From positions 1-64,000 of the IMG/VR virus record IMGVR_UViG_3300028025_006304: 64,000 nt of DNA; one strand, given 5' to 3'. Shown piece after piece: positions 1 through 64,000 of the stretch; position 1 is the stretch's first letter, and every line of letters starts with the position of its first letter. The translations under genes were made by a program, and so were the position numbers. The notes below the pieces were generated by a model. That model made no database searches and was not told the DNA's origin. It saw only the letters and a program-made list of their open reading frames with translations. This DNA comes from a virus.

Positions 1-530
1 GTTACGTTTCTATTAACTTTATAAACCTGTTCTTGGGTACCAACTAATAACCATGGGAGGTTAAATGGTTGCCAAAGTGAGAATTGATATTGAGAATCCT
101 TAGCTATTAATTTATCATAAGTGTCTTTATCAATCTCTAAATATAATATCTCATTTCCCTTTTTACAAAAGTACCTTCTAAATTCTCCGATTTGATAATC
201 TTGTAAGGTTGGTTCTGGAGCATTGTAAGCTGGAGAAATTAAAACAGATGGTGGTGGAGAAATTAAATTATTATAAGTTAAATTATTGTTCAGATCAGTA
301 TTGATTATTACTGAGTAATCTGATTTAGTTGTATCTATAGTTGTTTCAGCTGTAGCTAGGTTTTGGGTGAGTTCAAAGTTAGGTCTATCATCAGCATTTT
401 TACCTGTGTAGTATTGACCTGTGGATGTTTTAAAGTAGTACCCTTGATAAGGTTGTTTATTTGAAATATAAACGAACTCATCACCATTAGTGTATAAATT
501 AGTTTTTATTTGGGATTTAGGATAATACAT
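1..530 (-). CDS. Partial virion-region protein, C-terminus outside window
   Basis: An open frame runs from an ATG at 530 to the window edge, giving about 176 residues without a stop. The N-terminus begins MYYPKSQIKTNLYTNGDEF; a YKGY-like segment (QPYQGYYFKT) follows and then a proline-rich stretch near residue 95. I do not recognise the family. It starts just after the hub/lysozyme gene, so it is probably a baseplate or tail-surface component. QGYYFKTSTGQYYTG-type text occurs in phage virion proteins of unknown role. Function is inferred from position only. Confidence 0.7.
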   Translation of the reverse strand, partial: MYYPKSQIKTNLYTNGDEFVYISNKQPYQGYYFKTSTGQYYTGKNADDRPNFELTQNLATAETTIDTTKSDYSVIINTDLNNNLTYNNLISPPPSVLISPAYNAPEPTLQDYQIGEFRRYFCKKGNEILYLEIDKDTYDKLIAKDSQYQFSLWQPFNLPWLLVGTQEQVYKVNRNV

Positions 531-532
531 AA

Positions 533-3505
533 TTAAGCTGTACGTTCACGTTCAGTTAAGAATTTTTGAGCATATGATATACGTTTATTAAGACTTTGAG
601 CTATTTCAGCAGCATTTGGTCTTTCAAATCCATTAACAAATGAAGTAGTAGCGTCTGCTACTGTATTTTGAGATATTAAATTTCTATAAGCGCCTCTTTC
701 AGTACTTTGAAGTTCATTCCAAGTAAATTCTAATTGAGTCTCTAAACTTATATTTCCTACAGATTCACCTCTACTAGAAGCAAATGCAAATAGGTTTTGT
801 TTTCTTGAACCTAACCATTGTGCTAAACCATAGGCACCAATTGAATTAACAATATTAAGTTGAAGACCAGACTCAGCAAAGAAGTTACCTGCTATACCAG
901 CTGCTTGTTCTGCGGTTAATCCTTTACCAATAAAGAAGTTTATAATTTGAACTCCTCTTCTATTTTGTTCAGCTGTTGTGATAGCTTCTCTTCCTGTTAC
1001 TTGACTAGGACCTGTACTTGTTCCTGAAAATCTTCTAGATTTAGGTTTGGGTGTATCACCGGGTTGAGATACATCGGTAGGAATCATTATTGTTTCTAAT
1101 TCTGTAGTCCATATGTTATTTTCAACTTTATGGGCTAATTTAGAAATAACAAATAACATAGTTTCTGGGTAGTTGGAAGGTAGATATGAGGTGTCTACTT
1201 TAATACCGTTTAATAATTTAAGACCAGATAAACCATCTAAAGTAAGCCCCACACTAACTGGAATAAAGCCCATTGTGCCAGAACTTTTTTTAGCTTTAAC
1301 CGCTGTTCTGGTTTCAATATATAGCATTATATTAGGTAATAATGTTTTATAGGCTAAAGTTTCTGGATCATTTATGGTAGGGGGTTTAGGATTGTTTTTT
1401 GGGTAACCTATACTTCCTAAATATTTTTCAAAATTAGTTAAGGATTCTTTAAATTGATCTTCAGGACTAGTATTTTCAATGTTTATAGTACTATTTGTAT
1501 TATAACCCGTAGATGCAAATATTTCAGGTTTAATTCTATCTTTTAATCCTCTATTTAAAGTAGTAAATGCTGTAGCATCTTCACCTATTATACCACCTTG
1601 GGGTGTGGCTCCAATAGAAATAATCGTAGCAAAGCTTGGATCTAATTTAGAGGCAAATCTAAAATCTCTAACGAAACCTGCTTCACCTAAAGTTAAAGGA
1701 TTATTATAACCATATATTTGAAATGTAGGATCTTTAGTTGTACTTCGACCTCCTAAAGATTCTATAATACTATTTCTATTAGGGAGAGTTGTTTCATCTA
1801 TAATTTTAAGGGTATTAGTAGTAGTATCTATAAAGGGTCTAAGAGTGTTTATACCACCTAAAGATACTGAGATTTTATTACATAAGGTTTCTATTAAAGT
1901 ATAAACACTGGTTGAATTTTTAGAATCTCCGTTAGAATTAATAATGTTAATTAAACACTCAAAATTTACATAAATATTCATTAATTGACCTACTTGGATG
2001 CCTGAGATAGTTGTCTTAAATGGACTTCCTTGGTTTGCAAATTTATATGTAATCGGAGAATTGGGGATTTGAGTAGTCTCAATAGGAGTAAATTCAGTAT
2101 TAATTAAGCATATATCAGGATCAACACTAACTTGATATGGATTAGTATACATTAAATTACTTTTTGTAGCATAATCTATTTTAAAGCTAGAATATAAAGA
2201 GTCACCTTGTTTTTCTTTAGGTATAAGATTAGCTTGAATAAACGCTAGCAATGATCCTAATCTAATATAGTATTTTTTATTTAAATTTGTTCCATTATCG
2301 GATTTTTTATTATCAGGATTGGGGCCTATATATACTTGAGTTATATAAGGGATAGCATCTTTAGAATCTGGTTGGAAGTATTCTTGGGATAAAGTTTTAT
2401 CATCAGTATAAACATTAGAGTTTCCACTACTGAATAAATTTCTAACATTATAATATAATCGAGCTATAGTATAAGCATCTTTAGTTGCATCTACTGATGG
2501 TTTGTCTTCAACTGTAGGGGGAATTGTGGTATTAGTAACATTTCGAGTGGCTAAATCTTTTAGTACATCTTCTAGTTCAGTAGTAGTAATACCTGCTACT
2601 ATAGTTGCGTCTTGAGGGTTAGCTTCATTAAGTTTAGCTGAAGCTAATGCTTGTAAGGTAATTAATGTAGATTCAGGGATTTCAAAAGTAGAAATGCTAT
2701 TATCCTGACTTATAAGGGTCATACTTTTGATACTTTCAATAATATCACCTTTACTTAGAAGTTTTACAGTAATATTATACCCCCCATCTTGATCAAAAGT
2801 CCAATTAAAATTAGTTACAATACCATATATAGCATCATAATTACCATTTGATTTTAATCTGTAATTTTGGATTTTAGTATAAATGTTATCTGGGTTGATA
2901 TTACCTATTAGAAATTCTGATTCTAAAGAGTAAGGATTTTCGGTAATGTAATCACCTTTATTGTCAAAATAACTTGTGTTACCCCATTCAACTAAAACAC
3001 TATATCCTAATCTTAAATAAAGTAAGTCAATTATTTCAAATTGAAGGCGATTCCAAGCTTTAATATTAAGTGTAGTTTCTTCAACTGAGCCATAAATGCC
3101 TTTACTAGTGGTTTGCATTGAAATAATTCCAGGCATAGGTCTTATACCATATTCTAAACCTCCTAAACCATAAGCCAGATTGTTTACATATTGATCGGCT
3201 CCAGTTAAAAGTTGTTGAGGTATACCTGCTCTTAAGGAACCACCTTCTTTAGAAGTACCATTAAATAGTATAAAATTTTTAGCTAATTCAGGACCACCAT
3301 AATTGGATAAAACAGTAGTTAATTCAGGTCTACCAGAGGTGTTAAAACTCTCAATATTAACTGAAGAAATGGCTTTTACAAAGGATGTACGGCTATTTAA
3401 ATAAAGAGTTTCTTCAGTAGTTCTATTTATAGAACCATATATTTTTTGTCGGGTTCCAACTTGTTTTCCTATTGCTTCAGGTAAGCCTTCTCCTACTATA
3501 TTCAT
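533..3505 (-). CDS. Baseplate hub-type protein with C-terminal tail lysozyme
   Basis: This 990-residue protein ends in a phage tail lysozyme domain (about 842-990). The signature GNFFAESGL (putative catalytic Glu878) is followed by GAYGLAQW, typical of the domain that cuts peptidoglycan as the tail penetrates the wall. The first ~830 residues are beta-rich and fit a baseplate hub/spike scaffold; I cannot assign them to gp27 or gp5 with certainty. A proline-rich linker (near 815-840) separates the parts. The ATG overlaps the stop of the upstream LysM gene as ATGA, implying translational coupling in the baseplate operon. Confidence 0.8.
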   Translation of the reverse strand: MNIVGEGLPEAIGKQVGTRQKIYGSINRTTEETLYLNSRTSFVKAISSVNIESFNTSGRPELTTVLSNYGGPELAKNFILFNGTSKEGGSLRAGIPQQLLTGADQYVNNLAYGLGGLEYGIRPMPGIISMQTTSKGIYGSVEETTLNIKAWNRLQFEIIDLLYLRLGYSVLVEWGNTSYFDNKGDYITENPYSLESEFLIGNINPDNIYTKIQNYRLKSNGNYDAIYGIVTNFNWTFDQDGGYNITVKLLSKGDIIESIKSMTLISQDNSISTFEIPESTLITLQALASAKLNEANPQDATIVAGITTTELEDVLKDLATRNVTNTTIPPTVEDKPSVDATKDAYTIARLYYNVRNLFSSGNSNVYTDDKTLSQEYFQPDSKDAIPYITQVYIGPNPDNKKSDNGTNLNKKYYIRLGSLLAFIQANLIPKEKQGDSLYSSFKIDYATKSNLMYTNPYQVSVDPDICLINTEFTPIETTQIPNSPITYKFANQGSPFKTTISGIQVGQLMNIYVNFECLINIINSNGDSKNSTSVYTLIETLCNKISVSLGGINTLRPFIDTTTNTLKIIDETTLPNRNSIIESLGGRSTTKDPTFQIYGYNNPLTLGEAGFVRDFRFASKLDPSFATIISIGATPQGGIIGEDATAFTTLNRGLKDRIKPEIFASTGYNTNSTINIENTSPEDQFKESLTNFEKYLGSIGYPKNNPKPPTINDPETLAYKTLLPNIMLYIETRTAVKAKKSSGTMGFIPVSVGLTLDGLSGLKLLNGIKVDTSYLPSNYPETMLFVISKLAHKVENNIWTTELETIMIPTDVSQPGDTPKPKSRRFSGTSTGPSQVTGREAITTAEQNRRGVQIINFFIGKGLTAEQAAGIAGNFFAESGLQLNIVNSIGAYGLAQWLGSRKQNLFAFASSRGESVGNISLETQLEFTWNELQSTERGAYRNLISQNTVADATTSFVNGFERPNAAEIAQSLNKRISYAQKFLTERERTA

Positions 3506-3810
3506 AACGTTAATTGATTAATTAACTTAAATTCATTTACAATTTGAGCAAAATTATTAGGTATTCTAATTTGAACACCTTCTGGGATTACTAATGAATT
3601 AAGTCCGATGTTGGGGTTGGCTATAGAGATAACCCACCATAAAGATGAATCACCGTAATAATTTAAAGCTAAAACATCATATCTATCTCCTTGGGTTGTA
3701 TAAACATAGATATCATTTTCAGACAAAGGTACTTCAGGATAACGTGAGGTAGCATAAGCTTGTTTTCCTGAGGTTTCTTTTAGTACTGGGATGCCTTGGT
3801 ATCTATTCAT
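3502..3810 (-). CDS. LysM-like baseplate wedge protein (gp53-like)
   Basis: This 102-residue protein has a LysM/tail-protein-X style fold: YTTQGDRYDVLALNYYG, then WWVISIANPN and IPEGVQIRIPN, the usual GD..Y.LA..YG / W..IA.AN / G..I.IP pattern. In T4, gp53 carries such a domain in the baseplate wedge, and comparable proteins in other contractile tails bind the hub. Its stop overlaps the ATG of the lysozyme hub gene. Assignment to gp53 is from fold pattern, size and location. Confidence 0.7.
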   Translation of the reverse strand: MNRYQGIPVLKETSGKQAYATSRYPEVPLSENDIYVYTTQGDRYDVLALNYYGDSSLWWVISIANPNIGLNSLVIPEGVQIRIPNNFAQIVNEFKLINQLTL

Positions 3811-3816
3811 AAAAGA

Positions 3817-5679
3817 TTAAAATGCGTTCTGAGTTATAGATAGAGCTTGATTAATTAAATTTTGATCTTCTAATGAAGGGTCATAATTAGAGTTACCACT
3901 AGTGTTATTTAAAGATATATAACGTTGTGGACCATAAACATTGTTATCGATTAAAGTAGCCTCTGAGTTTACAAGTCTTGTTACTCCTTGAGCATCAATA
4001 TAGCCTAAACCTTGTTTACTTGGTACAAATGTATGAATTGGAATAAATGTAAACCCGGTTACTCTAACCATTTGAGATAATTGCTTAACTGTAGGATCAG
4101 ATTTACCGGTTTCATTTATAGCAATTTCCCAAGGAGCATCTGTGATTAAATCATAAGCTAGATCCTGAATAAATCCTGGTTGTTCATATAAATAGCCTCC
4201 TACTGTTAACTTAACTAAAGGACCTCTCATATAGCCATTAGGGCTATAATCTGGGGTAAGTTGAGAGGCTAGGTAGTTAAGCTTTTTATACATTGGAATT
4301 AGTTCCTGCTTTGATTGAGCAGCAACAGTGAAAGATAATGAAACGGTTCTAGTAAAACTATCGTAAGTGTAAAAGTTTTCACCTCTTCCTAAATACTTTG
4401 TAGCATTCCAATTAGCATTATATGAATCACTAAATGAATCCAATAATGCTCTAAAATGCATAAATGTACTGAATGCTGGATTATTGTTATCTATAGGGGC
4501 AATTACAAACTTTACAAAATCATTTGTAAGTTCGGTATCATCCATTGTTTCACTTCTATAGATAGGCAAAGCATTTATTTTATCTACAGCTCCTACTTCT
4601 TTATCATTAGATAAATTAATTACTCCTCTAGAGTAATTAGCATATGATTTACCTGATCTTTGACCTGGATCAGTAAAGTTAAAGTTTTTCTCATAGTTTT
4701 TGGCATCCGGACCTGAATATTCAGGGGTATTTGGAGTGGCTCCACTATTAGTTGCTTGTTTGTAATTTGAGGTATTAACACCTAAATTAGCTCTTAAAAT
4801 TTTTCTAAAATCCTGTAATTTGGGTTGTTGGATTTGGTTTTTGTTAGTTATAGGGACTTTAGGGTCAGCTATAGCTGTATTAGTTGAAACAGACTTAATT
4901 AAGTTAGCACTAAATGTCCAATCATTTTGACCTATTGACCTTATATTAGAGGTAAAATTGAATGACCCAGGGAATAAAGTTAAAGGAGTTTGAGAATCTT
5001 TACCAAATCTAATTGTAGTTTGACCTATTCCTCTAAATGAGCCTGGGCCTCCATTGTAACGCATTACATATGCGCTATTATTAGGACCCTGAGCGTTATT
5101 ACCTACTAATCTACCATTCATTAACTGCCATAGACGATTATCTTCAGCTTCTTGTTCGTTAGTAACTACAACTCCATATAAATTTCTATTACCATTAGCG
5201 TAAGCTCCAGTTTCAGCAAATGGGTTTATACCTTGTTTATTTAAATGAGTACCTTGAGATACAACCCCAGCTTGAGCTAATGTATTTAATGGACTATAAA
5301 GTTGACCATTTAAACCAAATACTGGACTAACTTGGGTTCTAACAGCAGTTGCTGATAGTTGTTGTTGTTTTAAGGTAAAAAATAAACCATTAGTAGACTT
5401 AGTGTCAGTAAACATTTGAGTTAGTCTACTAACATCTTGAGCTGAGGTTTCAAGATTAGTAAGTAAACCACCTCTTAAAATATAATCTGATGGATTAGCT
5501 GTTAAAGCATCAGGGATTGGAGATTTAATATAGGGTTGGTTACTTGAACCACCTCCTTTAGTATCATCACCATATGGAATACTTTTCTGACCAAAAGATC
5601 CGGCGTTAGAGACATGGCCTCTACCACCAGCATAAAACCTAAAGTTTTGCGGGTCAGTAAGTATCTGTAATAATGGCAT
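3817..5679 (-). CDS. Tail/baseplate structural protein, probable tube-initiator type
   Basis: A 620-residue protein. The N-terminal 330 residues are Gly/Asn/Ser-rich. The C-terminal half (about 375-590) contains ENFYTYDSFTRTVSLSFTV, YKKLNYLASQLTP and GPLVKLTVGGYLYEQPG, resembling tube-like beta domains of T4-type proteins that cap the baseplate and start tube assembly (gp48/gp54 class). The start ATG shares one base with the preceding stop (TAATG). Its place between tape measure and hub genes supports a baseplate role; the exact T4 equivalent is uncertain. Confidence 0.6.
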   Translation of the reverse strand: MPLLQILTDPQNFRFYAGGRGHVSNAGSFGQKSIPYGDDTKGGGSSNQPYIKSPIPDALTANPSDYILRGGLLTNLETSAQDVSRLTQMFTDTKSTNGLFFTLKQQQLSATAVRTQVSPVFGLNGQLYSPLNTLAQAGVVSQGTHLNKQGINPFAETGAYANGNRNLYGVVVTNEQEAEDNRLWQLMNGRLVGNNAQGPNNSAYVMRYNGGPGSFRGIGQTTIRFGKDSQTPLTLFPGSFNFTSNIRSIGQNDWTFSANLIKSVSTNTAIADPKVPITNKNQIQQPKLQDFRKILRANLGVNTSNYKQATNSGATPNTPEYSGPDAKNYEKNFNFTDPGQRSGKSYANYSRGVINLSNDKEVGAVDKINALPIYRSETMDDTELTNDFVKFVIAPIDNNNPAFSTFMHFRALLDSFSDSYNANWNATKYLGRGENFYTYDSFTRTVSLSFTVAAQSKQELIPMYKKLNYLASQLTPDYSPNGYMRGPLVKLTVGGYLYEQPGFIQDLAYDLITDAPWEIAINETGKSDPTVKQLSQMVRVTGFTFIPIHTFVPSKQGLGYIDAQGVTRLVNSEATLIDNNVYGPQRYISLNNTSGNSNYDPSLEDQNLINQALSITQNAF

Positions 5680-5963
5680 TACCCAGGAGGATTATCTAAA
5701 TACTTAGATGGAGTTTTTCCGTTAAGATCTAACTGTGATGGTTGTGGTAAAGCATTATTGTACCCATCATTATATGCTGTAAAATTATTACTTACAGTGT
5801 TTGCAAAATTACCATTTACTGAGTATCCAGCATCGTTTCCGAAAGCATGTAGTTTGGATTGCTTAGTAGCTAATGGATTGATTTGAGGTGTAGTTCCATG
5901 ATAAGCGGTAAGTAAAGTACCACCTACAGCATTTGGATCTAGCAATTTGTCTAATAGTCCCAT
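5679..5963 (-). CDS. Small protein of the tail operon, unknown
   Basis: This 94-residue protein is rich in Asn, Gly and Pro with no recognisable domain (MGLLDKLLDPNAVGG at the start). It sits between the tape measure gene and the tube-initiator-like gene and is coupled to the latter by TAATG. The position suggests a minor tail or baseplate component. Confidence 0.65.
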   Translation of the reverse strand: MGLLDKLLDPNAVGGTLLTAYHGTTPQINPLATKQSKLHAFGNDAGYSVNGNFANTVSNNFTAYNDGYNNALPQPSQLDLNGKTPSKYLDNPPG

Positions 5964-5984
5964 TTTAATTAATTTAAGGTTTTA

Positions 5985-5994
5985 TTATAAATAT
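5985..5994 (-). promoter_or_regulatory. ATATTTATAA intergenic motif
   Basis: The minus strand reads ATATTTATAATAAAA, ending 21 nt before the ATG at 5963. It is the reverse complement of the T4 late promoter core TATAAATA. It recurs at 17 junctions in this window; function unproven. Confidence 0.4.
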
Positions 5995-5998
5995 GTTA

Positions 5999-8341
5999 TT
6001 ATCTAGGCATGTATAAACTATTCATACTGCGACCTAAATTTTCACCATCTACATTTATAGTACTTTGTATAATAATAGGTTGATTTTGAGGATTAGCAGA
6101 ATTATTATTAGACATAGCTTCATTTCCATATCCTTTAATTCCTACTCTAGATGCTTCTAGACGAGCCTCTTCTAGTTGTCCTTCTTTATATCGGTCAACC
6201 ATACTAACTCCTAAAGCACTACTTAAACCTCCATAAAGACCTCCAATAATAGCTCCAGGTATGGCCCCAATTCCAGCGCCAAAAGCTCCAATTCCAGCAC
6301 CTACACCTGCACCTGCTAATATAGAACCCCCAATACCGACACCATAATCACCAGCAGTAACTTGATCAGAGGCAGATTCGGCAGCACTGAAATTTACATC
6401 TACTCCTTCTTTTTGTTTGGCTTCTAATTCTCTTTGTATTCTTCTAGCTTCACCTTGTTCTCTATAAGGAGCTATAAGTGAACTATCCATTAATGCTTCT
6501 AAAGCATCAGCTAAACTTTGTAAAACTCCCCCTTCAACTAAATCACTAAATATCTCTTTAGCTCTCTCTAATTGTATATTAAATCTTTCTTGGGCATCTA
6601 AAGCTTTATTAGATTGTTCAATTTGAGCATCATTAAGTTCACCTCGTAAGATGGCTTGGGCTTGACTTTCAAGGCCAGCTTCTTTTAATCTTTCATATTG
6701 TTTACCAGCTTCAGTACCTTGTAGTTTTTGTATTCTATAAGCATCTGCTAATTCATCTTTAGTTAATCCAGTTACTTCAGTTATAGCTTGAGCAGTGATA
6801 AAATTCATATCTTGAATTTCTTCAATCCCTTTAAAGTTTTTAAGAACTTCTTCAGTAGATCCAACAAAATCATTATTTAGAGCTAATAATCTAGCCCTGT
6901 CAAGATTAATTTGTTTACCTGTAAGTAATTCAGCTGTTATTTCAGCTTCAATTGATTGTTCAAAATTAAGCAAGTTTGCAGCTATCCCTTCAGTTTTACT
7001 TAATGCAACTCCTAATTGATTAGCTTTAGCTACAGCCTCAAATAATGCTTTACTACTACCTTTAAAAGTAGATAACATAAAACCACTTACTTTAGAAGCT
7101 TGTTGAAGAAGGTCACGTTGTCTAATTTGAAGACCAGTTTGTTTAAAAAATTCAGCACTAACTGTTTTAGCATTATCTATAGATTGACGTGATGATTCAC
7201 CATTACTAATAAAAATTTCATTTAATTTAGTAGCTTCATCAGTTGAAAGTTTATATTCTTTAGTTAATTGGATTTGGGCATCTATAGCGTCTAATGAGTA
7301 TAAATTAGCTACAGCACTCATTTCAGAGAGTTGAAGTTGAGCATCAACCAAATCTCCTGTTAACTTATACTGGGTTTCAAGAAGGTTTTTATTTTCAATA
7401 AAATAATTTCTTAACTGATTAGCTTCTTCATTACTTAATTGGAGATTTCTTTGTAAAGAAACAGCTTGTTTATCAGCTGCAAACATAGCATCTTTAAAAA
7501 AGTCAAATGCTTTTTTTACAGCTTCAACTGCTATTAGTAGTAAACCAATAGGTCCTAAAGCTGCTTTTAAAGAAGCACCAAATGCTTTAGCTCCTGTACT
7601 TAAAGTAGCAAAGGTACTAGCACCACCTGCTTTAGTAGCTTTCATAGCTTTAGTTACAGAGCCAAAATCTATTAATTTTCCTATACTAGTTTTTTGCAAT
7701 CCTGAAAATATAGTACCTGTTAAAGCTTCTACTTCTTGGGCTTGATCAGCCATTTCTTGGAAATTCTTAGCTATATCACCAGTAGTAGTTTTTGTATCAG
7801 TTAAATAATCATTAATAGTTTGTAAAGCTAATAATTTAGATTCTAAATTATCTTTATCTTCTCCATTAGCTGTTACTATTTCTTGAGTAACTACTTTAAT
7901 TTCACTACTTATATCACGAAGTCTTTGATCAATGGTAAATTGTAAATTTTTAGATTCAGCAACAGCTTTAGCAGCTTGATTATAATCTAATTCACCTGTT
8001 ATAAGATCTTCTTGATATCTAACTAATTTATCTAATAATTTATTTTCTTCTTTATAAATACTAACTAATTTTTGAGATAAATCTTTATTCTCTTTAATAT
8101 AAGGTAGTTGATTTTTTAAAGCTTCTCCAAATCCTTTAGCTTGAGACTTTATTTCAGAATAAAGATTTAGTTGTTTATTTAAGTCATTAGTTATTTGATC
8201 AAGAGATCTACCATATTCTTCTATAGAAGCAACTAATTCTTTAAAAGCTTTGTTAGTAATATCCCTCGCTATTTTTCCAGCGTTAGTAAGTCTGTCTTTT
8301 AAAGCTTTCTCTGCCCTAGATAAATCATCTTCTATAGCCAT
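5999..8341 (-). CDS. Tail tape measure protein
   Basis: A 780-residue, mostly helical protein with long coiled-coil stretches (1-240 and 290-620), a hydrophobic segment near 245-280 containing ALGPIGLLLIAVEAV, and a Gly-rich, membrane-like segment near 690-740 (repeats of GAGIGAF type). This is the usual layout of tape measure proteins, which set tail length and leave the tube at infection. At about 1.5 angstrom per residue it predicts a tail near 115 nm. It lies directly downstream of the gp26/gp51-like pair, where the tape measure follows the tail assembly chaperones in many phages. Confidence 0.8.
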   Translation of the reverse strand: MAIEDDLSRAEKALKDRLTNAGKIARDITNKAFKELVASIEEYGRSLDQITNDLNKQLNLYSEIKSQAKGFGEALKNQLPYIKENKDLSQKLVSIYKEENKLLDKLVRYQEDLITGELDYNQAAKAVAESKNLQFTIDQRLRDISSEIKVVTQEIVTANGEDKDNLESKLLALQTINDYLTDTKTTTGDIAKNFQEMADQAQEVEALTGTIFSGLQKTSIGKLIDFGSVTKAMKATKAGGASTFATLSTGAKAFGASLKAALGPIGLLLIAVEAVKKAFDFFKDAMFAADKQAVSLQRNLQLSNEEANQLRNYFIENKNLLETQYKLTGDLVDAQLQLSEMSAVANLYSLDAIDAQIQLTKEYKLSTDEATKLNEIFISNGESSRQSIDNAKTVSAEFFKQTGLQIRQRDLLQQASKVSGFMLSTFKGSSKALFEAVAKANQLGVALSKTEGIAANLLNFEQSIEAEITAELLTGKQINLDRARLLALNNDFVGSTEEVLKNFKGIEEIQDMNFITAQAITEVTGLTKDELADAYRIQKLQGTEAGKQYERLKEAGLESQAQAILRGELNDAQIEQSNKALDAQERFNIQLERAKEIFSDLVEGGVLQSLADALEALMDSSLIAPYREQGEARRIQRELEAKQKEGVDVNFSAAESASDQVTAGDYGVGIGGSILAGAGVGAGIGAFGAGIGAIPGAIIGGLYGGLSSALGVSMVDRYKEGQLEEARLEASRVGIKGYGNEAMSNNNSANPQNQPIIIQSTINVDGENLGRSMNSLYMPR

Positions 8342-8353
8342 AAGGATATTTTG

Positions 8354-8363
8354 TTATAAATAT
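8354..8363 (-). promoter_or_regulatory. ATATTTATAA intergenic motif
   Basis: Ends 12 nt before the tape measure ATG (8341) and continues CAAAATATCC. It follows an 8-bp inverted repeat (8367-8374 with 8383-8390) at the 3' end of the preceding gene. Confidence 0.4.
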
Positions 8364-8372
8364 CAGAAGGCA

Positions 8373-8696
8373 TCACTTTTTGGATGCCTTCGTAACATAA
8401 GTTGGTGGTTTTACTTTTTTATTTTTAGCTGCGTTTTCTTTAGCTTCACCTGATAGCCAACTATTTTCATTTTTATTAGAATTGGATTTATTATACCATT
8501 CAGTTATTTTAGTATAAGTAAATTTTCTTAACCAAATAGGCATGTTGTAAATAGTTTCATAGTCATACCCACCTTGCCCATGAAATACTATTTCATGAAT
8601 TTGGCTAAATAAAGCCATACGAACTTGAGGGATTATCTCAGATGTCAGGCCAAAAAAAGTTAAGATTAATTGGGATAGCGACCTCCTCACCGCCAT
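8373..8696 (-). CDS. gp51-like baseplate hub assembly / tail chaperone protein
   Basis: A 107-residue protein with ALFSQIHEIVFHG and YETIYNMPIWLRKFTY, a pattern I associate with short gp51-like proteins next to gp26 in T4-like phages. The tail is Lys/Asn-rich. It overlaps the gp26-like gene by 59 nt in the +1 frame. The ATG at 8696 has no Shine-Dalgarno, so it could be made from its own start or by frameshifting from the upstream gene. Function is inferred from pattern and position. Confidence 0.55.
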   Translation of the reverse strand: MAVRRSLSQLILTFFGLTSEIIPQVRMALFSQIHEIVFHGQGGYDYETIYNMPIWLRKFTYTKITEWYNKSNSNKNENSWLSGEAKENAAKNKKVKPPTYVTKASKK

Positions 8697-9360
8697 CTGT
8701 AGTAAAACTTAAGTTAATATCAGGAGCTACTTCTTTAATATAAAGTCTTAATGCTCTAGAGTCAGTCGCTAATAAATTAAATTCTACAAATTCTTTAATA
8801 ATATTTCTGTCTTGTGAACCATCAACTGAAGTTAATTGATATTTTAAACGAGTAGTAATTTCTGAAGAAGATTCTTTGTTAAGTTTCTTAAAACCCTGAA
8901 TTTCTTGATCAATTAATTCTTCATCTTTAGCTGTTAAGAGCTTAAATTCTACTTCGGTTTTAGAAACTGGGAGGTTAAATTTAAATGTGCCTCTTGAAGT
9001 GAGTAAAGAAGTATCAAATGGTTTATTATCAAGTGTTGTAAGATCTACAGTATATTCTTTACCATCATAAGTAAATGTATAATCTTTACCATAACCTAAA
9101 ATACGTGATGATATAATTAAAGCATTTTTATCCCCAGTAATCATATCCTTAAGAGAAAACTTATTCATAGTTAAAGCCTCTAAAAGCTTATCTAGAACAA
9201 TACCTTTTTGGATATAGTTTTGGTTGGTAAGGATATCTTCTTCCTTAGCGGTCATATACTTCATCTCAACCTTACCATTACGTAGGGGATGATCAACAGG
9301 ATAAATAAGACCTTGAGAAGGTAGATCTATAATTTCTGTTGGGAATTTTGTTTCGTTCAT
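8638..9360 (-). CDS. gp26-like baseplate hub / tail assembly protein
   Basis: A 240-residue protein beginning MNETKFPTEIIDLPSQGLIY, followed by KVEMKYMTAKEEDILT. This opening (a lipid-like LPS.G..YP then EMKYMTAKEEDIL) is characteristic of the T4 gp26 family of baseplate hub proteins, which also resemble tail assembly chaperones. The 3' end contains seven consecutive T in the sense strand within the overlap with the gp51-like frame. It lies immediately downstream of the tube gene and its terminator. Confidence 0.75.
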   Translation of the reverse strand: MNETKFPTEIIDLPSQGLIYPVDHPLRNGKVEMKYMTAKEEDILTNQNYIQKGIVLDKLLEALTMNKFSLKDMITGDKNALIISSRILGYGKDYTFTYDGKEYTVDLTTLDNKPFDTSLLTSRGTFKFNLPVSKTEVEFKLLTAKDEELIDQEIQGFKKLNKESSSEITTRLKYQLTSVDGSQDRNIIKEFVEFNLLATDSRALRLYIKEVAPDINLSFTTDGGEEVAIPINLNFFWPDI

Positions 9361-9411
9361 AAATTATTTATTTGTAACTAGTTTTATTTATTATACATAT
9401 AATATAAAAAA

Positions 9412-9433
9412 GAGCTTGGACAAAGCCAAGCTC
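9412..9433 (-). terminator. Rho-independent terminator after tail tube gene
   Basis: An 8-bp perfect stem (GAGCTTGG with CCAAGCTC, six-base loop) is followed on the minus strand by TTTTTTATATT. It lies 26 nt past the tube stop. Abundant tube mRNA would end here before the gp26-like gene. Confidence 0.8.
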
Positions 9434-9458
9434 AAATTTAATTTTATGTAAATTTCTA

Positions 9459-9947
9459 TTAGAAGTTCAATACACAGTAATCTGGTTGAACTGTCATTGT
9501 AATGTTAATAGCTTGGTCTGGAGAGTCCCATGAGTAGTCACCAAATTCAGCAGAAGTAATAAATGCTCCTTTAATTATCCATTCTGATACGATATCACCT
9601 ACTGGACCTAGTACATCGAAAGTTAAGTCTTTCTTGTAGAAGTCAGAGTAACCATCTCTACCTGTTACGGATTCGTGGTGTAAACGTACCCACTCCATTA
9701 CCGCCTGAGCACCCGAAGGTGTAATAGGATCGAATAATGTGAACTGGATTGGGTTCCAAACTGTTTTGCCTTTCACAAAACGTTGAACGTTAATGTGGTT
9801 TAAAGGTACAGTTCCTTGTGTTAAAGTTACAGCACCGATTGCCTTAATTGTATAAGATGGAATACCATCAATATACATGATGAAGCGGTTTGCTTGTTTT
9901 GGTTCAAACGCTGTGAAAAATATTTCGTTTGGATCTAATACTGCCAT
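9459..9947 (-). CDS. Tail tube protein (gp19-like)
   Basis: A 162-residue protein matching T4 gp19-type tube subunits in length and layout: NEIFFTAFEPKQANRFIMYI at the start, then KTVWNPIQFTLFDP, AVMEWVRLHHESVTGRDGY and a final ITMTVQPDYCVLNF. Hexameric rings of this protein form the inner tail tube. It sits directly after the sheath gene, as gp18-gp19 do in T4, and is bounded by a strong terminator, consistent with high expression. Confidence 0.92.
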   Translation of the reverse strand: MAVLDPNEIFFTAFEPKQANRFIMYIDGIPSYTIKAIGAVTLTQGTVPLNHINVQRFVKGKTVWNPIQFTLFDPITPSGAQAVMEWVRLHHESVTGRDGYSDFYKKDLTFDVLGPVGDIVSEWIIKGAFITSAEFGDYSWDSPDQAINITMTVQPDYCVLNF

Positions 9948-9968
9948 TTTGCTATATTATTTATTTTA

Positions 9969-9978
9969 TTATAAATAT
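9969..9978 (-). promoter_or_regulatory. ATATTTATAA intergenic motif
   Basis: Ends 21 nt before the tube ATG (9947), with the fullest extension seen: ATATTTATAATAAAATAAAT. Confidence 0.4.
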
Positions 9979-9993
9979 TACTAATTACAACTC

Positions 9994-11706
9994 TTATGCT
10001 GGGAAAGTAGCTCCAGTTGGTAAGATGTTGAAGTCTAGATAGATGAATTCAGCAGTCTTAGTTGGTTGTAGATAGATTTGACCGATTAATTGGTTTCTAT
10101 CGATTACGTCTGGAGTGTTGTTGGAATCATCCATAATTACTCTAAACGCGTACAAACCTTGACGTTGTTGAACTGATTCTAGGTATGGATTAACTTGGCT
10201 TAAGAATTGGTTTCTTGTAGCAATTGTGTTTTGTTCAAACACTAAGTTATTAGCTACTTGAGAAATGTATGACTTAAGGGCGATTAACAATCTACGTACA
10301 TTTACACGATCGAGTGCAGATGCTTTTTTCTGTAATGTTTTCTGACCGTATACTACAACTCCAGTTCCTGGGAATGTTGCAATTGGGTTTACATTACCTA
10401 CATATAGATCATTGCGGTTGGTTTGGCTTAGTTTTCTTTCGGCTCTTACAACAGTATCTAATCCACCGCGATTGATTCCGGCAGGTGCAAACCAAGGCTC
10501 ACTTACACTGTCATTAAACGCGTATACTGCAGGAATCATTACTGAAGCTGGTACCCATACTAATTGACCAGTACCTGGATCAATTGTTTGTAACCAGGGC
10601 CAGTATGTTGCGGCATATGAGCTATTAATTGTTTGAGCAGAGGTTGTAGCTTCAGAAACTGTATCACCAAATGGTCTTGGATCTAGTACTGCGATTGCAT
10701 CACCTCTAGATTGAACATTATTTACTAAACCAGTAGTTTGAGAGGCGTTATCAGCAATAGTTAAACCAGGAATTGTAATTACATTAAATCTGTAGTCGTC
10801 TTGGTTAGCCATTAGTGCAATCATTTCGCTATAATCAGTAGCGTCAATACCTTGTATATTTGTAGTACCTGCACTAGCACTATAGAATTTAGCACCACCA
10901 CCATAGAATAAATCACCGGTTGCTGAGGTGAATGTACCACTAGCAGCTGTTGGAATTGAACCTGTAAATGCATTTTTAGCTGTACCGTTATTATCAAGAT
11001 AGTATGGTGTTGGTTGTTGAACCGCACTTACATACACATATCTAGATTGATTAGGATAATTACCAATTACTTCAACATAATTTTCAGTTGAGTTATATGT
11101 TTGGTAACTGTCACCAATTACTTTTGAAATGTAGTTTGGTTGAGTTGGATCAAGTGATAGATTTGTCCAAGTTTCTAGAACAATAGGTTCTGTGGTTGTA
11201 TCATTACCTTGTCTAATTAATAAGGTAAATGTACCTGAACCTGTGTCTGAATTAGCAATCTGCCATCTTACGTTATCAGCTGAACCGCTTGTAAGGATTC
11301 CATTAGTACCAAGTGAACCTGAGTTGTTCATGATAGTACCTTGAGAAATAGTCTTTAAAGTAAATGAACCAGAAGTATTACTACCACTAATAGCACCGCC
11401 TGTGATAGTAGCAGAAGTGAATGAACCAGAAGCTACTCTAGCTACTAGTAAACTTTGACCACCTTGTTGAAAATAATTGTAGGCTGCAATTGAAGTAAAG
11501 TAACTGTATTCCTGTCCACCACTTAAGAAAGTACCACCAAACTTACTTAAATAGTCTGAGTAGGTAGTTACTACAGTAGGGATTTCTTTAGGACCTTTTA
11601 CAGTTGGACCAATGATTGCAGCACCAACAGTTACTGGTTGTTGAGTGATAAACGATTGATCGTTCTCTCTTGCTAATACACCTGGAGATATAAGAGTTTC
11701 AGCCAT
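9994..11706 (-). CDS. Tail sheath protein (gp18-like)
   Basis: A 570-residue contractile sheath subunit. The N-terminus (MAETLISPGVLARENDQSF, then PVTVGAAIIGPTVKGP) and the C-terminal region (GVVVYGQKTLQKKASALDR, RRLLIALKSYIS, FRVIMDDSNNTPDVIDRNQL) are diagnostic of the T4 sheath family. The middle (~100-330) is Ser/Thr/Gly-rich and probably forms the variable outer domain. It is followed by the tube gene, the T4 order. Confidence 0.95.
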   Translation of the reverse strand: MAETLISPGVLARENDQSFITQQPVTVGAAIIGPTVKGPKEIPTVVTTYSDYLSKFGGTFLSGGQEYSYFTSIAAYNYFQQGGQSLLVARVASGSFTSATITGGAISGSNTSGSFTLKTISQGTIMNNSGSLGTNGILTSGSADNVRWQIANSDTGSGTFTLLIRQGNDTTTEPIVLETWTNLSLDPTQPNYISKVIGDSYQTYNSTENYVEVIGNYPNQSRYVYVSAVQQPTPYYLDNNGTAKNAFTGSIPTAASGTFTSATGDLFYGGGAKFYSASAGTTNIQGIDATDYSEMIALMANQDDYRFNVITIPGLTIADNASQTTGLVNNVQSRGDAIAVLDPRPFGDTVSEATTSAQTINSSYAATYWPWLQTIDPGTGQLVWVPASVMIPAVYAFNDSVSEPWFAPAGINRGGLDTVVRAERKLSQTNRNDLYVGNVNPIATFPGTGVVVYGQKTLQKKASALDRVNVRRLLIALKSYISQVANNLVFEQNTIATRNQFLSQVNPYLESVQQRQGLYAFRVIMDDSNNTPDVIDRNQLIGQIYLQPTKTAEFIYLDFNILPTGATFPA

Positions 11707-11730
11707 TTTGGAGTTATATTTTTAGTTTTA

Positions 11731-11740
11731 TTATAAATAT
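11731..11740 (-). promoter_or_regulatory. ATATTTATAA intergenic motif
   Basis: Ends 24 nt before the sheath ATG (11706) and continues TAAAACTAAAAA. Confidence 0.4.
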
Positions 11741-11800
11741 GTAGGGGTTTCCCCAAAAAATTATAACCAATTAAATATAACCCTAAGAGAAGATAAAGTA

Positions 11801-12049
11801 TTACTCTACAGTAATTTCTCCAGTTTCTAGATTAAGAACCCCATTACCATACTTTTCAGTTAATTGAGCTCCTAGTTGATTGTTTAATTTTTCAAGTTCT
11901 AGTACTTGAGACTTTAAATTACTTTTAGTTTGTTCTAATAATGACATTCTATATTCAATTGAACCTAGATCCATTAAAAGATTTTGTTGTTGTTCCTTAA
12001 GATTTCTTAATTGTGTAAGTTCATCTTGAGTTAAAACTTTTGTTTCCAT
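11801..12049 (-). CDS. Small coiled-coil protein, unknown
   Basis: An 82-residue protein, almost wholly one predicted coiled coil (LRNLKEQQQNLLMDLGSIEY then LLEQTKSNLKSQVLELEKLN), with a short C-terminal tail GVLNLETGEITVE. The tail pattern NLETGEIT resembles small phage proteins of unknown function. It lies between the sugar-modification island and the sheath gene. Confidence 0.7.
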   Translation of the reverse strand: METKVLTQDELTQLRNLKEQQQNLLMDLGSIEYRMSLLEQTKSNLKSQVLELEKLNNQLGAQLTEKYGNGVLNLETGEITVE

Positions 12050-12052
12050 ATG

Positions 12053-12062
12053 ATATAAATAT
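12053..12062 (-). promoter_or_regulatory. ATATTTATAT junction motif
   Basis: One-base variant ending only 3 nt before the ATG at 12049. That spacing is too short for an ordinary -10 element of this gene. Confidence 0.3.
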
Positions 12063-12065
12063 TAA

Positions 12066-13253
12066 TTAATTGTTTAAAATTTTGACTGTTTGTTGAGCTT
12101 CTATAATGTTGTCTTCAATTGAACAATAAGTCCATGAACCATATCTACCTATAGAATAAATTCCTTGTGGATTATACTCTTGACACCATTCATCATAAAT
12201 TTGTTTAGAATCTTTAGTTATATGAACGTATGCTGGATTCATAACTAGGAACTGGTAATCGACTAACTCATGTACTCCACCTTCAATAATACCTGAATCT
12301 TCTAGATCTGCTAAAACTTGCATCAAAAGCTCAGTTTCATCTAACTTTCTATCTGCTTGAGCTCCTATTTCAACGTACAAACTTAGTTTTTCCTGTCCTA
12401 GAATATTATTGTAAAATCCTACTCTGTAAAAAATTTCATTACCTGGGAAGTATCTCCAGTGAGTTTTGATTGGGGAGCCTGTGCTAAATCCTAAGTTAAA
12501 TACAGCTACTTTATTTGCTGAGAGTTTAGGATTGGGGTTAAACTTATTAAACGGTAGGGTACTGATTAATTGTTCAAATTTAATATCTCCTTTATTAGTT
12601 TTAGCTATTTTATTTTCTAAATCTAAACTAATTAATTCAGTGTTAAGAAGTATTTTGTTACTATCTAATCTCTTAAGAACAGACTTAATATATTCGTAAC
12701 TACCACCTTTAGGGTAAATAAACGTATCGTTATATGACTTAGCTTTACTCTTAGGAAAAAATCTTCCCATCGAATCATATTCTAACTCATCTAAGTCACA
12801 AGCATATAACTTTTCATTATATGGGATAATAAATTTATCACAAATACCTTTACCTAAAGTAGATCTTACAAATGATTTAAAAGTAGATAAGTCGGTTTCT
12901 CCTACATTATTTAAATCCTCTAAACATTCTTTATATTCTGCTTTAGGTAATTGATCGATGTTAAATTGAAAAGGAAAATCTATAATGTTTCTTTTATAAT
13001 CTATATCTGTTATTTTAGTAACCTGGAGCATTTCAGATTCCATATTTTCTAAGATATAGTTTTTAATTTCAGGATTATTAAAGTGGAAGAAATGTCCTGA
13101 ATAATCCCAAGTATAATCTCCTCTAGTAGTTGTTTTACAATAACCACCAGGTATAGAGTCTTTTTCTATAACTAAATAATCAGAATGAGGTAGGAAAGAG
13201 GCAGCTGATAATCCAGTTATGCCTCCTCCTATAATTAAAGTTTTAGTTTCCAT
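12066..13253 (-). CDS. FAD-dependent UDP-galactopyranose mutase-like oxidoreductase
   Basis: A 395-residue flavoprotein. The dinucleotide fold is at the N-terminus: GGGITG (9-14) and the ribose-binding acidic end at Glu30 (LVIEKDSIPGGYC), followed by DYSGHFFHF, the signature loop of UDP-galactopyranose mutase and related amine-oxidase-fold enzymes. The C-terminal FAD contact GIYSIGRYGSWTYCSIEDNI is present. It probably rearranges or oxidises a nucleotide sugar for the nearby glycosyltransferases. It overlaps the upstream GT2 gene by 11 nt. Substrate is not known. Confidence 0.75.
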   Translation of the reverse strand: METKTLIIGGGITGLSAASFLPHSDYLVIEKDSIPGGYCKTTTRGDYTWDYSGHFFHFNNPEIKNYILENMESEMLQVTKITDIDYKRNIIDFPFQFNIDQLPKAEYKECLEDLNNVGETDLSTFKSFVRSTLGKGICDKFIIPYNEKLYACDLDELEYDSMGRFFPKSKAKSYNDTFIYPKGGSYEYIKSVLKRLDSNKILLNTELISLDLENKIAKTNKGDIKFEQLISTLPFNKFNPNPKLSANKVAVFNLGFSTGSPIKTHWRYFPGNEIFYRVGFYNNILGQEKLSLYVEIGAQADRKLDETELLMQVLADLEDSGIIEGGVHELVDYQFLVMNPAYVHITKDSKQIYDEWCQEYNPQGIYSIGRYGSWTYCSIEDNIIEAQQTVKILNN

Positions 13254-14388
13254 TTATTTTATCACTAAAATGCTGGAGGTTGGAGTTTAATCTTTCTTGT
13301 TGGGATTCAAATTCAGGATCATTAATAATCTGTTTTAGATAATTTAATCCTTCTTCAAATCTATCAGTCCAGTAACAAGCTACAGACAACTCATCGTTAA
13401 TATATTTACCGTAACACAACTGGTTAACAAATAAAACATATTTGCTTTTAATGTTAGCTATATTATTACGAGTAGCTTGTTTTAGATACTTATAAGCTAA
13501 TTCATGTTGTCCTTTTTGGTTTAAATATTTTCCTAAATGAACACACGGTTCAGATCTGTCAGGGAATATTGCTATGGCTTTGTCCATTTCAGCTATAATT
13601 TCATTCAAATCTGCTCCTAGAGCCATTAGACATTGAGATACTCTCATTTGTGCCTCAAATCTTTCTTCAATCCAGGTATCTTGTACTTTAAGGTATAAGC
13701 GATTCCATTGTAAACCTTCTTTATGCATTCCATAGTCCATATAACTTTGAGCTGTATAGAATATAGAGCGATTATTTAACCCATCAGGATCCGAAATTAA
13801 AGTGTCCCAGAATTGTTTTTGTAGACGTTCAGCATCATAAAGATATTTTTTAGGGTCAAATGCTCTTGAACCAATACCTTCGCCTGAAATGTAATATCCG
13901 TAGTGTGATAAGTCTCCTGTGCTATATGACGGAATTTCAAGTGCTTTAATTGTAGTATGAGCCACACCGCAGAATTTCCAAGTATAATCTGCTTTAAACA
14001 GGATTAATGCCTTCCATTCAGCACTACCTCGTCTTACAGGAATATGGTAAGCATCTTTACCTGATTCGTCAAGAAAAAATTTAAATTCTCCCACTAGCTG
14101 GTCATCAGCATCTAAATGCATTATATAATCTGCTTTACCTTTAGCTCTTTGAATCATTAAGGTTTTGTTGTGGTCAAAACCAACCCAAGAATCTTCATGT
14201 AATTCACCAGGTATACCTTTTTTAGCAAAAAAGTTTTTAACTAACTTTACAGTTTTATCAGTTGAACCTGTATCGCACACAATCCAGTAATCAATATAAG
14301 GAGCGACTGATTTTAGGGTTTCTAAAATACAATGCTCTTCATTTTTGCACATTGTAGCAAAAACAATAGTAGGTCTATTTTTATTCAT
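13243..14388 (-). CDS. Glycosyltransferase family 2 with TPR-like tail
   Basis: A 381-residue protein. Residues 8-100 form a GT-A fold: ATMCKNEEHCILETLKSV, CDTGSTDKT and the metal-binding MHLDADDQL (Asp93-Asp96). The C-terminal part (~190-370) is helical with repeats like HLGKYLNQKGQHELAYKYLK, resembling TPRs. This is the SunS-like GT2 plus TPR layout. It overlaps both neighbours by a few bases, so the island is translated as a unit. The acceptor could be virion protein or host glycan. Confidence 0.85.
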   Translation of the reverse strand: MNKNRPTIVFATMCKNEEHCILETLKSVAPYIDYWIVCDTGSTDKTVKLVKNFFAKKGIPGELHEDSWVGFDHNKTLMIQRAKGKADYIMHLDADDQLVGEFKFFLDESGKDAYHIPVRRGSAEWKALILFKADYTWKFCGVAHTTIKALEIPSYSTGDLSHYGYYISGEGIGSRAFDPKKYLYDAERLQKQFWDTLISDPDGLNNRSIFYTAQSYMDYGMHKEGLQWNRLYLKVQDTWIEERFEAQMRVSQCLMALGADLNEIIAEMDKAIAIFPDRSEPCVHLGKYLNQKGQHELAYKYLKQATRNNIANIKSKYVLFVNQLCYGKYINDELSVACYWTDRFEEGLNYLKQIINDPEFESQQERLNSNLQHFSDKINGN

Positions 14389-15631
14389 ATATGTAGTTTA
14401 AAACTTGTTCTTCTTCAAAATATTTTCTTGTAGGTACATTATTTTGAAATTTTTGGGAATGTTTTAATTTATTGTCCCAATTCCAATCTTGCTTACCTAA
14501 CGATAATATACGATCATGGATTTGCTTATCATAATGATCTCGTATAAGTCTAGCTCTTCTGTTAATATCTTTAGCGTTATTGTCTACTGTACTGTTACCA
14601 TTATTCCATTGTAGGTAAAGCATTTTTTTAACATGAATCATTTTAGTGTGTAAAAATGTTCTAACTATAAGTTCATAATCATCAGCTACAGGAAAATATT
14701 TACTGTGGCCTCCTATTTGATTATACGTGTTTTTACACCACATCCTAACATGGTTCGGCATACTTATGTTAAACCGTATAGACAGCGGGTTAATATCGGG
14801 ATAATGGTGGTTTAAATACATATTACCGTCGGCCTCAACCCAAGTATGCCCAGCGTAACCAAAATCAAAGAAATTATCTGAACGAGCGTACCAATCACCT
14901 GACCAATCGTGGTCGTAGTGTCTCATAGTACCATCCTCATATAATTCACAAACGTCGCTGTATATAAAACCAGCGTCTGGGTATTGTAAAGATGCTTTAT
15001 AGCATTCTTCTAAACAGGTGCTTACTAAAGTATCATCGTGGTCTAGTTCTACTAACCAATCACCATTACATAAAGATGCTGCTCTGTTTTTAGCTAACCC
15101 TACATTACCTCCTGTTAAAGGATATAGTTTGTGTGGTTTAATTCTAAAATCGGTTTTGGCTAAATCTTGTAAAATGTTCCAAGTTGTATCATCTGGTGAA
15201 TCATCTAGTACAACCCATTCCCAATCAATAAAGGTTTGATTTTTTAAACTTTCATAAGTTCGTAAAATACGTTCATTGGTTTTATAGGTAGGAGTAAATA
15301 CAGAAAATACAGGTTGTACATTTTCACTGTTTCTAAAAGTAGATTGACATACAACATCATTAGCTAAAACATTATCAGCTGGGTATGTTGTGTATCTAAA
15401 TGATCTTGCTTGTAGAAAAGGATTAGTTATAGTTATATCTTCTTGAGTATAAATTATAAGATCAGGCCTATAAAGAGCAAAGTCACTCTCTATATCACCT
15501 GTATAAGGTAAAGAATAAACTACAACTTTTTCTTCTAAATTTTCTTGGAAATAAACATCTGAGGTAAGTTCAAAGGTACCCTGTTTATACCAGTTATATA
15601 AGATAGCTGTAGGTTTTTTTACAACTAACAT
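14381..15631 (-). CDS. Glycosyltransferase family 2
   Basis: A 416-residue protein. The N-terminal ~105 residues are of unknown fold. A GT2 domain follows (~108-330): FSVFTPTYKTNERILRTYES, WVVLDDSPDDTT and ELDHDD (Asp197-Asp200), then the acceptor-side segment FPVADDYELIVRTFL. It transfers a sugar from a nucleotide donor. It begins 3 nt after the upstream oxygenase stop and overlaps the next GT2 gene. Confidence 0.85.
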   Translation of the reverse strand: MLVVKKPTAILYNWYKQGTFELTSDVYFQENLEEKVVVYSLPYTGDIESDFALYRPDLIIYTQEDITITNPFLQARSFRYTTYPADNVLANDVVCQSTFRNSENVQPVFSVFTPTYKTNERILRTYESLKNQTFIDWEWVVLDDSPDDTTWNILQDLAKTDFRIKPHKLYPLTGGNVGLAKNRAASLCNGDWLVELDHDDTLVSTCLEECYKASLQYPDAGFIYSDVCELYEDGTMRHYDHDWSGDWYARSDNFFDFGYAGHTWVEADGNMYLNHHYPDINPLSIRFNISMPNHVRMWCKNTYNQIGGHSKYFPVADDYELIVRTFLHTKMIHVKKMLYLQWNNGNSTVDNNAKDINRRARLIRDHYDKQIHDRILSLGKQDWNWDNKLKHSQKFQNNVPTRKYFEEEQVLNYIYE

Positions 15632-15634
15632 AAA

Positions 15635-16219
15635 TTAAATCTCAGTGTCAAAGAAAAATGTTTGAAACAATCTAGCATCGTATAAGTTTTTTCCAAAGTA
15701 ATCCATAGACATATGAAAATGGTCACCCCTATAAAGTACTAAACGATTATATTTGTTACCTAATCTATCAACTAATTCCCATTTAGTCATATCTTGGGAA
15801 TCTTCATTGATAAGAGCTAAAAGTTCTGTATCATAACTTCCATCTTCCTTTCTAGGAGCCATTGATAAACCTGTAGATTTGTGTTTATATAAGGCAGTAC
15901 CAGCACTTAAAGGTGCATCTGGGGTTAGGTAACAAACACCTGCCCATTTAGTGGTTTGATCAGCATGAATCCAACTACGATCACGAGATGTAGTGTATTG
16001 AAAAGCACCTGTATATTGGTTTTCAGACCAATATGTTACTTTTCCGTAATGTGGGAATACTATTTTTTCAATAGTTTCTTTTATAGAATCATTTAAAAAG
16101 GAATGTGTTCTATTACCTGGATAATTGCCTTTGATCCCAAAATCTTGTTGGAGAGCAAATTCTCTTAATTCATCTACATCACTGTAGAAATCATCGATTA
16201 TAAAAGCTGATATTTGCAT
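15635..16219 (-). CDS. 2OG-Fe(II) oxygenase-like protein (DUF6445 type)
   Basis: A 194-residue protein with a jelly-roll oxygenase layout. The iron facial triad appears as WIHADQ (His85, Asp87) and GDHFHMS (His167 or His169), followed by an Arg that could bind 2-oxoglutarate (Arg183, DARLFQTFFF). I chose the ATG at 16219 over a TTG at 16249 because the longer version runs into the previous gene. It lies head to tail with a second oxygenase. Likely reaction: hydroxylation of a protein or sugar. Confidence 0.75.
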   Translation of the reverse strand: MQISAFIIDDFYSDVDELREFALQQDFGIKGNYPGNRTHSFLNDSIKETIEKIVFPHYGKVTYWSENQYTGAFQYTTSRDRSWIHADQTTKWAGVCYLTPDAPLSAGTALYKHKSTGLSMAPRKEDGSYDTELLALINEDSQDMTKWELVDRLGNKYNRLVLYRGDHFHMSMDYFGKNLYDARLFQTFFFDTEI

Positions 16220-16226
16220 GATTATA

Positions 16227-16817
16227 TTATTTGTAATGTTCACCTCCAACCCATAGAACTAAGCTTTTTCTTACACCCTTAGTAATTGGGGTTACACGAT
16301 GCATTGAAAAACTTGGGAATATAACTGTTAATCCTTTATTTTTTGGAATTTGTATTGTACTACCCCCATACCATAGTTCTAAATCTCCACCTTCATATTC
16401 ACTAGGATCTGAAAGTTGAATTGTAATAGAAACTTTTCTATGACTAATTGAACCAGGGCCAATATCCATATGCCAATCATAATGACCACCACCTTCAGAA
16501 TATTCAGTGTATTGAATTGAGTCTATTACTGAATATAGATTAAAATTCCACATAGTATTATTAGCTTCAACAACCATATTGATGATTTTATCATAAAGCC
16601 ATTGACTGTCATCATTTGGATGGATCCATTTAATTTTACTTTTTCTAACAGATTCTACAATTTCATCATTACCTACAATAGTTCCTTTAGTGTAAGGATA
16701 AGTAGCAGCTAATTTATATAGATTTGTTAGATCTTCTAAGTTTAAACCTTCTTGATACCAATAATAATTAGTTTGATTAATATTGGTAGGTACTGGGAAA
16801 ACTGGTTTTAATTCCAT
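16227..16817 (-). CDS. 2OG-Fe(II) oxygenase (prolyl-hydroxylase/PKHD-like)
   Basis: A 196-residue oxygenase with a complete motif set: HYDWHMDIG (His116, Asp118), FPSFSMHRVTPI (His173) and KGVRKSLVLWV (Arg183 for 2-oxoglutarate). GDLELWYGG is the usual strand before the distal His. This matches the PKHD/P4H-like family, which hydroxylates protein side chains or small molecules with Fe(II) and O2. It sits in the modification island upstream of the collagen-like fibre gene. Confidence 0.85.
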   Translation of the reverse strand: MELKPVFPVPTNINQTNYYWYQEGLNLEDLTNLYKLAATYPYTKGTIVGNDEIVESVRKSKIKWIHPNDDSQWLYDKIINMVVEANNTMWNFNLYSVIDSIQYTEYSEGGGHYDWHMDIGPGSISHRKVSITIQLSDPSEYEGGDLELWYGGSTIQIPKNKGLTVIFPSFSMHRVTPITKGVRKSLVLWVGGEHYK

Positions 16818-16818
16818 T

Positions 16819-17724
16819 TTAAGTTCTATCTATAGTAGTAATTATTTCCTTAAAGTTAAATATTTCTTCTGCATCATCATAGGGACATTGATCCATAGAA
16901 CCATCAAATGAATAATCGAATAAATATGAATTGTATAGTTTTGGTTTTCTCTTAGGTGGTAAAGCTACCATATTACTATGAGTATCGTAACCAAATAATT
17001 TAGGAGAAGTACCCACCCATAATACTGTAGATTTTAAACCTATCCCAGCTGCTGCGTGTTGTAAACATGAGTCAATCAATACTCTTTTTTCAGATACAGC
17101 TAAAAGTGAGATAAGCTCAGTATTAGCAATCTTATCAAATATACCTACAGCACCTGGGATTACTTGAGATTCATTTCTACAAACCTGATATATATGGTAA
17201 TTAGGGAGATAATGATTTATTATCTGTAGAGCTATGTAAGGAGGCATATCTCTAGTCCAACTATAGGGTTTAGTATCTTCTAGAGGTCCCCCATTAGTTT
17301 GAATAACCATTATAGGTTTATCTTGTCTCCAAATATTAGGTACTCTTCTTTGAACTAAATTAAACCTTATTACTGGTTTTTGATTTTTATATTCTAAATC
17401 TAGTATTTGACACCAACTTTCTATAATATGTTGTTGTTTAGAAATGTGACCATTTTGAAAATATCCTTCCTGTTTAAAAACTAGTGTATCTTTATCTTCA
17501 ATATAATTTTGATAAAAGTAAGGGGTATTTCCTACTGGGTATACTCTTTCTATTTCTTCAAAATTTAAGAAAACTTCAGGGTAGGAAGCTACCATAATTA
17601 GTTTTCTGTCTGGGTATTTTTCTTTGATTGAAGAGATTAAAGCTGTAGCAGCTATGTTTTTACCTAATCCCCCTTCAATATGCCAAACTAGATATTTATC
17701 TTTTGTTTGATAACCTACTTTCAT
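16819..17724 (-). CDS. GT9-like (heptosyltransferase-fold) glycosyltransferase
   Basis: A 301-residue protein with two Rossmann-like halves. The first carries WHIEGGLGKNIAATALISSI, the second MVIQTNGGPLEDTKPYSW and IDSCLQHAAAGIGLKSTVLW. The last resembles the donor-site loop of ADP-heptose:LPS heptosyltransferases (family GT9). It probably transfers a sugar in the same pathway as the neighbouring GT2 enzymes. Start overlaps the sulfotransferase stop as ATGA. Confidence 0.7.
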   Translation of the reverse strand: MKVGYQTKDKYLVWHIEGGLGKNIAATALISSIKEKYPDRKLIMVASYPEVFLNFEEIERVYPVGNTPYFYQNYIEDKDTLVFKQEGYFQNGHISKQQHIIESWCQILDLEYKNQKPVIRFNLVQRRVPNIWRQDKPIMVIQTNGGPLEDTKPYSWTRDMPPYIALQIINHYLPNYHIYQVCRNESQVIPGAVGIFDKIANTELISLLAVSEKRVLIDSCLQHAAAGIGLKSTVLWVGTSPKLFGYDTHSNMVALPPKRKPKLYNSYLFDYSFDGSMDQCPYDDAEEIFNFKEIITTIDRT

Positions 17725-18542
17725 ATTTTATAGTCAAAAGCTTCGTAAAACCATTGATAGTTATCTGTAATTAATTGACAACCAGATGGGCCTAATATTT
17801 CTCTAAAGTCTTCTTTAACAGGGGCAACTTTATTTTTAATAACATGATCTCCAAATACTCCCCAAATTTTATCATCTTCATAAGTGATTTGTTCTACATT
17901 ATTAAAATCATGTTTATAATAAGGTAGTTCTAGGTATTCGTAAATACGTCTTAACTCTTTATCTGGGGTAGTTGTTAAATTTTCAAATTTAATAAAAAGA
18001 ACATTTTCATGAATGCCTTCTAATAACACTTGATAAAGACGATCCATAGTAGGGCCAATTGGTACCGTATTAGACCAATGCATTATTCTTTTATCTGTTG
18101 TTGTTCCTGTAAGGTTTCCCCAATTAGCAACTCCTGTATCGAGTTGTGGGTTAGCTCTATATTTTTTCTCTAGAGAAGCATAAACTGCTCTAGGATCTCT
18201 AATCATAGAGATTATTTTAGGATTTTCTTCATAAAAGTTAATGAAATTATATTCACTAACCCATCCCCTACATTTATCTATTACATATGGTCTATCTGTG
18301 ATAGCATTAAAATATCCATAAATAGCTCCTTTACAATAGCCTTTCCAGGCTTTTTCCATAGTGTCAGCATCTTGTGCTTTAACTTCTGGGCTGTTTGAGT
18401 ATGTTGCTCTAGAGTTATAGAGAAACTCAAATACCCCTGATGTAGGGGTAACAAAGAGATTAGGGTTTTGACCCAAAATATTTTGAATAAGTGTAGAACC
18501 TGCTCTAGGCATAGAGCTGTTATACATAACTTTTTTTACCAT
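17721..18542 (-). CDS. PAPS-dependent sulfotransferase
   Basis: A 273-residue sulfotransferase. The 5'-phosphosulfate loop is SSMPRAGSTLI (9-19); the 3'-phosphate motif is MIRDPRAVYAS (Arg115, Ser123). It would move sulfate from PAPS to a hydroxyl or amine of a sugar or protein. Sulfotransferases are unusual in phage genomes. It starts the ATGA-linked run with the GT9-like and oxygenase genes, suggesting sulfation of the same glycan or hydroxylated product. Confidence 0.85.
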   Translation of the reverse strand: MVKKVMYNSSMPRAGSTLIQNILGQNPNLFVTPTSGVFEFLYNSRATYSNSPEVKAQDADTMEKAWKGYCKGAIYGYFNAITDRPYVIDKCRGWVSEYNFINFYEENPKIISMIRDPRAVYASLEKKYRANPQLDTGVANWGNLTGTTTDKRIMHWSNTVPIGPTMDRLYQVLLEGIHENVLFIKFENLTTTPDKELRRIYEYLELPYYKHDFNNVEQITYEDDKIWGVFGDHVIKNKVAPVKEDFREILGPSGCQLITDNYQWFYEAFDYKI

Positions 18543-18546
18543 AATT

Positions 18547-18807
18547 TTATCCTGTATATTCTTCCCCAGCTACAATAGCGTCGTTAATTGTTGTAAATTG
18601 GTCAATGTTTAAAGCATTAGTGAACCATGTTTGAGACATAAGTCTTTTAAGATGGCTTATGTTTCTAACAACTTGAGTTTTTCTTTCAAAGATATTTCCA
18701 CTAGCTAATTTACTATTAGATTGATCGATCACACCTGTTACTAATTGATTAATTAGATTAGCAGCTGCGAGAGCGTTAGTTATAGAAGTTGCGATTTTAT
18801 CAGACAT
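18547..18807 (-). CDS. Small protein, unknown
   Basis: An 86-residue protein, mainly helical (ITNALAAANLINQLVTGVID, then NISHLKRLMSQTWFTNAL). No domain recognised. It begins the modification island, just after the S74 fibre genes. Its acidic end EEYTG and length suggest a folded accessory protein. Confidence 0.6.
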   Translation of the reverse strand: MSDKIATSITNALAAANLINQLVTGVIDQSNSKLASGNIFERKTQVVRNISHLKRLMSQTWFTNALNIDQFTTINDAIVAGEEYTG

Positions 18808-18843
18808 GTGATTATGTTTTTGATTAATATACGAAATAAAATA

Positions 18844-19884
18844 TTAAATTCCAATTTTAAGTTTTAAAGCTTGTGTTCTTTCGTCTAATTCTTGAATAGC
18901 TTTTGTTAAAGGAGCTAAAAGAGAAGTATAAGCTAAACGATAAGCATCTTTGTCTTCATTATATTTTAAACCAGAAAAATCAGTAATGTTTAATTCTTCA
19001 AGGGCTTGTTTAAGTTCTTGAGCTATAAAACCATATTCTTTCTTTTCAACCGCTAATGTTCCGTCTTTTTGACCATATGTAAAATTACATTTATCAACAT
19101 AATTTTTTCGGTTATCTAAATTAAAGGATACAGGTCTTAGTTTTTTAATAAATTTTATTCCAGTATTACATGTTAAAGGTTCAATATCTGTTTTATCTCG
19201 GGCATCCGAGAAATATGACCAACCTCCCCAAACACAGTTATAAACATTATTATTAGAATTACCCCATACTATGTGATAATTATTTGTAACTGAGACATCT
19301 GTTCCAATGATTATAACATTATCATATGTGTTAGTGTAACCAGCACATCGTCCTATTATTACATTATTTGTACCTGTAGTACCATTTCTATTTGCTCTAT
19401 GACCTATAACAACCTCTCTATAACCTGAGTTACAACAGCTTGCTTCAACACCTATAATTACTGCATTATCTCTTGGGTTATCTTTAGCAGCACTTGAACC
19501 TAATACTACATTATTAACTTGTGAGGAACCCGTAGCAAATGCTGATGAACCTATAGCTATGTTTCTATTTCCAGTAGTAGCACAGTTAAAAGCATTAAAT
19601 CCTACAGCTACATTATAAATTCCACTACTAGGACTACCACTACAACCTTGCAATGCCCCAAAACCTGCAGCTGTATTACTACTTCCAGTAACATATTGTC
19701 CTGCTAAAGCTCCAATAAAAGTACTACCTGCTGAGTTGCATTGACCTACTTTATATCCTATACCCGTAGAATAGTTATTAGTACTGTTTAAAGCGCATCT
19801 ACCAAAGGCTGTTGAATTAACACAACCCCCAGATCCTCTACCTAAACGTAGCCCATTAACTTCAGATTGTTGTAAAATTGCCAT
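18844..19884 (-). CDS. Tail fibre with C-terminal S74 intramolecular chaperone, copy 1
   Basis: A 346-residue receptor-binding-type fibre. Residues ~10-225 are tandem beta repeats of the GNxNVAIGxxA type (GNRNIAIGSSAFATG, DNVIIIGTD), as in YadA-like heads. Residues ~226-346 are the endosialidase chaperone: SDARDKTDIEPL with the Ser-Asp cleavage site, then YGFIAQELKQAL and a terminal coiled coil. Such chaperones trimerise the fibre and then cut themselves off. Rich in Cys. One of three tandem paralogues. Confidence 0.85.
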   Translation of the reverse strand: MAILQQSEVNGLRLGRGSGGCVNSTAFGRCALNSTNNYSTGIGYKVGQCNSAGSTFIGALAGQYVTGSSNTAAGFGALQGCSGSPSSGIYNVAVGFNAFNCATTGNRNIAIGSSAFATGSSQVNNVVLGSSAAKDNPRDNAVIIGVEASCCNSGYREVVIGHRANRNGTTGTNNVIIGRCAGYTNTYDNVIIIGTDVSVTNNYHIVWGNSNNNVYNCVWGGWSYFSDARDKTDIEPLTCNTGIKFIKKLRPVSFNLDNRKNYVDKCNFTYGQKDGTLAVEKKEYGFIAQELKQALEELNITDFSGLKYNEDKDAYRLAYTSLLAPLTKAIQELDERTQALKLKIGI

Positions 19885-19885
19885 A

Positions 19886-20953
19886 TTATCCTGCTAATGT
19901 TTCTAAGGTTTCTATTCTTTGAATGGTCTGTTGAATTGCCTTTACAAGTGGGGCTATCATATGAGCATATGTTACTCTATAAGCATCTTTATCTTCATTA
20001 TATTTTAAAGCATCAAAATCAGTATTTAAATTATCTAATACTTCTTTCATTTGTTGGGCTATAAATCCATATGATTTTTTAGGACTTGTTAAGGTACCGT
20101 CTTTTTGACCGTATTCAAACCCACATTTTTGAACGTAATTTTCTCTATTATCCCAATTAAAAGAAACAGTATCTAAAGATCTAATAAAATCTAAACCTAA
20201 TTTTTCATCTAAATCTTGTATATTGGTTTTATCTCTACAATCTGATATATCAGTCCATTCACAAGCTATACCATTATACGTGATAGCGCTATTTCCCCAA
20301 GCTGTATGGCCTGTAGTTTTTGAGGGACCACCATTATGTCCTATACCTATATGAAAGTTTGTAGTTGAAATACCTACTCCATTATAAAATCCTACAAAAA
20401 TATTACAAGCTCCGGTGGTAAGTTCTTGGGCGACTCGAGTTCCTATAGCTACATTATTATTACTAGTAGCTAAACACATAGCTCTATGTCCAACTGCTAC
20501 ATTACAAGATCCTCCTGACATACCAGAACCTGCAGCACACCCCATTATAACATTACATGTGCCCGTTGTTAAACCACATCCAGCTTTATATCCTATAGCT
20601 GTGTTGCAATTTCCAGTAGTACATTGAGCTGCTTTATATCCTACAGCTGTAAGATTATTACCTGTAGTCATACAATATCCAGCCTTATATCCTATAGCTG
20701 TATTACAAGATCCTGAAGTATTAAATCTTAAAGCGCAAACACCAGCAGCAGTGTTACGATTGCCTGTTGAATTAGATAGTAAAGCTGCGTTTCCTATAGC
20801 TGTATTACAGTAACCTGTTGTATTACCTGTTAAAGCTGTATTACCTAGGGCTGTATTATTAATACAATTCCCACCTCCTCTTGAAACACAAATATCACAA
20901 TTTGAATATGAGCTATTAGGTCTAATAATAATTGCATTCGCAAAACAAGCCAT
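19886..20953 (-). CDS. Tail fibre with S74 intramolecular chaperone, copy 2
   Basis: A 355-residue paralogue of its neighbours. The stalk consists of about a dozen regular repeats such as GNCNTAIGYKAGCGLTTG, with roughly 20 Cys in the first 240 residues, mostly at the repeat turn before NxAIG. The C-terminal chaperone starts at SDCRDKTNIQDL and contains YGFIAQQMKEVL. One base separates it from copy 1. Adjacent copies with conserved tails and divergent stalks suggest duplication to vary host binding. Confidence 0.85.
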   Translation of the reverse strand: MACFANAIIIRPNSSYSNCDICVSRGGGNCINNTALGNTALTGNTTGYCNTAIGNAALLSNSTGNRNTAAGVCALRFNTSGSCNTAIGYKAGYCMTTGNNLTAVGYKAAQCTTGNCNTAIGYKAGCGLTTGTCNVIMGCAAGSGMSGGSCNVAVGHRAMCLATSNNNVAIGTRVAQELTTGACNIFVGFYNGVGISTTNFHIGIGHNGGPSKTTGHTAWGNSAITYNGIACEWTDISDCRDKTNIQDLDEKLGLDFIRSLDTVSFNWDNRENYVQKCGFEYGQKDGTLTSPKKSYGFIAQQMKEVLDNLNTDFDALKYNEDKDAYRVTYAHMIAPLVKAIQQTIQRIETLETLAG

Positions 20954-20955
20954 AA

Positions 20956-21981
20956 TTAACTATTTAATTGGGTTTCTATTAAATCTAAATCATTATTAAT
21001 TTCTTGTAAAGCTTTAATTAAACTTGCTAGTAAATTAAGATAATTTAAACTGTATTGGTCTATAAAAGTATCATGAGTTACAGCATCAAAATTTTCTCCT
21101 AAAGATTTAGCGGCAAATTCTATTTCTTGAGCTAAGAAACCATAATTAATTTGGTCTTGTTTTAAAGTACTATCTTTAATACCATATTCATACCCACATT
21201 TGTCTTCATATTTTTGTCTAAGATCCCATTTGTATTTTACAGGATTTAATTTACGTATAAAATTAAGACCTAAGTTATTTATAGGTTGTACATTTGTTTT
21301 ATCTCTACAGTCTGAAACGTCAGTCCAAGCTGTGTAGACACAGTTATAAACGTTATTATAGCCATTTCCTAAAACAGTTTGGTTATTACATCCAAATCCA
21401 TTTTGTTGGGTAGCATTATATCCTACAAGAATATTATTAACAGCACCTCCAATTGAATAACCTGCTTTATAACCAATTGCTATAGAACAATCTCCAACTG
21501 AACCATTAGTAAATCCTGCTTTAGCTCCTATAACAATACTACAATTACCTCCACTTCTAGTATAATCACCAATTGCTATTTTAGCGTTACCAGCATATAT
21601 ACCAGCTTTATAACCTACCGTTACAGAATTAGCATAAGCCGAGAGTCCAGAATTAAAACCTATTGCTACATTACCTGCATGGTATCCTGAATAATTACCA
21701 CCAACATCTTGTCCAATGGAGGTTGTACCATTCGACAGTCCTTTAGTACCAACTCCTAAACCTGTTCTATAACTATTAGTATCACTACTTAAACTAGAAA
21801 GCCCAATAGCGGTGTTTTTTATTCCTGTTGTATTATTAGATAAAGCAAAGTAACCAATACCTGTATTGCAACCACACCCTGTAGTATTACTTTGTAAAGA
21901 TCCCGAACCGAATGCTGTATTAAGTAAAGCATTAGAACATAAATTTAAACAATTAACTTTAGAATTTCGTAAATTAGCCAT
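20956..21981 (-). CDS. Tail fibre with S74 intramolecular chaperone, copy 3
   Basis: A 341-residue paralogue with more diverged repeats (NTTGIKNTAIGLSSL, GNAKIAIGDYTRS) and fewer Cys. The chaperone begins SDCRDKTNVQPI and ends with a coiled coil (ASLIKALQEINNDLDLIE). It is the first of the three fibres after the collagen-like gene, two bases downstream of its stop. Confidence 0.85.
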   Translation of the reverse strand: MANLRNSKVNCLNLCSNALLNTAFGSGSLQSNTTGCGCNTGIGYFALSNNTTGIKNTAIGLSSLSSDTNSYRTGLGVGTKGLSNGTTSIGQDVGGNYSGYHAGNVAIGFNSGLSAYANSVTVGYKAGIYAGNAKIAIGDYTRSGGNCSIVIGAKAGFTNGSVGDCSIAIGYKAGYSIGGAVNNILVGYNATQQNGFGCNNQTVLGNGYNNVYNCVYTAWTDVSDCRDKTNVQPINNLGLNFIRKLNPVKYKWDLRQKYEDKCGYEYGIKDSTLKQDQINYGFLAQEIEFAAKSLGENFDAVTHDTFIDQYSLNYLNLLASLIKALQEINNDLDLIETQLNS

Positions 21982-21983
21982 AA

Positions 21984-24900
21984 TTAATTACCTTCTAATT
22001 TTTTCAAACGTTCATTTAATTCTTTTACAGCTTCTACTAGAATAGCAGTTATACGTTGGTATTGTAAACTGTCAATTTCTCCATCTTTTAATACAATTAA
22101 TTCTGGATATGTTTCGAAAATTTCATCGGCTATGAAACCAATTTGTCGAGCATTATCTTCTTTACGGGTAAAGTATACACCTTGCATTCCACGTAAACCT
22201 TCCAATGAACTAGTAATTGGGGTAATATCTTTCTTATATTTTAAGGCTGAAGATTCAGTTAAGGCGTTTACAGTTAATGTAGTTCCATTAAATGTCATGT
22301 TAGCACTACCTGCAGGATTGTTTGAACCATCCTTGTAAACTACCTGGTTGGCTGAACCTGCTACAGGACCTGTTGCACCTTGTGCACCTTGAGCACCAGT
22401 AGGACCTGCGGGACCTTGAGGACCAGTTGCACCTTGAGCACCTGTTGCTCCTTGTGCTCCTGTTGGTCCTGGAGGGCCTGTTGGACCTGCAGCGCCCTGT
22501 GCACCTTGTGGGCCTGTTGGACCTGCAGCTCCTTGAGCACCTTGTGGGCCTTGTGGGCCAGTTGCACCTTGTGCACCTGTTGCACCTTGTGCTCCTGTTG
22601 GTCCTGGAGGGCCTGTTGGACCAGTTACACCTTGTGCACCTTGAGCACCTTGTGGGCCTGTTGGACCTGTAGCACCTTGTGCACCTTGAGCACCTTGTGC
22701 ACCTCTTAAACCTTGAGCACCTTGAGCACCAGTTGGACCAGTTGGTCCTGTTGCGCCTTGAGCACCTGTTGGACCTGTTGGACCTACTGCACCTTGAGCA
22801 CCTTGAAGACCTTGAGGGCCTACAGCACCTTGAGCACCAGTTGGACCAGTTGGTCCTGTTGCGCCTTGAGCACCTGTTGGACCTGTTGGACCTACTGCAC
22901 CTTGAGCTCCTTGAGGACCAGTTGGACCTGTTGCTCCTTGAGCACCAGTAGCGCCTTGTGCACCTGCAGCTCCTTGTGCACCTTGTGGGCCAGTAGGTCC
23001 TGTTGGACCGGTTGCACCTTGTGCACCTGTTGCACCTTGTGCACCTGTTGCACCTTGAGCGCCTTGTGGGCCAGTTGGACCTGTAGCGCCTTGTGCACCT
23101 GTAGCTCCTTGTGCACCTACAGCTCCTTGAGCACCTTGTGGACCTTGTGGTCCTACTGCTCCTTGAGCGCCTGTTGCACCTTGAGCGCCTTGAGGACCAG
23201 TTGGACCTGTAGCACCTTGGGCGCCGGTTGCACCTTGAGCTCCGGTAGCACCTTGTGCACCTTGGGGACCTGTTGGACCAGTAGCTCCTTGAGCTCCTGT
23301 TGCACCTTGTGCACCTGCGGCTCCTTGAGCACCTTGTGGTCCTTGTGGACCTATTGCGCCTTGAGCACCTGTTGCACCCTGTGCACCAGTTGGACCAGTT
23401 GCACCTTGAGCTCCAGTAGCACCTTGGGCGCCTTGTAAACCTTGTGCTCCTTGTGCTCCTTGTGGACCTGTAGCTCCTTGGGCTCCAGTAGCACCTTGTG
23501 CTCCTTGGGGTCCAGTAGGTCCAGTAGCACCTTGGGCGCCGGTAGCACCTTGAGCACCTGTTACACCTTGTGCACCTTGTGCACCTTGAGGACCAGTTGG
23601 ACCTGTTGCGCCTTGAGCTCCTTGGGCGCCTTGTAGACCAGTAGGTCCGGTTGCGCCTTGGGCTCCAGTTGGACCAGTTGCGCCTTGAGCTCCTGTTGCA
23701 CCTTGAGCACCGGTTGCACCTTGAGCACCTGTAGCACCTTGTGGGCCTTGAGGACCTACTGCTCCTTGAGCTCCAGTTGGACCTGTTGGTCCTGTAGCAC
23801 CTTGAGCGCCTTGTGGACCTGTTGGTCCTGTAGCTCCTTGAGCACCTGTTGGACCTTGTGGACCGGTTGCACCTTGGGCACCTGTCGCACCTTGTGGTCC
23901 TGTTGCACCTTGAGCACCTTGTGGGCCAGTTGGACCTACTGCACCTTGAGCTCCTGTTGCACCTTGAGCGCCTTGAGGACCTGTTGGACCTGCTGGGCCG
24001 GTAGCTCCTTGTGCACCTTGAGGACCGGTAGCACCTTGTGCTCCAGTTGGGCCTGTTGCTCCTTGTGCTCCAGTTGCACCTTGAGCTCCTGTTGGACCTA
24101 CAGCGCCTTGAGCACCTGTTGGGCCTTGAGGACCTACTGCACCTTGTGCGCCAGTTGCGCCTTGAGCACCTGTAGCGCCTTGTGCGCCAGTTGCGCCTTG
24201 AGCACCTGTAGCGCCTTGGGCTCCTTGAGGACCAGTTGCGCCTTGAGCACCTGTAGCGCCTTGGGCTCCTTGTGGACCTGTAGGTCCAGTTGCACCTTGT
24301 GCGCCAGTTGCACCTTGTGCACCTTGAGGACCAGTTGCACCTTGAGCTCCTTGAGAACCTGTGGCACCTTGGGCACCAGTTGGACCGGTAGCACCTTGGG
24401 CGCCTGTTGCACCCTGTGCACCAGTTGCACCTTGTGCACCTTGAGGACCTACAGCACCTTGTGCTCCTTGTGGACCTGTTGCCCCTTGAGCTCCAGTTGC
24501 ACCTTGTGCACCAGTTGGACCTGTAGGTCCTTGAGCTCCTTGTGGACCAGTTGCACCCTGTGCTCCTGTAGCACCTTGGGCACCCGTTGGTCCTGTAGGT
24601 CCTTGAGCGCCTTGAGGACCTGTTGCTCCTTGAGCACCTTGTGCTCCTTGTGGACCAGTTGGCGCTGCAGTAAGAATAAACAACATTTGATGGTTATTAG
24701 GAAAAGAATACGTTGACGTATTTAAAGTAACTCCATAAGTCCAATATGTTGTATTATCAGTCTTACTAGTAATTGTCCATTCTTGATAATTTGTATGTAC
24801 ATCTTTATCTTGTAAAGTTATAACACTTCCAACATTAACATTTGATAAAAATAAGTCTAAGTTATCTCCATTTTGATCTAATTCACTTACACTAATAGAT

Positions 24901-25385
24901 GTTGCAGATGCTTGTGTTGCATTGTTCCATATAATGTGACCTGATAGTGGATCTCCAGTTGTTATAGTAGTTTTTGCTTGATAGTTAAAAAATGCATTAG
25001 AACTTCCTGCAGCACCTTGAGCACCTTGAGCACCTTGTGGGCCAGTAGCTCCTTGGGCACCCTGTGAACCTTGTGCCCCAGTGGCACCTTGAGCTCCGGT
25101 AGCACCTTGTGCACCAGTAGCGCCTTGTGCTCCTTGTGCTCCTGTGGCTCCTTGTGCGCCTTGAGCTCCTTGTGGACCTACAACTGTAGGTGTAGCTGCA
25201 AATTGGGCAAATGAAGCACTGAGAGCATATGAAGAAGATAATGCTTGATTAGCAAATGAAGCAGTTCCTAAAAATGAACCTACAAATGATCCTGTAAAGG
25301 AAGATGCGGTAACATTAGTTGTTACACTTAAAGAATTTAGGGAAGCATCTGACCCTGATAGTATGACTTTTTTCCAACTTGGCAT
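21984..25385 (-). CDS. Collagen-like tail fibre with S74-type chaperone tail
   Basis: A 1133-residue fibre. Residues 1-69 are an attachment module ([15 protein letters not shown] then GSF/ASF repeats). Gly-X-Y triplets occupy about 70-126 and 244-1005 (about 270 in all); X is nearly always Ala or Pro, Y nearly always Gln or Thr. A globular insert separates the blocks (~128-241). The C-terminus has [13 protein letters not shown] and [15 protein letters not shown], an S74-like chaperone ending in a coiled coil. It should form a long trimeric triple helix projecting from the tail. Nearby hydroxylase, glycosyltransferase and sulfotransferase genes may act on it. Confidence 0.92.
22371..24656 (-). 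repeat. Collagen Gly-X-Y coding repeat, main block
   Basis: About 254 nine-base units encode GAQ, GAT, GPQ or GPT. On the plus strand they read as variations of (A/T)CC TTG (A/T)GC. The long near-identical tract is prone to recombination and to length change, and creates false frames on both strands. Confidence 0.95.
25008..25178 (-). repeat. Collagen Gly-X-Y coding repeat, short block
   Basis: Nineteen triplets ([15 protein letters not shown]) precede the globular insert of the same fibre. Confidence 0.9.
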
Positions 25386-25473
25386 ATTTCAATTTTATTA
25401 TGGTTGGTTACAGGTAGCGCCTGTCCACTTCTCTTGCGAGCCAATAATATGTCAATAAATATGGGTAAAGATA

Positions 25474-25650
25474 CTATTGATTTGTTATATCAACAAGTTC
25501 TTTGTCGCGTTTTTGTATTTCTTTTTGTAAAGCTATTTCTACTTTATCTTGTAAAGCGACCATTTTTCTTGCACTTGCTCCTGTAATTGTTAGGAGGTCA
25601 AGTCCTTGTCTTATAACTGATAGTTCTTCTATTGAAAACATTTTTTTCAT
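25474..25650 (-). CDS. 58-residue helical protein, unknown
   Basis: A short gene from an ATG at 25650 to TAG at 25474. It starts MKKMFSIEELSVIRQGLDLL and ends in a charged helix (VEIALQKEIQKRDKELVDI). The start overlaps the stop of the upstream gene as ATGA, strong evidence for coupled translation. Function unknown; its length and helix content suggest an assembly factor or regulator for the adjacent fibre gene. Confidence 0.7.
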   Translation of the reverse strand: MKKMFSIEELSVIRQGLDLLTITGASARKMVALQDKVEIALQKEIQKRDKELVDITNQ

Positions 25651-25856
25651 TTGTTTATTTTAGTATAATGATCTTGAAGTTTATAAACTGTCTTATAAAC
25701 TATTTCAATCATATCTCCTTTAAATGTAGAATTTTTAACTATTGTTAAAAGAAATTCTATTTCTTGCTTTGAAAGCTCTACTCCTTTGTTTGAAACAGAA
25801 GCCCCTTCAGGTATTTCTCCTGAAGGGGTTTGTACGTTACCGGCTTGAAAACCCAT
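25647..25856 (-). CDS. 69-residue protein, unknown
   Basis: Starts at ATG 25856 (MGFQAGNVQTPSGEIPEG); a TTG 27 nt upstream is a less likely start. The C-terminal half (SKQEIEFLLTIVKNSTFKGD then EIVYKTVYKLQDHY) is helical. The segment encoding TPSGEIPEGA contains a perfect 10-bp inverted repeat. Similar small helical proteins occur beside virion genes in marine phages; function unknown. Confidence 0.65.
   Translation of the reverse strand: MGFQAGNVQTPSGEIPEGASVSNKGVELSKQEIEFLLTIVKNSTFKGDMIEIVYKTVYKLQDHYTKINK
25802..25828. repeat. Perfect 10-bp inverted repeat inside a small gene
   Basis: CCCCTTCAGG and CCTGAAGGGG flank a seven-base loop, within the coding sequence of the 69-residue protein. 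No T-run follows on either strand, so a simple terminator is unlikely. Confidence 0.7.
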
Positions 25857-25901
25857 AAGTATTTTTTTTATATATTTGCACAAAACTTTTTTTCAATAAT
25901 A

Positions 25902-26945
25902 TTAAGAGTAGATGTAAATACTTTCATCGGTACCTATAAATAAGTTACCAGCAGCATTATATCTAGCAGGAGCAGCGGTTGGATTAGTCCCAGCACCTAT
26001 TACTACAGCCGCCATAAATGCATCTGGGGTAAATGATGATTGGTTTGCACTAAATGAGCTTGTAAGACCCCATCTTGTTACTCCTGAGTCGTATCCGAAT
26101 AATTCACCTACGTTTTGAGTTGCTTGTTGGATTACAATACCACCATCACCTGTTGTATTGGAACCTGAGGCAAATAATACAAAACGGTCAGATACTTCTA
26201 AATTAGTTGTATTTTGGAATGACGCTGTACCTAGTACTGTTAAATTTCTATTAACAGTTAAGTCTTGAGTAATTGTTACATCATTTGGTAAACCAATAGT
26301 TAAGGTTTGCCCTGCTGCTGATGTTTCAATTTCATTGGTTGTACCAGTAACTGTAAATGTTTGAGTCTTAAGTGCTACAGTACCGTTACCTGTAGAACCT
26401 GAAAAATTTAAATTAGCAGCGATGCCTGTTAATCCTGAACCATCACCAGTAAATGAACCACTAAATGAACCTGTTAATCTTGAATTAGCACCTGTTAATT
26501 GTAAAGATGTAGTACCTGTGATTGTAGTACCATTATCTGTAAGACTAGAATTAATAAATTTACCATCATTTGAATCCCATTTAGTAATGACATCATCTGA
26601 TAAAGTAGCAGCACCTGAAATAGCTACAGTTTGAGCTGTTAAACCATTATAGGAAAAAGGTACAATACCTGTTCCTTGGCTAATAGAGTTAGGGTTAGTA
26701 GCTACAACACCAGTTAAACCTGAACCGTTACCTTGGAATGAACCAGAGAAAGAACCAGAAAATCCAGCGGCTTGAACTTGAGCAGAGCCTAAGCTTAAAG
26801 TAGAACCATTATAGGTAAGACCACTATTTTCAAGAGCTCCGCCTACTCCAGCTATTACTAAATTATCATTAGTTAGTACGGAAGAAGTTACTGATGTAAA
26901 TTCACCAGCTGATCCACTAACTATGACTTTTTTCCATGATGCCAT
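25902..26945 (-). CDS. Tail fibre / virion surface protein
   Basis: A 347-residue Ser/Thr/Gly-rich protein. It shares the opening MASWKKVIVSGSAG with the collagen-like fibre ([12 protein letters not shown]), and repeats of SGSFSGSFQGNGSGLTGV, as in phage fibre shafts. The C-terminal part carries SDRFVLFASGSNTTGDGGIV and RWGLTSSFSANQ, a pattern of structural proteins with a beta-fold head. No chaperone tail. Probably another fibre sharing one attachment site. Confidence 0.7.
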   Translation of the reverse strand: MASWKKVIVSGSAGEFTSVTSSVLTNDNLVIAGVGGALENSGLTYNGSTLSLGSAQVQAAGFSGSFSGSFQGNGSGLTGVVATNPNSISQGTGIVPFSYNGLTAQTVAISGAATLSDDVITKWDSNDGKFINSSLTDNGTTITGTTSLQLTGANSRLTGSFSGSFTGDGSGLTGIAANLNFSGSTGNGTVALKTQTFTVTGTTNEIETSAAGQTLTIGLPNDVTITQDLTVNRNLTVLGTASFQNTTNLEVSDRFVLFASGSNTTGDGGIVIQQATQNVGELFGYDSGVTRWGLTSSFSANQSSFTPDAFMAAVVIGAGTNPTAAPARYNAAGNLFIGTDESIYIYS

Positions 26946-26981
26946 ATCTTTTTTTGGTTTTTATTGTTAAGTTCTAGTCTA

Positions 26982-26991
26982 TTATAAATAT
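26982..26991 (-). promoter_or_regulatory. ATATTTATAA intergenic motif
   Basis: Ends 36 nt before the fibre ATG (26945), leaving room for a short untranslated leader. Confidence 0.4.
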
Positions 26992-26998
26992 GTTGTTT

Positions 26999-27391
26999 TT
27001 AAGCAAAACCAAGAAAAAATTCATTAGATGAGGAATAAAAAAAGCCACCACTAACTGCTGTAGGTGGGGTATTTAATTTACCTAAAACTACTGCTCCCCC
27101 ATTATTAACTTGAAATTTATTTATATCCCCATTACCATTATTTAACTTAACTAAAAATGGTCCTTCTAATTGCAACGATCCCGTAATAATAGCTGAGCCT
27201 GTATATGGGAATGGGTCAGAGGTAACTTCAACTGTAAAGGTATTACCGTTACCTCTAGTAAAAATAATTCCACCACCATTTGGATCTTCAACTGCATTTA
27301 TTAGAAAAGATCCAGTATTAATGACTTCACCACCACTTGTTTGGTAAGTACTAACTGAAACCTGATCTAAAAATCTAACATTACTGGCCAT
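26999..27391 (-). CDS. Small virion surface protein
   Basis: A 130-residue beta-rich protein (MASNVRFLDQVSVSTYQTSG). The segment PYTGSAIITGSLQLEG is nearly identical to PYTGSAIISGSFETYG in the fibre-like gene at 60874-61884, so the two share a building block. Likely a short fibre or adapter. Confidence 0.65.
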   Translation of the reverse strand: MASNVRFLDQVSVSTYQTSGGEVINTGSFLINAVEDPNGGGIIFTRGNGNTFTVEVTSDPFPYTGSAIITGSLQLEGPFLVKLNNGNGDINKFQVNNGGAVVLGKLNTPPTAVSGGFFYSSSNEFFLGFA

Positions 27392-27394
27392 TAT

Positions 27395-27404
27395 TCATAA
27401 ATAT
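27395..27404 (-). promoter_or_regulatory. ATATTTATGA junction motif
   Basis: One-base variant ending 3 nt before the ATG at 27391. Confidence 0.25.
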
Positions 27405-27418
27405 GTTAGATTAGTAAA

Positions 27419-28513
27419 TTAAGGATTTTCTAATTCATCTATTCTAGCGCTTAAAGCTGTTATTTGAGCTGTTAATGCTTGTAAAGTAGTATTTATAGAA
27501 GCTAAAGCTACATTCTGACCACTATTGTCAATATAAGTAGGTTTATTAACTTGAAATGGATTATTAGTATTATATTTGATAGCACCAAGAGATCTAGCAT
27601 TAGCTGCATTAGGTCTTCCTGATCCATCATCTACAATAGGTATATTTGGATCAAATACTAGTGGATCATCTGTTGTTTCTAAAGCAAATATTAATTTAGC
27701 TTTATTGCGATATTTTTGTAAAGATGAAACATCATTTTGTAAAGTGTTAGGTATAATATACCCATATATTTTAATATCAAATGTACTTTTAACTACTCGA
27801 ATGTTATCTTGTGGTAACTCAGTTATAGTATTGAATGAATCAATAGCTGCTTTAAATTGATAACGTTGGGGGTTACCCCAATATGAATCTGAAGCATATT
27901 CAATTGCTTCAACTATTTTATTTAATTGCTCAGCGTAGTAAGTATAAACAACACAAGAATAGGTTAGTGTAAGATAATCTGGGATAGTTACAGCGTAGAA
28001 TTGTTCTTCGGGAACACGATTAGTTAATACATTAAAGTTTGAATAGAAGTTTCTAGTATCATACTTTTTCTTCATTACCCCATATAAGTTAGGATAATTA
28101 GCATCTAATTTATTTCCTAAACTTCTATTTTTTTCAATAGAATTTCTTTTAAACATAATAAGAGGAGCCATTATAGCACCATTCTTATCTTTATAATATC
28201 CATCACGTTGAGTTGATTTCCATCTTTCAGGTGAACCATATATAACAGGTACTTCAATTCTAGTACCATTCTGCATTACAAATGGTTTAATTATATTTTG
28301 GAAATAGTACATTACAGCCTCATCTATATCCTGAATAGAGACGGTGAAGGGCTTAACAGTATCGTCTTCCCAACTATTTTGTAAAGAACGATTAGGTCCG
28401 TTAAAATTAGGATTAGCTAAGTTAGGATCCCCTAACAAAGAATTACTCGCCCCAGATAATTGATTACTGAGTTCTTGTTGAGTCTTAGGTACCGGTTTGC
28501 GAGATTGAGCCAT
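27419..28513 (-). CDS. Probable tail sheath stabiliser/completion protein (gp15-like)
   Basis: A 364-residue protein placed right after the gp14-like neck gene, where T4 has gp15. Features that fit gp15-type proteins are DEAVMYYFQNIIKPFVMQNG, RIEVPVIYGSPERWK, APLIMFKRNSIEKNR, a central strand set (YLTLTYSCVVYTYYAEQLNK), and FDIKIYGYIIP. The first 45 residues are Asn/Pro-rich and the C-terminus is a short coiled coil. gp15 caps the tail for joining to the head. Assignment rests on pattern and synteny. Confidence 0.6.
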   Translation of the reverse strand: MAQSRKPVPKTQQELSNQLSGASNSLLGDPNLANPNFNGPNRSLQNSWEDDTVKPFTVSIQDIDEAVMYYFQNIIKPFVMQNGTRIEVPVIYGSPERWKSTQRDGYYKDKNGAIMAPLIMFKRNSIEKNRSLGNKLDANYPNLYGVMKKKYDTRNFYSNFNVLTNRVPEEQFYAVTIPDYLTLTYSCVVYTYYAEQLNKIVEAIEYASDSYWGNPQRYQFKAAIDSFNTITELPQDNIRVVKSTFDIKIYGYIIPNTLQNDVSSLQKYRNKAKLIFALETTDDPLVFDPNIPIVDDGSGRPNAANARSLGAIKYNTNNPFQVNKPTYIDNSGQNVALASINTTLQALTAQITALSARIDELENP

Positions 28514-28515
28514 AA

Positions 28516-29103
28516 TTACATTCTTTCAAGTGTTATACCTACCTTATCTGCTGGTACATAAGCAGTTTGACATATAATGGAAATATTATAACCAAACTCA
28601 TCTAAGCCTGGATTCCATAAAGGTGAAGGTAAAGGATAAGTAGCTCCTGCTGGGTTGGATGGTTGAGGTGAGTTAGGATAGTCTGGATCCTTACCTACAA
28701 AGTATTGGGCTGCATTTGTAGCTGTTACTTCATAGTAAGCGGTTTCCCATAAAATTATATCACCTATTTGAGGAACTAAATTAGCTCCGTAGATTGTATC
28801 CTCGTTGAAATCTTTTAATTTATCTAAAAGATCATCTCTTAAAAATTTAAATGTAGGTTTCCAGTCAAATGTTACACCCATGTCATCTGTGGGTTGAGAT
28901 TGGTCCGGAATATCAATTAAAGTATATAAAAGGATAGGACCATCATAAAACTTAGCTTCAGCAGCTTCACCATACATGTTAAAGTTTGTTTGAGTAAGTC
29001 TAAGTTTATAAAAAGCAGCTTGTTGAGAAATAATGTTACCCATCAACTCACGGTTAACGTATCTAAACATTGAAATGTCGCGAGACTGTCCAAAGAGAGC
29101 CAT
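28516..29103 (-). CDS. Neck protein (gp14-like)
   Basis: A 195-residue protein. EAKFYDGPILLYTLID, ANLVPQIGDIILWETAYYEV and a C-terminal FGYNISIICQTAYVP match the T4 gp14-type neck proteins (a head completion protein with a GDLI.....YYEI core). It would form the collar connecting portal and tail with gp13. Start overlaps the previous stop as TAATG. Confidence 0.72.
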   Translation of the reverse strand: MALFGQSRDISMFRYVNRELMGNIISQQAAFYKLRLTQTNFNMYGEAAEAKFYDGPILLYTLIDIPDQSQPTDDMGVTFDWKPTFKFLRDDLLDKLKDFNEDTIYGANLVPQIGDIILWETAYYEVTATNAAQYFVGKDPDYPNSPQPSNPAGATYPLPSPLWNPGLDEFGYNISIICQTAYVPADKVGITLERM

Positions 29104-29444
29104 TATAAACGTTTTAAAGTGTTTATATCAAACCGAGCTCCTATAACCCCTAGTATTTTTAGATTATCGTTCTGACCTGAGGTTAGGATTTCTTGTTCAA
29201 ATTCTTTTATATCCTCTTCTGGTTTACCTGTTTTACTTAGAAATTTAATATTAACTAGAGTATATTCAATATTTTCTTTTTGTGGGTAATCTGGTGGGGT
29301 TATATTTCGTACAGTAGTAATTTTTCTTAAAGCACGGATTTGATCCAATATATCACTAATATTTTGGTTTTTATTAGATTTTATTACAACGTCTACCTCG
29401 TAGGTGTTTAATATCTCTGTTAGTATGTCTGTAAACTTTATCAT
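29103..29444 (-). CDS. Unknown protein with capsid-targeting-like leader
   Basis: A 113-residue protein between the gp13- and gp14-like genes, overlapping both by one to four bases. The first ten residues MIKFTDILTE match the (L)-X-E leader seen in the cargo genes (Leu8-Thr9-Glu10). The rest, VDVVIKSNKNQNISDILDQI then EYTLVNIKFLSKTGKP, has a ferredoxin-like alternation. Function unknown. Confidence 0.65.
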   Translation of the reverse strand: MIKFTDILTEILNTYEVDVVIKSNKNQNISDILDQIRALRKITTVRNITPPDYPQKENIEYTLVNIKFLSKTGKPEEDIKEFEQEILTSGQNDNLKILGVIGARFDINTLKRL

Positions 29445-30655
29445 CCTATAAATATTGTCATTGGGGTTTTATTCAATTCTGTTTGGGAAAAGTCTGCTTC
29501 TGCTGCTCTTCTTTCAAGCATGGATTGGCGAGATGTTTCATTAAAATATTCTCTTAACCTTACAATTAAAGCTTCTTTATCAGTAGCAGCAGATGAGGTT
29601 AAAGTATCTCCGTTTAAGGTAACTTCTGCACCTGGAATTGGGATTTGTGAATATTTGTTTCTAACATATCCTAGCATTTCTTTTGAAAGTGCTAAAGTAT
29701 ATTCAAAGATCCAGCTTCTACCTATTGAATTTATTTGAGAATAAACTGGGTTACCGTATGGAGCGTTTGAGACATTAGTGATTAATCCACTACCGCTAAC
29801 TCCACTTCCAGAAACTAATGAATTTTCTAAACGTTCGCTCTTAAGTAGATATTGGAACCAGTAATGGGTTCCTGTATCACCCTCTGTGGGACACGGAAAT
29901 ATTCTTAGCTTATTGTTTATAAGTTGAAAACTATAACCTGATAAAAGAATTTCATCAGCTAATTCTACTTGCTGGATGGCCGCCACGTTATATGCTAATG
30001 GGTTTTGTAAATAACCTATACCGCCAGCTCCTGCTACACCACCTAAAGCACCAAAGAAACCACCAAACCCAGATCCTAAACCAACAGCACCACCATAGTA
30101 GTAGGTAGCTGAAGCTGGAACACCATGATAAAATACATTTTGGATCTCTAAATTACTTCCTGAAATACCATTTTGTTGAGCCCAAACATCTAAATCATAA
30201 TCCTGAACTGAACCTGTTAATATAACCGAACCGGAATACCAATTGGTATTTCCTCCTACTCCTGCTGCCTCTCCATATTGTTCTGAGATGCGTATTACGT
30301 TAGCTAAGCTAGGGGTGATTTGGGTATTGTTTAATACGGGCGTAGATATAGGTAAACCCTCCAAGTTAAGCATGTTTTCTCTAACTTGGTAGGCATATAA
30401 TTCGTTACCATAGATAGTTGTTGCTTCTTCAAAGGCAGTCCAAAAGTTTAAGTCCTGTAGTTCTACGTTTTCAATAGGATATCCTAAACGTCTAGAACAG
30501 AAATTAGCTACCTTATTGGCATCTGTTTTAAAAGCAGAGTCATTATCATAAAATCCAAATGAAGTAGGTGAACTACCTGTTGATGGAGTATTATAATAGG
30601 AGGCTGATACTGCTGCAAATGAAGATGATCCAGGCCAAATAGGAATGTTTGCCAT
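29441..30655 (-). CDS. Neck protein (gp13-like)
   Basis: A 404-residue protein with a helical core typical of gp13: VANFCSRRLGYPIENVELQD, FWTAFEEATTIYGNELYAYQ, and a C-terminal ALSKEMLGYVRNKYSQIPIP then ALIVRLREYFNETSRQSMLE. A long Gly-rich insert (about 180-225) is unusual. In T4, gp13 with gp14 completes the filled head. It precedes the gp14-like gene as expected. Confidence 0.7.
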   Translation of the reverse strand: MANIPIWPGSSSFAAVSASYYNTPSTGSSPTSFGFYDNDSAFKTDANKVANFCSRRLGYPIENVELQDLNFWTAFEEATTIYGNELYAYQVRENMLNLEGLPISTPVLNNTQITPSLANVIRISEQYGEAAGVGGNTNWYSGSVILTGSVQDYDLDVWAQQNGISGSNLEIQNVFYHGVPASATYYYGGAVGLGSGFGGFFGALGGVAGAGGIGYLQNPLAYNVAAIQQVELADEILLSGYSFQLINNKLRIFPCPTEGDTGTHYWFQYLLKSERLENSLVSGSGVSGSGLITNVSNAPYGNPVYSQINSIGRSWIFEYTLALSKEMLGYVRNKYSQIPIPGAEVTLNGDTLTSSAATDKEALIVRLREYFNETSRQSMLERRAAEADFSQTELNKTPMTIFIG

Positions 30656-30664
30656 ACGTTTTCG

Positions 30665-30674
30665 TTATAAATAT
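30665..30674 (-). promoter_or_regulatory. ATATTTATAA intergenic motif
   Basis: Ends 9 nt before the gp13-like ATG (30655) and continues CGAAAACG. Confidence 0.4.
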
Positions 30675-30684
30675 GTAGAAAGGT

Positions 30685-31416
30685 TTAGTTCTTCCTTCCG
30701 TTTGAACTAGATGTACCCAATGATATACCTTGGGATGCCGCCTCTTCATAATATGAGATAAGATCCTCTACAATTGGGTGGCGATGGTTTGTCTTAAGAG
30801 ATATAGCGCAAAGATCTTTTATCTTTTTAGCGCCGGTATATAAAAACCTAAAGCCTGATTCGCGCTTGGATTTTAAATCTACTTGATTATCGTCTCCACA
30901 AATAATCATTTTACTTCGTAAACCTAATCGGGTAACGATCATTTCCATTTGCTCGTGTGTTACGTTTTGAGCCTCGTCCACTATTACTACTGAATCCATA
31001 AATGTACGACCTCGCATAAACGATAAAGGTACTATCTCAATCTGCCCGGCTTGTATGAGTTGTTCCACTTTAACTTTGTCATATAACGCGTACATGTTTT
31101 GGTATATCGGCTGCACCCATGGGTCCATTTTCTCGCGTAAATCACCGGGTAGAAACCCTATTTCTTCTTTTGATACTGTAGGTCTGGTAATAATGACTTT
31201 TTCAGCTTCTTTCATAAATAGCTTCTCTAATGCTATTTGACATGCTAAAAATGTTTTACCTGATCCGGCCGAGCCGGCTAACAACGTAACTGTGTGTTGT
31301 AATATTTTTGCTTTGGCTTCTTTCTGTTCTGGGTTTAATTCTGTTTTAAACTTAATTGGAGTTTTTGGTTTGCGCTTTTCCTGGAAGATTGGATCTTCGT
31401 GATGGTGTGAAGCCAT
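30685..31416 (-). CDS. phoH: PhoH-like P-loop ATPase
   Basis: A 243-residue PhoH family ATPase. Walker A is GSAGSGKT (48-55), Walker B is VVIVDEAQN (Asp147-Glu148), with MRGRTFMDS before it and IICGDDNQVDL (sensor) after. PhoH-like genes are common in marine phages and related to RNA-helicase-like NTPases; their role in infection is unresolved. It sits between capsid and neck genes. Confidence 0.93.
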   Translation of the reverse strand: MASHHHEDPIFQEKRKPKTPIKFKTELNPEQKEAKAKILQHTVTLLAGSAGSGKTFLACQIALEKLFMKEAEKVIITRPTVSKEEIGFLPGDLREKMDPWVQPIYQNMYALYDKVKVEQLIQAGQIEIVPLSFMRGRTFMDSVVIVDEAQNVTHEQMEMIVTRLGLRSKMIICGDDNQVDLKSKRESGFRFLYTGAKKIKDLCAISLKTNHRHPIVEDLISYYEEAASQGISLGTSSSNGRKN

Positions 31417-31450
31417 AAATTAATTAATAAGTGAAACAAATTATTATCGT

Positions 31451-31460
31451 GTATAAATAT
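31451..31460 (-). promoter_or_regulatory. ATATTTATAC intergenic motif
   Basis: Ends 34 nt before the PhoH ATG (31416), between the HNH gene and phoH. Confidence 0.35.
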
Positions 31461-31469
31461 TAAAAAATT

Positions 31470-32057
31470 TTATATTGAAAATTTATTACTTTTTTCTCTA
31501 TTATCTTCTTTCTTTAATGGTTGAGTGTTAGTATATTTAAAGGCCTCGTATAATTGTATCTCATCATTTAAATCAAAAGCATCTATTGGTTTGATATGGT
31601 CTATCTCCCAATACTCTCCATAATTGTCCCAATTTATATCCTGGTTAAACATTTGCTCAAGGTATTGAGTATATTCCTCCATTGTACATCCCAAATATTC
31701 TATAGTACGATCTTTTTTTAGGATTTGGTATGTTTTTAAAGCTTGTGAGATGCGTGCTGAGGTTATATGCTTTAATTTAAATCCTAAATCGGTGTGGTAT
31801 TTTGTTCTGTTCCATTCCCTGTATAACTCTTTTTTAGTGTGATAGTGGGTGGTACAATATTTGTTAAAATATTCTTTGTTTTGGTCGCGGTATACTTTGT
31901 AGTAGTCTGCTCTAGATTCTTTATTGTCTTGATACCATTGATCATTTAAGGGTTTAAGGCAAATTTTACAATATCTATGTTTACCGTCTTTACTATCTTT
32001 TCTATTAAAAAACTCTGTTAAGGGTTTTTTTATATTACATTTTTTACATTGTTTCAT
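31470..32057 (-). CDS. HNH endonuclease with zinc ribbon, freestanding
   Basis: A 195-residue protein. Two CxxC pairs at the start (Cys4, Cys7, Cys30, Cys33) form a zinc ribbon, followed by a basic helical linker and an HNH domain: WEIDHIKPIDAFDL (Asp153-His154) with FKYTNTQPLKKEDN (Asn177) and a terminal KSNK. This is a homing-type DNA nuclease. It is inserted between the capsid and PhoH genes, downstream of a capsid terminator. A paralogue lies at 44814-45488. Confidence 0.88.
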   Translation of the reverse strand: MKQCKKCNIKKPLTEFFNRKDSKDGKHRYCKICLKPLNDQWYQDNKESRADYYKVYRDQNKEYFNKYCTTHYHTKKELYREWNRTKYHTDLGFKLKHITSARISQALKTYQILKKDRTIEYLGCTMEEYTQYLEQMFNQDINWDNYGEYWEIDHIKPIDAFDLNDEIQLYEAFKYTNTQPLKKEDNREKSNKFSI

Positions 32058-32095
32058 AATCGCCCGGGGTATTCATGTCCGTTATACATATAAGA

Positions 32096-32118
32096 GAGAG
32101 CCGCAAAACGCGGCTCTC
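32096..32118 (-). terminator. Terminator after major capsid gene
   Basis: A 9-bp perfect GC-rich stem (GAGAGCCGC with GCGGCTCTC, loop of five) lies 24 nt past the capsid stop. The following minus-strand bases are TCTTATATG, a weak T-tract, but the stem is strong. Confidence 0.75.
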
Positions 32119-32142
32119 AATGATTATTTTATGAAAAATCTA

Positions 32143-33903
32143 TTACAAGCTGTTAAGACCCGAAACAAAAATTTTCGCATAAAATTCTGGACGTAACATC
32201 TTCTTAGCGTAACGAGTCAAGAGACCTTTTCTTGGAGTGAAGGTTTCTGGATCGTAGATAAGAGGAGTCATGATCAACGGAATGTAAGGAGCAAACACAG
32301 CACCGGCTTCCAAGAACTGAGTACCACGGAATCCCATAAGGATTGTGTTTTCAGTCATGTAAGGATTTTTGTAAACTGTGTAGCGGCTATTCAATTGACC
32401 AGCTTTCTGTACACCAAACGCGTATTCCATTTTGTCTGCAGAGCCATCAGAGTTTGAAGCGAATCCTGGGATTGATTCAATTACTGTAGCTACAGTTGGA
32501 GAACATACTAAGAAGTTTGCACCACCACGAAGGGTTAACTGGTGAATCTTGTTAGAAAGTTTCTGCATCTTAGTACCAAGGGTTTGGAACCACTGGCCTT
32601 GAGTGTTGTAGAAACCTGTTTGGCTAGTAGAAGTTGGGAAAGCAAATCCGTCTGCACTACCGTTGTAAACACCGTTGTTCAATACAGTCCAGTACTCAGT
32701 ACCAGCAGCTGCGTCTTCGATCAACATGTCAAGAATTTCGAGGTCGATTTCAAGAGAAATGTACTCGCTCATGATGTTTGTTACTTCAGCTTCTGCGTCA
32801 AGTGCCTGATAGGCATTAAGATCTTGGGCGAATTCTGGAGTCCAAACAGCCTTTAACTTCTTGGTCTTGGCAACAATTGCTTGTGACTGAAGTTGGATGT
32901 TGATTTCTGGGATTACAATTTCAGTAGCGCTTTCAGCGTTAGGAACAGCGAATGCGTTTCCAGCTTCGAAATCACCTACGTTGTAAGGAGACATTTGAGT
33001 AGCCTTGTTGTAGAATACAGTTAATGAACCAGACAAGTTAGCAGCAGATACAGTTTGAGAAGCTGTTACGTAGAAACTGATAGTACCATTTGTGTAGTTG
33101 TAGGTAGTAAAGTTAGGCAACAATGAAGCATCGGTAAGAGCAAATCCACCTACAGAGTAAGTAGGAACGAATCCTCTAACTGCGTCGGGGTCAAATGCTG
33201 TTAATGAAGCTGTAGGAACTACAATCTCGTATACTTGACCAGCAACAATAGAAGCTGATAGATCAGAGTCATAGTTTAAGTCTGCCCATGAAGCATCAGC
33301 GAATGAAGCAGTACCGGCACCAACAGTTGGTAGAGCACCACCATCGGCTGAACCTGTCAAGAATACAGAAGCTGAGAATTGGTTAGTTGAATAGGTAAAT
33401 CTTCCAGCACCGTAAAGACCACCGTTATTATTCTCACCTAAGTTATTAGTGTTTGTAGAGAATGGGTAGTTACCATTGGCTGAACCAGTGTTACCATAGA
33501 GTGATTTTCCAGCAGTGAATGGATTCTTAGTAGTTCCGTATTGGAAATCTAAGAAGAATACAAGACCGGAAGGTAGGTTCATAGGCTGTACAGAAACGAA
33601 TTCTTTAGCAGCGATTTGACCGAATACCTTACGTACTAATGGAAGAGCAATACCAGCCCATTCGGCACCTGTGCCGACTGAGAAGTTACCGAAACCAGTA
33701 CCACCACCTACAGAAGATTGCTCTACTACTAGTTGCTTGGCTTGGTTTTCTAGGATTAAAGACATGTTGTTCTTGTCGGTCTCCGAGCGAAGTCCTTCAA
33801 GTAAACCTGTTCTATCCCATTTTGAGGCTAATTTAGCCGCGTCAGACTGCATATTCTTCCAACCGGAAGCTGCAGACTCGAGTAATTGTTGTACTTGTGA
33901 CAT
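32143..33903 (-). CDS. Major capsid protein (gp23-like)
   Basis: A 586-residue HK97-fold capsid subunit of the gp23 family: GTGAEWAGIALPLVRKVFGQ then PMNLPSGLVFFLDFQYG, the typical gp23 opening, with NFLVCSPTVATVIESIPGF, YKNPYMTENTILMGFRG and VFAPYIPLIMTPLIYDPETF near the end. The N-terminal ~65 residues are helical and probably removed at maturation; candidate sites are LLE (34-36) and ILE (50-52). The middle contains a beta-rich insertion (~150-330). It is flanked by scaffold and a terminator, as expected for a highly expressed gene. Confidence 0.95.
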   Translation of the reverse strand: MSQVQQLLESAASGWKNMQSDAAKLASKWDRTGLLEGLRSETDKNNMSLILENQAKQLVVEQSSVGGGTGFGNFSVGTGAEWAGIALPLVRKVFGQIAAKEFVSVQPMNLPSGLVFFLDFQYGTTKNPFTAGKSLYGNTGSANGNYPFSTNTNNLGENNNGGLYGAGRFTYSTNQFSASVFLTGSADGGALPTVGAGTASFADASWADLNYDSDLSASIVAGQVYEIVVPTASLTAFDPDAVRGFVPTYSVGGFALTDASLLPNFTTYNYTNGTISFYVTASQTVSAANLSGSLTVFYNKATQMSPYNVGDFEAGNAFAVPNAESATEIVIPEINIQLQSQAIVAKTKKLKAVWTPEFAQDLNAYQALDAEAEVTNIMSEYISLEIDLEILDMLIEDAAAGTEYWTVLNNGVYNGSADGFAFPTSTSQTGFYNTQGQWFQTLGTKMQKLSNKIHQLTLRGGANFLVCSPTVATVIESIPGFASNSDGSADKMEYAFGVQKAGQLNSRYTVYKNPYMTENTILMGFRGTQFLEAGAVFAPYIPLIMTPLIYDPETFTPRKGLLTRYAKKMLRPEFYAKIFVSGLNSL

Positions 33904-33927
33904 TTTATTACAGGGGTTTTATGTTAA

Positions 33928-35142
33928 TTAATTTCTTTTAATACCCGCTAAGATTTGCCATCTAGCGAATTGATCGTTTACCTCAAGGATTGGTTTCTTT
34001 TCTGGAGCCATACCTGCCGCTTTTGAGGCCATACCTCTCATTGATTCAGTAACAGCAGTTTTAGTTTCCTTAACTGTGGTTAATGTCTCATAGATAAGTT
34101 TAGCATCTCTTACGGAAGCAGCTTTATCAAAAGCTTCCAATACCTTTACTTTTTGTGTTTCGTTTAAATTCTTAGCTCTGAAGATTTTGTTAGTGTAAAG
34201 AAGTTTAGCGTTTAGAAGTTTTACTTCTGAAAGTGTTGAAGCGAGTTCTTGGATTGTGTTGTTCATTTCTTCTACTTCAGCGGCTTCTTCCATCTTTTTA
34301 CCAGCACTGACAGCACCGCCCAAAGCTGCTAGAAGTTCACCTACAGTTTTAACACCGAATAATTTCATTAACATCTCTTCAGACATGCCTTTGATTTTAC
34401 TCATAATGTTTTCATCAATTACTCCTTCTTCCATCTTTTTCTTAGATCTTTCATAGTCAGCAATACCTTCTTCTTCAGCGGTGTCTTTTTTAATTTTACC
34501 ACGCTTAGCAGAAGGAATATTATCTTTATTTCCACCGTAGTGCTTTCTTTCGGATACTATTTCCTCTTCATCTTCCATATCGATATCGATATCTTCTTCT
34601 TCGTCGTCTTCGAATTTTTCTCCGGCTTCGAGCTCACCAGCTCTAACCATGTCTTCAATTACGTCTTCGATTAAGTCTTTGAGCTCGTCTTCAGTCATGT
34701 CTTCAAGGTCGATTTCATCGTCCTCTTCACCTTCTTCTTCAGAATCCATTTCCATGTCATCCATGTCCATATCTTCTTCTTGTTCGTTTAGGGTTTCTTC
34801 CATTTTTTCTTCGTCGCTCATTTCCTCATCGAGTTCAGCTAAAAGTTCATCAAGATTCATCTCATCTACTTCAGGTTTTTCACGCATCTTTCCAGTACGT
34901 TTTTCTTCGGTATAGTTTGACATTTCTTCTACTTCTCCTTCGCTGTAGTTTTCTTCCATCTCTTTGTTGTCTTCTTCGTACATACCTTCTTCAGTTTCCA
35001 TTTCTGCTAATTTGGCAGAAAATCTTTCCTTTAGATATGGTGTAAAAGCTTCCTCAAGAGCGGCTTTAGCGTTTGCGATTGCTGCTTCTTTGACAGATTT
35101 AGCATCAGCAATAGCCTCTTTTAATAGGTTTCTATTTGCCAT
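33928..35142 (-). CDS. Prohead core scaffold protein (gp22-like)
   Basis: A 404-residue protein, very acidic at residues ~50-190 (blocks of Glu, Asp and Met such as EEDMDMDDMEMDSEEEGEED), with helical ends. I use the ATG at 35142 (MANRNLLKEAIADAKS) rather than a GTG four codons upstream. The leader ends LLKE then A, a possible protease site. Between protease and capsid genes, as gp22 in T4, where it forms the prohead core and is degraded by gp21. The C-terminus NDQFARWQILAGI is the conserved part. Confidence 0.82.
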   Translation of the reverse strand: MANRNLLKEAIADAKSVKEAAIANAKAALEEAFTPYLKERFSAKLAEMETEEGMYEEDNKEMEENYSEGEVEEMSNYTEEKRTGKMREKPEVDEMNLDELLAELDEEMSDEEKMEETLNEQEEDMDMDDMEMDSEEEGEEDDEIDLEDMTEDELKDLIEDVIEDMVRAGELEAGEKFEDDEEEDIDIDMEDEEEIVSERKHYGGNKDNIPSAKRGKIKKDTAEEEGIADYERSKKKMEEGVIDENIMSKIKGMSEEMLMKLFGVKTVGELLAALGGAVSAGKKMEEAAEVEEMNNTIQELASTLSEVKLLNAKLLYTNKIFRAKNLNETQKVKVLEAFDKAASVRDAKLIYETLTTVKETKTAVTESMRGMASKAAGMAPEKKPILEVNDQFARWQILAGIKRN

Positions 35143-35349
35143 TGTTTTGTCCACAAAATTTGATTTGGGGGGTACGGTTATTTATTCAACCGTAATCAAA
35201 ATTATACATTTACAAATGCTATATAAGGGATAGCATATTACGTCTATACATATGTATGGATTGTTCAAAGATAAAAAAAATAAACCCCCACATTTCTGTG
35301 GGGGTTGGGCCAACGATTCTATCCTTTGGCGGGTTTCTAAGGTAGCAAC
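35143..35349 (-). other. Intergenic leader upstream of scaffold-capsid genes
   Basis: About 207 nt with no gene. It holds the terminator of the protease operon (35283-35306) and two inverted repeats: 35216-35236 (ATGCTAT/ATAGCAT) and 35173-35194 (TACGGTT/AACCGTA). The minus strand has TAATTTTG at 35204-35197, matching the Bacteroidota -7 consensus TAnnTTTG, about 55 nt before the ATG, but no clear -33 TTTG at standard spacing. A promoter for scaffold and capsid is likely here. Confidence 0.45.
35283..35306 (-). terminator. Rho-independent terminator after prohead protease
   Basis: A 10-bp perfect stem (AACCCCCACA with TGTGGGGGTT, four-base loop) followed on the minus strand by TTTATTTTTTTT. 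The clearest terminator in the window. Confidence 0.92.
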
Positions 35350-35958
35350 TTAGATGATTGGGCAGGTACCTTTTGCACAGAGAATTTCTGTTAAAATTCC
35401 ACTTGCTTTACTGTAATGGTTAATTGTGTTGTATTCTTTTCCTTCTTTTACTAGATGCATAAATGAACCTGGGTTGGATGGGGTTGATACAAAATCCCAA
35501 CATAGTAGTTCAAAATCGTCTTGTACTTCCATCATGCCTTCTCCCATTGGTTTAAGTGAGCCCATACCACGGGAAGAAACACCTACCATTACTCCACTGT
35601 CGATAAGTGCTTTAAGGATATTCCCGGAGACAGTCGGTAAAATTTCGATTTTACCTACAACGTGATCACCATCCCACCATATGTCGCGGATGATGTGGCA
35701 AACGTTTTTTAAATTGATTATTGACGAATCTGGGTGGTCTAATTCACCTGTGGCTCTGCTTTGTTTAACCACATCCATGTATTTGTCTATTTCACGCTGC
35801 CAAAGGTCTTTAGCGTAATATCTACCGTTACCATTTTTAACTTGAGCAGTAGCTAAGATACCTTCAACAAGGGGATTACCAGCTGGAGATTTGGTACCTT
35901 CAGTTAATTGAACAGGGTTAACCTGAAACGCTTGGGTTTCAATTAATACTTGTTTCAT
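35350..35958 (-). CDS. Prohead maturation protease (gp21-like, S77)
   Basis: A 202-residue serine protease of the T4 gp21 family. GELDHP gives catalytic His75; VGVSSRGMGS contains the nucleophile (Ser128 or Ser129); WDFVSTPSNPG is the conserved C-terminal strand with Asp155. T4 gp21 cuts after Glu in (I/L)-X-E sites of head proteins. Its own start contains LIE and LTE, consistent with self-removal. The many leaders of this type elsewhere in the window are its likely substrates. TAATG coupled to the previous gene. Confidence 0.92.
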   Translation of the reverse strand: MKQVLIETQAFQVNPVQLTEGTKSPAGNPLVEGILATAQVKNGNGRYYAKDLWQREIDKYMDVVKQSRATGELDHPDSSIINLKNVCHIIRDIWWDGDHVVGKIEILPTVSGNILKALIDSGVMVGVSSRGMGSLKPMGEGMMEVQDDFELLCWDFVSTPSNPGSFMHLVKEGKEYNTINHYSKASGILTEILCAKGTCPII

Positions 35959-36632
35959 TATTTTTTCTTAGGTAGGTCACCATATCCGCTTGCTTTGTGT
36001 TTGCCTTTAGCGGGTTCTCCTTCACCTAAACCAGGTGATGTTTTTGTATAGCCAATTCCTTTAATACCAAATGCAGCATTTTCTACATAGTATGAAGAGT
36101 TTTTAGCTAAATTTTTTCTAACAATTTCTTTTAATTCATCTATTGTTTTATCAACATTTTTAGGATCTTTCATCTCTGCGTAGTATCCCTCTAAAAATTC
36201 TTGACCATACAAATTGTCAATATTTTTATCATTAGAATATTCAAATCCAGTCATTTCTTGACTGTCTATAACTTCTTTAGATAAACTTTTTTCAACAGCT
36301 TTAGTACTTTGAATACCCATTGATTTAGGAGCAGAAATTGGATTTTCTTGTTGTGATGCGTATGTTTTACCAACGCCACCAGCTACTGTATATTCCTCGT
36401 TTACGTAGGAATCAAATGCTTTAAATGGATCAAAAGTACGTTGAGTAACAATACCACCACCTACTTTAATTTCGCTTAGAACACCTCTTTGTTTTAGAAT
36501 AGTAGTAACCTCATTATATGAGGCATAGTTTGTTACGTATTCTGGGAATAGTCTACGAGCAGATTTTAAGAACATATCTTTATGTCCTTTTCCTTCCTGG
36601 ATTAGATTAAATTGTTCTTGTAGGGTTTTCAT
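35958..36632 (-). CDS. Head-region protein with protease leader, unknown
   Basis: A 224-residue protein starting MKTLQEQFNLIQEGKGHKD. The leader resembles the T4 internal protein leader MKTYQEFIAE, with a candidate cut after Glu13. A helix RLFPEYVTNYASYNEVTTIL follows. The C-terminus GYTKTSPGLGEGEPAKGKHK is basic. Next to the protease gene, so probably a prohead core or internal protein. Confidence 0.7.
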   Translation of the reverse strand: MKTLQEQFNLIQEGKGHKDMFLKSARRLFPEYVTNYASYNEVTTILKQRGVLSEIKVGGGIVTQRTFDPFKAFDSYVNEEYTVAGGVGKTYASQQENPISAPKSMGIQSTKAVEKSLSKEVIDSQEMTGFEYSNDKNIDNLYGQEFLEGYYAEMKDPKNVDKTIDELKEIVRKNLAKNSSYYVENAAFGIKGIGYTKTSPGLGEGEPAKGKHKASGYGDLPKKK

Positions 36633-36633
36633 A

Positions 36634-36897
36634 TTATTTTTGTGGGATTACAGTTGAAACTGGGTAAAATACTACAGCTCCTGCTGATAAAGATGCACTT
36701 GTTATATATAAAGGAATTGTTGTGCCTACTGGGATGTTTGTCCATAAGGCTACACTAGAGGTAGATACATTATTACCTGCATAGTCTCTAAGACCTGCAA
36801 AAGTTGCTGAACCTGATACTACAGTAAAACCAGCAAATGAACCAGTAACACTAGTAGTAGAAATAGTTCCGTTTGTATTAAAAGCAGTATTTGCCAT
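36634..36897 (-). CDS. Small beta-rich protein, possible capsid decoration
   Basis: An 87-residue Ser/Thr/Ala-rich protein (GSFAGFTVVSGSATFAGLRD) with no charged residues to speak of. It sits inside the head gene cluster. The composition suits an outer virion protein; that role is an inference from position. Confidence 0.6.
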   Translation of the reverse strand: MANTAFNTNGTISTTSVTGSFAGFTVVSGSATFAGLRDYAGNNVSTSSVALWTNIPVGTTIPLYITSASLSAGAVVFYPVSTVIPQK

Positions 36898-36900
36898 TTT

Positions 36901-37149
36901 TTATTGATTTAATAATTTTTCAATATCGTTTAAATAATCCATAATTAGATCTGTGGGTTTTACCACGGCAAATGATTCTGGTTTTTCTTTATAGAATGCT
37001 ATTGTTTCGTCTTTTGCTCTATCAATTGCTGGGTATAAACTGTTTAATCTAGATTCAATGGCTTTGAATGCATCAATGCGTTGATTTTGGAACTCTATTC
37101 TTTTAGGATCAGCCTCGTTGATTCTAGTCTTTAGTTTATACTTATACAT
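36901..37149 (-). CDS. Small helical head protein, possible gp67/68-type core
   Basis: An 82-residue charged helical protein. MYKYKLKTRINEAD contains INE followed by Ala, a candidate prohead protease site after Glu12. It lies between portal and protease genes where T4 has the small core proteins gp67 and gp68, but sequence similarity to either is not evident to me. Confidence 0.6.
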   Translation of the reverse strand: MYKYKLKTRINEADPKRIEFQNQRIDAFKAIESRLNSLYPAIDRAKDETIAFYKEKPESFAVVKPTDLIMDYLNDIEKLLNQ

Positions 37150-37151
37150 AC

Positions 37152-37161
37152 CTATAAATAT
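37152..37161 (-). promoter_or_regulatory. ATATTTATAG junction motif
   Basis: One-base variant ending 2 nt before the ATG at 37149 and overlapping the stop of the upstream gene. Confidence 0.25.
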
Positions 37162-37736
37162 TAAGGTTTTCCCCAGAGGTATTTAGTGTCTATTGCCTTA
37201 GATTGGGCAGCTAATTTTACGGGATTAACTAGTTTATACTTAAAGTTTTTAGTATAGTAGTTATTCGTTACTCCTTTAGGACCTGCTTTGGGTCCCTTAC
37301 CTAATGATGCACCTGGAGATGCTTCGGGTAATTCTTGTTTTCCCATCTTTTTAAAGGCAAATGGAGTAGCATATTGACTACCTGCTCCAGGAGAGAATGA
37401 TCCGGCTCCAGAACCACCACCAGTACCAGTCATTTCAAACATACCTTTAATTTTTTGGTATTCTGAAGGGTATTTGGTACGCATGTGGGTTCTAAGATTA
37501 TTTCTTAAAACTCTAAATTGGTTATATATTTCTCCAAATTTAGGGTCGTTTATTACCTGGGGATCAGTAACGATTGTCCTAAGGGTTTCTAAAGCGCGGT
37601 TAATGTCTAATAAAAGGATTTCAAAATCAGGAACGTATGTTACGTCTGATTCATTTTCTTCGCCTCCGGGTGTGGGTACAAGGATAAACTTTTTACCTCT
37701 GGCTATTTCCTGAATTTTATTAGATAGAGAGTCCAT
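37161..37736 (-). CDS. Head-region protein, unknown
   Basis: A 191-residue protein. The first ten residues MDSLSNKIQE end in I-Q-E at positions 8-10, the spacing of the T4 leader. A helical middle (FEILLLDINRALETLRTIV) is followed by a Gly-rich linker (TGTGGGSGAGSFSPGAGS) and YATPFAFKKMGK, a motif I have seen in head-cluster proteins of other marine T4-like phages. It overlaps the upstream gene by 17 nt. Confidence 0.65.
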   Translation of the reverse strand: MDSLSNKIQEIARGKKFILVPTPGGEENESDVTYVPDFEILLLDINRALETLRTIVTDPQVINDPKFGEIYNQFRVLRNNLRTHMRTKYPSEYQKIKGMFEMTGTGGGSGAGSFSPGAGSQYATPFAFKKMGKQELPEASPGASLGKGPKAGPKGVTNNYYTKNFKYKLVNPVKLAAQSKAIDTKYLWGKP

Positions 37737-38589
37737 GGGCTGATTTAAGTTCTTCTACAAGTTCACAGTATTGGAGTAAATCAACTATATTTTCGTTTTT
37801 AATAGGTTGATTTTTTTCTATCTCAACTATAAGAGGTAACACTTCATTTAACTTAATTTGAACAGCTTTATCTAATATAGTATTGCTAATAATAGCTAAC
37901 TCTTCTTTAAGTTGTTGGATTCTATTATTATAGAATGTTCTTAATTTAGGGGTAGAATCAACTGATGTAATAAATTCTTTTAATATTTCTTTTTGTGAAG
38001 GATATAAATCAGAATATTTACCATTAAATTTCTCTAATAGAATTTTATAAGTTAACATTCTTACATCCTTATCGTATGTTTGAAATTCTTCTAAAACCTC
38101 GTCTTTTACTTTTTCTGGGTTAACTGGTCCAAGTGTAAGGTGTTCTAAAATGCTATACTTATTAGCTACAATTTGATCAGGGTTGATCATCTCTATTGAG
38201 CTTTGTGCCTCAATTAGTGTATAAAAAGCAGCTTGTGTTTTATAGTTAGGAAGTTTTGTTTTAAAAAACTCATCTAAATTATAGTGCTTTTTAATCTCAT
38301 TGATAAGATTATATTTTTCTCTTTTAAGAGTTTTTTTATTAAGCTTTTTAGATGACTCTAATAGAGTTTGGATAAGTAAATTAGAACGAGATTCGTTTAT
38401 TTTTTTACTCTTAGTTAAGGTCTCGTATAATTTAAGTTCTTTACCTAATTCGCTTTTAACAAAAAATTTCTTAATAATATTTAATGCGGGTGATTGATTA
38501 CCATTGAGGGTGTCAGCTGTTACTTGGCGTACCAGTAATTCAAATAGAATACCAGTATTTTTATACTTTGAATGTTTTATTAAAGACAT
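37720..38589 (-). CDS. Conserved helical head-region protein, unknown
   Basis: A 289-residue all-helical protein starting MSLIKHSKYKNTGILFELLV. The motif KNTGILFELLVRQVT recurs in marine T4-like phages beside the portal gene. No enzyme motif. Probably an assembly factor or core protein. Confidence 0.65.
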   Translation of the reverse strand: MSLIKHSKYKNTGILFELLVRQVTADTLNGNQSPALNIIKKFFVKSELGKELKLYETLTKSKKINESRSNLLIQTLLESSKKLNKKTLKREKYNLINEIKKHYNLDEFFKTKLPNYKTQAAFYTLIEAQSSIEMINPDQIVANKYSILEHLTLGPVNPEKVKDEVLEEFQTYDKDVRMLTYKILLEKFNGKYSDLYPSQKEILKEFITSVDSTPKLRTFYNNRIQQLKEELAIISNTILDKAVQIKLNEVLPLIVEIEKNQPIKNENIVDLLQYCELVEELKSAHGLSI

Positions 38590-38595
38590 ATTAAT

Positions 38596-39246
38596 TTATT
38601 TATATTGCCATTTATATCCGTATGCTGTTTTCCTTTTACCACTACAACACTCACATATAGCTCCACTATGTTTACTTAAAGATAAACTTGCTGAAAGCAT
38701 TGAATCAAATTCGGTTATAAAATTATTATTAAGGTCTAATTGAATTATTTTTTTTCTTTTAGGTGAGGGTTTACCAATTTTTGAAAGACGTATTTTTTCA
38801 TTTCTTTCTTTGTTATTAATTAACCAAGGTAAAGTTCCTCTTTTTTTTCCTTTTCTACTCAAAGATTGGGAAATTTTCCACTTTAAACTTTTGGGTTGTT
38901 TTGCGGATGCACTTTTTTTAGATTTTGTTTCTAATGTGTCTTTAACTCCTTTTTTCCCTTCACCTCCATTAGTTAAGTTAACTAAACTCCCTTCATGTAA
39001 ATCTTTTCTACCATAAAGTAATATAAATTCAATTTCTTTTTGACATGCTTCATTCCAAGAAAGATCATTTAAAATTATATCAACTTTATAAGAAGTTTTA
39101 TTAGTAACATTATACCAATATTGATTTCGATTAACCACTTCATTAGCTCTTTTATATAAACCTATTTTAGAGGGTAAATCTTCTCCTATCCCTACATAAA
39201 ATGGAGAGTTAGTATCTAATCTAATATGTCTGTAAATATAAGCCAT
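38596..39246 (-). CDS. GIY-YIG homing endonuclease with NUMOD domain
   Basis: A 216-residue protein. The GIY-YIG-type start MAYIYRHIRLD then FYVGIG and KEIEFILLYGR (Glu) form the nuclease domain. After a basic helix-rich linker, IIQLDLNNNFITEFDSMLSA then GAICECCSGKRKTAYGYKWQ is a NUMOD1-like DNA-binding repeat. A freestanding mobile nuclease inserted directly downstream of the portal gene. Confidence 0.85.
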   Translation of the reverse strand: MAYIYRHIRLDTNSPFYVGIGEDLPSKIGLYKRANEVVNRNQYWYNVTNKTSYKVDIILNDLSWNEACQKEIEFILLYGRKDLHEGSLVNLTNGGEGKKGVKDTLETKSKKSASAKQPKSLKWKISQSLSRKGKKRGTLPWLINNKERNEKIRLSKIGKPSPKRKKIIQLDLNNNFITEFDSMLSASLSLSKHSGAICECCSGKRKTAYGYKWQYK

Positions 39247-39249
39247 TTA

Positions 39250-39259
39250 TTATAAATAT
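39250..39259 (-). promoter_or_regulatory. ATATTTATAA junction motif
   Basis: Full-match 10-mer ending 3 nt before the endonuclease ATG (39246); it sits between it and the portal stop. Confidence 0.35.
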
Positions 39260-39269
39260 ATTAAGATAT

Positions 39270-41159
39270 TTAATCAGTCAAATTAGACTCATCTAATAAC
39301 GATTCTTTAGCTTTATCGCTTTGAAATACTAGTTTCTTGTGAAGACCCTCTAATAATGTTCTATTTTTAGATAATTCGATTTTAGTAGTCTCTAATGCTA
39401 GAGGTGAACCACCTTTAAATTGAGTTCTACCTGTACTTTCTTGGTCGTCGTTTTTCATATCTTTTCTACCTAAACGATCTCTACCCAATGCGTTATCCTG
39501 AGTGTTTATGTTAGATGCTTTTTCTTTAGGGCGACCTAATTCAGCTTTTTCATCATATCCATCAGGTAATGAATTATCAGCATACCTTTCTCTTCCATAT
39601 AAGGAAGCTAGATCGTGTGGTGTTCCGTATGAACGTCCTGTCTCAAGGGGATCATTACCTTCTTCAGCTATTTGAGTATTACGGAATGCGCGTTTTTGGT
39701 CTTGGATGATCAAATCTCGATATTCATCGTATTGGTCCTGGCTGAATTGGAATACGTTATCATAAATCCAATCGGATGGGATGATTTTAGTATCCAACAT
39801 ATCTTTAGCTAGGGCTACTTTTTCTTTTAGTAGTGCAACTTTTTCTTGCTCTGCAATAATTGAAGGAGTAGTTAACTTAAGTTCAAAGTTTGTTAATTGC
39901 TCACCGTCATACCCCTGTGAGTATAGGTGTACTAAAGCAATCTTGTATAGCTCAGATAATAAGATTCGTTGAATACGATCAATAGTGCGAGCAAAACGAA
40001 TATCTTCAGCAGCTAACGTAGCTTTACCAGTTAAGTCTTTTTCATAGCCCATGAACGCTTTAGGTACTTTAAGGGCAGCAAATAGTTTATCTCTTAGGTA
40101 AGCTACGTCTTCGATACCATTGTATTCTAGACCTTTTGTAGTGTCGATTTTAGTTGCAGTATCATTACCTCTTACTGGGATGTAGAAATCCTCAAGTAGG
40201 TTCTGCATGTTGTATTTTAAGTTATATTCACCTGTTTTCTCATCCATCAATGGAGTTTTCTTCATTGTGTTGATAGTTTTCTGCATAAATGCATCAACCT
40301 CTTGTGGTGGGATATTACCTACGTTAATGTAGAAAATACGTTTTTCTGGAGCGCGAGCAATTCTGTGGATAAGCATCGCATCTTCCATTAACACGTATTG
40401 CTTAAATAAGCGACGTCCTGGCTCAAGATATGAACGACCATAAGGAAGATAGTTTACATCTGTTAATAAGCGGAAGTGAGCTACCTCGTAGTTATCAAAT
40501 ACAATCTGATTTTCGGATGGTTTGGTATTTGGAGTAGCATAGTAACCTGAACCACCTGTATAGTAACCATCGGGAGAATAAAGGAACTGAACCTTTGCTG
40601 GGTTTTCCATATCAAAGTTTTCGCGTCTTTGAATATGGTATGCTGTGTATGGGATTACGTTATATACACCAAACTTTTCTGCGATCTCTAGCTTTAAGAA
40701 GAAATCACCATATTTACACATTTGACGAACCCAAGACCAGAGGTTGAATTCAATGTTAAGTACATCGTAGAATAGATTGTAAAGGATTTTTTGAATATCA
40801 TCGTCGCTACTTCTAATTTGAAGTACCTCTCCCATATCGTTTTTTAATGTACATTCATCCGAGATAATATCAAGGGCAGAAGCTACAATAGCGTCTGTAT
40901 CCATCACATCATAATCACTATAAAGATAAGTTCTTAGATACTGGTATTGTATATTAAATTGTGAACCTAAAAGAGATGTAGAGGCTGGGTTAGTGTAGAT
41001 TTTTCCAAATCTGTCTACCAGAGAATTTGTTTGAAATTCACCACTGGTTTGAATATGATCAGTATCAACTACTTTTAGCTGATTGCCTCCTTCATTCCTG
41101 ATGACAACATCAGTTGAAAAGAGTCTTCTTAATCTTGAAAATAAACTAGTATCAGCCAT
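39270..41159 (-). CDS. Portal protein (gp20-like)
   Basis: A 629-residue protein of the gp20 portal family. Typical segments are YDVMDTDAIVASALDIISDE, WVRQMCKYGDFFLKLEI, YLPYGRSYLEPGRRLFKQY, EDAMLIHRIARAPEKRIFYI and DVAYLRDKLFAALKVPKAFM. Twelve copies form the ring through which DNA enters. It follows the terminase gene with a short gap, the T4 order. Confidence 0.95.
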   Translation of the reverse strand: MADTSLFSRLRRLFSTDVVIRNEGGNQLKVVDTDHIQTSGEFQTNSLVDRFGKIYTNPASTSLLGSQFNIQYQYLRTYLYSDYDVMDTDAIVASALDIISDECTLKNDMGEVLQIRSSDDDIQKILYNLFYDVLNIEFNLWSWVRQMCKYGDFFLKLEIAEKFGVYNVIPYTAYHIQRRENFDMENPAKVQFLYSPDGYYTGGSGYYATPNTKPSENQIVFDNYEVAHFRLLTDVNYLPYGRSYLEPGRRLFKQYVLMEDAMLIHRIARAPEKRIFYINVGNIPPQEVDAFMQKTINTMKKTPLMDEKTGEYNLKYNMQNLLEDFYIPVRGNDTATKIDTTKGLEYNGIEDVAYLRDKLFAALKVPKAFMGYEKDLTGKATLAAEDIRFARTIDRIQRILLSELYKIALVHLYSQGYDGEQLTNFELKLTTPSIIAEQEKVALLKEKVALAKDMLDTKIIPSDWIYDNVFQFSQDQYDEYRDLIIQDQKRAFRNTQIAEEGNDPLETGRSYGTPHDLASLYGRERYADNSLPDGYDEKAELGRPKEKASNINTQDNALGRDRLGRKDMKNDDQESTGRTQFKGGSPLALETTKIELSKNRTLLEGLHKKLVFQSDKAKESLLDESNLTD

Positions 41160-41173
41160 TTTTTACTTTATTA

Positions 41174-41183
41174 TTATAAATAT
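41174..41183 (-). promoter_or_regulatory. ATATTTATAA intergenic motif
   Basis: Ends 14 nt before the portal ATG (41159) and overlaps the terminase stop; continues TAATAAAG. Confidence 0.35.
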
Positions 41184-42748
41184 TAAAGGAGCCAACGGAG
41201 GTCTTCCTGTTGATTACCTATTTTTTGTGTATAGGGATTTTGGACAGCATTACCTGAATATGCCCCTCCGTGTGATTTTGTCATTCCGTTTAAAGCAGCT
41301 CTAGTCATATCAAGCCCTTGCTGTTGGAATTTAAGTGAGGTATCTCTTAAAAGCATTCCGATACCAAACGACATTACTAAATCATCGTTATATCCACTTT
41401 GTGCCTCTGGTCTACCATTTTTCCAAATGAATACTTTCATTTCCTCTAGTAAACGTTTTGAGTGAATCGTTACAGAACGATCACCAACATATTCTCTAAA
41501 CTTATTTACCACAAGTGGTCTGGTTTTTAGTGACATTGTAAAACCAGGAGTTAAATTGTTACCATTTTCATATCGGTTAAAATACGACTCGGCTGTCACT
41601 AAGTCACTCTTAGGTGACTGGTAGAAGTTCTGATAACCGCGTTCTATAACAGTCTCTATTGTTGCCCAACCTATTGAAGCATTTTCTATTACTAATAAAG
41701 CATTATTGTATTCGGAGGCTAACCCTACTAGAAAATGTCCAAATTCTTTTGGCGATAATTGCCCCTTATATTCTGCAACTTGAGTGTTTGTTTCGATATC
41801 GAGTATGTGGGCAGCAGAAAAGTCTCTACCATCACCTCGAGCCACGTCGGCTACAACCATGTAATCTCGCGAATAATCAGCGGGTTGCCAAACCCATAGG
41901 TTCTTATCTGCCCCGCGTCTTTCAACCGGTTCTTTAACGGTAGTTTGGGCTATAAATTCGATCCATTCGGAATAGAATACCGTTTCTCCTGAGGTACTAA
42001 AATCACAGTCACATTCCTGTGCTGCCATTCTAGGATCACCTAATAATTCATCTTGTTTCTTTCTCCAAGCTTCATCCCTCTCTGGGTGGACATACCATGG
42101 TAACTTGATAGGTAAAAAGTCGTTCTCTGCTGCTTCCGCTTTCACCCACGTCTGGTGAAACCAGTTTCCAGTTCCATAAGGTGTTGAAAGTACTATTGCT
42201 CCACCACCCGTGGCAAGTGTTTGTTGTGCTGATGCCCATGTTTCTGCTACGTTATCGATAAAAGCAGCCTCGTCAATTACTAGCAGAGATACTGCTTCTG
42301 AACGTGCTGCGTCGGTATTAGAGGATTTTGCTTTAACTTGTGATCCGTTTGCTAGTTTTAAACTCAAACGGTTGTTTTCTATTTCTTTTACTTTAAGCCA
42401 GGAAGGTAAGTTATCGTACATGAAACGAACCTTGGTAACCATGTTTTTAGCTGTCTCCTGAGTGGTTGCAAGACACAACACGTTTTTGTCTTTATGGAAG
42501 GTCATTAACCACAAAGAATAGCTAGCAGCTAGAGTTGATATACCTAGCTGCCTGGATTTTAAAACAATAGAGTATGGGTTATCTCTCCATAAATGGAGTA
42601 CCTTTTCCTGGAATGGGAATAGGTTAAAAGTGATCCTACCGCGTTGTGGGTGTTGGATATAACAGTATTTACGCATGAAGTGGCCCGGGTCTTGGGCGCA
42701 CTTAATGTATTCCTGTTGAATTATTTGTCTTAAATCTTGATCACTCAT
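41183..42748 (-). CDS. terL: Terminase large subunit (gp17-like)
   Basis: A 521-residue packaging motor. Walker A-like SRQLGIST (65-72) and Walker B LLVIDEAAFI (Asp159-Glu160) form the ATPase; the coupling motif is IVLSTPYGTGN. The RNase H-like nuclease begins YMVVADVARGDGRDFSA (Asp301, Asp309) and continues to GYNDDLVMSFGIGML (Asp for metal). No small terminase was recognised in the window. Confidence 0.96.
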   Translation of the reverse strand: MSDQDLRQIIQQEYIKCAQDPGHFMRKYCYIQHPQRGRITFNLFPFQEKVLHLWRDNPYSIVLKSRQLGISTLAASYSLWLMTFHKDKNVLCLATTQETAKNMVTKVRFMYDNLPSWLKVKEIENNRLSLKLANGSQVKAKSSNTDAARSEAVSLLVIDEAAFIDNVAETWASAQQTLATGGGAIVLSTPYGTGNWFHQTWVKAEAAENDFLPIKLPWYVHPERDEAWRKKQDELLGDPRMAAQECDCDFSTSGETVFYSEWIEFIAQTTVKEPVERRGADKNLWVWQPADYSRDYMVVADVARGDGRDFSAAHILDIETNTQVAEYKGQLSPKEFGHFLVGLASEYNNALLVIENASIGWATIETVIERGYQNFYQSPKSDLVTAESYFNRYENGNNLTPGFTMSLKTRPLVVNKFREYVGDRSVTIHSKRLLEEMKVFIWKNGRPEAQSGYNDDLVMSFGIGMLLRDTSLKFQQQGLDMTRAALNGMTKSHGGAYSGNAVQNPYTQKIGNQQEDLRWLL

Positions 42749-42752
42749 AACT

Positions 42753-43172
42753 TTATAGTAGGAATATTAGGGTTACCCCTACAATCCCGGTTCCTAAACC
42801 TAACGCTGCCCCTTTCCAGAAATTGGATCCTTTTTCTCGTTTAAGGGCTTGTATTTCATCGTTTTTTAATCGTATTTGTAAATCTTTTTCTTTAACAATT
42901 CCTTTGCAATCATTTAGACGACCAACATTATTTTCATACTCTTGCTCTCTAATGGCCATCAATTTACGAAGGTTTTCAATGTCACGCAAGTAACTTTGCT
43001 TTTCTTGTTGACAAAAATCACCTGTTTCTAGATCAACCATAATCTGGCGAACTATAGATTCAGGAAAGCATATTAACGTATCGCCATTAATGACTGTAAC
43101 GCTTTGAGAAATAGCCGGGAAGCTCATCAGTAGAAAGCTTGCCAAGCTCAGCCATTTTTTTATCGTATTCAT
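42753..43172 (-). CDS. Secreted protein with C-terminal membrane anchor, spanin-like partner
   Basis: A 139-residue protein with a signal peptide (MNTIKKWLSLASFLLMSFP, likely cut near AIS-QS), a coiled coil (~60-115) and a C-terminal membrane segment (AALGLGTGIVGVTLIFLL). There is no lipobox Cys. VTVINGDTLICF is a recurring text in Bacteroidota phage proteins. It overlaps the upstream TM/coiled-coil gene by 86 nt in another frame, the arrangement of Rz/Rz1 pairs, so a role in outer-membrane disruption at lysis is plausible but unproven. Confidence 0.6.
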   Translation of the reverse strand: MNTIKKWLSLASFLLMSFPAISQSVTVINGDTLICFPESIVRQIMVDLETGDFCQQEKQSYLRDIENLRKLMAIREQEYENNVGRLNDCKGIVKEKDLQIRLKNDEIQALKREKGSNFWKGAALGLGTGIVGVTLIFLL

Positions 43173-43443
43173 TTTTTGCTCTTTTACGTCGTTTTTCTTC
43201 TTTGTGAAGTTCTACTAAAACAGAATCTGCTTGTAAACGTAGTTTTACGTTTACTGTTTCTAGAGAGTCGGAATGGTCCTCTAGTTTTTTAATTCTAGTC
43301 TCGCTTTCGATTCGTTGCTGTTTCAATTGTTGTTGAAATGCCTTTTTATATGTGTTGGGCATCATGAACATTTGAAAAAGGATAACCCCCAGCAAAGTGA
43401 TTATCACCAATAGCTGGGGGTTCTTTTTAATTAAAGATAGCAT
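43087..43443 (-). CDS. Inner-membrane spanin-like protein
   Basis: A 118-residue protein with one N-terminal membrane segment (LLVIITLLGVILFQMFM), then a long charged coiled coil (to ~95) and a short end LSTDELPGYFSKRY. This matches the build of i-spanins, which span the periplasm during lysis. The next gene starts inside it. Its start is TAATG-coupled. No endolysin or holin is next to it. Confidence 0.6.
   Translation of the reverse strand: MLSLIKKNPQLLVIITLLGVILFQMFMMPNTYKKAFQQQLKQQRIESETRIKKLEDHSDSLETVNVKLRLQADSVLVELHKEEKRRKRAKNEYDKKMAELGKLSTDELPGYFSKRYSH
43384..43422 (+). terminator. Terminator-like hairpin, plus orientation, inside a gene
   Basis: A 10-bp perfect stem (AACCCCCAGC with GCTGGGGGTT) around a 19-base loop lies within codons 8-20 of the spanin-like gene. 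On the plus strand it is followed by CTTTTTAATT, as in a rho-independent terminator reading against the genes. On the minus strand no T-run follows. It might instead fold in the mRNA and affect translation. Confidence 0.35.
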
Positions 43444-44243
43444 TATTTTAACTTAGCTATAGCTGCATCAATAGCAGGCTTAGCTTTTGCCCATTCAGCA
43501 GCGTATTGTTCTTGGTCTAATACACGGTTAGCAGCATCTACAATACCTTTGTCTCTTAAACCTTTTAAGAATGCTTTAACCATTTTGGTTTTTTCTTGTT
43601 GGCGTAGTTGAGAGATTTTGCTTTTCTCTACTTTACCACCTGAGCTAGCAAGTGATCTTAGTTCAGCATCAGATGGGCCTTCTTTATCGTCAGCGTAGTA
43701 TTTTCTCTCGTCACCCATTTTGAATGTCTTTTGTGATGCTTTTTTAGCAGCAGCAGACATTTTTGGAGTAGCTGATTTTGGACGACCACGCATTCCTGGT
43801 TCTTTTGGTTCTGCTGCTGGTTTATTTGGGTCTGCTTTTCTACCACGTTGCCCAACTTCTCTTTCGCCTTTTACTAGGTCGATAAATTTATTAAGTTGGT
43901 TATCGAATAGATCATCGTCTGGTCCTAAAGCAGCTTGAACGTCATCGTCGGCTTTAATAGCCTTACGAATATCTTTCTTTTCAGCTTCTTTGTTTTTTTC
44001 AATTACTTTTTCAATTGCGGCTTTTAATTCACCAGCAATTTTAGCCATCTCGTTAAGAGCTTCCTCTTCTTCTAAAGGTTGAATCTTAGCTCCTGCTTTT
44101 GTAAGATCAACTTTTTCTTGACGAGAAAGAGCTTGCACTGCTGTTCCGCCTTTGGGTCCAGTTATTGTGCTTACCTCTTCAGCCTCGTTAAGCTCACTTA
44201 CAATCATTTCACGAATAGCTCTTTTTAATTCAGATATTTTCAT
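43443..44243 (-). CDS. Putative internal capsid protein with leader (class II)
   Basis: A 266-residue charged protein. I use the ATG at 44243 rather than a TTG three codons earlier. The leader MKISELKRAIREMIVSELNE is a basic amphipathic helix ending in L-N-E (18-20) followed by Ala. The rest alternates acidic helix (to ~115), a disordered basic region (GRKADPNKPAAEPKEPGMRG) and a C-terminal helical domain (WAKAKPAIDAAIAKLK). Nucleic-acid association is possible. No enzyme motif. Confidence 0.7.
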   Translation of the reverse strand: MKISELKRAIREMIVSELNEAEEVSTITGPKGGTAVQALSRQEKVDLTKAGAKIQPLEEEEALNEMAKIAGELKAAIEKVIEKNKEAEKKDIRKAIKADDDVQAALGPDDDLFDNQLNKFIDLVKGEREVGQRGRKADPNKPAAEPKEPGMRGRPKSATPKMSAAAKKASQKTFKMGDERKYYADDKEGPSDAELRSLASSGGKVEKSKISQLRQQEKTKMVKAFLKGLRDKGIVDAANRVLDQEQYAAEWAKAKPAIDAAIAKLK

Positions 44244-44264
44244 CTCTAACAAATTATGATTTTC

Positions 44265-44274
44265 TTATAAATAT
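44265..44274 (-). promoter_or_regulatory. ATATTTATAA intergenic motif
   Basis: Ends 21 nt before the ATG at 44243 and overlaps the stop of the kinase gene. Confidence 0.35.
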
Positions 44275-44807
44275 CACAAAGAAAGTGCCTCTTTAACCTG
44301 TTTAATACGATTTTCAGTAGTTCCTGAGATGCTATGAAAATTTTGCATTCGATGTTTGTTTGACTTAATAAGGTTATTAATTGTAAAATCAATCAAGTTA
44401 CGATATTCAAGATCTGTCTCACGTACACCATTATTTTCCATCTCTACACCTTCAGGAGATACATAGAAAATATGATCATATTCTGAGATAAGATTGCGAG
44501 CAAAATCAGTAAATGCCTCTTTATCAATATAGTTCATTGTTTTAGATGCCATAGCAAACGCCATTACATCAATCACAGTGCGGTCTGTGATAATATTTTC
44601 TTGCATTAGCTCGCCAGAACGTTCAGCCAAAAACACAATTTGACCTTTTAATGTTGAATCAGTATTCAATGGAATACCTAACCCCATCAAATACTTTGAA
44701 CGTTCTGTTCTAAAAGTATAGTTTTTAAATTCAGGCAATTTTTTCAATGCATTTACAAGTGTAGTTTTGCCTACTGATTGGGTACCACAAAGTCCGATAC
44801 GGGCCAT
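44274..44807 (-). CDS. NadR-like P-loop kinase (AAA_28)
   Basis: A 177-residue nucleotide kinase: Walker A GTQSVGKT (8-15), TERSKYLMGLGIP, and IITDRTVIDVMAFA (Walker B/LID-type). This is the family of NadR C-terminal ribosylnicotinamide kinases and other AAA_28 kinases. It could phosphorylate nicotinamide riboside in NAD salvage; the substrate cannot be read from sequence. A separate NMNAT-like domain is encoded at 54959-57493. Confidence 0.8.
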   Translation of the reverse strand: MARIGLCGTQSVGKTTLVNALKKLPEFKNYTFRTERSKYLMGLGIPLNTDSTLKGQIVFLAERSGELMQENIITDRTVIDVMAFAMASKTMNYIDKEAFTDFARNLISEYDHIFYVSPEGVEMENNGVRETDLEYRNLIDFTINNLIKSNKHRMQNFHSISGTTENRIKQVKEALSL

Positions 44808-44813
44808 ATTTTT

Positions 44814-45488
44814 TTAGTTTTTATTTTTATTTCTATTTCCTATTTGATTATTATATCCAAAGGATTTTGCTATTTCTGAGGTTTTGAATAAGGGTTGGGT
44901 GTTGGTGTAATGGAAAGCTTTTTTTTGTTCTTTTTCTTGTGTCAAATCAAATTTAGTACATGCTATAATATGATCAATTTCCCATACTAATCCATAATTC
45001 TCCCAATTCATCTCAGGTAAAAAAAGTTGTTCAAGGTATTGTTTATAAAAATCTAATTCACAACCTAAATATTCTAAGGTTTTTTGGGATTTTTTTCCTT
45101 TTCCTTTTCGTAAAGCTTGATATATTCTATTTCTCATATTAGAGAAGGAAGCATAAAATATATCATTTTTCTTTTTATTGGATATCCAACGATTTATAGA
45201 TAATTGAATTTTTTCTTTATTATTTTTTCTATACTCTACATGATAGTTTGATACTTTATCTTTATTTTGGGTATACCATTGTTTTTGATATTCCAATACT
45301 TGGGTTTTATTTTTTTCTTGATATTGTTTAGTTTTATCTAACAAAATCTCTCTATTATTTTTATACCTTTCAGTATCATAGGATTTTTTACATTCTTTAC
45401 ATTCAAAAACAAAACCATCCTTAGAGTTTTTATTCTTAGAAAATTTAGATAATTCTTTTGTTTCTTTACATTTTTTACATAATTTCAT
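44814..45488 (-). CDS. HNH endonuclease with zinc ribbon, second copy
   Basis: A 224-residue paralogue of the gene at 31470. The Cys4/Cys7/Cys30/Cys33 spacing is identical, followed by a long basic helical linker and an HNH domain (WEIDHIIACTKFDL, Asp172-His173; HYTNTQPLFK, Asn197). Lower GC than its neighbours, dominated by Lys/Asn codons, suggesting recent arrival. It sits between a kinase and a cupin gene. Confidence 0.87.
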   Translation of the reverse strand: MKLCKKCKETKELSKFSKNKNSKDGFVFECKECKKSYDTERYKNNREILLDKTKQYQEKNKTQVLEYQKQWYTQNKDKVSNYHVEYRKNNKEKIQLSINRWISNKKKNDIFYASFSNMRNRIYQALRKGKGKKSQKTLEYLGCELDFYKQYLEQLFLPEMNWENYGLVWEIDHIIACTKFDLTQEKEQKKAFHYTNTQPLFKTSEIAKSFGYNNQIGNRNKNKN

Positions 45489-45503
45489 AATAATGTCTTT
45501 TTA

Positions 45504-45513
45504 TTATAAATAT
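45504..45513 (-). promoter_or_regulatory. ATATTTATAA intergenic motif
   Basis: Ends 15 nt before the HNH ATG (45488), continuing TAAAAAGAC. Confidence 0.4.
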
Positions 45514-45530
45514 TGTAAAAAAACCTATTT

Positions 45531-45875
45531 TCATACTCTTCCGTAATTATCTTCTAGTCTTACAATATCGTCCTCTCCAAAGTAAGTGCCGGTTTGGACC
45601 TCGATAAAGATACAATCTTCATCACCTGTGTTCCAAATTCGATGTTTAGCTCCTTTTGGAATATATATAGCCTCTCCAGCCTCTCTATTAAAATCATAGT
45701 CGTCAATAGTGATGGTTACTTCACCTTGAATGATTACCCAACGCTCAGAACGGTGGTAATGATATTGGTAAGATAATTTTTCTCCAGGTTTTACAACTAT
45801 CTCCTTGACTTTACATATAGGGGTCTCGTGTAGTACTGTAAATTGACCCCAAGGACGTTCTTCAGTATACTTCAT
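45531..45875 (-). CDS. Cupin, mannose-6-phosphate isomerase type
   Basis: A 114-residue single-domain cupin. RPWG (7-10) and the metal motif YQYHYHRSERWVIIQGEV (His39, His41, Glu44) with KGAKHRIWN (His78) match the C-terminal isomerase domain of GDP-mannose pyrophosphorylase/phosphomannose isomerase proteins. I use ATG 45875; a longer GTG start would overlap the previous gene. It may supply mannose-type sugar nucleotides or have another role. Confidence 0.82.
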   Translation of the reverse strand: MKYTEERPWGQFTVLHETPICKVKEIVVKPGEKLSYQYHYHRSERWVIIQGEVTITIDDYDFNREAGEAIYIPKGAKHRIWNTGDEDCIFIEVQTGTYFGEDDIVRLEDNYGRV

Positions 45876-45876
45876 A

Positions 45877-46149
45877 TTAGAAACGAGTTGTTCCACGCAT
45901 TGATGGGTTCTTGTACCATGGCAAACCTTCACGATCTTTCAATGTTTCTTTCCATTGATCTTTTGTCAGTTTATTACCATACAAGTAATATTCTTCTTTG
46001 TGTTCTGAATCTACCTCGAATGGTTGGATTGCTGGGCCATCCCAGTTATGGTATTTCCAAGCCTCACTACCATTTTCTTGAAACAAGTAGTGTTTAGCAC
46101 CTTTGTTGGTCATAACTCGTTCCTCGTAGATTCGTTGCTTTTTAGACAT
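45877..46149 (-). CDS. Small protein, unknown
   Basis: A 90-residue protein with a pattern WDGPAIQPFE then EYYLYGNKLTKDQWKE, seen in short phage proteins with a W.GPA....YYL.G repeat like MORN. One base from the cupin start. Function unknown. Confidence 0.65.
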   Translation of the reverse strand: MSKKQRIYEERVMTNKGAKHYLFQENGSEAWKYHNWDGPAIQPFEVDSEHKEEYYLYGNKLTKDQWKETLKDREGLPWYKNPSMRGTTRF

Positions 46150-46199
46150 ATATTTTATTTTTCGTGTAATATAATAAAAAGAATTAGATAAGTCAAATT

Positions 46200-47564
46200 T
46201 TATTTAAAGTGAACATTCTCGTGGAAATCTGGGTAGAGATCTGGGTGGTGATAGTAGTTGAGCATATCCTCTGCTACATAAATTGCTTGGGCACCTGAAA
46301 CTGTTATACCACGAGCACTCAATGCATCACCTACAAAGTGTACATTTGGGAACTTGGTAAGAGACAAGTTGCGGTAGTTTACAAGTGGTTCGGGTGATAG
46401 ATATTTTACCTCGGGAACGTAAATACCCCAATCGTCTTTTAATGTTGGGAATATTTTTTTCATGTCCTGGATAAAATCATCGATGTATTCAAAGTAGCCG
46501 CCAAATGCTTGAACTACTTCTTGTAACCCCATCCAATCAATTTGATGAGCAGATACTTCATTACCTTCAGATGTAGTTGATGGTTTACGAGATGGACTGT
46601 AATACAAACCAGTACTGTTTGCTTGTACTTTAGAAACCAATTCGCGCGACCAAGCAAATGGATCTTCGATACCATTGATCTCCATCAAAATGCCAAAATT
46701 GGTCATATCGTTTCGGTAACGCATATCTTTTTTAGCGTGACCATTGTAACTGTGATCACCATATGTTTCTTCTACAGCAACATAAGCAGCATTGTTATTT
46801 GTACAAAATGAGCGAAGTGAAACACCTTTATCTTCAAATTTGCGATACAACTTAAAGTCGTATGAAACATCGATTAGTTTCTGGAAGTGTTTTTGTGGTG
46901 CTTCAAATCGAACTCCAATTTGTACTGATTTTGGTTCGTCTGGGAGTTCATATTGGTTGGCTAATTCTTGAGCGAAATCGATACCTGATTTACCTACTGC
47001 AAAAATGAGTTCATCATATTTGAAATATCCATCAGGTTGCCCTTCCATTTCTATAAAAACTTGTTGAGTATCAAAGTTAATATCCTCTACTTTAGTTTCC
47101 CACACAAATTTAACACCTTTAGATACTAGATAATTATACCAATTCTTTCCAATCTCAGATAGGTAATCTGTACCTACGTGCCATACAGGAAATAATCGTA
47201 AACCAAAGTATGGTTTAATAAATTCTGGTTCTGTATCTGGATTTGAACATTGTACTTCCTCTGGTTTAGGGTGGAAACGCTTGAAATTAGTGATGACTTG
47301 ATCCATTAATTGCATTGCTTTTTCCTCACCACAATACTTAGATAACTGACCACCAATGGCTGTGTGGTATGTTAATTTACCATCTGACCATCCTCCAGCA
47401 CCTAAAAAACCTGTCATTACCTCTTCAGGTAAGCGGTTATATGGGTCTTTACCCATATCAATGATTGTGATTAGTTCACCAGGATATCCGCTATCAACAA
47501 GTTTAGTTGCAGCGTTAACTCCTGCTACACCTGCACCTACAATTACGATTTTCTTTTCCTTCAT
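46200..47564 (-). CDS. FAD-dependent oxidoreductase
   Basis: A 454-residue flavoprotein with GAGVAG (10-15), a GGWSDGKLTYHT segment near residues 56-68, an inner NAD/FAD-type strand (ELIFAVGKSGIDFA) and a C-terminal FAD loop (NVHFVGDALSARGITVSGAQ). It resembles the uncharacterised FAD-dependent dehydrogenases of COG2509. Why a phage carries it is unclear; redox or tRNA/nucleotide metabolism are possible. A terminator-like hairpin lies upstream. Confidence 0.8.
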   Translation of the reverse strand: MKEKKIVIVGAGVAGVNAATKLVDSGYPGELITIIDMGKDPYNRLPEEVMTGFLGAGGWSDGKLTYHTAIGGQLSKYCGEEKAMQLMDQVITNFKRFHPKPEEVQCSNPDTEPEFIKPYFGLRLFPVWHVGTDYLSEIGKNWYNYLVSKGVKFVWETKVEDINFDTQQVFIEMEGQPDGYFKYDELIFAVGKSGIDFAQELANQYELPDEPKSVQIGVRFEAPQKHFQKLIDVSYDFKLYRKFEDKGVSLRSFCTNNNAAYVAVEETYGDHSYNGHAKKDMRYRNDMTNFGILMEINGIEDPFAWSRELVSKVQANSTGLYYSPSRKPSTTSEGNEVSAHQIDWMGLQEVVQAFGGYFEYIDDFIQDMKKIFPTLKDDWGIYVPEVKYLSPEPLVNYRNLSLTKFPNVHFVGDALSARGITVSGAQAIYVAEDMLNYYHHPDLYPDFHENVHFK

Positions 47565-47595
47565 ATTTTTATTTGTTACGCGTTAAGATAATTAA

Positions 47596-47632
47596 AGAGA
47601 GCCGGGACTCAAAATTGAGGCCACAGCTCTCT
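47596..47632 (-). terminator. Terminator between cargo region and oxidoreductase
   Basis: An outer 7-bp stem (AGAGAGC with GCTCTCT) encloses a smaller CTCAA/TTGAG stem; the minus strand continues TTTAATT. It would end the long transcript of the 47.6-58.7 kb region. Confidence 0.6.
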
Positions 47633-47661
47633 GTAAATTGTTCTAAGCGACTGGCTATGAA

Positions 47662-47934
47662 TCAGTCTAAATGTATTTTGACTTTTAAGGTGTCTTCACC
47701 TTTCCAAGCCCTGTGCCATTTGTGACGCATCATAAATATACGCATTTCGGGTTCAAGGTCAAAAGGTAACTGATCATCAAATTGCAGTTTCCAACCTTTT
47801 CCTACCTCTAGAATCTCTATTGTACGATTCTCATCATCGCGGTGCCAGAGTAGTTCAATCGGATCTATATTATCGTCGAACTCTCTAATAATGTATTGTT
47901 CTGTAACCTCTAAATCTTTATACGGTTTTGTCAT
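47662..47934 (-). CDS. Small cupin-like conserved phage protein
   Basis: A 90-residue protein: DLEVTEQYIIREFDDNIDPI, LLWHRDDENRTIEILEVGKG, WKLQFDDQLPFDLEPEM, then HKWHRAWKGEDTLKVKI. The order of His and strands is cupin-like. I use ATG 47934, which overlaps the previous gene by 17 nt; the longer version would overlap it more. Common in marine T4-like phages; function unknown. Confidence 0.65.
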   Translation of the reverse strand: MTKPYKDLEVTEQYIIREFDDNIDPIELLWHRDDENRTIEILEVGKGWKLQFDDQLPFDLEPEMRIFMMRHKWHRAWKGEDTLKVKIHLD

Positions 47935-48343
47935 CTGTAAGGGGACCTCCAACAACCCAAGCATCACAAGTCCGAGCTGCTGCACATTTAAATTTTAAGA
48001 ATCTACAATATCCTAATTTACCGGCTTTAATTACATCAAATGGATCTTCGGTACCTTCATCATTACCTATTCCTTTAGCTATACAATCTAATGTTTTAGT
48101 TGTAATATCAAATGCAGCACAGTTACCACAGAGTGATGTTTTAGCTTCTTCTACAGAATCAAGCTTCCACATGTCTACTTTAGCTTGCCAGAATTTGTTA
48201 TTTGGTTCATTAGGATTTAATGGACCATAACCATATTCATTGATTGCCTTTTGTCTGTTTTGAAGGTTAAGTTCAATGTTTTGAGTTGGAGCTGGACATT
48301 TGTTTAGTTCAGCTTCACTTAGTATGTTGACTAGTTTTATCAT
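47918..48343 (-). CDS. Six-Cys protein with class I capsid leader
   Basis: A 141-residue protein. The first ten residues MIKLVNILSE end in Leu8-Ser9-Glu10 followed by Ala11. The C-terminal half has six Cys: LCGNCAAFD (72, 75), LDCIAKG (87), GYCRFLKFKC (113, 120) and RTCDAWVVGG (126). This order recalls high-potential iron-sulfur or zinc proteins. It is likely an internal capsid protein. Start overlaps the previous stop (ATGA). Confidence 0.75.
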   Translation of the reverse strand: MIKLVNILSEAELNKCPAPTQNIELNLQNRQKAINEYGYGPLNPNEPNNKFWQAKVDMWKLDSVEEAKTSLCGNCAAFDITTKTLDCIAKGIGNDEGTEDPFDVIKAGKLGYCRFLKFKCAAARTCDAWVVGGPLTDDKTV

Positions 48344-48657
48344 TTTTCTCTGATAAGTAATTCACCTAATACCTCTAAACGTCCAACTTCACGTTGAAAT
48401 TCGGTTTGAGTCATTCCTAGTGATATTTTCTTTAGGGTTTGATCAAATTCTTTTTTGGCTGCTTCTTTGTCAAATTTACCTTCAGCTGCTTTTTTATAAT
48501 ATGGGGCTTTTACTTTAAAGTGATGCCATGTTAATAGAGATAAACCGCCTTTTTCTTCAGCGTTTTCAGCAATTTTAGCTGCTCCTTTACCTCGTGTTAC
48601 AGCAAAATCCTCAAATGATTCTTTTGCTTCTTGTAGTATATCTAATAGATTAATCAT
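48340..48657 (-). CDS. Small protein with class I capsid leader
   Basis: A 105-residue protein. ATG 48657, one base after the previous stop, gives MINLLDILQEAKESF with Leu8-Gln9-Glu10 then Ala11; a longer start would overlap the previous gene by over 100 nt. The remainder (LLTWHHFKVKAPYYKKAAEG, EFDQTLKKISLGMTQTEF) is helical and basic. Probably packaged; function unknown. Confidence 0.72.
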   Translation of the reverse strand: MINLLDILQEAKESFEDFAVTRGKGAAKIAENAEEKGGLSLLTWHHFKVKAPYYKKAAEGKFDKEAAKKEFDQTLKKISLGMTQTEFQREVGRLEVLGELLIREK

Positions 48658-48658
48658 A

Positions 48659-49495
48659 TCACCAAAATCCTGTAAAATTTGATTTAAGACCCAATAACTT
48701 TGCGTATCTTGGGAGCCTACATGACCAGAATGATGCTTTTGTTTTGTCTTTTTTATTTTTACAATCGTGGCGGGCCGCAAATGCTCTACGTGCCTCTGGA
48801 TTGTTTATCTTAGCTGATAAACCTGAAGTATCACCAAATGATACTTTTTTAATCTTTTTAGTGCGTGGGTCGCGAACGTAAACATAGAATTTTTTAGAGC
48901 CACCGCGTTTTGGTTTGCCAATTGGGGGTGTTTTCTTTTTTTTATCTGCTTCTTCTAATTTTTTAGAGATTTTGTATAATCCCATTGACTCCATTCGCTC
49001 TAAACCATTTAAAGATACATTATTTACAGTTAAATTATTGTTTCCTACATTTAGACTTTTCATTTGATTAGGAGCTAACATTTTAGAAAAGGTTGGAATT
49101 GCTTTAAACCTATCTAAAAGTTTATTATTTTCAAAAGTAAGCGTAATTTCGTGGGTATTTTTTTTATCTGCTTCTTCTAATTCAATTTCTTCCATTATGA
49201 AATCTAATGGAACTTTTTTACCTTCGTATAAACCAAAATGACCTAAATCTGTTTCAGTTAGTATCTCTAAATCATCTCCTTGTACCTCAATGATGTTGCG
49301 GCTGTATAAAGCGCGTGCTTCTGCCCATAAATTGAAATAGCTTTCCGAGCCTGCACGATATACGTGCTCTGTAAGAGGTCGTGCGTTATCTAAGTGATAT
49401 TTCAACCCCTCGGAAAGGATTGCTTTTGGGGCTACACTTTCGTTTAGCACCACTGGTCTTTTTGAATCGCAAGTATTGCAGCCGCAGTCACACAT
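48659..49495 (-). CDS. Multidomain cargo protein, two LEE-A boundaries
   Basis: A 278-residue protein. It starts with a Cys-rich MCDCGCNTCDSKRPVVLNES and has LNE (17-19), LSE (27-29), LEE-A (106-108) and LEE-A (180-182); the last two are both followed by ADKK. They separate three segments: an N-terminal helical domain, a small beta domain, and a basic C-terminal domain (FYVYVRDPRTKKIKKVSFGD, RRAFAARHDCKNKKDKTK, FWSCRLPRYAK). That last domain is shared with other phage virion polyproteins. Likely cut by the prohead protease. Confidence 0.72.
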   Translation of the reverse strand: MCDCGCNTCDSKRPVVLNESVAPKAILSEGLKYHLDNARPLTEHVYRAGSESYFNLWAEARALYSRNIIEVQGDDLEILTETDLGHFGLYEGKKVPLDFIMEEIELEEADKKNTHEITLTFENNKLLDRFKAIPTFSKMLAPNQMKSLNVGNNNLTVNNVSLNGLERMESMGLYKISKKLEEADKKKKTPPIGKPKRGGSKKFYVYVRDPRTKKIKKVSFGDTSGLSAKINNPEARRAFAARHDCKNKKDKTKASFWSCRLPRYAKLLGLKSNFTGFW

Positions 49496-49496
49496 A

Positions 49497-50471
49497 TTAT
49501 TTAAATAATCTAGGGAAGTTCATACCTAATTCAGAAGAAGAAACATAAACACCGTTTAATATTCTTTCACTATCTATATTATCTACTACAGTATCATTCA
49601 TAACATAGAATTTACCTTGTCCGTTTTCGCTTACGTTAAGTACATATCCTACGTCTTTACCCATTCTAGGTTTTTTTAGCAATTTAGTTTTTAAAATTTG
49701 CTTAAGCAATTTACCTGCACCTTCTTGGGGGCTGGCAGTTGGTGCTAAATCTAATCTAGAATATAAAGAATCAATACGCTTGTATAAAGGTTCAAACGCA
49801 TCTATGTCTCTTAATTGTTTGTTTTTCTCAAACATAGACATAATTTCGAAAGCTGGAAGTATATCGTTTCCTTTAAAGTTACCTGCGTTGATTGTAACAT
49901 CAGATTCTTCATCGAATTTGCTAAATAAAGTTAAAATTGCTATTACACTATTTAGTAATGCTATATTTGCTTTATCGCCTGCAAATTTACCTAAGGTAAT
50001 ATTAGAGGTATCGTATGATTTAATTTCGCATCCAAAACCATCAATGGTTAAATCCGGATCTTCTCCTTTTCTAGAATCGGTAACGTTGTGTTTATTAACG
50101 TTAAATTCAAAAGCCCAGTAAGTAGCAATTTCTCCTTTACCAGCACCTGCTGTTGGGATATCGCTGTCTTTTTTAAGTGGGAGGATTGGATATAAAATTT
50201 TCCAAATTTCTTCGTCTTTACCACCTAAATTAAAATCTTCACCTAGTTCTAAAGGAGTATTACAATCCGGAATTTTTTCACCTTCTTTTAAACCTAAAGC
50301 TTTACGAATCCTAACATTATAGTCTACTTGTGCCTCGTTAATAATAATTTCACCCATAAAATCTTCGGCTAGTTCAAATAACATAGCTTTATCTTTTGGG
50401 TCATTAATATCAGGGTATCCTTTTGGGAACTTCCAAGCTACACTTTTGATGAATTTATCTAATTGATTCAT
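49497..50471 (-). CDS. Possible PD-(D/E)XK nuclease, cargo-region protein
   Basis: A 324-residue protein. GKGEIATYWAFEF (111-123) is followed by EDPDLTIDGFGCEIKSYD: Pro139-Asp140 and Glu149-Ile150-Lys151 fit a PD-(D/E)XK active site. The first 46 residues end INE-A (44-46), a candidate protease cut. The C-terminal part (VLNVSENGQGKFYVMND) is beta-rich. It might be a packaged nuclease; catalysis is inferred only from the motif. Overlaps the previous gene by one base. Confidence 0.6.
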   Translation of the reverse strand: MNQLDKFIKSVAWKFPKGYPDINDPKDKAMLFELAEDFMGEIIINEAQVDYNVRIRKALGLKEGEKIPDCNTPLELGEDFNLGGKDEEIWKILYPILPLKKDSDIPTAGAGKGEIATYWAFEFNVNKHNVTDSRKGEDPDLTIDGFGCEIKSYDTSNITLGKFAGDKANIALLNSVIAILTLFSKFDEESDVTINAGNFKGNDILPAFEIMSMFEKNKQLRDIDAFEPLYKRIDSLYSRLDLAPTASPQEGAGKLLKQILKTKLLKKPRMGKDVGYVLNVSENGQGKFYVMNDTVVDNIDSERILNGVYVSSSELGMNFPRLFK

Positions 50472-50914
50472 TATACTTCGGGTTCTGCTGCTGGTTCTTC
50501 TACTGGTGTTTCTGGAGTTGCTGTTTCAGCTCCTTCCGCCGGTGCTTCTGCTTTGCTTCCGTAACGTAATATACGAGAGATAGATTCGCAAGCCGACTCT
50601 TCTTCGTTCAAATTAAGTAGATAGTATTTTTTACCTTCTACTTGAGCAATCCAGCTTTTGGGTGTGTAAATAAGATAAAAATCTTGTCCGTTTTTTAGAT
50701 TGATACGGAATGTTGTAGGACGAGGAGCAACCCAATCAATTGAGGCTAAAAAGTAGTCAAAATCTGGAGATAATAGATCTACTATAACCGCTTTAAGTTC
50801 TGGGAATTTTGTTAGCTCATCGTATTCGGCAGCAGCAACGTTAGCCTTGAGTCTGCCTCTATAGACATCCTTGGTTAACGTTCTGATTTTGGCTACGAGT
50901 TCTTCACGAGTCAT
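50471..50914 (-). CDS. Conserved phage protein with acidic low-complexity tail
   Basis: A 147-residue protein with helical then beta segments (LLSPDFDYFLASIDWVAPRP, FRINLKNGQDFYLIYTPKSW) and a Pro/Glu/Ala-rich tail from residue ~122. It has no typical leader. TAATG to the nuclease-like gene. Function unknown. Confidence 0.65.
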   Translation of the reverse strand: MTREELVAKIRTLTKDVYRGRLKANVAAAEYDELTKFPELKAVIVDLLSPDFDYFLASIDWVAPRPTTFRINLKNGQDFYLIYTPKSWIAQVEGKKYYLLNLNEEESACESISRILRYGSKAEAPAEGAETATPETPVEEPAAEPEV

Positions 50915-52083
50915 TATCCTCTAGCTTTTTGTTTTGCGGTTGGACCTTTACCACCACCTTTTGCTTTATATGAAGCTACAGCGCCAGCAATTGCTTTAGC
51001 GGCTTTTTCTGATTTGCCTCCTTTTTTAAGTTTACCAACAAGTTTTTCGAATGATTCGTCTAATTCAGCTGTTGCTTTTTTAAAGTAGCCTTTTGGTAAA
51101 CCTTCTGATACAGTACCCATAAATGCTCTAGCTTCGTCTTCGTCTGTAAATATTTTTTCTTTTTTACCGTCCATAGTACGGTAAGTAACAATCCAAAAAC
51201 GACCTTCTGGTTCTAGACTAGCGAGTTCGTTATGTCCTAAGTTACCTTCTTCGATTTCGTCTTCTAGAGGTTCAGAAGGAATATTTGGGATAATATCTTC
51301 ACCCGTAGCAACACCTACCATTGCATCGATTTCTGGTTCTTTTAATTCGAACTCAAGATAATGCTTAGCGCTAGAAACCATATTTTTAGCTGTGGTAATT
51401 TTTGCTTGCCACCATGCTGGGAAATCTACTTCACCTTCACCTTCAAATTGATCTACCATCTGGTAAAGTTCCATAGCGTATTTTCCAATACGATATAGTT
51501 CGCTTTTGATCATGTGTGGTTCGTCGTCTTCGTGGCCTAAGTCTAAATCCTCACCCAAACCTAAAGGTTTTCCTTCGTCATCATATGACATAGGAATTTC
51601 ATCTTCATCATCTAATTGAGCTTGGTCTGGGTTATAATCTTCGCCTACCATTTTACCACCAATATACTCTTCGTAATCAACAATAAAATCATCTTCACTG
51701 TAATCAACATATCCTTCTACCCCATTGAGGCGAATATCGTTAACTAATGATTTAACATAAGTAGCCCAATCTCTATCTTCAGGACCCTCCTTTAATTCAA
51801 TGCCTCTACCCTTAAGGATATCTGCTTTGGTCACTTTGCCATCGCCAGTTAAATCAGGAAATGATTTTTTCTTTTCGTTCATTAAGGCTGCTCTAACTAG
51901 TTCTTTTAGATTTGATTTTTCCATTTCAGATTCTGCTACTTTTTTTGCTATGTTTGTGGCGCGACCATACATTACTTTCTCAGCGTCTGGACCATAACGC
52001 TTAACAAGACTATGCTTGTTTTTTTTCATCTTTTGGATGACGTCTTCGCGTTTGGCGAGTTCGGCTGAAGAAAGTTTTGCCAT
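50914..52083 (-). CDS. Multidomain cargo protein with EF-hand-like loop
   Basis: A 389-residue protein. Residues 13-40 carry a helix QKMKKNKHSLVKRYGPDAEK. An internal copy of a class II leader starts at Met54 (MEKSNLKELVRAALMNE). DLTGDGKVTKADIL (77-90) matches a calcium-binding dockerin/EF-hand loop, followed by LKE-G (97-99). A long acidic region follows, then a domain with FWIVTYRTMDGKKEKIFTD, and a Lys/Gly-rich C-terminal tail (~345-389). The arrangement suggests processing into two or more parts. Confidence 0.68.
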   Translation of the reverse strand: MAKLSSAELAKREDVIQKMKKNKHSLVKRYGPDAEKVMYGRATNIAKKVAESEMEKSNLKELVRAALMNEKKKSFPDLTGDGKVTKADILKGRGIELKEGPEDRDWATYVKSLVNDIRLNGVEGYVDYSEDDFIVDYEEYIGGKMVGEDYNPDQAQLDDEDEIPMSYDDEGKPLGLGEDLDLGHEDDEPHMIKSELYRIGKYAMELYQMVDQFEGEGEVDFPAWWQAKITTAKNMVSSAKHYLEFELKEPEIDAMVGVATGEDIIPNIPSEPLEDEIEEGNLGHNELASLEPEGRFWIVTYRTMDGKKEKIFTDEDEARAFMGTVSEGLPKGYFKKATAELDESFEKLVGKLKKGGKSEKAAKAIAGAVASYKAKGGGKGPTAKQKARG

Positions 52084-52084
52084 T

Positions 52085-52258
52085 TTACTTTTGCTTGTCT
52101 TCTGCAGTAGATGCCTTGCGGTATTCTGTTGCTAGTTTTTTAAGCTCACCTGCTGCTTTACGAGCACGTCCGTGTGCTGCTTTAGCTGTTTTGTGGTGTT
52201 CGATAGTTAGGGTTTCTAAAACCGCTACCATTTTGTCGTGTAGTTCTTGTGATGTCAT
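52085..52258 (-). CDS. Histone H1-like (Hc1-type) DNA-binding protein
   Basis: A 57-residue protein, ATG at 52258, TAA at 52085. MTSQELHDKMVAVLETLTIE is followed by KTAKAAHGRARKAAGELKKL and EYRKAST, a Lys/Arg/Ala helix resembling the Hc1 family of histone H1-like proteins common in Bacteroidota (KAAGxRARKxxxELKKL). It would compact DNA. It starts 9 nt after the acidic protein gene and ends just before the next start. Similarity is by eye, so moderate confidence in family. Confidence 0.65.
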   Translation of the reverse strand: MTSQELHDKMVAVLETLTIEHHKTAKAAHGRARKAAGELKKLATEYRKASTAEDKQK

Positions 52259-52267
52259 ATCTTTTAT

Positions 52268-52906
52268 TTATTTAATTTTATTCCAAAGTGGGAAAGCTAA
52301 ACCTTCGTTTAATTTTTCTCCGGCTTTTTTTCCTTTTTCGTATTCGTATCTTTCGTCGTCGCCAACGTATTTTTCTTCTTGATCTTCAACCTCGTCTACT
52401 TTTGCTCTTGTTGGCTCGTCTCCTGCAACTACAAAGTCGCGAGTAAAGAATGTGATTGTATTACCAACCTGAGTGATAAATTTTTGATCACCAAATTCTT
52501 CTGCTTGTGCTCTTAGAGTTTCAAGTGTGTCAAGAATTTTTCTTGTTTCGTTTGGAAGTGAAGATAAAGAAACGATTTTCTTGTCTACTACGATCGAGTC
52601 ATTTTTTTCTTCTCCACCGTCTGTAGTTTCTGCTTCAGCGTCTACTTCAATATCTGTTTCTTCTTCGTCTCCTTTAGCTTCTGCTAGATAAGGATCAACT
52701 GCAGTTCCAGTGATACGAGCTAAGATTTCTTCAGCTGATTCTTCTTCGTCGGCTTCGTCTAGATTAGCGATCATTTCGTCTAGATCTTCTTCGTATAGAT
52801 CATCGTACATACCACCTAAAGCAGCATCGTCGTCTTGAGCATTAGTAAAGTCTGCTTCTGATAGGTAAGCAGCCTTGATCATTTCTTTTAAGTCGGATTT
52901 TTTCAT
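52268..52906 (-). CDS. Acidic internal capsid protein with class II leader
   Basis: A 212-residue protein, very acidic at ~18-110. The leader MKKSDLKEMIKAAYLSE ends in L-S-E (15-17) before Ala. Further matching sites, NLDE-A (near 50), YLAE-A (near 74) and KLNE-G (near 202), suggest repeated cutting, leaving acidic peptides and a core (SSLPNETRKILDTLETLRAQ, FITQVGNTITFFTRDF). T4 internal peptides arise similarly from core proteins. Confidence 0.72.
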   Translation of the reverse strand: MKKSDLKEMIKAAYLSEADFTNAQDDDAALGGMYDDLYEEDLDEMIANLDEADEEESAEEILARITGTAVDPYLAEAKGDEEETDIEVDAEAETTDGGEEKNDSIVVDKKIVSLSSLPNETRKILDTLETLRAQAEEFGDQKFITQVGNTITFFTRDFVVAGDEPTRAKVDEVEDQEEKYVGDDERYEYEKGKKAGEKLNEGLAFPLWNKIK

Positions 52907-52927
52907 TGCAATGAATTTGAGTATATG

Positions 52928-52937
52928 TTATAAATAT
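52928..52937 (-). promoter_or_regulatory. ATATTTATAA intergenic motif
   Basis: Ends 21 nt before the ATG at 52906, the same spacing as at 5963, 9947 and 44243. Confidence 0.4.
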
Positions 52938-52941
52938 GTGT

Positions 52942-53223
52942 TTATTTCCTAAAGCGTACTTTGGCCTTAGGTGTGTTCGATACAAACTGTTTACCTTTTT
53001 TACTACCAGCTACTTTTTTTCTTGCGGTAGCTGCTCTTTGTGCTTTAGTTAAGCGTTGTGCTTTTGCTTTTGGTAAGCAACGTGTTGTTGCTTGACCTTT
53101 TTTCATCGTACCACAAGGACCTGTTATATTACCTGCAGTATCAATACGCACCCAGTTCTCTTTTTTGAACCAATCGCGTAGCGATTCTGTGATTATCTCT
53201 TGTAGACGTTCTTGGGTTATCAT
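52942..53223 (-). CDS. Small basic protein with capsid leader
   Basis: A 93-residue, strongly basic protein. The leader MITQERLQEIITE ends in I-T-E (11-13) before Ser. The body carries WVRIDTAGNITGPCGTMKKG, TTRCLPKAKAQRLTKAQRAA and RKKVAGSKKGK. This motif set recurs in marine phage polyproteins. A DNA-bound internal protein is plausible. ATGA-coupled. Confidence 0.7.
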   Translation of the reverse strand: MITQERLQEIITESLRDWFKKENWVRIDTAGNITGPCGTMKKGQATTRCLPKAKAQRLTKAQRAATARKKVAGSKKGKQFVSNTPKAKVRFRK

Positions 53224-53906
53224 CCCTTCATTTGCCCTTTACATACTTTAACAGCACGGCCTGAAAGATAGGCGGATGATTTCTCACCAGCAGCCATTCT
53301 TTTCTTAATATATGCTTTACCTTTTGGGCAAAGTTCCTCGTAGATAACACTTTCACCTAAACGTGATGTTTTTGCTTCATCTAAATCCTGGATGATTTTA
53401 TTTAGGATTCTACTCATTGTATCCGGAGTAAGACCAGGTGTTTCACCTTTTGGATTTTCGGGTGATACTAGTTGTGGAGAGTAACCTACTTCTTCTTTAA
53501 TTTCGACGTTTGGGTCAAGAGCTCTATAGGCGTCTTCAAGGGCTTTTTTTAAGATATTAATAGCAGGTGTATTATCTCTATTTTTAGAAAAAATTTGAGC
53601 TGCTAATTTAGCCGCTAAAGTTTCAATTTGCTTTTTTGGAACTAGAAGAGTCTCATCTACTTGCTCACCTCCACCAACTAAATCGTTGTAATCTTCCATT
53701 GAAAGAAGACCTCTCAATTTAACTGCCTCAATAGCGCGTTCAGTTACATTGTGAAGGTCCATATCTGTTTTAGCATCTTCTCTAGCGTATTCTAACATAC
53801 GAATAAAGAGAGGAACATCCATAGCGATTATATCGGTTGGATCTTCTTGTTGAGCTTCTCCCATTGGTTTAGAGAAAAACTCTTGTACTCTTTTTAGGTC
53901 TTCCAT
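53220..53906 (-). CDS. Two-domain cargo protein
   Basis: A 228-residue protein. The N-terminus MEDLKRVQEFFSKPMGEAQQ has M-G-E (15-17) before Ala. A helical domain (DVPLFIRMLEYAREDAKTDM) spans ~25-135. Then LDE-A (175-177) and LGE-S (183-185) precede a small basic domain (CPKGKAYIKKRMAAGEKSSA, YLSGRAVKVCKG), also common as a cassette in marine T4-like phages. Probably split at the linker. Confidence 0.7.
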   Translation of the reverse strand: MEDLKRVQEFFSKPMGEAQQEDPTDIIAMDVPLFIRMLEYAREDAKTDMDLHNVTERAIEAVKLRGLLSMEDYNDLVGGGEQVDETLLVPKKQIETLAAKLAAQIFSKNRDNTPAINILKKALEDAYRALDPNVEIKEEVGYSPQLVSPENPKGETPGLTPDTMSRILNKIIQDLDEAKTSRLGESVIYEELCPKGKAYIKKRMAAGEKSSAYLSGRAVKVCKGQMKG

Positions 53907-54352
53907 TATTTGGCAAATTTAATACGTGGGTAGTAATCTCTTTCTCCTGGATCGTAATCGTATCCAGAATCGGATTGATCTCGGTCTACTTTGTAACCTT
54001 TACTTTCAGCCCATTTGATCATTTCTTCAAATGTATCATCGCTAATATCATCTTTACGGTAGATGGTTATACCATACATGTTAATAGCTGCTCTGTCTCC
54101 AAATTTTTTTTTAAATTCTTTTTCAAGAGAACTATTATCTACAGATTCACCTAATGTTGAATCAACTTTACTCATGCTATTAGTGATGAAATTACGCATT
54201 TTATCGAGGTACGCGGCTGCATCAGCACCGTTGGCGTCTTTTAAATAACCAATGATTATATCCAAATATTCATCGTATTTAGATCTATTTTCTTCAATAC
54301 CGGCCTCGGCTAGATATCGTTTTTTGTTCCATTTGGCTACGTCAAAGCTCAT
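53906..54352 (-). CDS. Small protein with capsid leader
   Basis: A 148-residue protein. ATG at 54352 is preferred to a TTG three codons before. MSFDVAKWNKKRYLAE ends L-A-E (14-16) before Ala. A second site TLGE-S lies near residue 69, separating an N-terminal helix from an alpha/beta domain (FGDRAAINMYGITIYRKDD, YKVDRDQSDSGYDYD). Unknown function. Confidence 0.7.
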   Translation of the reverse strand: MSFDVAKWNKKRYLAEAGIEENRSKYDEYLDIIIGYLKDANGADAAAYLDKMRNFITNSMSKVDSTLGESVDNSSLEKEFKKKFGDRAAINMYGITIYRKDDISDDTFEEMIKWAESKGYKVDRDQSDSGYDYDPGERDYYPRIKFAK

Positions 54353-54371
54353 AATATGCAAATTTATATGG

Positions 54372-54381
54372 TGATAAATAT
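54372..54381 (-). promoter_or_regulatory. ATATTTATCA junction motif
   Basis: One-base variant ending 19 nt before ATG 54352, at the stop of the zinc-ribbon gene. Confidence 0.3.
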
Positions 54382-54962
54382 TAGGTTTTCTTTAAACTTT
54401 GCAAATATTTAATAGTTTCCTCTTTTGACTCAAGGAGTTTATTTTTGACTGAACCTGTCCATTTTTCTACGTCACCTGCCTCCGTAATATACGACTGGAT
54501 AGCATTGTGTTTGATTTCCTCGTTCATCCATAGCTCAAACGTTTCTATAATACCTTCAATATCTGAATTGTAGATTGTTTTTTCATATTCTTCCCAAAGT
54601 CCTTCTCTACGGATAGCTGCTTCAAAATCTATTTGGCAGTTAAAACAGCGTTTATACATGCTAAACCACTTTTTATCCAAATGTGGTTTCATTGTTTTCT
54701 TACAGGAAGGACAAAAAATGGGGAAATTAACCGCTTCACGAGCTTTATCAAGTTTTGTAACATTTTGTTTAATGCCATCCTTAATAGTCCACGTCTTATC
54801 TTCTTGATCCCATATATCTCCTTCGATATGTGGACCTTCTTGTTCTTTTGTAAAACCGACTGAAGTTGAGGATTTATCTGCATATTTTCCTTTTACTAGG
54901 TTTCTTAGACGTTGTACATCTTTTTCCTGGAATTGTTTTTTTAGAACATTTTCTTTACTCAT
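54381..54962 (-). CDS. Zinc-ribbon conserved phage protein
   Basis: A 193-residue protein with a CPSCKK...CFNCQ zinc ribbon (residues ~84-111). GDIWDQEDKTWTIKDGIKQN then TKLDKAREAV precede it, and an acidic helix WEEYEKTIYNSDIEGI follows. This is a family I recognise from many marine T4-like phages; the function is not established. Overlaps the next gene by 4 nt. Confidence 0.72.
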   Translation of the reverse strand: MSKENVLKKQFQEKDVQRLRNLVKGKYADKSSTSVGFTKEQEGPHIEGDIWDQEDKTWTIKDGIKQNVTKLDKAREAVNFPIFCPSCKKTMKPHLDKKWFSMYKRCFNCQIDFEAAIRREGLWEEYEKTIYNSDIEGIIETFELWMNEEIKHNAIQSYITEAGDVEKWTGSVKNKLLESKEETIKYLQSLKKT

Positions 54963-57493
54963 AAACCTAAGTCTTGTAACTGTTTGATTGTGTTAGCTGC
55001 TGAAGTGTGTAATATACCAATTCCACCATTAGCATTCCATGAATCGATAGTATCTTTTCTATCGTCTATTAAAATTTTATTTTGCCCAGCAAAATCGGCT
55101 TTCCTTTTAGCGGAACGAAAATATAATTTACGCATGTTAGGTAAACGTTGAACCCACTCGGTTTTACCTTGCATTGATTCGTTATTGTCTAACTTATAGC
55201 GTTCCTCAAATGGGATATCGAAATTAACAGAGGGGGCAGTTAAAACGTATGGGTTATATTCTTTGATATAGTCCCAAAGTTGTTTTCCATCGGGCATCCA
55301 ATCTAGGTTAGCCCAATATGAACGTTCGGGGATGTCTTTTTCTTTTAGACTGTTTCTAAATAAACTCCAAAATTCGTTTTTACCTTGTGAATCGGCGTGT
55401 TGAGTACTTACACCTGTTAGTTCTTTATACCCCTCATCGAAGTCCACTAACACACCATCCATATCACAAAATATCACATATTTCTTCTCTCTCATTTCCC
55501 CATCATTTTCATTAACACCCGTATTATGAAGGTACGAGATCTCTTCTAGGGGGGCAAGTTTAGCTACGAGTGCTGAGCCTTCTTTTTCAAATTTTGCTTT
55601 AGGGTATACTTTTTTGATGAATGCTTGGTAGAGATTATCGCGTTGGTTTCCCAAAACATCTTCACCTTTTTTAGGTGCTGGGTTATAAATTAACGCGTTA
55701 GTGTTTTTAAAGTCGGGGATGAGTTTGATTCCGGTTTGGATTATGTCTACTATTGTAGCCATCACTCGGAATACCTCTCCTCTGTTTATTACAGCACTAT
55801 CTGATTTACTTACACCCTTCTCTCCAGCTCCAAATCCGACCTCCATTCCATTTATATCCTCTCCTGTCTCATCATCCTCGTAATTGAGGGTTGTCAATTC
55901 AACCTCATATTCGATTCCACTGTCTGTAGTAAAACCAAACTCATAATCGCCTGGGTTAGTATTGGTAATTTCCCATTCATAGGGTTTTGAGGTGGCTTCT
56001 CCAACCTCTTGTAAACCCATAGCCAATTCACGAGCGTATTGGTTTAAACCGAATGGGTCTTTTACAGTTTTAAGTTTAATATCTGAGTTTTGAAGAAATT
56101 GTCCTTTAGGTGCTTTTTTAGGTTCAGAAGAAACCAACGAACCCTCATTTTGTAAACTATCAGTCCAGTTACGGAATGTCATAGTACCCTTTAGGTTAGC
56201 TTCAGCTTCAATATCGTTTAGATGATCGTCCTCTTGAGTATTTGTAGTTGTAATATCTCCCAATCTACCCTCCAGATTTTGGATATGGTGAATCATCTCA
56301 TGCGCGTAAGAACGCACAATATCTTTGGGATGACGCCCGTAAGTGTATAGGGTGATAGACTTATTGATCGGATCATAGTACGCGGTTTTACCCAAGAATT
56401 CTTCGGCATTAACCATATCATCACCTACTAGCTCAATGCTGGGAACAGGATCAATATTATATCCTTTCCCACGCATGTAATTAGTTAACTCGGCTATTTT
56501 TTCGAGTATGTCAATAGATGGGATAGTGTTTTCTTTTAACGGTTTATACCCTGAACCAAATGGAGCTGATTTACCATCATGGTTAGGTGCTACGTTTTCT
56601 TTTTTTAGACGTTGGGTTTTTTCTTTAGATGCTTCTTTTCTTTGTTCAGCATAATCTAAAGCTGTTTTTAAACGTCTTTTAACCTCAGGATCTTTTGCTC
56701 TTTCGTAAGCTGCTCTAACACGCTGGTGAATTAAATTAATAATTTGAGATTGGCGAGCGTGTGATTTTGATTTAAAAGATTCTTTAGATAGTGTGTCTAT
56801 AATATCTTGTTTAGTAGAGAATTTAACACCTACAGTATCGCTTGGATCTTCGTCTGTGTATAATCTACGAGATGATCCTTTTGGTTTTTTACCTGTACCT
56901 GTTTTAGGATCTCCTTCTTTTAAAACGTTTGGTTCTAAAATATTGTAAATATCTTCCTTTTCGTTAGCTGGAATCTCAGTAGGGAGATAAGTAAAGAATT
57001 TTTCTTTATCCCCTTTTTGAAGTGCTTTACGAGCGTTTGTTCCACTCATATCACCAGCTGGGGTTTTAATTACTCGAACCTCTATGTTAGGGTATTTTTC
57101 TTCTACCCCCTTGGTGCGAGAGATAATATCTTGTAAATCATCTTCTCTACCTTCACGGTAACCCAAAACAAAATATACTTTCTCGTCTGGGTGGTTTTTA
57201 GCATAACGTAAGATATCTCCGATTGGGGAAGCTGATGGTTCTATTTGAACTTTAGATGGGAGCAATTCCTTGTAAATATCCCATATTTGCATAGATTGTT
57301 CTTGTTCGATTCCATCTCTAACACCCCCACCAACATAGATTAAAAATTTGTCTATGTCTTTAAAATCTTTTAAAGCTGTTTTAACTAAGTCAAAGTGACC
57401 TTTGGTGGGTGGTTTAAAACCACCCCCATAGATTGCTGTAACGGATTTTCCGTCTATTAGCTCGTTAACTAAAAACTTAGTTAATTCGTCCAT
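54959..57493 (-). CDS. Nucleotidyltransferase-zincin-HAD multidomain protein
   Basis: An 844-residue protein of four parts. (1) 15-190: cytidylyltransferase/NMNAT fold, GGGFKPPTKGHFDLV (TxGH 30-33) and SGTNARK. (2) ~322-450: zincin with HEMIHH (398-403; third ligand perhaps Glu429 or Glu431). (3) ~500-645: beta domain of unknown role, GFTTDSGIEYEVELTTLNY. (4) 668-844: HAD phosphatase, FCDMDGVLVDFD (Asp677, Asp679) and IDDRKD. LKE (191-193), LKE (319-321), LQE (494-496) and LEE (649-651) fall at the junctions. The first ten residues lack a good leader. The parts could be separate enzymes released after cleavage. Confidence 0.78.
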   Translation of the reverse strand: MDELTKFLVNELIDGKSVTAIYGGGFKPPTKGHFDLVKTALKDFKDIDKFLIYVGGGVRDGIEQEQSMQIWDIYKELLPSKVQIEPSASPIGDILRYAKNHPDEKVYFVLGYREGREDDLQDIISRTKGVEEKYPNIEVRVIKTPAGDMSGTNARKALQKGDKEKFFTYLPTEIPANEKEDIYNILEPNVLKEGDPKTGTGKKPKGSSRRLYTDEDPSDTVGVKFSTKQDIIDTLSKESFKSKSHARQSQIINLIHQRVRAAYERAKDPEVKRRLKTALDYAEQRKEASKEKTQRLKKENVAPNHDGKSAPFGSGYKPLKENTIPSIDILEKIAELTNYMRGKGYNIDPVPSIELVGDDMVNAEEFLGKTAYYDPINKSITLYTYGRHPKDIVRSYAHEMIHHIQNLEGRLGDITTTNTQEDDHLNDIEAEANLKGTMTFRNWTDSLQNEGSLVSSEPKKAPKGQFLQNSDIKLKTVKDPFGLNQYARELAMGLQEVGEATSKPYEWEITNTNPGDYEFGFTTDSGIEYEVELTTLNYEDDETGEDINGMEVGFGAGEKGVSKSDSAVINRGEVFRVMATIVDIIQTGIKLIPDFKNTNALIYNPAPKKGEDVLGNQRDNLYQAFIKKVYPKAKFEKEGSALVAKLAPLEEISYLHNTGVNENDGEMREKKYVIFCDMDGVLVDFDEGYKELTGVSTQHADSQGKNEFWSLFRNSLKEKDIPERSYWANLDWMPDGKQLWDYIKEYNPYVLTAPSVNFDIPFEERYKLDNNESMQGKTEWVQRLPNMRKLYFRSAKRKADFAGQNKILIDDRKDTIDSWNANGGIGILHTSAANTIKQLQDLGL

Positions 57494-57856
57494 TTACTGA
57501 AGCTTCATGATAAGCTCTTTTGCCTTAGCTTTCTTATCAGCGATTGCTGTTTTAGCTGCTCTATACTCTTCCATTTCGCGCTTAAGAGCTTCTTTCTGCA
57601 TTTCGTACTCTTTCATAGCTGTTTTAGCATGTTTGCGAGCCGCTGATTTATTAGTACCTGCATAAGCAGCTGCAATCTCGTTCATGTCAATAGTATCGTA
57701 GATTGAAGCAGGACGGATCATATCATCCATAGACATACCTCTCATTGGTTTCATTACAAGAATGATTTCGCCAATCTCGTTATATGGCTCTTTCATTTCC
57801 ATTGTTTCTGCTTCAAGGGCTTCCTTAATAAGGGATTTTAATACTGATTTTTTCAT
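57494..57856 (-). CDS. Helical internal-protein candidate with class II leader
   Basis: A 120-residue protein. The leader MKKSVLKSLIKEALEAE has I-K-E (10-12) before Ala. The rest is charged and helical (ARKHAKTAMKEYEMQKEALK), with a mid-segment IILVMKPMRGMSMDDMIRP. One base from the multidomain gene and ATGA-coupled to the kinase gene. Confidence 0.7.
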   Translation of the reverse strand: MKKSVLKSLIKEALEAETMEMKEPYNEIGEIILVMKPMRGMSMDDMIRPASIYDTIDMNEIAAAYAGTNKSAARKHAKTAMKEYEMQKEALKREMEEYRAAKTAIADKKAKAKELIMKLQ

Positions 57857-58656
57857 GAGTTAAGGAATTGTTTTATTTTAGACTGAGCCTCTGGGATAGA
57901 GACTGTTTGTTGAATAATATTTTGTACGTTTTCTTTGTTGCGTAATGATAGAATTTCCTGTTCTAGTTTTTCTTTATCAGCTCTGGATTTAGCTGCTTCT
58001 TTTTCTGTTTTTGGTTTGGTATCTTGTGGTTTGAAAGGATCAATATAACGTTTAATTATATCTTCTAAACTTCTTTTACCAAACGGATCCTTGTCTTTTG
58101 TAGTAGCTACAAAGTTTTGACCAAATAAGTTAAGGTACGGGATAAAGTTTTTTGTTACGTTTGCCCATGTTTGCATTACAATACCTGGCATCAAACTTCT
58201 ATCCTCACCAGCTGAACGCTCGAATCTATCTTCGTTTTTCTTAAGTGATTTTTCAAGTGAAGAGTATACAAATACCATCATTACATCATATCCAGCTTCC
58301 TCTAATGTTTCCTTTAATTTAACGGTTTCATTATATGATGCTGCTGTACCGTCAATGACAATATTCCCACGCTTTTCAATTTCTTGTTTTAACTCAGCCT
58401 TATAAGGTTCTTTAGCTGATGCCATTGCTATAGCTGCTCCACTTCTACCAGCAGCATCTGCTCTTTTTAGATCAAGTGAGATGCCAGCGTTGCGGAGATT
58501 TTTAATAAAATAATCATCAATATTTAGTACCGTTAAACCAAGATCACGGATTATCTCATCTGTAACAGATGATTTTCCAGCACCGGGAGCCCCAGCAAGT
58601 ATAATAGCTTTAGGAGAACCTTGTACCTCCTTTAGTAATCTTATCAGTGAAATCAT
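57853..58656 (-). CDS. Zeta-toxin-like P-loop kinase with class I leader
   Basis: A 267-residue protein. Leader MISLIRLLKE (Leu8-Lys9-Glu10). The kinase core begins at Walker A GAPGAGKS (22-29), then LNIDDYF, RGNIVIDGTAASYN and DVMMVFVYSSLEKSLKKNED. This resembles zeta-toxin/AAA_33 kinases, which act on UDP-sugars or nucleotides. The C-terminal ~60 residues are a charged coiled coil. If packaged, it could act in the host early after infection. Substrate unknown. Confidence 0.8.
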   Translation of the reverse strand: MISLIRLLKEVQGSPKAIILAGAPGAGKSSVTDEIIRDLGLTVLNIDDYFIKNLRNAGISLDLKRADAAGRSGAAIAMASAKEPYKAELKQEIEKRGNIVIDGTAASYNETVKLKETLEEAGYDVMMVFVYSSLEKSLKKNEDRFERSAGEDRSLMPGIVMQTWANVTKNFIPYLNLFGQNFVATTKDKDPFGKRSLEDIIKRYIDPFKPQDTKPKTEKEAAKSRADKEKLEQEILSLRNKENVQNIIQQTVSIPEAQSKIKQFLNS

Positions 58657-58670
58657 ATACGCGCGTTTAC

Positions 58671-58680
58671 GTATAAATAT
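58671..58680 (-). promoter_or_regulatory. ATATTTATAC intergenic motif
   Basis: Ends 14 nt before the kinase ATG (58656), at the stop of the nuclease gene. Confidence 0.35.
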
Positions 58681-59453
58681 CAGAGTTCTCTCTTAACTAC
58701 AGTCTTGAACTCAGTAAAGATAGGTGAGTGATTTGGATTTTCTAGATCAAACAATTTCTTAACTGTTTTGAATATATCCATGTTTTCCTCTGTAGTGCGT
58801 TTAGATTCATATATTTCCCATCCCTTACCTTGCATAAATCCAGTTTTTGACCCACGCTTAGATGATTTGAGCCACAAAATAGCTGTGCGGTTAACTTGCT
58901 TACCGTAGCATTCCTCGTAACACGTAGCGTAGGCGGCTGTTTGTAGATCGTATGTAGTTTGTAGATGGTTGGATGTTTTGAAGTCTATAATCCATAACTC
59001 GTCCTCGATTTCGCAAACCAAGTCACAGGTGCCCGCAATCTCATATACATCGGAGAACAAATGAACTTCGGTCTCAATCAATTTAGGTTTGTATGTCTCC
59101 CAAAAATCTACAAAACGAAGAAACATCTGCCACACATCTGGATTGTGTTGTGGGTTGCCCCCCTCGTTTAGAAAATGGAGCTCTTTACCGTTTAGATATT
59201 CCTCGATTAGCTCGTGAGTGGCTGTACCTTCTTCACCTGCTTTTTTAACAATATATTCTGATGAATAGCCTACTTTTTTTAACCAATCCTCGAAGAATTT
59301 TCCTTTTGGATAAGCTGACAACACGTAAGTGATTGATGGGTAATATTTTCCGTTACGTCTATAGTAACGAGAGTCTGGCATAGTAATCTGTTTAGCATCT
59401 TCTGAAACCTCTAAAATGCGATTGTAAGATTGCTTGATGTTTCTTTTACTCAT
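58680..59453 (-). CDS. RecB-like PD-(D/E)XK exonuclease
   Basis: A 257-residue nuclease. GTATHELIEEYL (His80), AGTCDLVC (Asp144), WIIDFKTS (Asp157, Lys159) and LQTAAYA (Gln171) match the RecB/Cas4-type nuclease core in order and spacing. It would degrade or process DNA ends during recombination or replication. ATGA overlap with the primase gene. The start contains R-ILE-V (13-15), a weak leader-like match, probably coincidental. Confidence 0.85.
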   Translation of the reverse strand: MSKRNIKQSYNRILEVSEDAKQITMPDSRYYRRNGKYYPSITYVLSAYPKGKFFEDWLKKVGYSSEYIVKKAGEEGTATHELIEEYLNGKELHFLNEGGNPQHNPDVWQMFLRFVDFWETYKPKLIETEVHLFSDVYEIAGTCDLVCEIEDELWIIDFKTSNHLQTTYDLQTAAYATCYEECYGKQVNRTAILWLKSSKRGSKTGFMQGKGWEIYESKRTTEENMDIFKTVKKLFDLENPNHSPIFTEFKTVVKREL

Positions 59454-60382
59454 ATTAATTCGAGTTTTTTAGCCATTAAATCGTATTGAGTTAACGGGTA
59501 AGTATTTTGAATGAGGGATGTGAACTTTTCAAATCCCATTTCACCTGGATCCTTATCCTCCAGGTTTACTAAATAAACTTCCTTTCCTTCCCCTAGTAAC
59601 ATCTCGGCGTGTTTTAAAGCATCTTTCATCGCATCCTTATCCAGGGCAATATAGATTTGCTTTACAGTTGATGTTACGATCTGCTTCATTAAGTTATCTT
59701 GAATGTGTTTTCCCAAAAGTGGGATAGCGTTGCGTTTGATAGCCAAAGCATCAAATGGCCCCTCACACAATACGAGTGGAGAGGACCAGTTTACGAATAG
59801 CTCAAACGGTACTATATTTTTACTGAGTGGTGGGTTCTTGTATTTGACTGGAGAGTTCGAGTCAAAGTTGCGAGCTACAAAGTAGTTTAGTTTACCCTCG
59901 GTAGAATACGATGGTATAATGATCATCTTGTTATAGACACCACCCTCGCAATATCCTATATTGTATTTGAGTATATCGTGTTTTGAAATGCCTCGTTTTT
60001 TAAGGTAGATTAAAGCATGTCTCCCTACAATATCGTTTTCTGTTATCTCGGATAGTGGTTTAAACTCATCTGGGAGTTTGATATCGAAATGGGCTTGGTT
60101 AGTGGTAATGTGGTGTCCCGATCCTACAAGTGAGCGGAGCTCTGTTATCTTATCTTGTGGGGCATCTATAGCTTTGAATAGGCTAAGTAGTTTGGATCCT
60201 TTTTTACCACACACCCAACAATGCCATTTTTGATAAAAAGTAGCATTCTCATCGTAATTGATCTCGAGTTTGGGTTTGTGGTGATTGCAGAACGGGCACG
60301 TGTGGGCTTGATTGCCGCGTGCTGTTTGTTTGCCGGCTCCTATAACAGAGTTAACTAAGTTGACTACTAGTTGATTTACCAT
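59450..60382 (-). CDS. DnaG-type DNA primase
   Basis: A 310-residue primase. The zinc-binding CPFCNHHKPK...HCWVC (Cys29, Cys32, Cys55, Cys58) is followed by an RNA polymerase domain; TOPRIM motifs are VLCEGPFDALA (Glu207) and YIALDKDA (Asp248, Asp250). It is shorter than bacterial DnaG and lacks the helicase-binding tail. It synthesises primers on the lagging strand. Its helicase partner is outside the window. Confidence 0.9.
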   Translation of the reverse strand: MVNQLVVNLVNSVIGAGKQTARGNQAHTCPFCNHHKPKLEINYDENATFYQKWHCWVCGKKGSKLLSLFKAIDAPQDKITELRSLVGSGHHITTNQAHFDIKLPDEFKPLSEITENDIVGRHALIYLKKRGISKHDILKYNIGYCEGGVYNKMIIIPSYSTEGKLNYFVARNFDSNSPVKYKNPPLSKNIVPFELFVNWSSPLVLCEGPFDALAIKRNAIPLLGKHIQDNLMKQIVTSTVKQIYIALDKDAMKDALKHAEMLLGEGKEVYLVNLEDKDPGEMGFEKFTSLIQNTYPLTQYDLMAKKLELI

Positions 60383-60401
60383 GTAGACAAGATAATAAAG
60401 A

Positions 60402-60421
60402 AAGCTTGGATAACCAAGCTT
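60402..60421 (-). terminator. Terminator after SegE-like gene
   Basis: An 8-bp perfect stem (AAGCTTGG with CCAAGCTT, four-base loop) overlaps the stop codon region; the minus strand then reads TTTCTTTATT. The arms share AGCTTGG/CCAAGCT with the terminator at 9412. Confidence 0.75.
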
Positions 60422-60863
60422 ACTCTATAAAGTCTTTTCTGAAGAATTTCCCGAGCACATTATCGTTGTACCATTTTTCCGGTTCCTCCAATACCCCCAT
60501 TGTAAATAAATATTTGCACTCGTAATAGGTAAGTAGCTTTTTACTGGGAACCAACTTTAAGATGACTCTCTCGAACTCGTCTTGTCTACCTTGCTTGAGT
60601 AACTCTAAGATTGGTTTAGCTGAACCATAGTATGTTTTCCAATCGCTTTCCTTTTGGATTACCTCGGTGGTTGATTTTCTACCCCTACCAGATTGCTCAG
60701 CGAGTTGTTTTTTGGTGAGTTTTTTCTTCACGTTGTGGTATAGTACTTTCTTACCAATGTAAGAAAATCCACTTGGAACGTGAGTAACCTGATAAATAAA
60801 ACCATAGGTATCTGCTGGGAAATCTTCTAAGCTAGATACCTCTTTATTATTATATAACCACAT
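60420..60863 (-). CDS. SegE-like GIY-YIG endonuclease
   Basis: A 147-residue protein. YGFIYQVTHVPSGFSYIGKK is a GIY-YIG motif; SGRGRKSTTEVIQKESDWKT and LLTYYECKYLFTMGVL (catalytic Glu) follow. It resembles the putative SegE-type nucleases of T4-like phages. It lies between a fibre gene and the primase, bounded by a terminator. Confidence 0.75.
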   Translation of the reverse strand: MWLYNNKEVSSLEDFPADTYGFIYQVTHVPSGFSYIGKKVLYHNVKKKLTKKQLAEQSGRGRKSTTEVIQKESDWKTYYGSAKPILELLKQGRQDEFERVILKLVPSKKLLTYYECKYLFTMGVLEEPEKWYNDNVLGKFFRKDFIE

Positions 60864-60873
60864 AAATTATTAT

Positions 60874-61884
60874 TTATAATGCATACCAAGATGATCCATC
60901 CCACATATATGGTCTAGGAGGGGTACTTGCGGATACAGCAAATGACCCAGTAGCTACACCTGAAGGTAGTGGGTGGATTGGTTGCAATGTTAGAACTTGT
61001 GAGGCAGAAACTATTAAGTCCCCATTTATAGTTAAATCTCTAGTTGAAAAATCACCTAAGATAAGAGGACTAGTAGTATTAGATACTGAGCTATGTATTT
61101 TAAGTTTATTAGACTCCCCGGCTACTCCTAAAACTTCATTACCTATGTAAACATTATAATTACCTGTATTATTATTATATCCACTATTTGTGCCTACTGC
61201 AGTATTACCTGCACCTGTAGTTATATTATATAATGAATAAAATCCTAAAGCAGTATTATTATCAGCTGATGTTGCTTGTAACAAAGCTGAATCTCCAACT
61301 ATAGTATTAACTCCTCCACCTTGAAGATTAAATCCAGCTTGGTACCCTACAGCAGTATTACCATCACCTGAGGTTAAAGATAATAAAGCAGCGCTACCTA
61401 CTTGAGTGCTTGAGACATTTTTAAGTCCTACATTTACTCCATTTATCCGAGATGATCCATAAGTTTCAAATGAACCTGATATTATAGCTGATCCGGTGTA
61501 AGGGAATACTCTAACAAAAGAAGCAGTTGTAGCGAAAGATGAACTAGTACTAAAAGAAGCAGTTGTAGCAAATGATGAACTAGCAATACTACTAATGTAG
61601 GAAGCTGTTAAGGCAAATGAAGCACTTGTAGCATTAGCTGCTGTTGAAGCAAATGAAGCTGATGTGGCTAATAAAGCAGTACCATTCAAATTACCCCCAA
61701 ATGAACCAGTAAATGAACCTGACATTCCTTGAGTAGAAACTACAGAGCCTGTAATCCTAAGACTACCACTTATAGAAATATTATAAGCTGCGGTCCCTGT
61801 TAAAGCATCTACAGATTGAGTAACATGCCATGCTTCAACAGTGTTTGAAGTTGTTATCCCGGTTTTTGATAGTACTAGAGCCAT
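60874..61884 (-). CDS. Fibre-like virion surface protein
   Basis: A 336-residue protein. Residues ~40-125 carry many TSASFA/TASF repeats; ~165-260 have NTAVGYQAG-type beta repeats like those of the S74 fibres; PYTGSAIISGSFETYG matches the gene at 26999. It ends PYMWDGSSWYAL, typical of a terminal carbohydrate-contact head. No chaperone tail. Likely a tail fibre or adapter. Confidence 0.7.
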   Translation of the reverse strand: MALVLSKTGITTSNTVEAWHVTQSVDALTGTAAYNISISGSLRITGSVVSTQGMSGSFTGSFGGNLNGTALLATSASFASTAANATSASFALTASYISSIASSSFATTASFSTSSSFATTASFVRVFPYTGSAIISGSFETYGSSRINGVNVGLKNVSSTQVGSAALLSLTSGDGNTAVGYQAGFNLQGGGVNTIVGDSALLQATSADNNTALGFYSLYNITTGAGNTAVGTNSGYNNNTGNYNVYIGNEVLGVAGESNKLKIHSSVSNTTSPLILGDFSTRDLTINGDLIVSASQVLTLQPIHPLPSGVATGSFAVSASTPPRPYMWDGSSWYAL

Positions 61885-61885
61885 T

Positions 61886-62881
61886 TTATTTATCTATATT
61901 TACTAAAATTGTTAAATCAGTGGTGTTAGATGTAGGTAAAGGTTGAGCTAATTTCCCCACGGCTAATAAGTTTTGTGCATTATCATATAACCCTACTGTT
62001 GTAACATATGGTGAGAAAAATGAACCAGTAACATTACTACTTAAATTCCCATCACTATCTCTAGCTGATGTATTTAAAGTAAAATTAAATTCATTTTCTC
62101 TAATAGTACATTTGTACTGTGTTTCATAAATAATAATTGAGCTGGAGAAAGAACATGTCACATTAGTGGATGTCATAAAACTATTAATAGAAGGAACAGC
62201 ATCTCCAGCCCCATAAACACCTACACCATAATCATCATATCCATATCCTTCAAAAGTAGCACCACCACCCCCTCCATCTGAGTATGATGATGAGTTTGTT
62301 AATATAATTAGACCTTGGGTGTATATAATATTTCCAAAATTAGCACCATTTGATTCAACTATAATATTACCCTCACCATCATCTACTAATGATACACTAG
62401 CTGAGGTAAATCTAAAAGAATTAGGTACTATATAATCACCATAAATTTTAGATGGGATAGAGATAACTCCTATAGTATTTCCTGATCCTGTAGGAATAAA
62501 TCTAGTAGGAACTAGTGTACTCTGTAAAAAATTATCATATAATGGACTTTGAATAGCCCCTATTAAAACATCTCCACTCGTATTAGAACCAGGGAATAGT
62601 ACAGGCTGAGATACATTATCTCCAGCACTAGAAGATAAATAATTGCTGTAATAAAGTTGTTTAATTGATTGGTAAATTAAAGCTTGGTATTGGGTAGACA
62701 ATGTACCTGTAGTTGATTGATCATCAAACCAATCAACATTTGTACCTAAAAACCTATCAATACCAACTAATTGACCGTCAGATCCAGTTGCCCATTGTGA
62801 ATAAGGAAAATCAAAATTTTTGTTAACCGTAAACGGTGTAACAATTATATCAGAGGCTAAAAATTGTTTCCAAGCACTCAT
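61886..62881 (-). CDS. Tail-surface structural protein, copy A
   Basis: A 331-residue protein starting MSAWKQFLASDIIVTPF. Its C-terminal segment YVTTVGLYDNAQNLLAVGKL matches the neighbouring gene at 62886 (YITTVGLYNDANELLAVAKL), so the two are paralogues. The middle is Ser/Gly-rich with a GGGGGATFEG stretch. The opening MSAWK recalls SWKKVI of the fibre genes. Likely part of the baseplate or a fibre base. Confidence 0.68.
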   Translation of the reverse strand: MSAWKQFLASDIIVTPFTVNKNFDFPYSQWATGSDGQLVGIDRFLGTNVDWFDDQSTTGTLSTQYQALIYQSIKQLYYSNYLSSSAGDNVSQPVLFPGSNTSGDVLIGAIQSPLYDNFLQSTLVPTRFIPTGSGNTIGVISIPSKIYGDYIVPNSFRFTSASVSLVDDGEGNIIVESNGANFGNIIYTQGLIILTNSSSYSDGGGGGATFEGYGYDDYGVGVYGAGDAVPSINSFMTSTNVTCSFSSSIIIYETQYKCTIRENEFNFTLNTSARDSDGNLSSNVTGSFFSPYVTTVGLYDNAQNLLAVGKLAQPLPTSNTTDLTILVNIDK

Positions 62882-62885
62882 TCAT

Positions 62886-63899
62886 TTAAAAATCTAACTT
62901 TATTCTAATAAGGGCTTCCTTAGTGAAATCCTTAACCAATGGTCTAGACAATTTAGCTACGGCTAATAACTCATTAGCATCGTTGTATAAACCAACTGTT
63001 GTAATATATGTTTGTGGGTTATTAATAAAGCTTGAATAAAGTACCTCACCAGTTGAACCTGAGATAAATGATGGGTTAGTTGTATAGTTAAACTCAGCGT
63101 TCTGTGGTCTTACATAAACATAATCTGAGGTAATATTTTCTTGAGAGTTTAGAGTAAATGAAGCACCAGTTTTAATAGCATCAAATAAAGCTGTATAGTT
63201 GACTGTATTGCTTGTGTTAGTAGAGGTAATTGTTAAACCTATACCACCCCCAGCTCCTCCGGCTACAGCTAAAGCTGCAGAGTTCAATAAAATAGTTCCC
63301 ATATCCGGAATAAACCAACCATATGAACCTGAGTTGGTAGAATATCCTGTTCCTGAATAAGCTGATCCATTAGATCCAGATACAATTTGGTATACTCTAG
63401 TTCCATTAATATAAGGTACTACAGAAATATCATTACTGTTATCTGTTAATTTAAGAGTAGCTCCACTCTTAGTTAATGTAAGATTTAAAGAACCTGGGAA
63501 AAGAGATTGTTTATAATTTGATCTCTCAACTGAGATAATATGGAATTGAGATTGAGTTACATTACCAAATATAAAAGCTGAGTTCTCATCCTCTAGGATA
63601 AGATTTCTATACTGACCATATAAGGTTTTGGATGGAGAATATCCTACGACATTTGTGTCATATGGTACTGAACCTGAACCTACAGCATTAGCATACCCAA
63701 CATAGAATTGGATAGCGGCTGTATCTAAAGTAGAGGCAGTTTGGTAAGTAGCTAATACATATGAACCTTGTGAGCTATTTACTTGGGTTGAGGAAGTAAA
63801 AAATGTAGTTAAGTTATATACATTATTAGTCCAACAAGGTGCTGTAACCGAATCAGCTGAGACTAAGAAATCGGATGGGGTTAATCTTTTAAATGACAT
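62886..63899 (-). CDS. Tail-surface structural protein, copy B
   Basis: A 337-residue paralogue of the gene at 61886. The start MSFKRLTPSDFLVSADSVTA aligns with SDIIVTPFTV of copy A; IQFYVGYANAVGSGSVPYDT and the shared TTVGLYNDANELLAVAKLSR end support a common fold. An Ala/Gly-rich loop (AALAVAGGAGGGIG) is in the middle. Four bases from the next gene. Confidence 0.68.
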   Translation of the reverse strand: MSFKRLTPSDFLVSADSVTAPCWTNNVYNLTTFFTSSTQVNSSQGSYVLATYQTASTLDTAAIQFYVGYANAVGSGSVPYDTNVVGYSPSKTLYGQYRNLILEDENSAFIFGNVTQSQFHIISVERSNYKQSLFPGSLNLTLTKSGATLKLTDNSNDISVVPYINGTRVYQIVSGSNGSAYSGTGYSTNSGSYGWFIPDMGTILLNSAALAVAGGAGGGIGLTITSTNTSNTVNYTALFDAIKTGASFTLNSQENITSDYVYVRPQNAEFNYTTNPSFISGSTGEVLYSSFINNPQTYITTVGLYNDANELLAVAKLSRPLVKDFTKEALIRIKLDF

Positions 63900-63908
63900 A
63901 TCTTAATC

Positions 63909-64000
63909 TTATTGTTTTGTAATAGTTACTGGGATTGTAATACGAGCACCTGAATCTCTACCTACTACTGTTAAAGTGGCTTGTAAGATTGAATTTGAAC
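63909..64000 (-). CDS. Partial structural protein, N-terminus outside window
   Basis: The last 29 residues and the TAA stop are present, reading ...LQATLTVVGRDSGARITIPV then TITKQ. Beta-rich and consistent with a tail or baseplate protein preceding the two paralogues. Too short to classify. Confidence 0.6.
   Translation of the reverse strand, partial: SNSILQATLTVVGRDSGARITIPVTITKQ

Follow-up and report, generated by a model that had tools for sequence, protein, structure and literature searches.

A duplicated heptapeptide divides a head-region protein into segments of different composition

Why a late phage gene should encode the same heptapeptide twice is the question raised by one locus in the window, that is, the 64-kb stretch, with its late genes on the minus strand, that was analyzed here out of a 118.6-kb IMG/VR virus record. 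The locus (positions 48659 to 49495, minus strand) is an ORF with an ATG start for a 278-aa protein, a predicted modular polyprotein of the head region, which contains LEEADKK at residues 106 to 112 and again at residues 180 to 186. The first-pass annotation had proposed that this gene grew by the stitching of domains with a reusable, cleavable linker. The positions that it gave for the repeat are exact, and the segments on either side do differ in composition, with a pI of 4.6 (charge, -10) for residues 30 to 108, 9.4 (+3) for residues 109 to 182, and 10.6 (+22) for residues 183 to 278.

All parts of the gene lie on the minus strand. The protein opens with a leader (residues 1 to 29; 49409 to 49495), which has a Cys-rich start followed by the predicted sites LNE/S and LSE/G (the slash marks the predicted cut). 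Next comes an acidic N-domain (residues 30 to 108; 49172 to 49408), which ends in VPLDFIMEEIELEE, is conserved in homologues, and is modeled with a pLDDT of mostly 77 to 92. It is followed by an exchangeable middle module (residues 109 to 182, 74 aa, 8.4 kDa; 48950 to 49171) and by a basic C-domain (residues 183 to 278; 48662 to 48949). The two LEEADKK copies mark junction 1 (49160 to 49180) and junction 2 (48938 to 48958), each with a predicted cut at LEE/A.

Each copy is part of an exact direct repeat of 25 nt (AATTAGAAGAAGCAGATAAAAAAAA; copy 1 at 49158 to 49182 and copy 2 at 48936 to 48960, minus strand) with a spacing of 222 nt, and the 23-nt core of this repeat has no further copy in the window when 3 mismatches are allowed (shuffle expectation, 0.01). 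An exact 7-mer repeat was seen in 0 of 5,000 composition shuffles of the 278-aa protein. Since two independent copies of LEEADKK would share 7 of 7 codons with a chance of about 0.018, the LEEADKK-coding DNA itself was probably duplicated. In an AlphaFold2 model of the protein built with 38 homologues, the two copies correspond to the two lowest-confidence stretches (pLDDT below 50 at residues 103 to 116 and 177 to 186), with better-modeled regions around them. An additional LYE/G at residue 91 is located inside the well-predicted N-domain and may not be accessible. The whole protein gave no Pfam match at an E value of 10 or less, and PDB sequence searches and a PDB fold search returned nothing usable, the fold search giving HIV RT matches at E values of at least 0.17.

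A hydrophobic-x-Glu site is conserved at the junctions and agrees with the encoded prohead protease

Viral contigs were scanned for relatives, of which 328 were confirmed; the best 80 of these yielded 71 unique proteins, including that of the window, of which 70 could be divided into N-domain, middle, and C-domain. What is conserved at the junctions is hydrophobic-x-Glu, mostly followed by Ala; the exact heptapeptide LEEADKK, which the first-pass annotation had taken for the cassette, is not. At junction 2, hydrophobic-x-Glu was found in 31 of 31 lineages, which are not fully independent because this conservation could be partly inherited with the C-domain, and A, G, or S came next in 80% of them. 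This [LIVMF]xE[AGS] frequency compares with 7% in shuffled sequences and 2% in module interiors, and it falls to 0% when D or Q is substituted for E. At junction 1, hydrophobic-x-Glu was present in 96% of the 27 module families (shuffled, 67%), and A, G, or S followed the Glu in 38% (shuffled, 11%), which makes it a weaker match than junction 2. Homologues that keep the domains thus also keep the Glu, the opposite of the outcome that had been named as evidence against the proposal. Moreover, E182 and the leader residue E19 are invariant in a 38-sequence alignment, and leader sites of the LNE[SN] and LSE[GN] types occur in 67 of the 71 proteins from the best 80 of 328 relatives. Given these conserved upstream sites, LNE/S at residue 19 and LSE/G at residue 29, more than two cuts are predicted.

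The hydrophobic-x-Glu at the junctions agrees with the specificity of the T4 prohead protease gp21, for which cleavage behind the Glu of a short L/I-X-E motif is reported (PMC9026906). A gp21-type prohead protease (Peptidase_S77; 35350 to 35958, minus strand; phrog_207, E = 1.7e-56; PF03420, E = 1.1e-29) is encoded in the window and is the predicted cutter. We found two features expected of a gp21-processed head protein, namely, a conserved L/I-x-E motif at domain boundaries and a gp21-type Peptidase_S77 encoded in the same genome. Of 17 related records, 15 contain phrog_207, and the remaining two have no capsid gene either. In two records, G003 and G013 (L093 and L101), the open frame that encodes the gp21-type protease is as long as 509 and 752 aa, so the protease there may belong to a larger fusion protein.

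The T4-type major capsid protein (32143 to 33903, minus strand; phrog_138, E = 2e-66) was aligned with 13 homologues and one divergent copy. Its propeptide exhibits invariant LLE/S and LLE/G sites and, near residue 64, a hydrophobic-x-Glu with a variable P1', which compares well with the 65-residue propeptide of T4 gp23 (PMC9958956). In T4 Alt, the cuts fall at ITE-6 and LTE-619 (PMC5694885). The capsid sites suggest that the local protease requires hydrophobic-x-Glu while accepting different residues at P1', in which case junction 1 would also be acceptable to it. The portal (39270 to 41159) and terminase (41183 to 42748) genes of the window are named from their translations only. In Flavobacterium phage immuto, a relative of the 278-aa protein is encoded near primase, exonuclease, and NadR-like genes, and the capsid protein is 58 to 62% identical to that of the window (two partial matches), which makes a Bacteroidetes host plausible, though unproven.

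The middle module is exchanged on a conserved backbone

The N-domain (up to VPLDF) and the C-domain (KPKRGGSKKFYVYV to GFW) were kept in 70 of 70 divided homologues from the best 80 of 328 relatives. Among the same proteins, the middle was at least 25 aa long in 60 of 70, falling into 27 unrelated connected groups, and was absent or very short in the other 10. These groups were obtained after the shared K-rich linker had been trimmed; untrimmed, nearly all middles merge. Some relatives carry a tandem pair of modules (L004, L057, and L062) and others an additional insert upstream of VPLDF (L043, L060, L061, and L065). In 22 pairs of proteins, the N-domains share at least 88% and the C-domains at least 85% amino acid identity while the middles are unrelated. 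As an example, L015 and L021 have N-domains with 100% and C-domains with 97.7% amino acid identity, and unrelated middles.

The module of the window is absent in L070, L072, L076, L080, and L081. Comparison with L070 showed flanks that are 95.4% and 92.3% identical at the nucleotide level and a missing unit of 222 bp, with the two BLAST pieces overlapping within the linker repeat; among the best 80 of 328 relatives, the nearest ones (flanks 92 to 95% identical in nucleotides) lack exactly this unit. Conversely, the window and L004 share a module that is 99.5% identical over 201 nt, whereas their N- and C-domains are 71% and 73% identical in nucleotides. Near-identity sets in around VPLDF and extends as far as the second LEE site. 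A recent insertion or loss of the 222-bp unit and a recent module transfer between the window and L004 lineages have taken place, and together with the 22 pairs, these cases indicate that the gene has been altered by the gain, loss, and replacement of pieces at the joints. The module of the window was present in just two other viral contigs, both with the same backbone, and transfer between genes was seen for other modules and not for this one. When annotated phages were searched with three modules, two were unmatched and the third matched once, to a pair of duplicate records.

Overall, the stitching proposal holds in that flanking domains are swapped or absent in homologues and a cognate protease is encoded, but LEEADKK is not the conserved unit; the linker is probably cleavable.

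Homology breakpoints in late genes tend to coincide with protease-type sites

The association extends to other late genes. In 617 nonredundant late genes of related contigs, we collected 291 breakpoints of homology, requiring abrupt ends. Of these, 58% are located within 3 aa of [LIVMF]xE and 23% are near [LIVMF]xE[AGS], compared with 19% and 5%, respectively, for positions drawn at random from these proteins; the LxD and LxK controls showed no enrichment. The enrichment is weaker when the abrupt-end filter is omitted (9.6% versus 5.0% within 3 aa).

The middle module of one homologue, L029, also occurs in many other late genes, including a mosaic late gene of the window (53220 to 53906, minus strand), where it spans about residues 20 to 79 after MGE/A (phmmer, 1.9e-19). 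In a separate search, at least 14 mutually unrelated left flanks were found for this module. In 62% of cases, [LIVMF]xE[AGS] precedes the module by no more than 14 aa (shuffled, 10%), and it never occurs inside the module. Similarly, N-terminal [LI]xE[AGS] was present in 13 of 36 genes at 32 to 59.5 kb (shuffled mean, 2.35), versus 7 of 109 genes in the remaining genome (shuffled, 4.96). A capsid-targeting-like helix, M..L..LIKE[AVS], begins about 32 of the homologues from the best 80 of 328 relatives and several other genes of the window; the 278-aa protein lacks it and instead has the Cys-rich leader with LNE/S and LSE/G.

The upstream neighbor (49497 to 50471, minus strand) has a conserved leader of about 35 to 45 aa (WKFPKGYPDxxN...LLLE), after which unrelated cargo domains follow in its relatives. 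Within its own cargo, DLTIDGFGCEIKSY is similar to the core of PD-(D/E)XK nucleases, and a Pfam search gave no match. A Zeta-toxin/AAA kinase-like protein (57853 to 58656, minus strand; PF06414, E = 1e-15) has a capsid-targeting-like start, MISLIRLLKEVQG, and is possibly a packaged enzyme.

The C-domain differs in phages with and without the S77 protease

By profile match (E = 1.7e-11, residues 178 to 260), the C-domain belongs to phrog_7595, which occurs in 25 annotated phage records; 14 phages, counting that of the window, were examined. All five phages with S77 have hydrophobic-x-Glu-[AGS] before the C-domain (LEEA in the window, LDEG in immuto, MMES in Methylophilales phage Melnitz, LEEA in Pelagibacter phage HTVC008M, and LTEA in C48C1), the predicted immuto cut, LDE/G, lying ahead of EYRGKDV and the Melnitz site being taken directly from the sequence PMMESEYQGK. 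The motif was found in 0 of 9 phages without S77, where the C-domain is a free-standing ORF of 79 to 94 aa in eight and a fusion in one (CRP-6). The free proteins of Aegir and Kolga begin M-AKYQGRTVKLNKP, and their start at MAKYQGRTVKLNKP aligns with E/AEYQGKKVTLNKP of C48C1, so the predicted cut would recreate the natural start of a free C-domain protein. The contrast between the two groups, which are a small sample and differ in many other ways, supports cleavage. The phrog_7595 domain is free-standing or fused in phages lacking S77, whereas here it forms the last module of a precursor.

Roseobacter phage CRP-6 (L086, 2402 to 3091) encodes its C-domain homologue in one chain with an XkdF-type head protease (PF14550, E = 7.2e-18), and an XkdF protein is also among the BFVD matches. 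Both observations hint that the C-domain is head associated.

Alternative explanations

Could the duplication be without meaning? A random or very recent slippage duplication of a short peptide, with no function, would suit the lack of conservation of the exact heptapeptide in homologues. Nevertheless, the absence of such repeats from 5,000 shuffles, the Glu kept at the same junctions across lineages with unrelated middles, the association of sites with breakpoints, and the swapped-middle pairs contradict this explanation, which we regard as exceedingly improbable. The two stretches might also be flexible, charged linkers of a late protein that remains uncut, the motif arising simply from their richness in Glu and Lys, and they are indeed E/K rich and disordered in the model. 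We find this quite improbable, given that the junction motif far exceeds its shuffled frequency (80% versus 7%) and vanishes upon D/Q substitution, that breakpoints track LxE and not LxD or LxK, and that the free-standing forms of the C-domain start at the predicted cut.

In T4, core proteins such as gp22, gp67, and gp68 are cut into multiple fragments (PMC9026906), and the 278-aa protein could be a core protein of this kind, with a precursor mostly degraded by the prohead protease, products that leave, and a middle that is dispensable filler. Its acidic N-domain, its location in the head region, and its several predicted cuts are all compatible with such a role. However, the modules are 40 to 95 aa long, extremely diverse, and common to unrelated late genes, and they are nearly free of internal [LIVMF]xE[AGS] sites. 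Because of this diversity, sharing, and near-absence of internal sites, the release of intact domains fits better than degradation, and we consider a core protein unlikely.

A modular prohead precursor as the proposed mechanism

The explanation that we favor, and hold to be probable, is a modular T4-type prohead precursor that is cleaved in a gp21-like manner after hydrophobic-x-Glu and whose cassette is swapped by recombination at the linkers. The precursor would be recruited to the prohead core via its leader or, in relatives, via the N-terminal targeting helix. During maturation, the S77 protease would make as many as four cuts in it, all at exposed positions (following E19, E29, E108, and E182), giving a short leader, the acidic N-domain (residues 30 to 108), a 74-aa cargo module (residues 109 to 182), and the basic C-domain (residues 183 to 278) as predicted products, which may be retained in the head. 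The unstructured LEE/A linkers would then play a double role, as cleavage sites and as short homologous seams for the gain, loss, or swapping of modules, which recombination between coinfecting phages could exchange. We infer that the linker DNA acts as the recombination seam itself, rather than its repeats and breakpoints being a consequence of selection on the linker. On the model of the T4 internal proteins, the mature module would most likely travel with the DNA and, once ejected, affect the host during entry, one example of a target being a defense, and a high turnover of modules on a conserved carrier would be the expected product of an arms race. A broader platform for cassette exchange, with a cargo pool common to several late genes, protease-site DNA as recombination seams, and several anti-host proteins loaded per precursor, is conceivable, but we propose it only tentatively.

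Comparison with known phage systems

The working principle appears to be that of the T4 internal proteins, and what might be new is a multipart precursor with an internal exchangeable cassette. T4 Ip1, Ip2, and Ip3 are injected antirestriction proteins that block three different GmrSD restriction enzymes, one each (PMC12373910). The present gene shares with IPI, IPII, and IPIII a late head-region position, sites of the L/I-x-E type, a gp21-type protease, and hypervariable cargo joined to a conserved targeting part, here in the form of 27 unrelated middle families carried by a single backbone. In size, the predicted 74-aa module also comes close to mature IPI*, which has 76 residues (PMC3012670). 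However, the T4 internal proteins consist of one leader and one cargo and are packaged via a capsid-targeting sequence, whereas here the putative cargo lies between two conserved domains with predicted cuts on both sides, sometimes as tandem modules, and the copy in the window has no canonical capsid-targeting helix.

Other T4 head proteins show partial likenesses. gp22, gp67, and gp68 share the acidic N-domain and the multisite gp21 cleavage that is expected here, but they are scaffold or core parts cut into peptides, and the sources consulted on them report no module swapping. Alt is a head protein with gp21 sites at its N- and C-terminal ends, as predicted here; it is an enzyme with removed propeptides, in contrast to a multidomain cassette array. 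The polyvalent proteins of phages and conjugative elements are multidomain, rapidly reassorting, and thought to be packaged (PMC5512222). The first two traits are shared, and packaging is predicted here too, but polyvalent proteins have enzymatic domains, some with a self-processing peptidase, whereas the modules here are small, have no known domains, and show boundaries of the prohead protease type; Pfam, PDB sequence, and PDB fold searches revealed no recognizable effector or enzyme domains within the 278-aa chain. In the accessible (mostly open-access) literature on prohead protease, polyprotein, and domain shuffling, cassette exchange at such sites was not found.

Implications and other genes of the window

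Small, fast-evolving proteins carried in the T4 head disarm host defenses. Since such cargo has no recognizable sequence, head-carried proteins are hard to find in uncultured phages. Should cassettes bounded by cleavage sites prove general among these T4-like phages, in the sea and elsewhere, the sites together with the conserved end domains would provide a sequence-based route to dozens of candidate injected proteins, which could be tested against host defenses. If true, the mechanism would also be a concrete case of a protease site serving as a joint for domain exchange.

Several other genes of the window, all on the minus strand where a strand is given, deserve mention. A 1,133-aa collagen-like tail protein (21984 to 25385, minus strand) has a long GAQGATGPQ repeat, and adjoining it are three repeat-rich fiber-like proteins (18844 to 21981) with similar C-terminal regions. 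The remaining assignments were made from sequence only. Four free-standing homing-type endonuclease-like ORFs (31470 to 32057, 44814 to 45488, 38596 to 39246, and 60420 to 60863, all minus strand), two of them HNH-like with CxxC clusters and two GIY-YIG-like, are located between head and packaging genes and further along. A block of glycosyltransferase-, sulfotransferase-, 2OG-oxygenase-, and UDP-galactopyranose-mutase-like genes (12066 to 18542, minus strand) lies within the tail region. An 844-aa multidomain protein (54959 to 57493, minus strand) begins like a nucleotidyltransferase (GGFKPPTKGH) and ends like a phosphatase (FCDMDGVLVDF). In phage Melnitz, an NMNAT-like protein is found in one chain with the N- and C-domains of the family described here.
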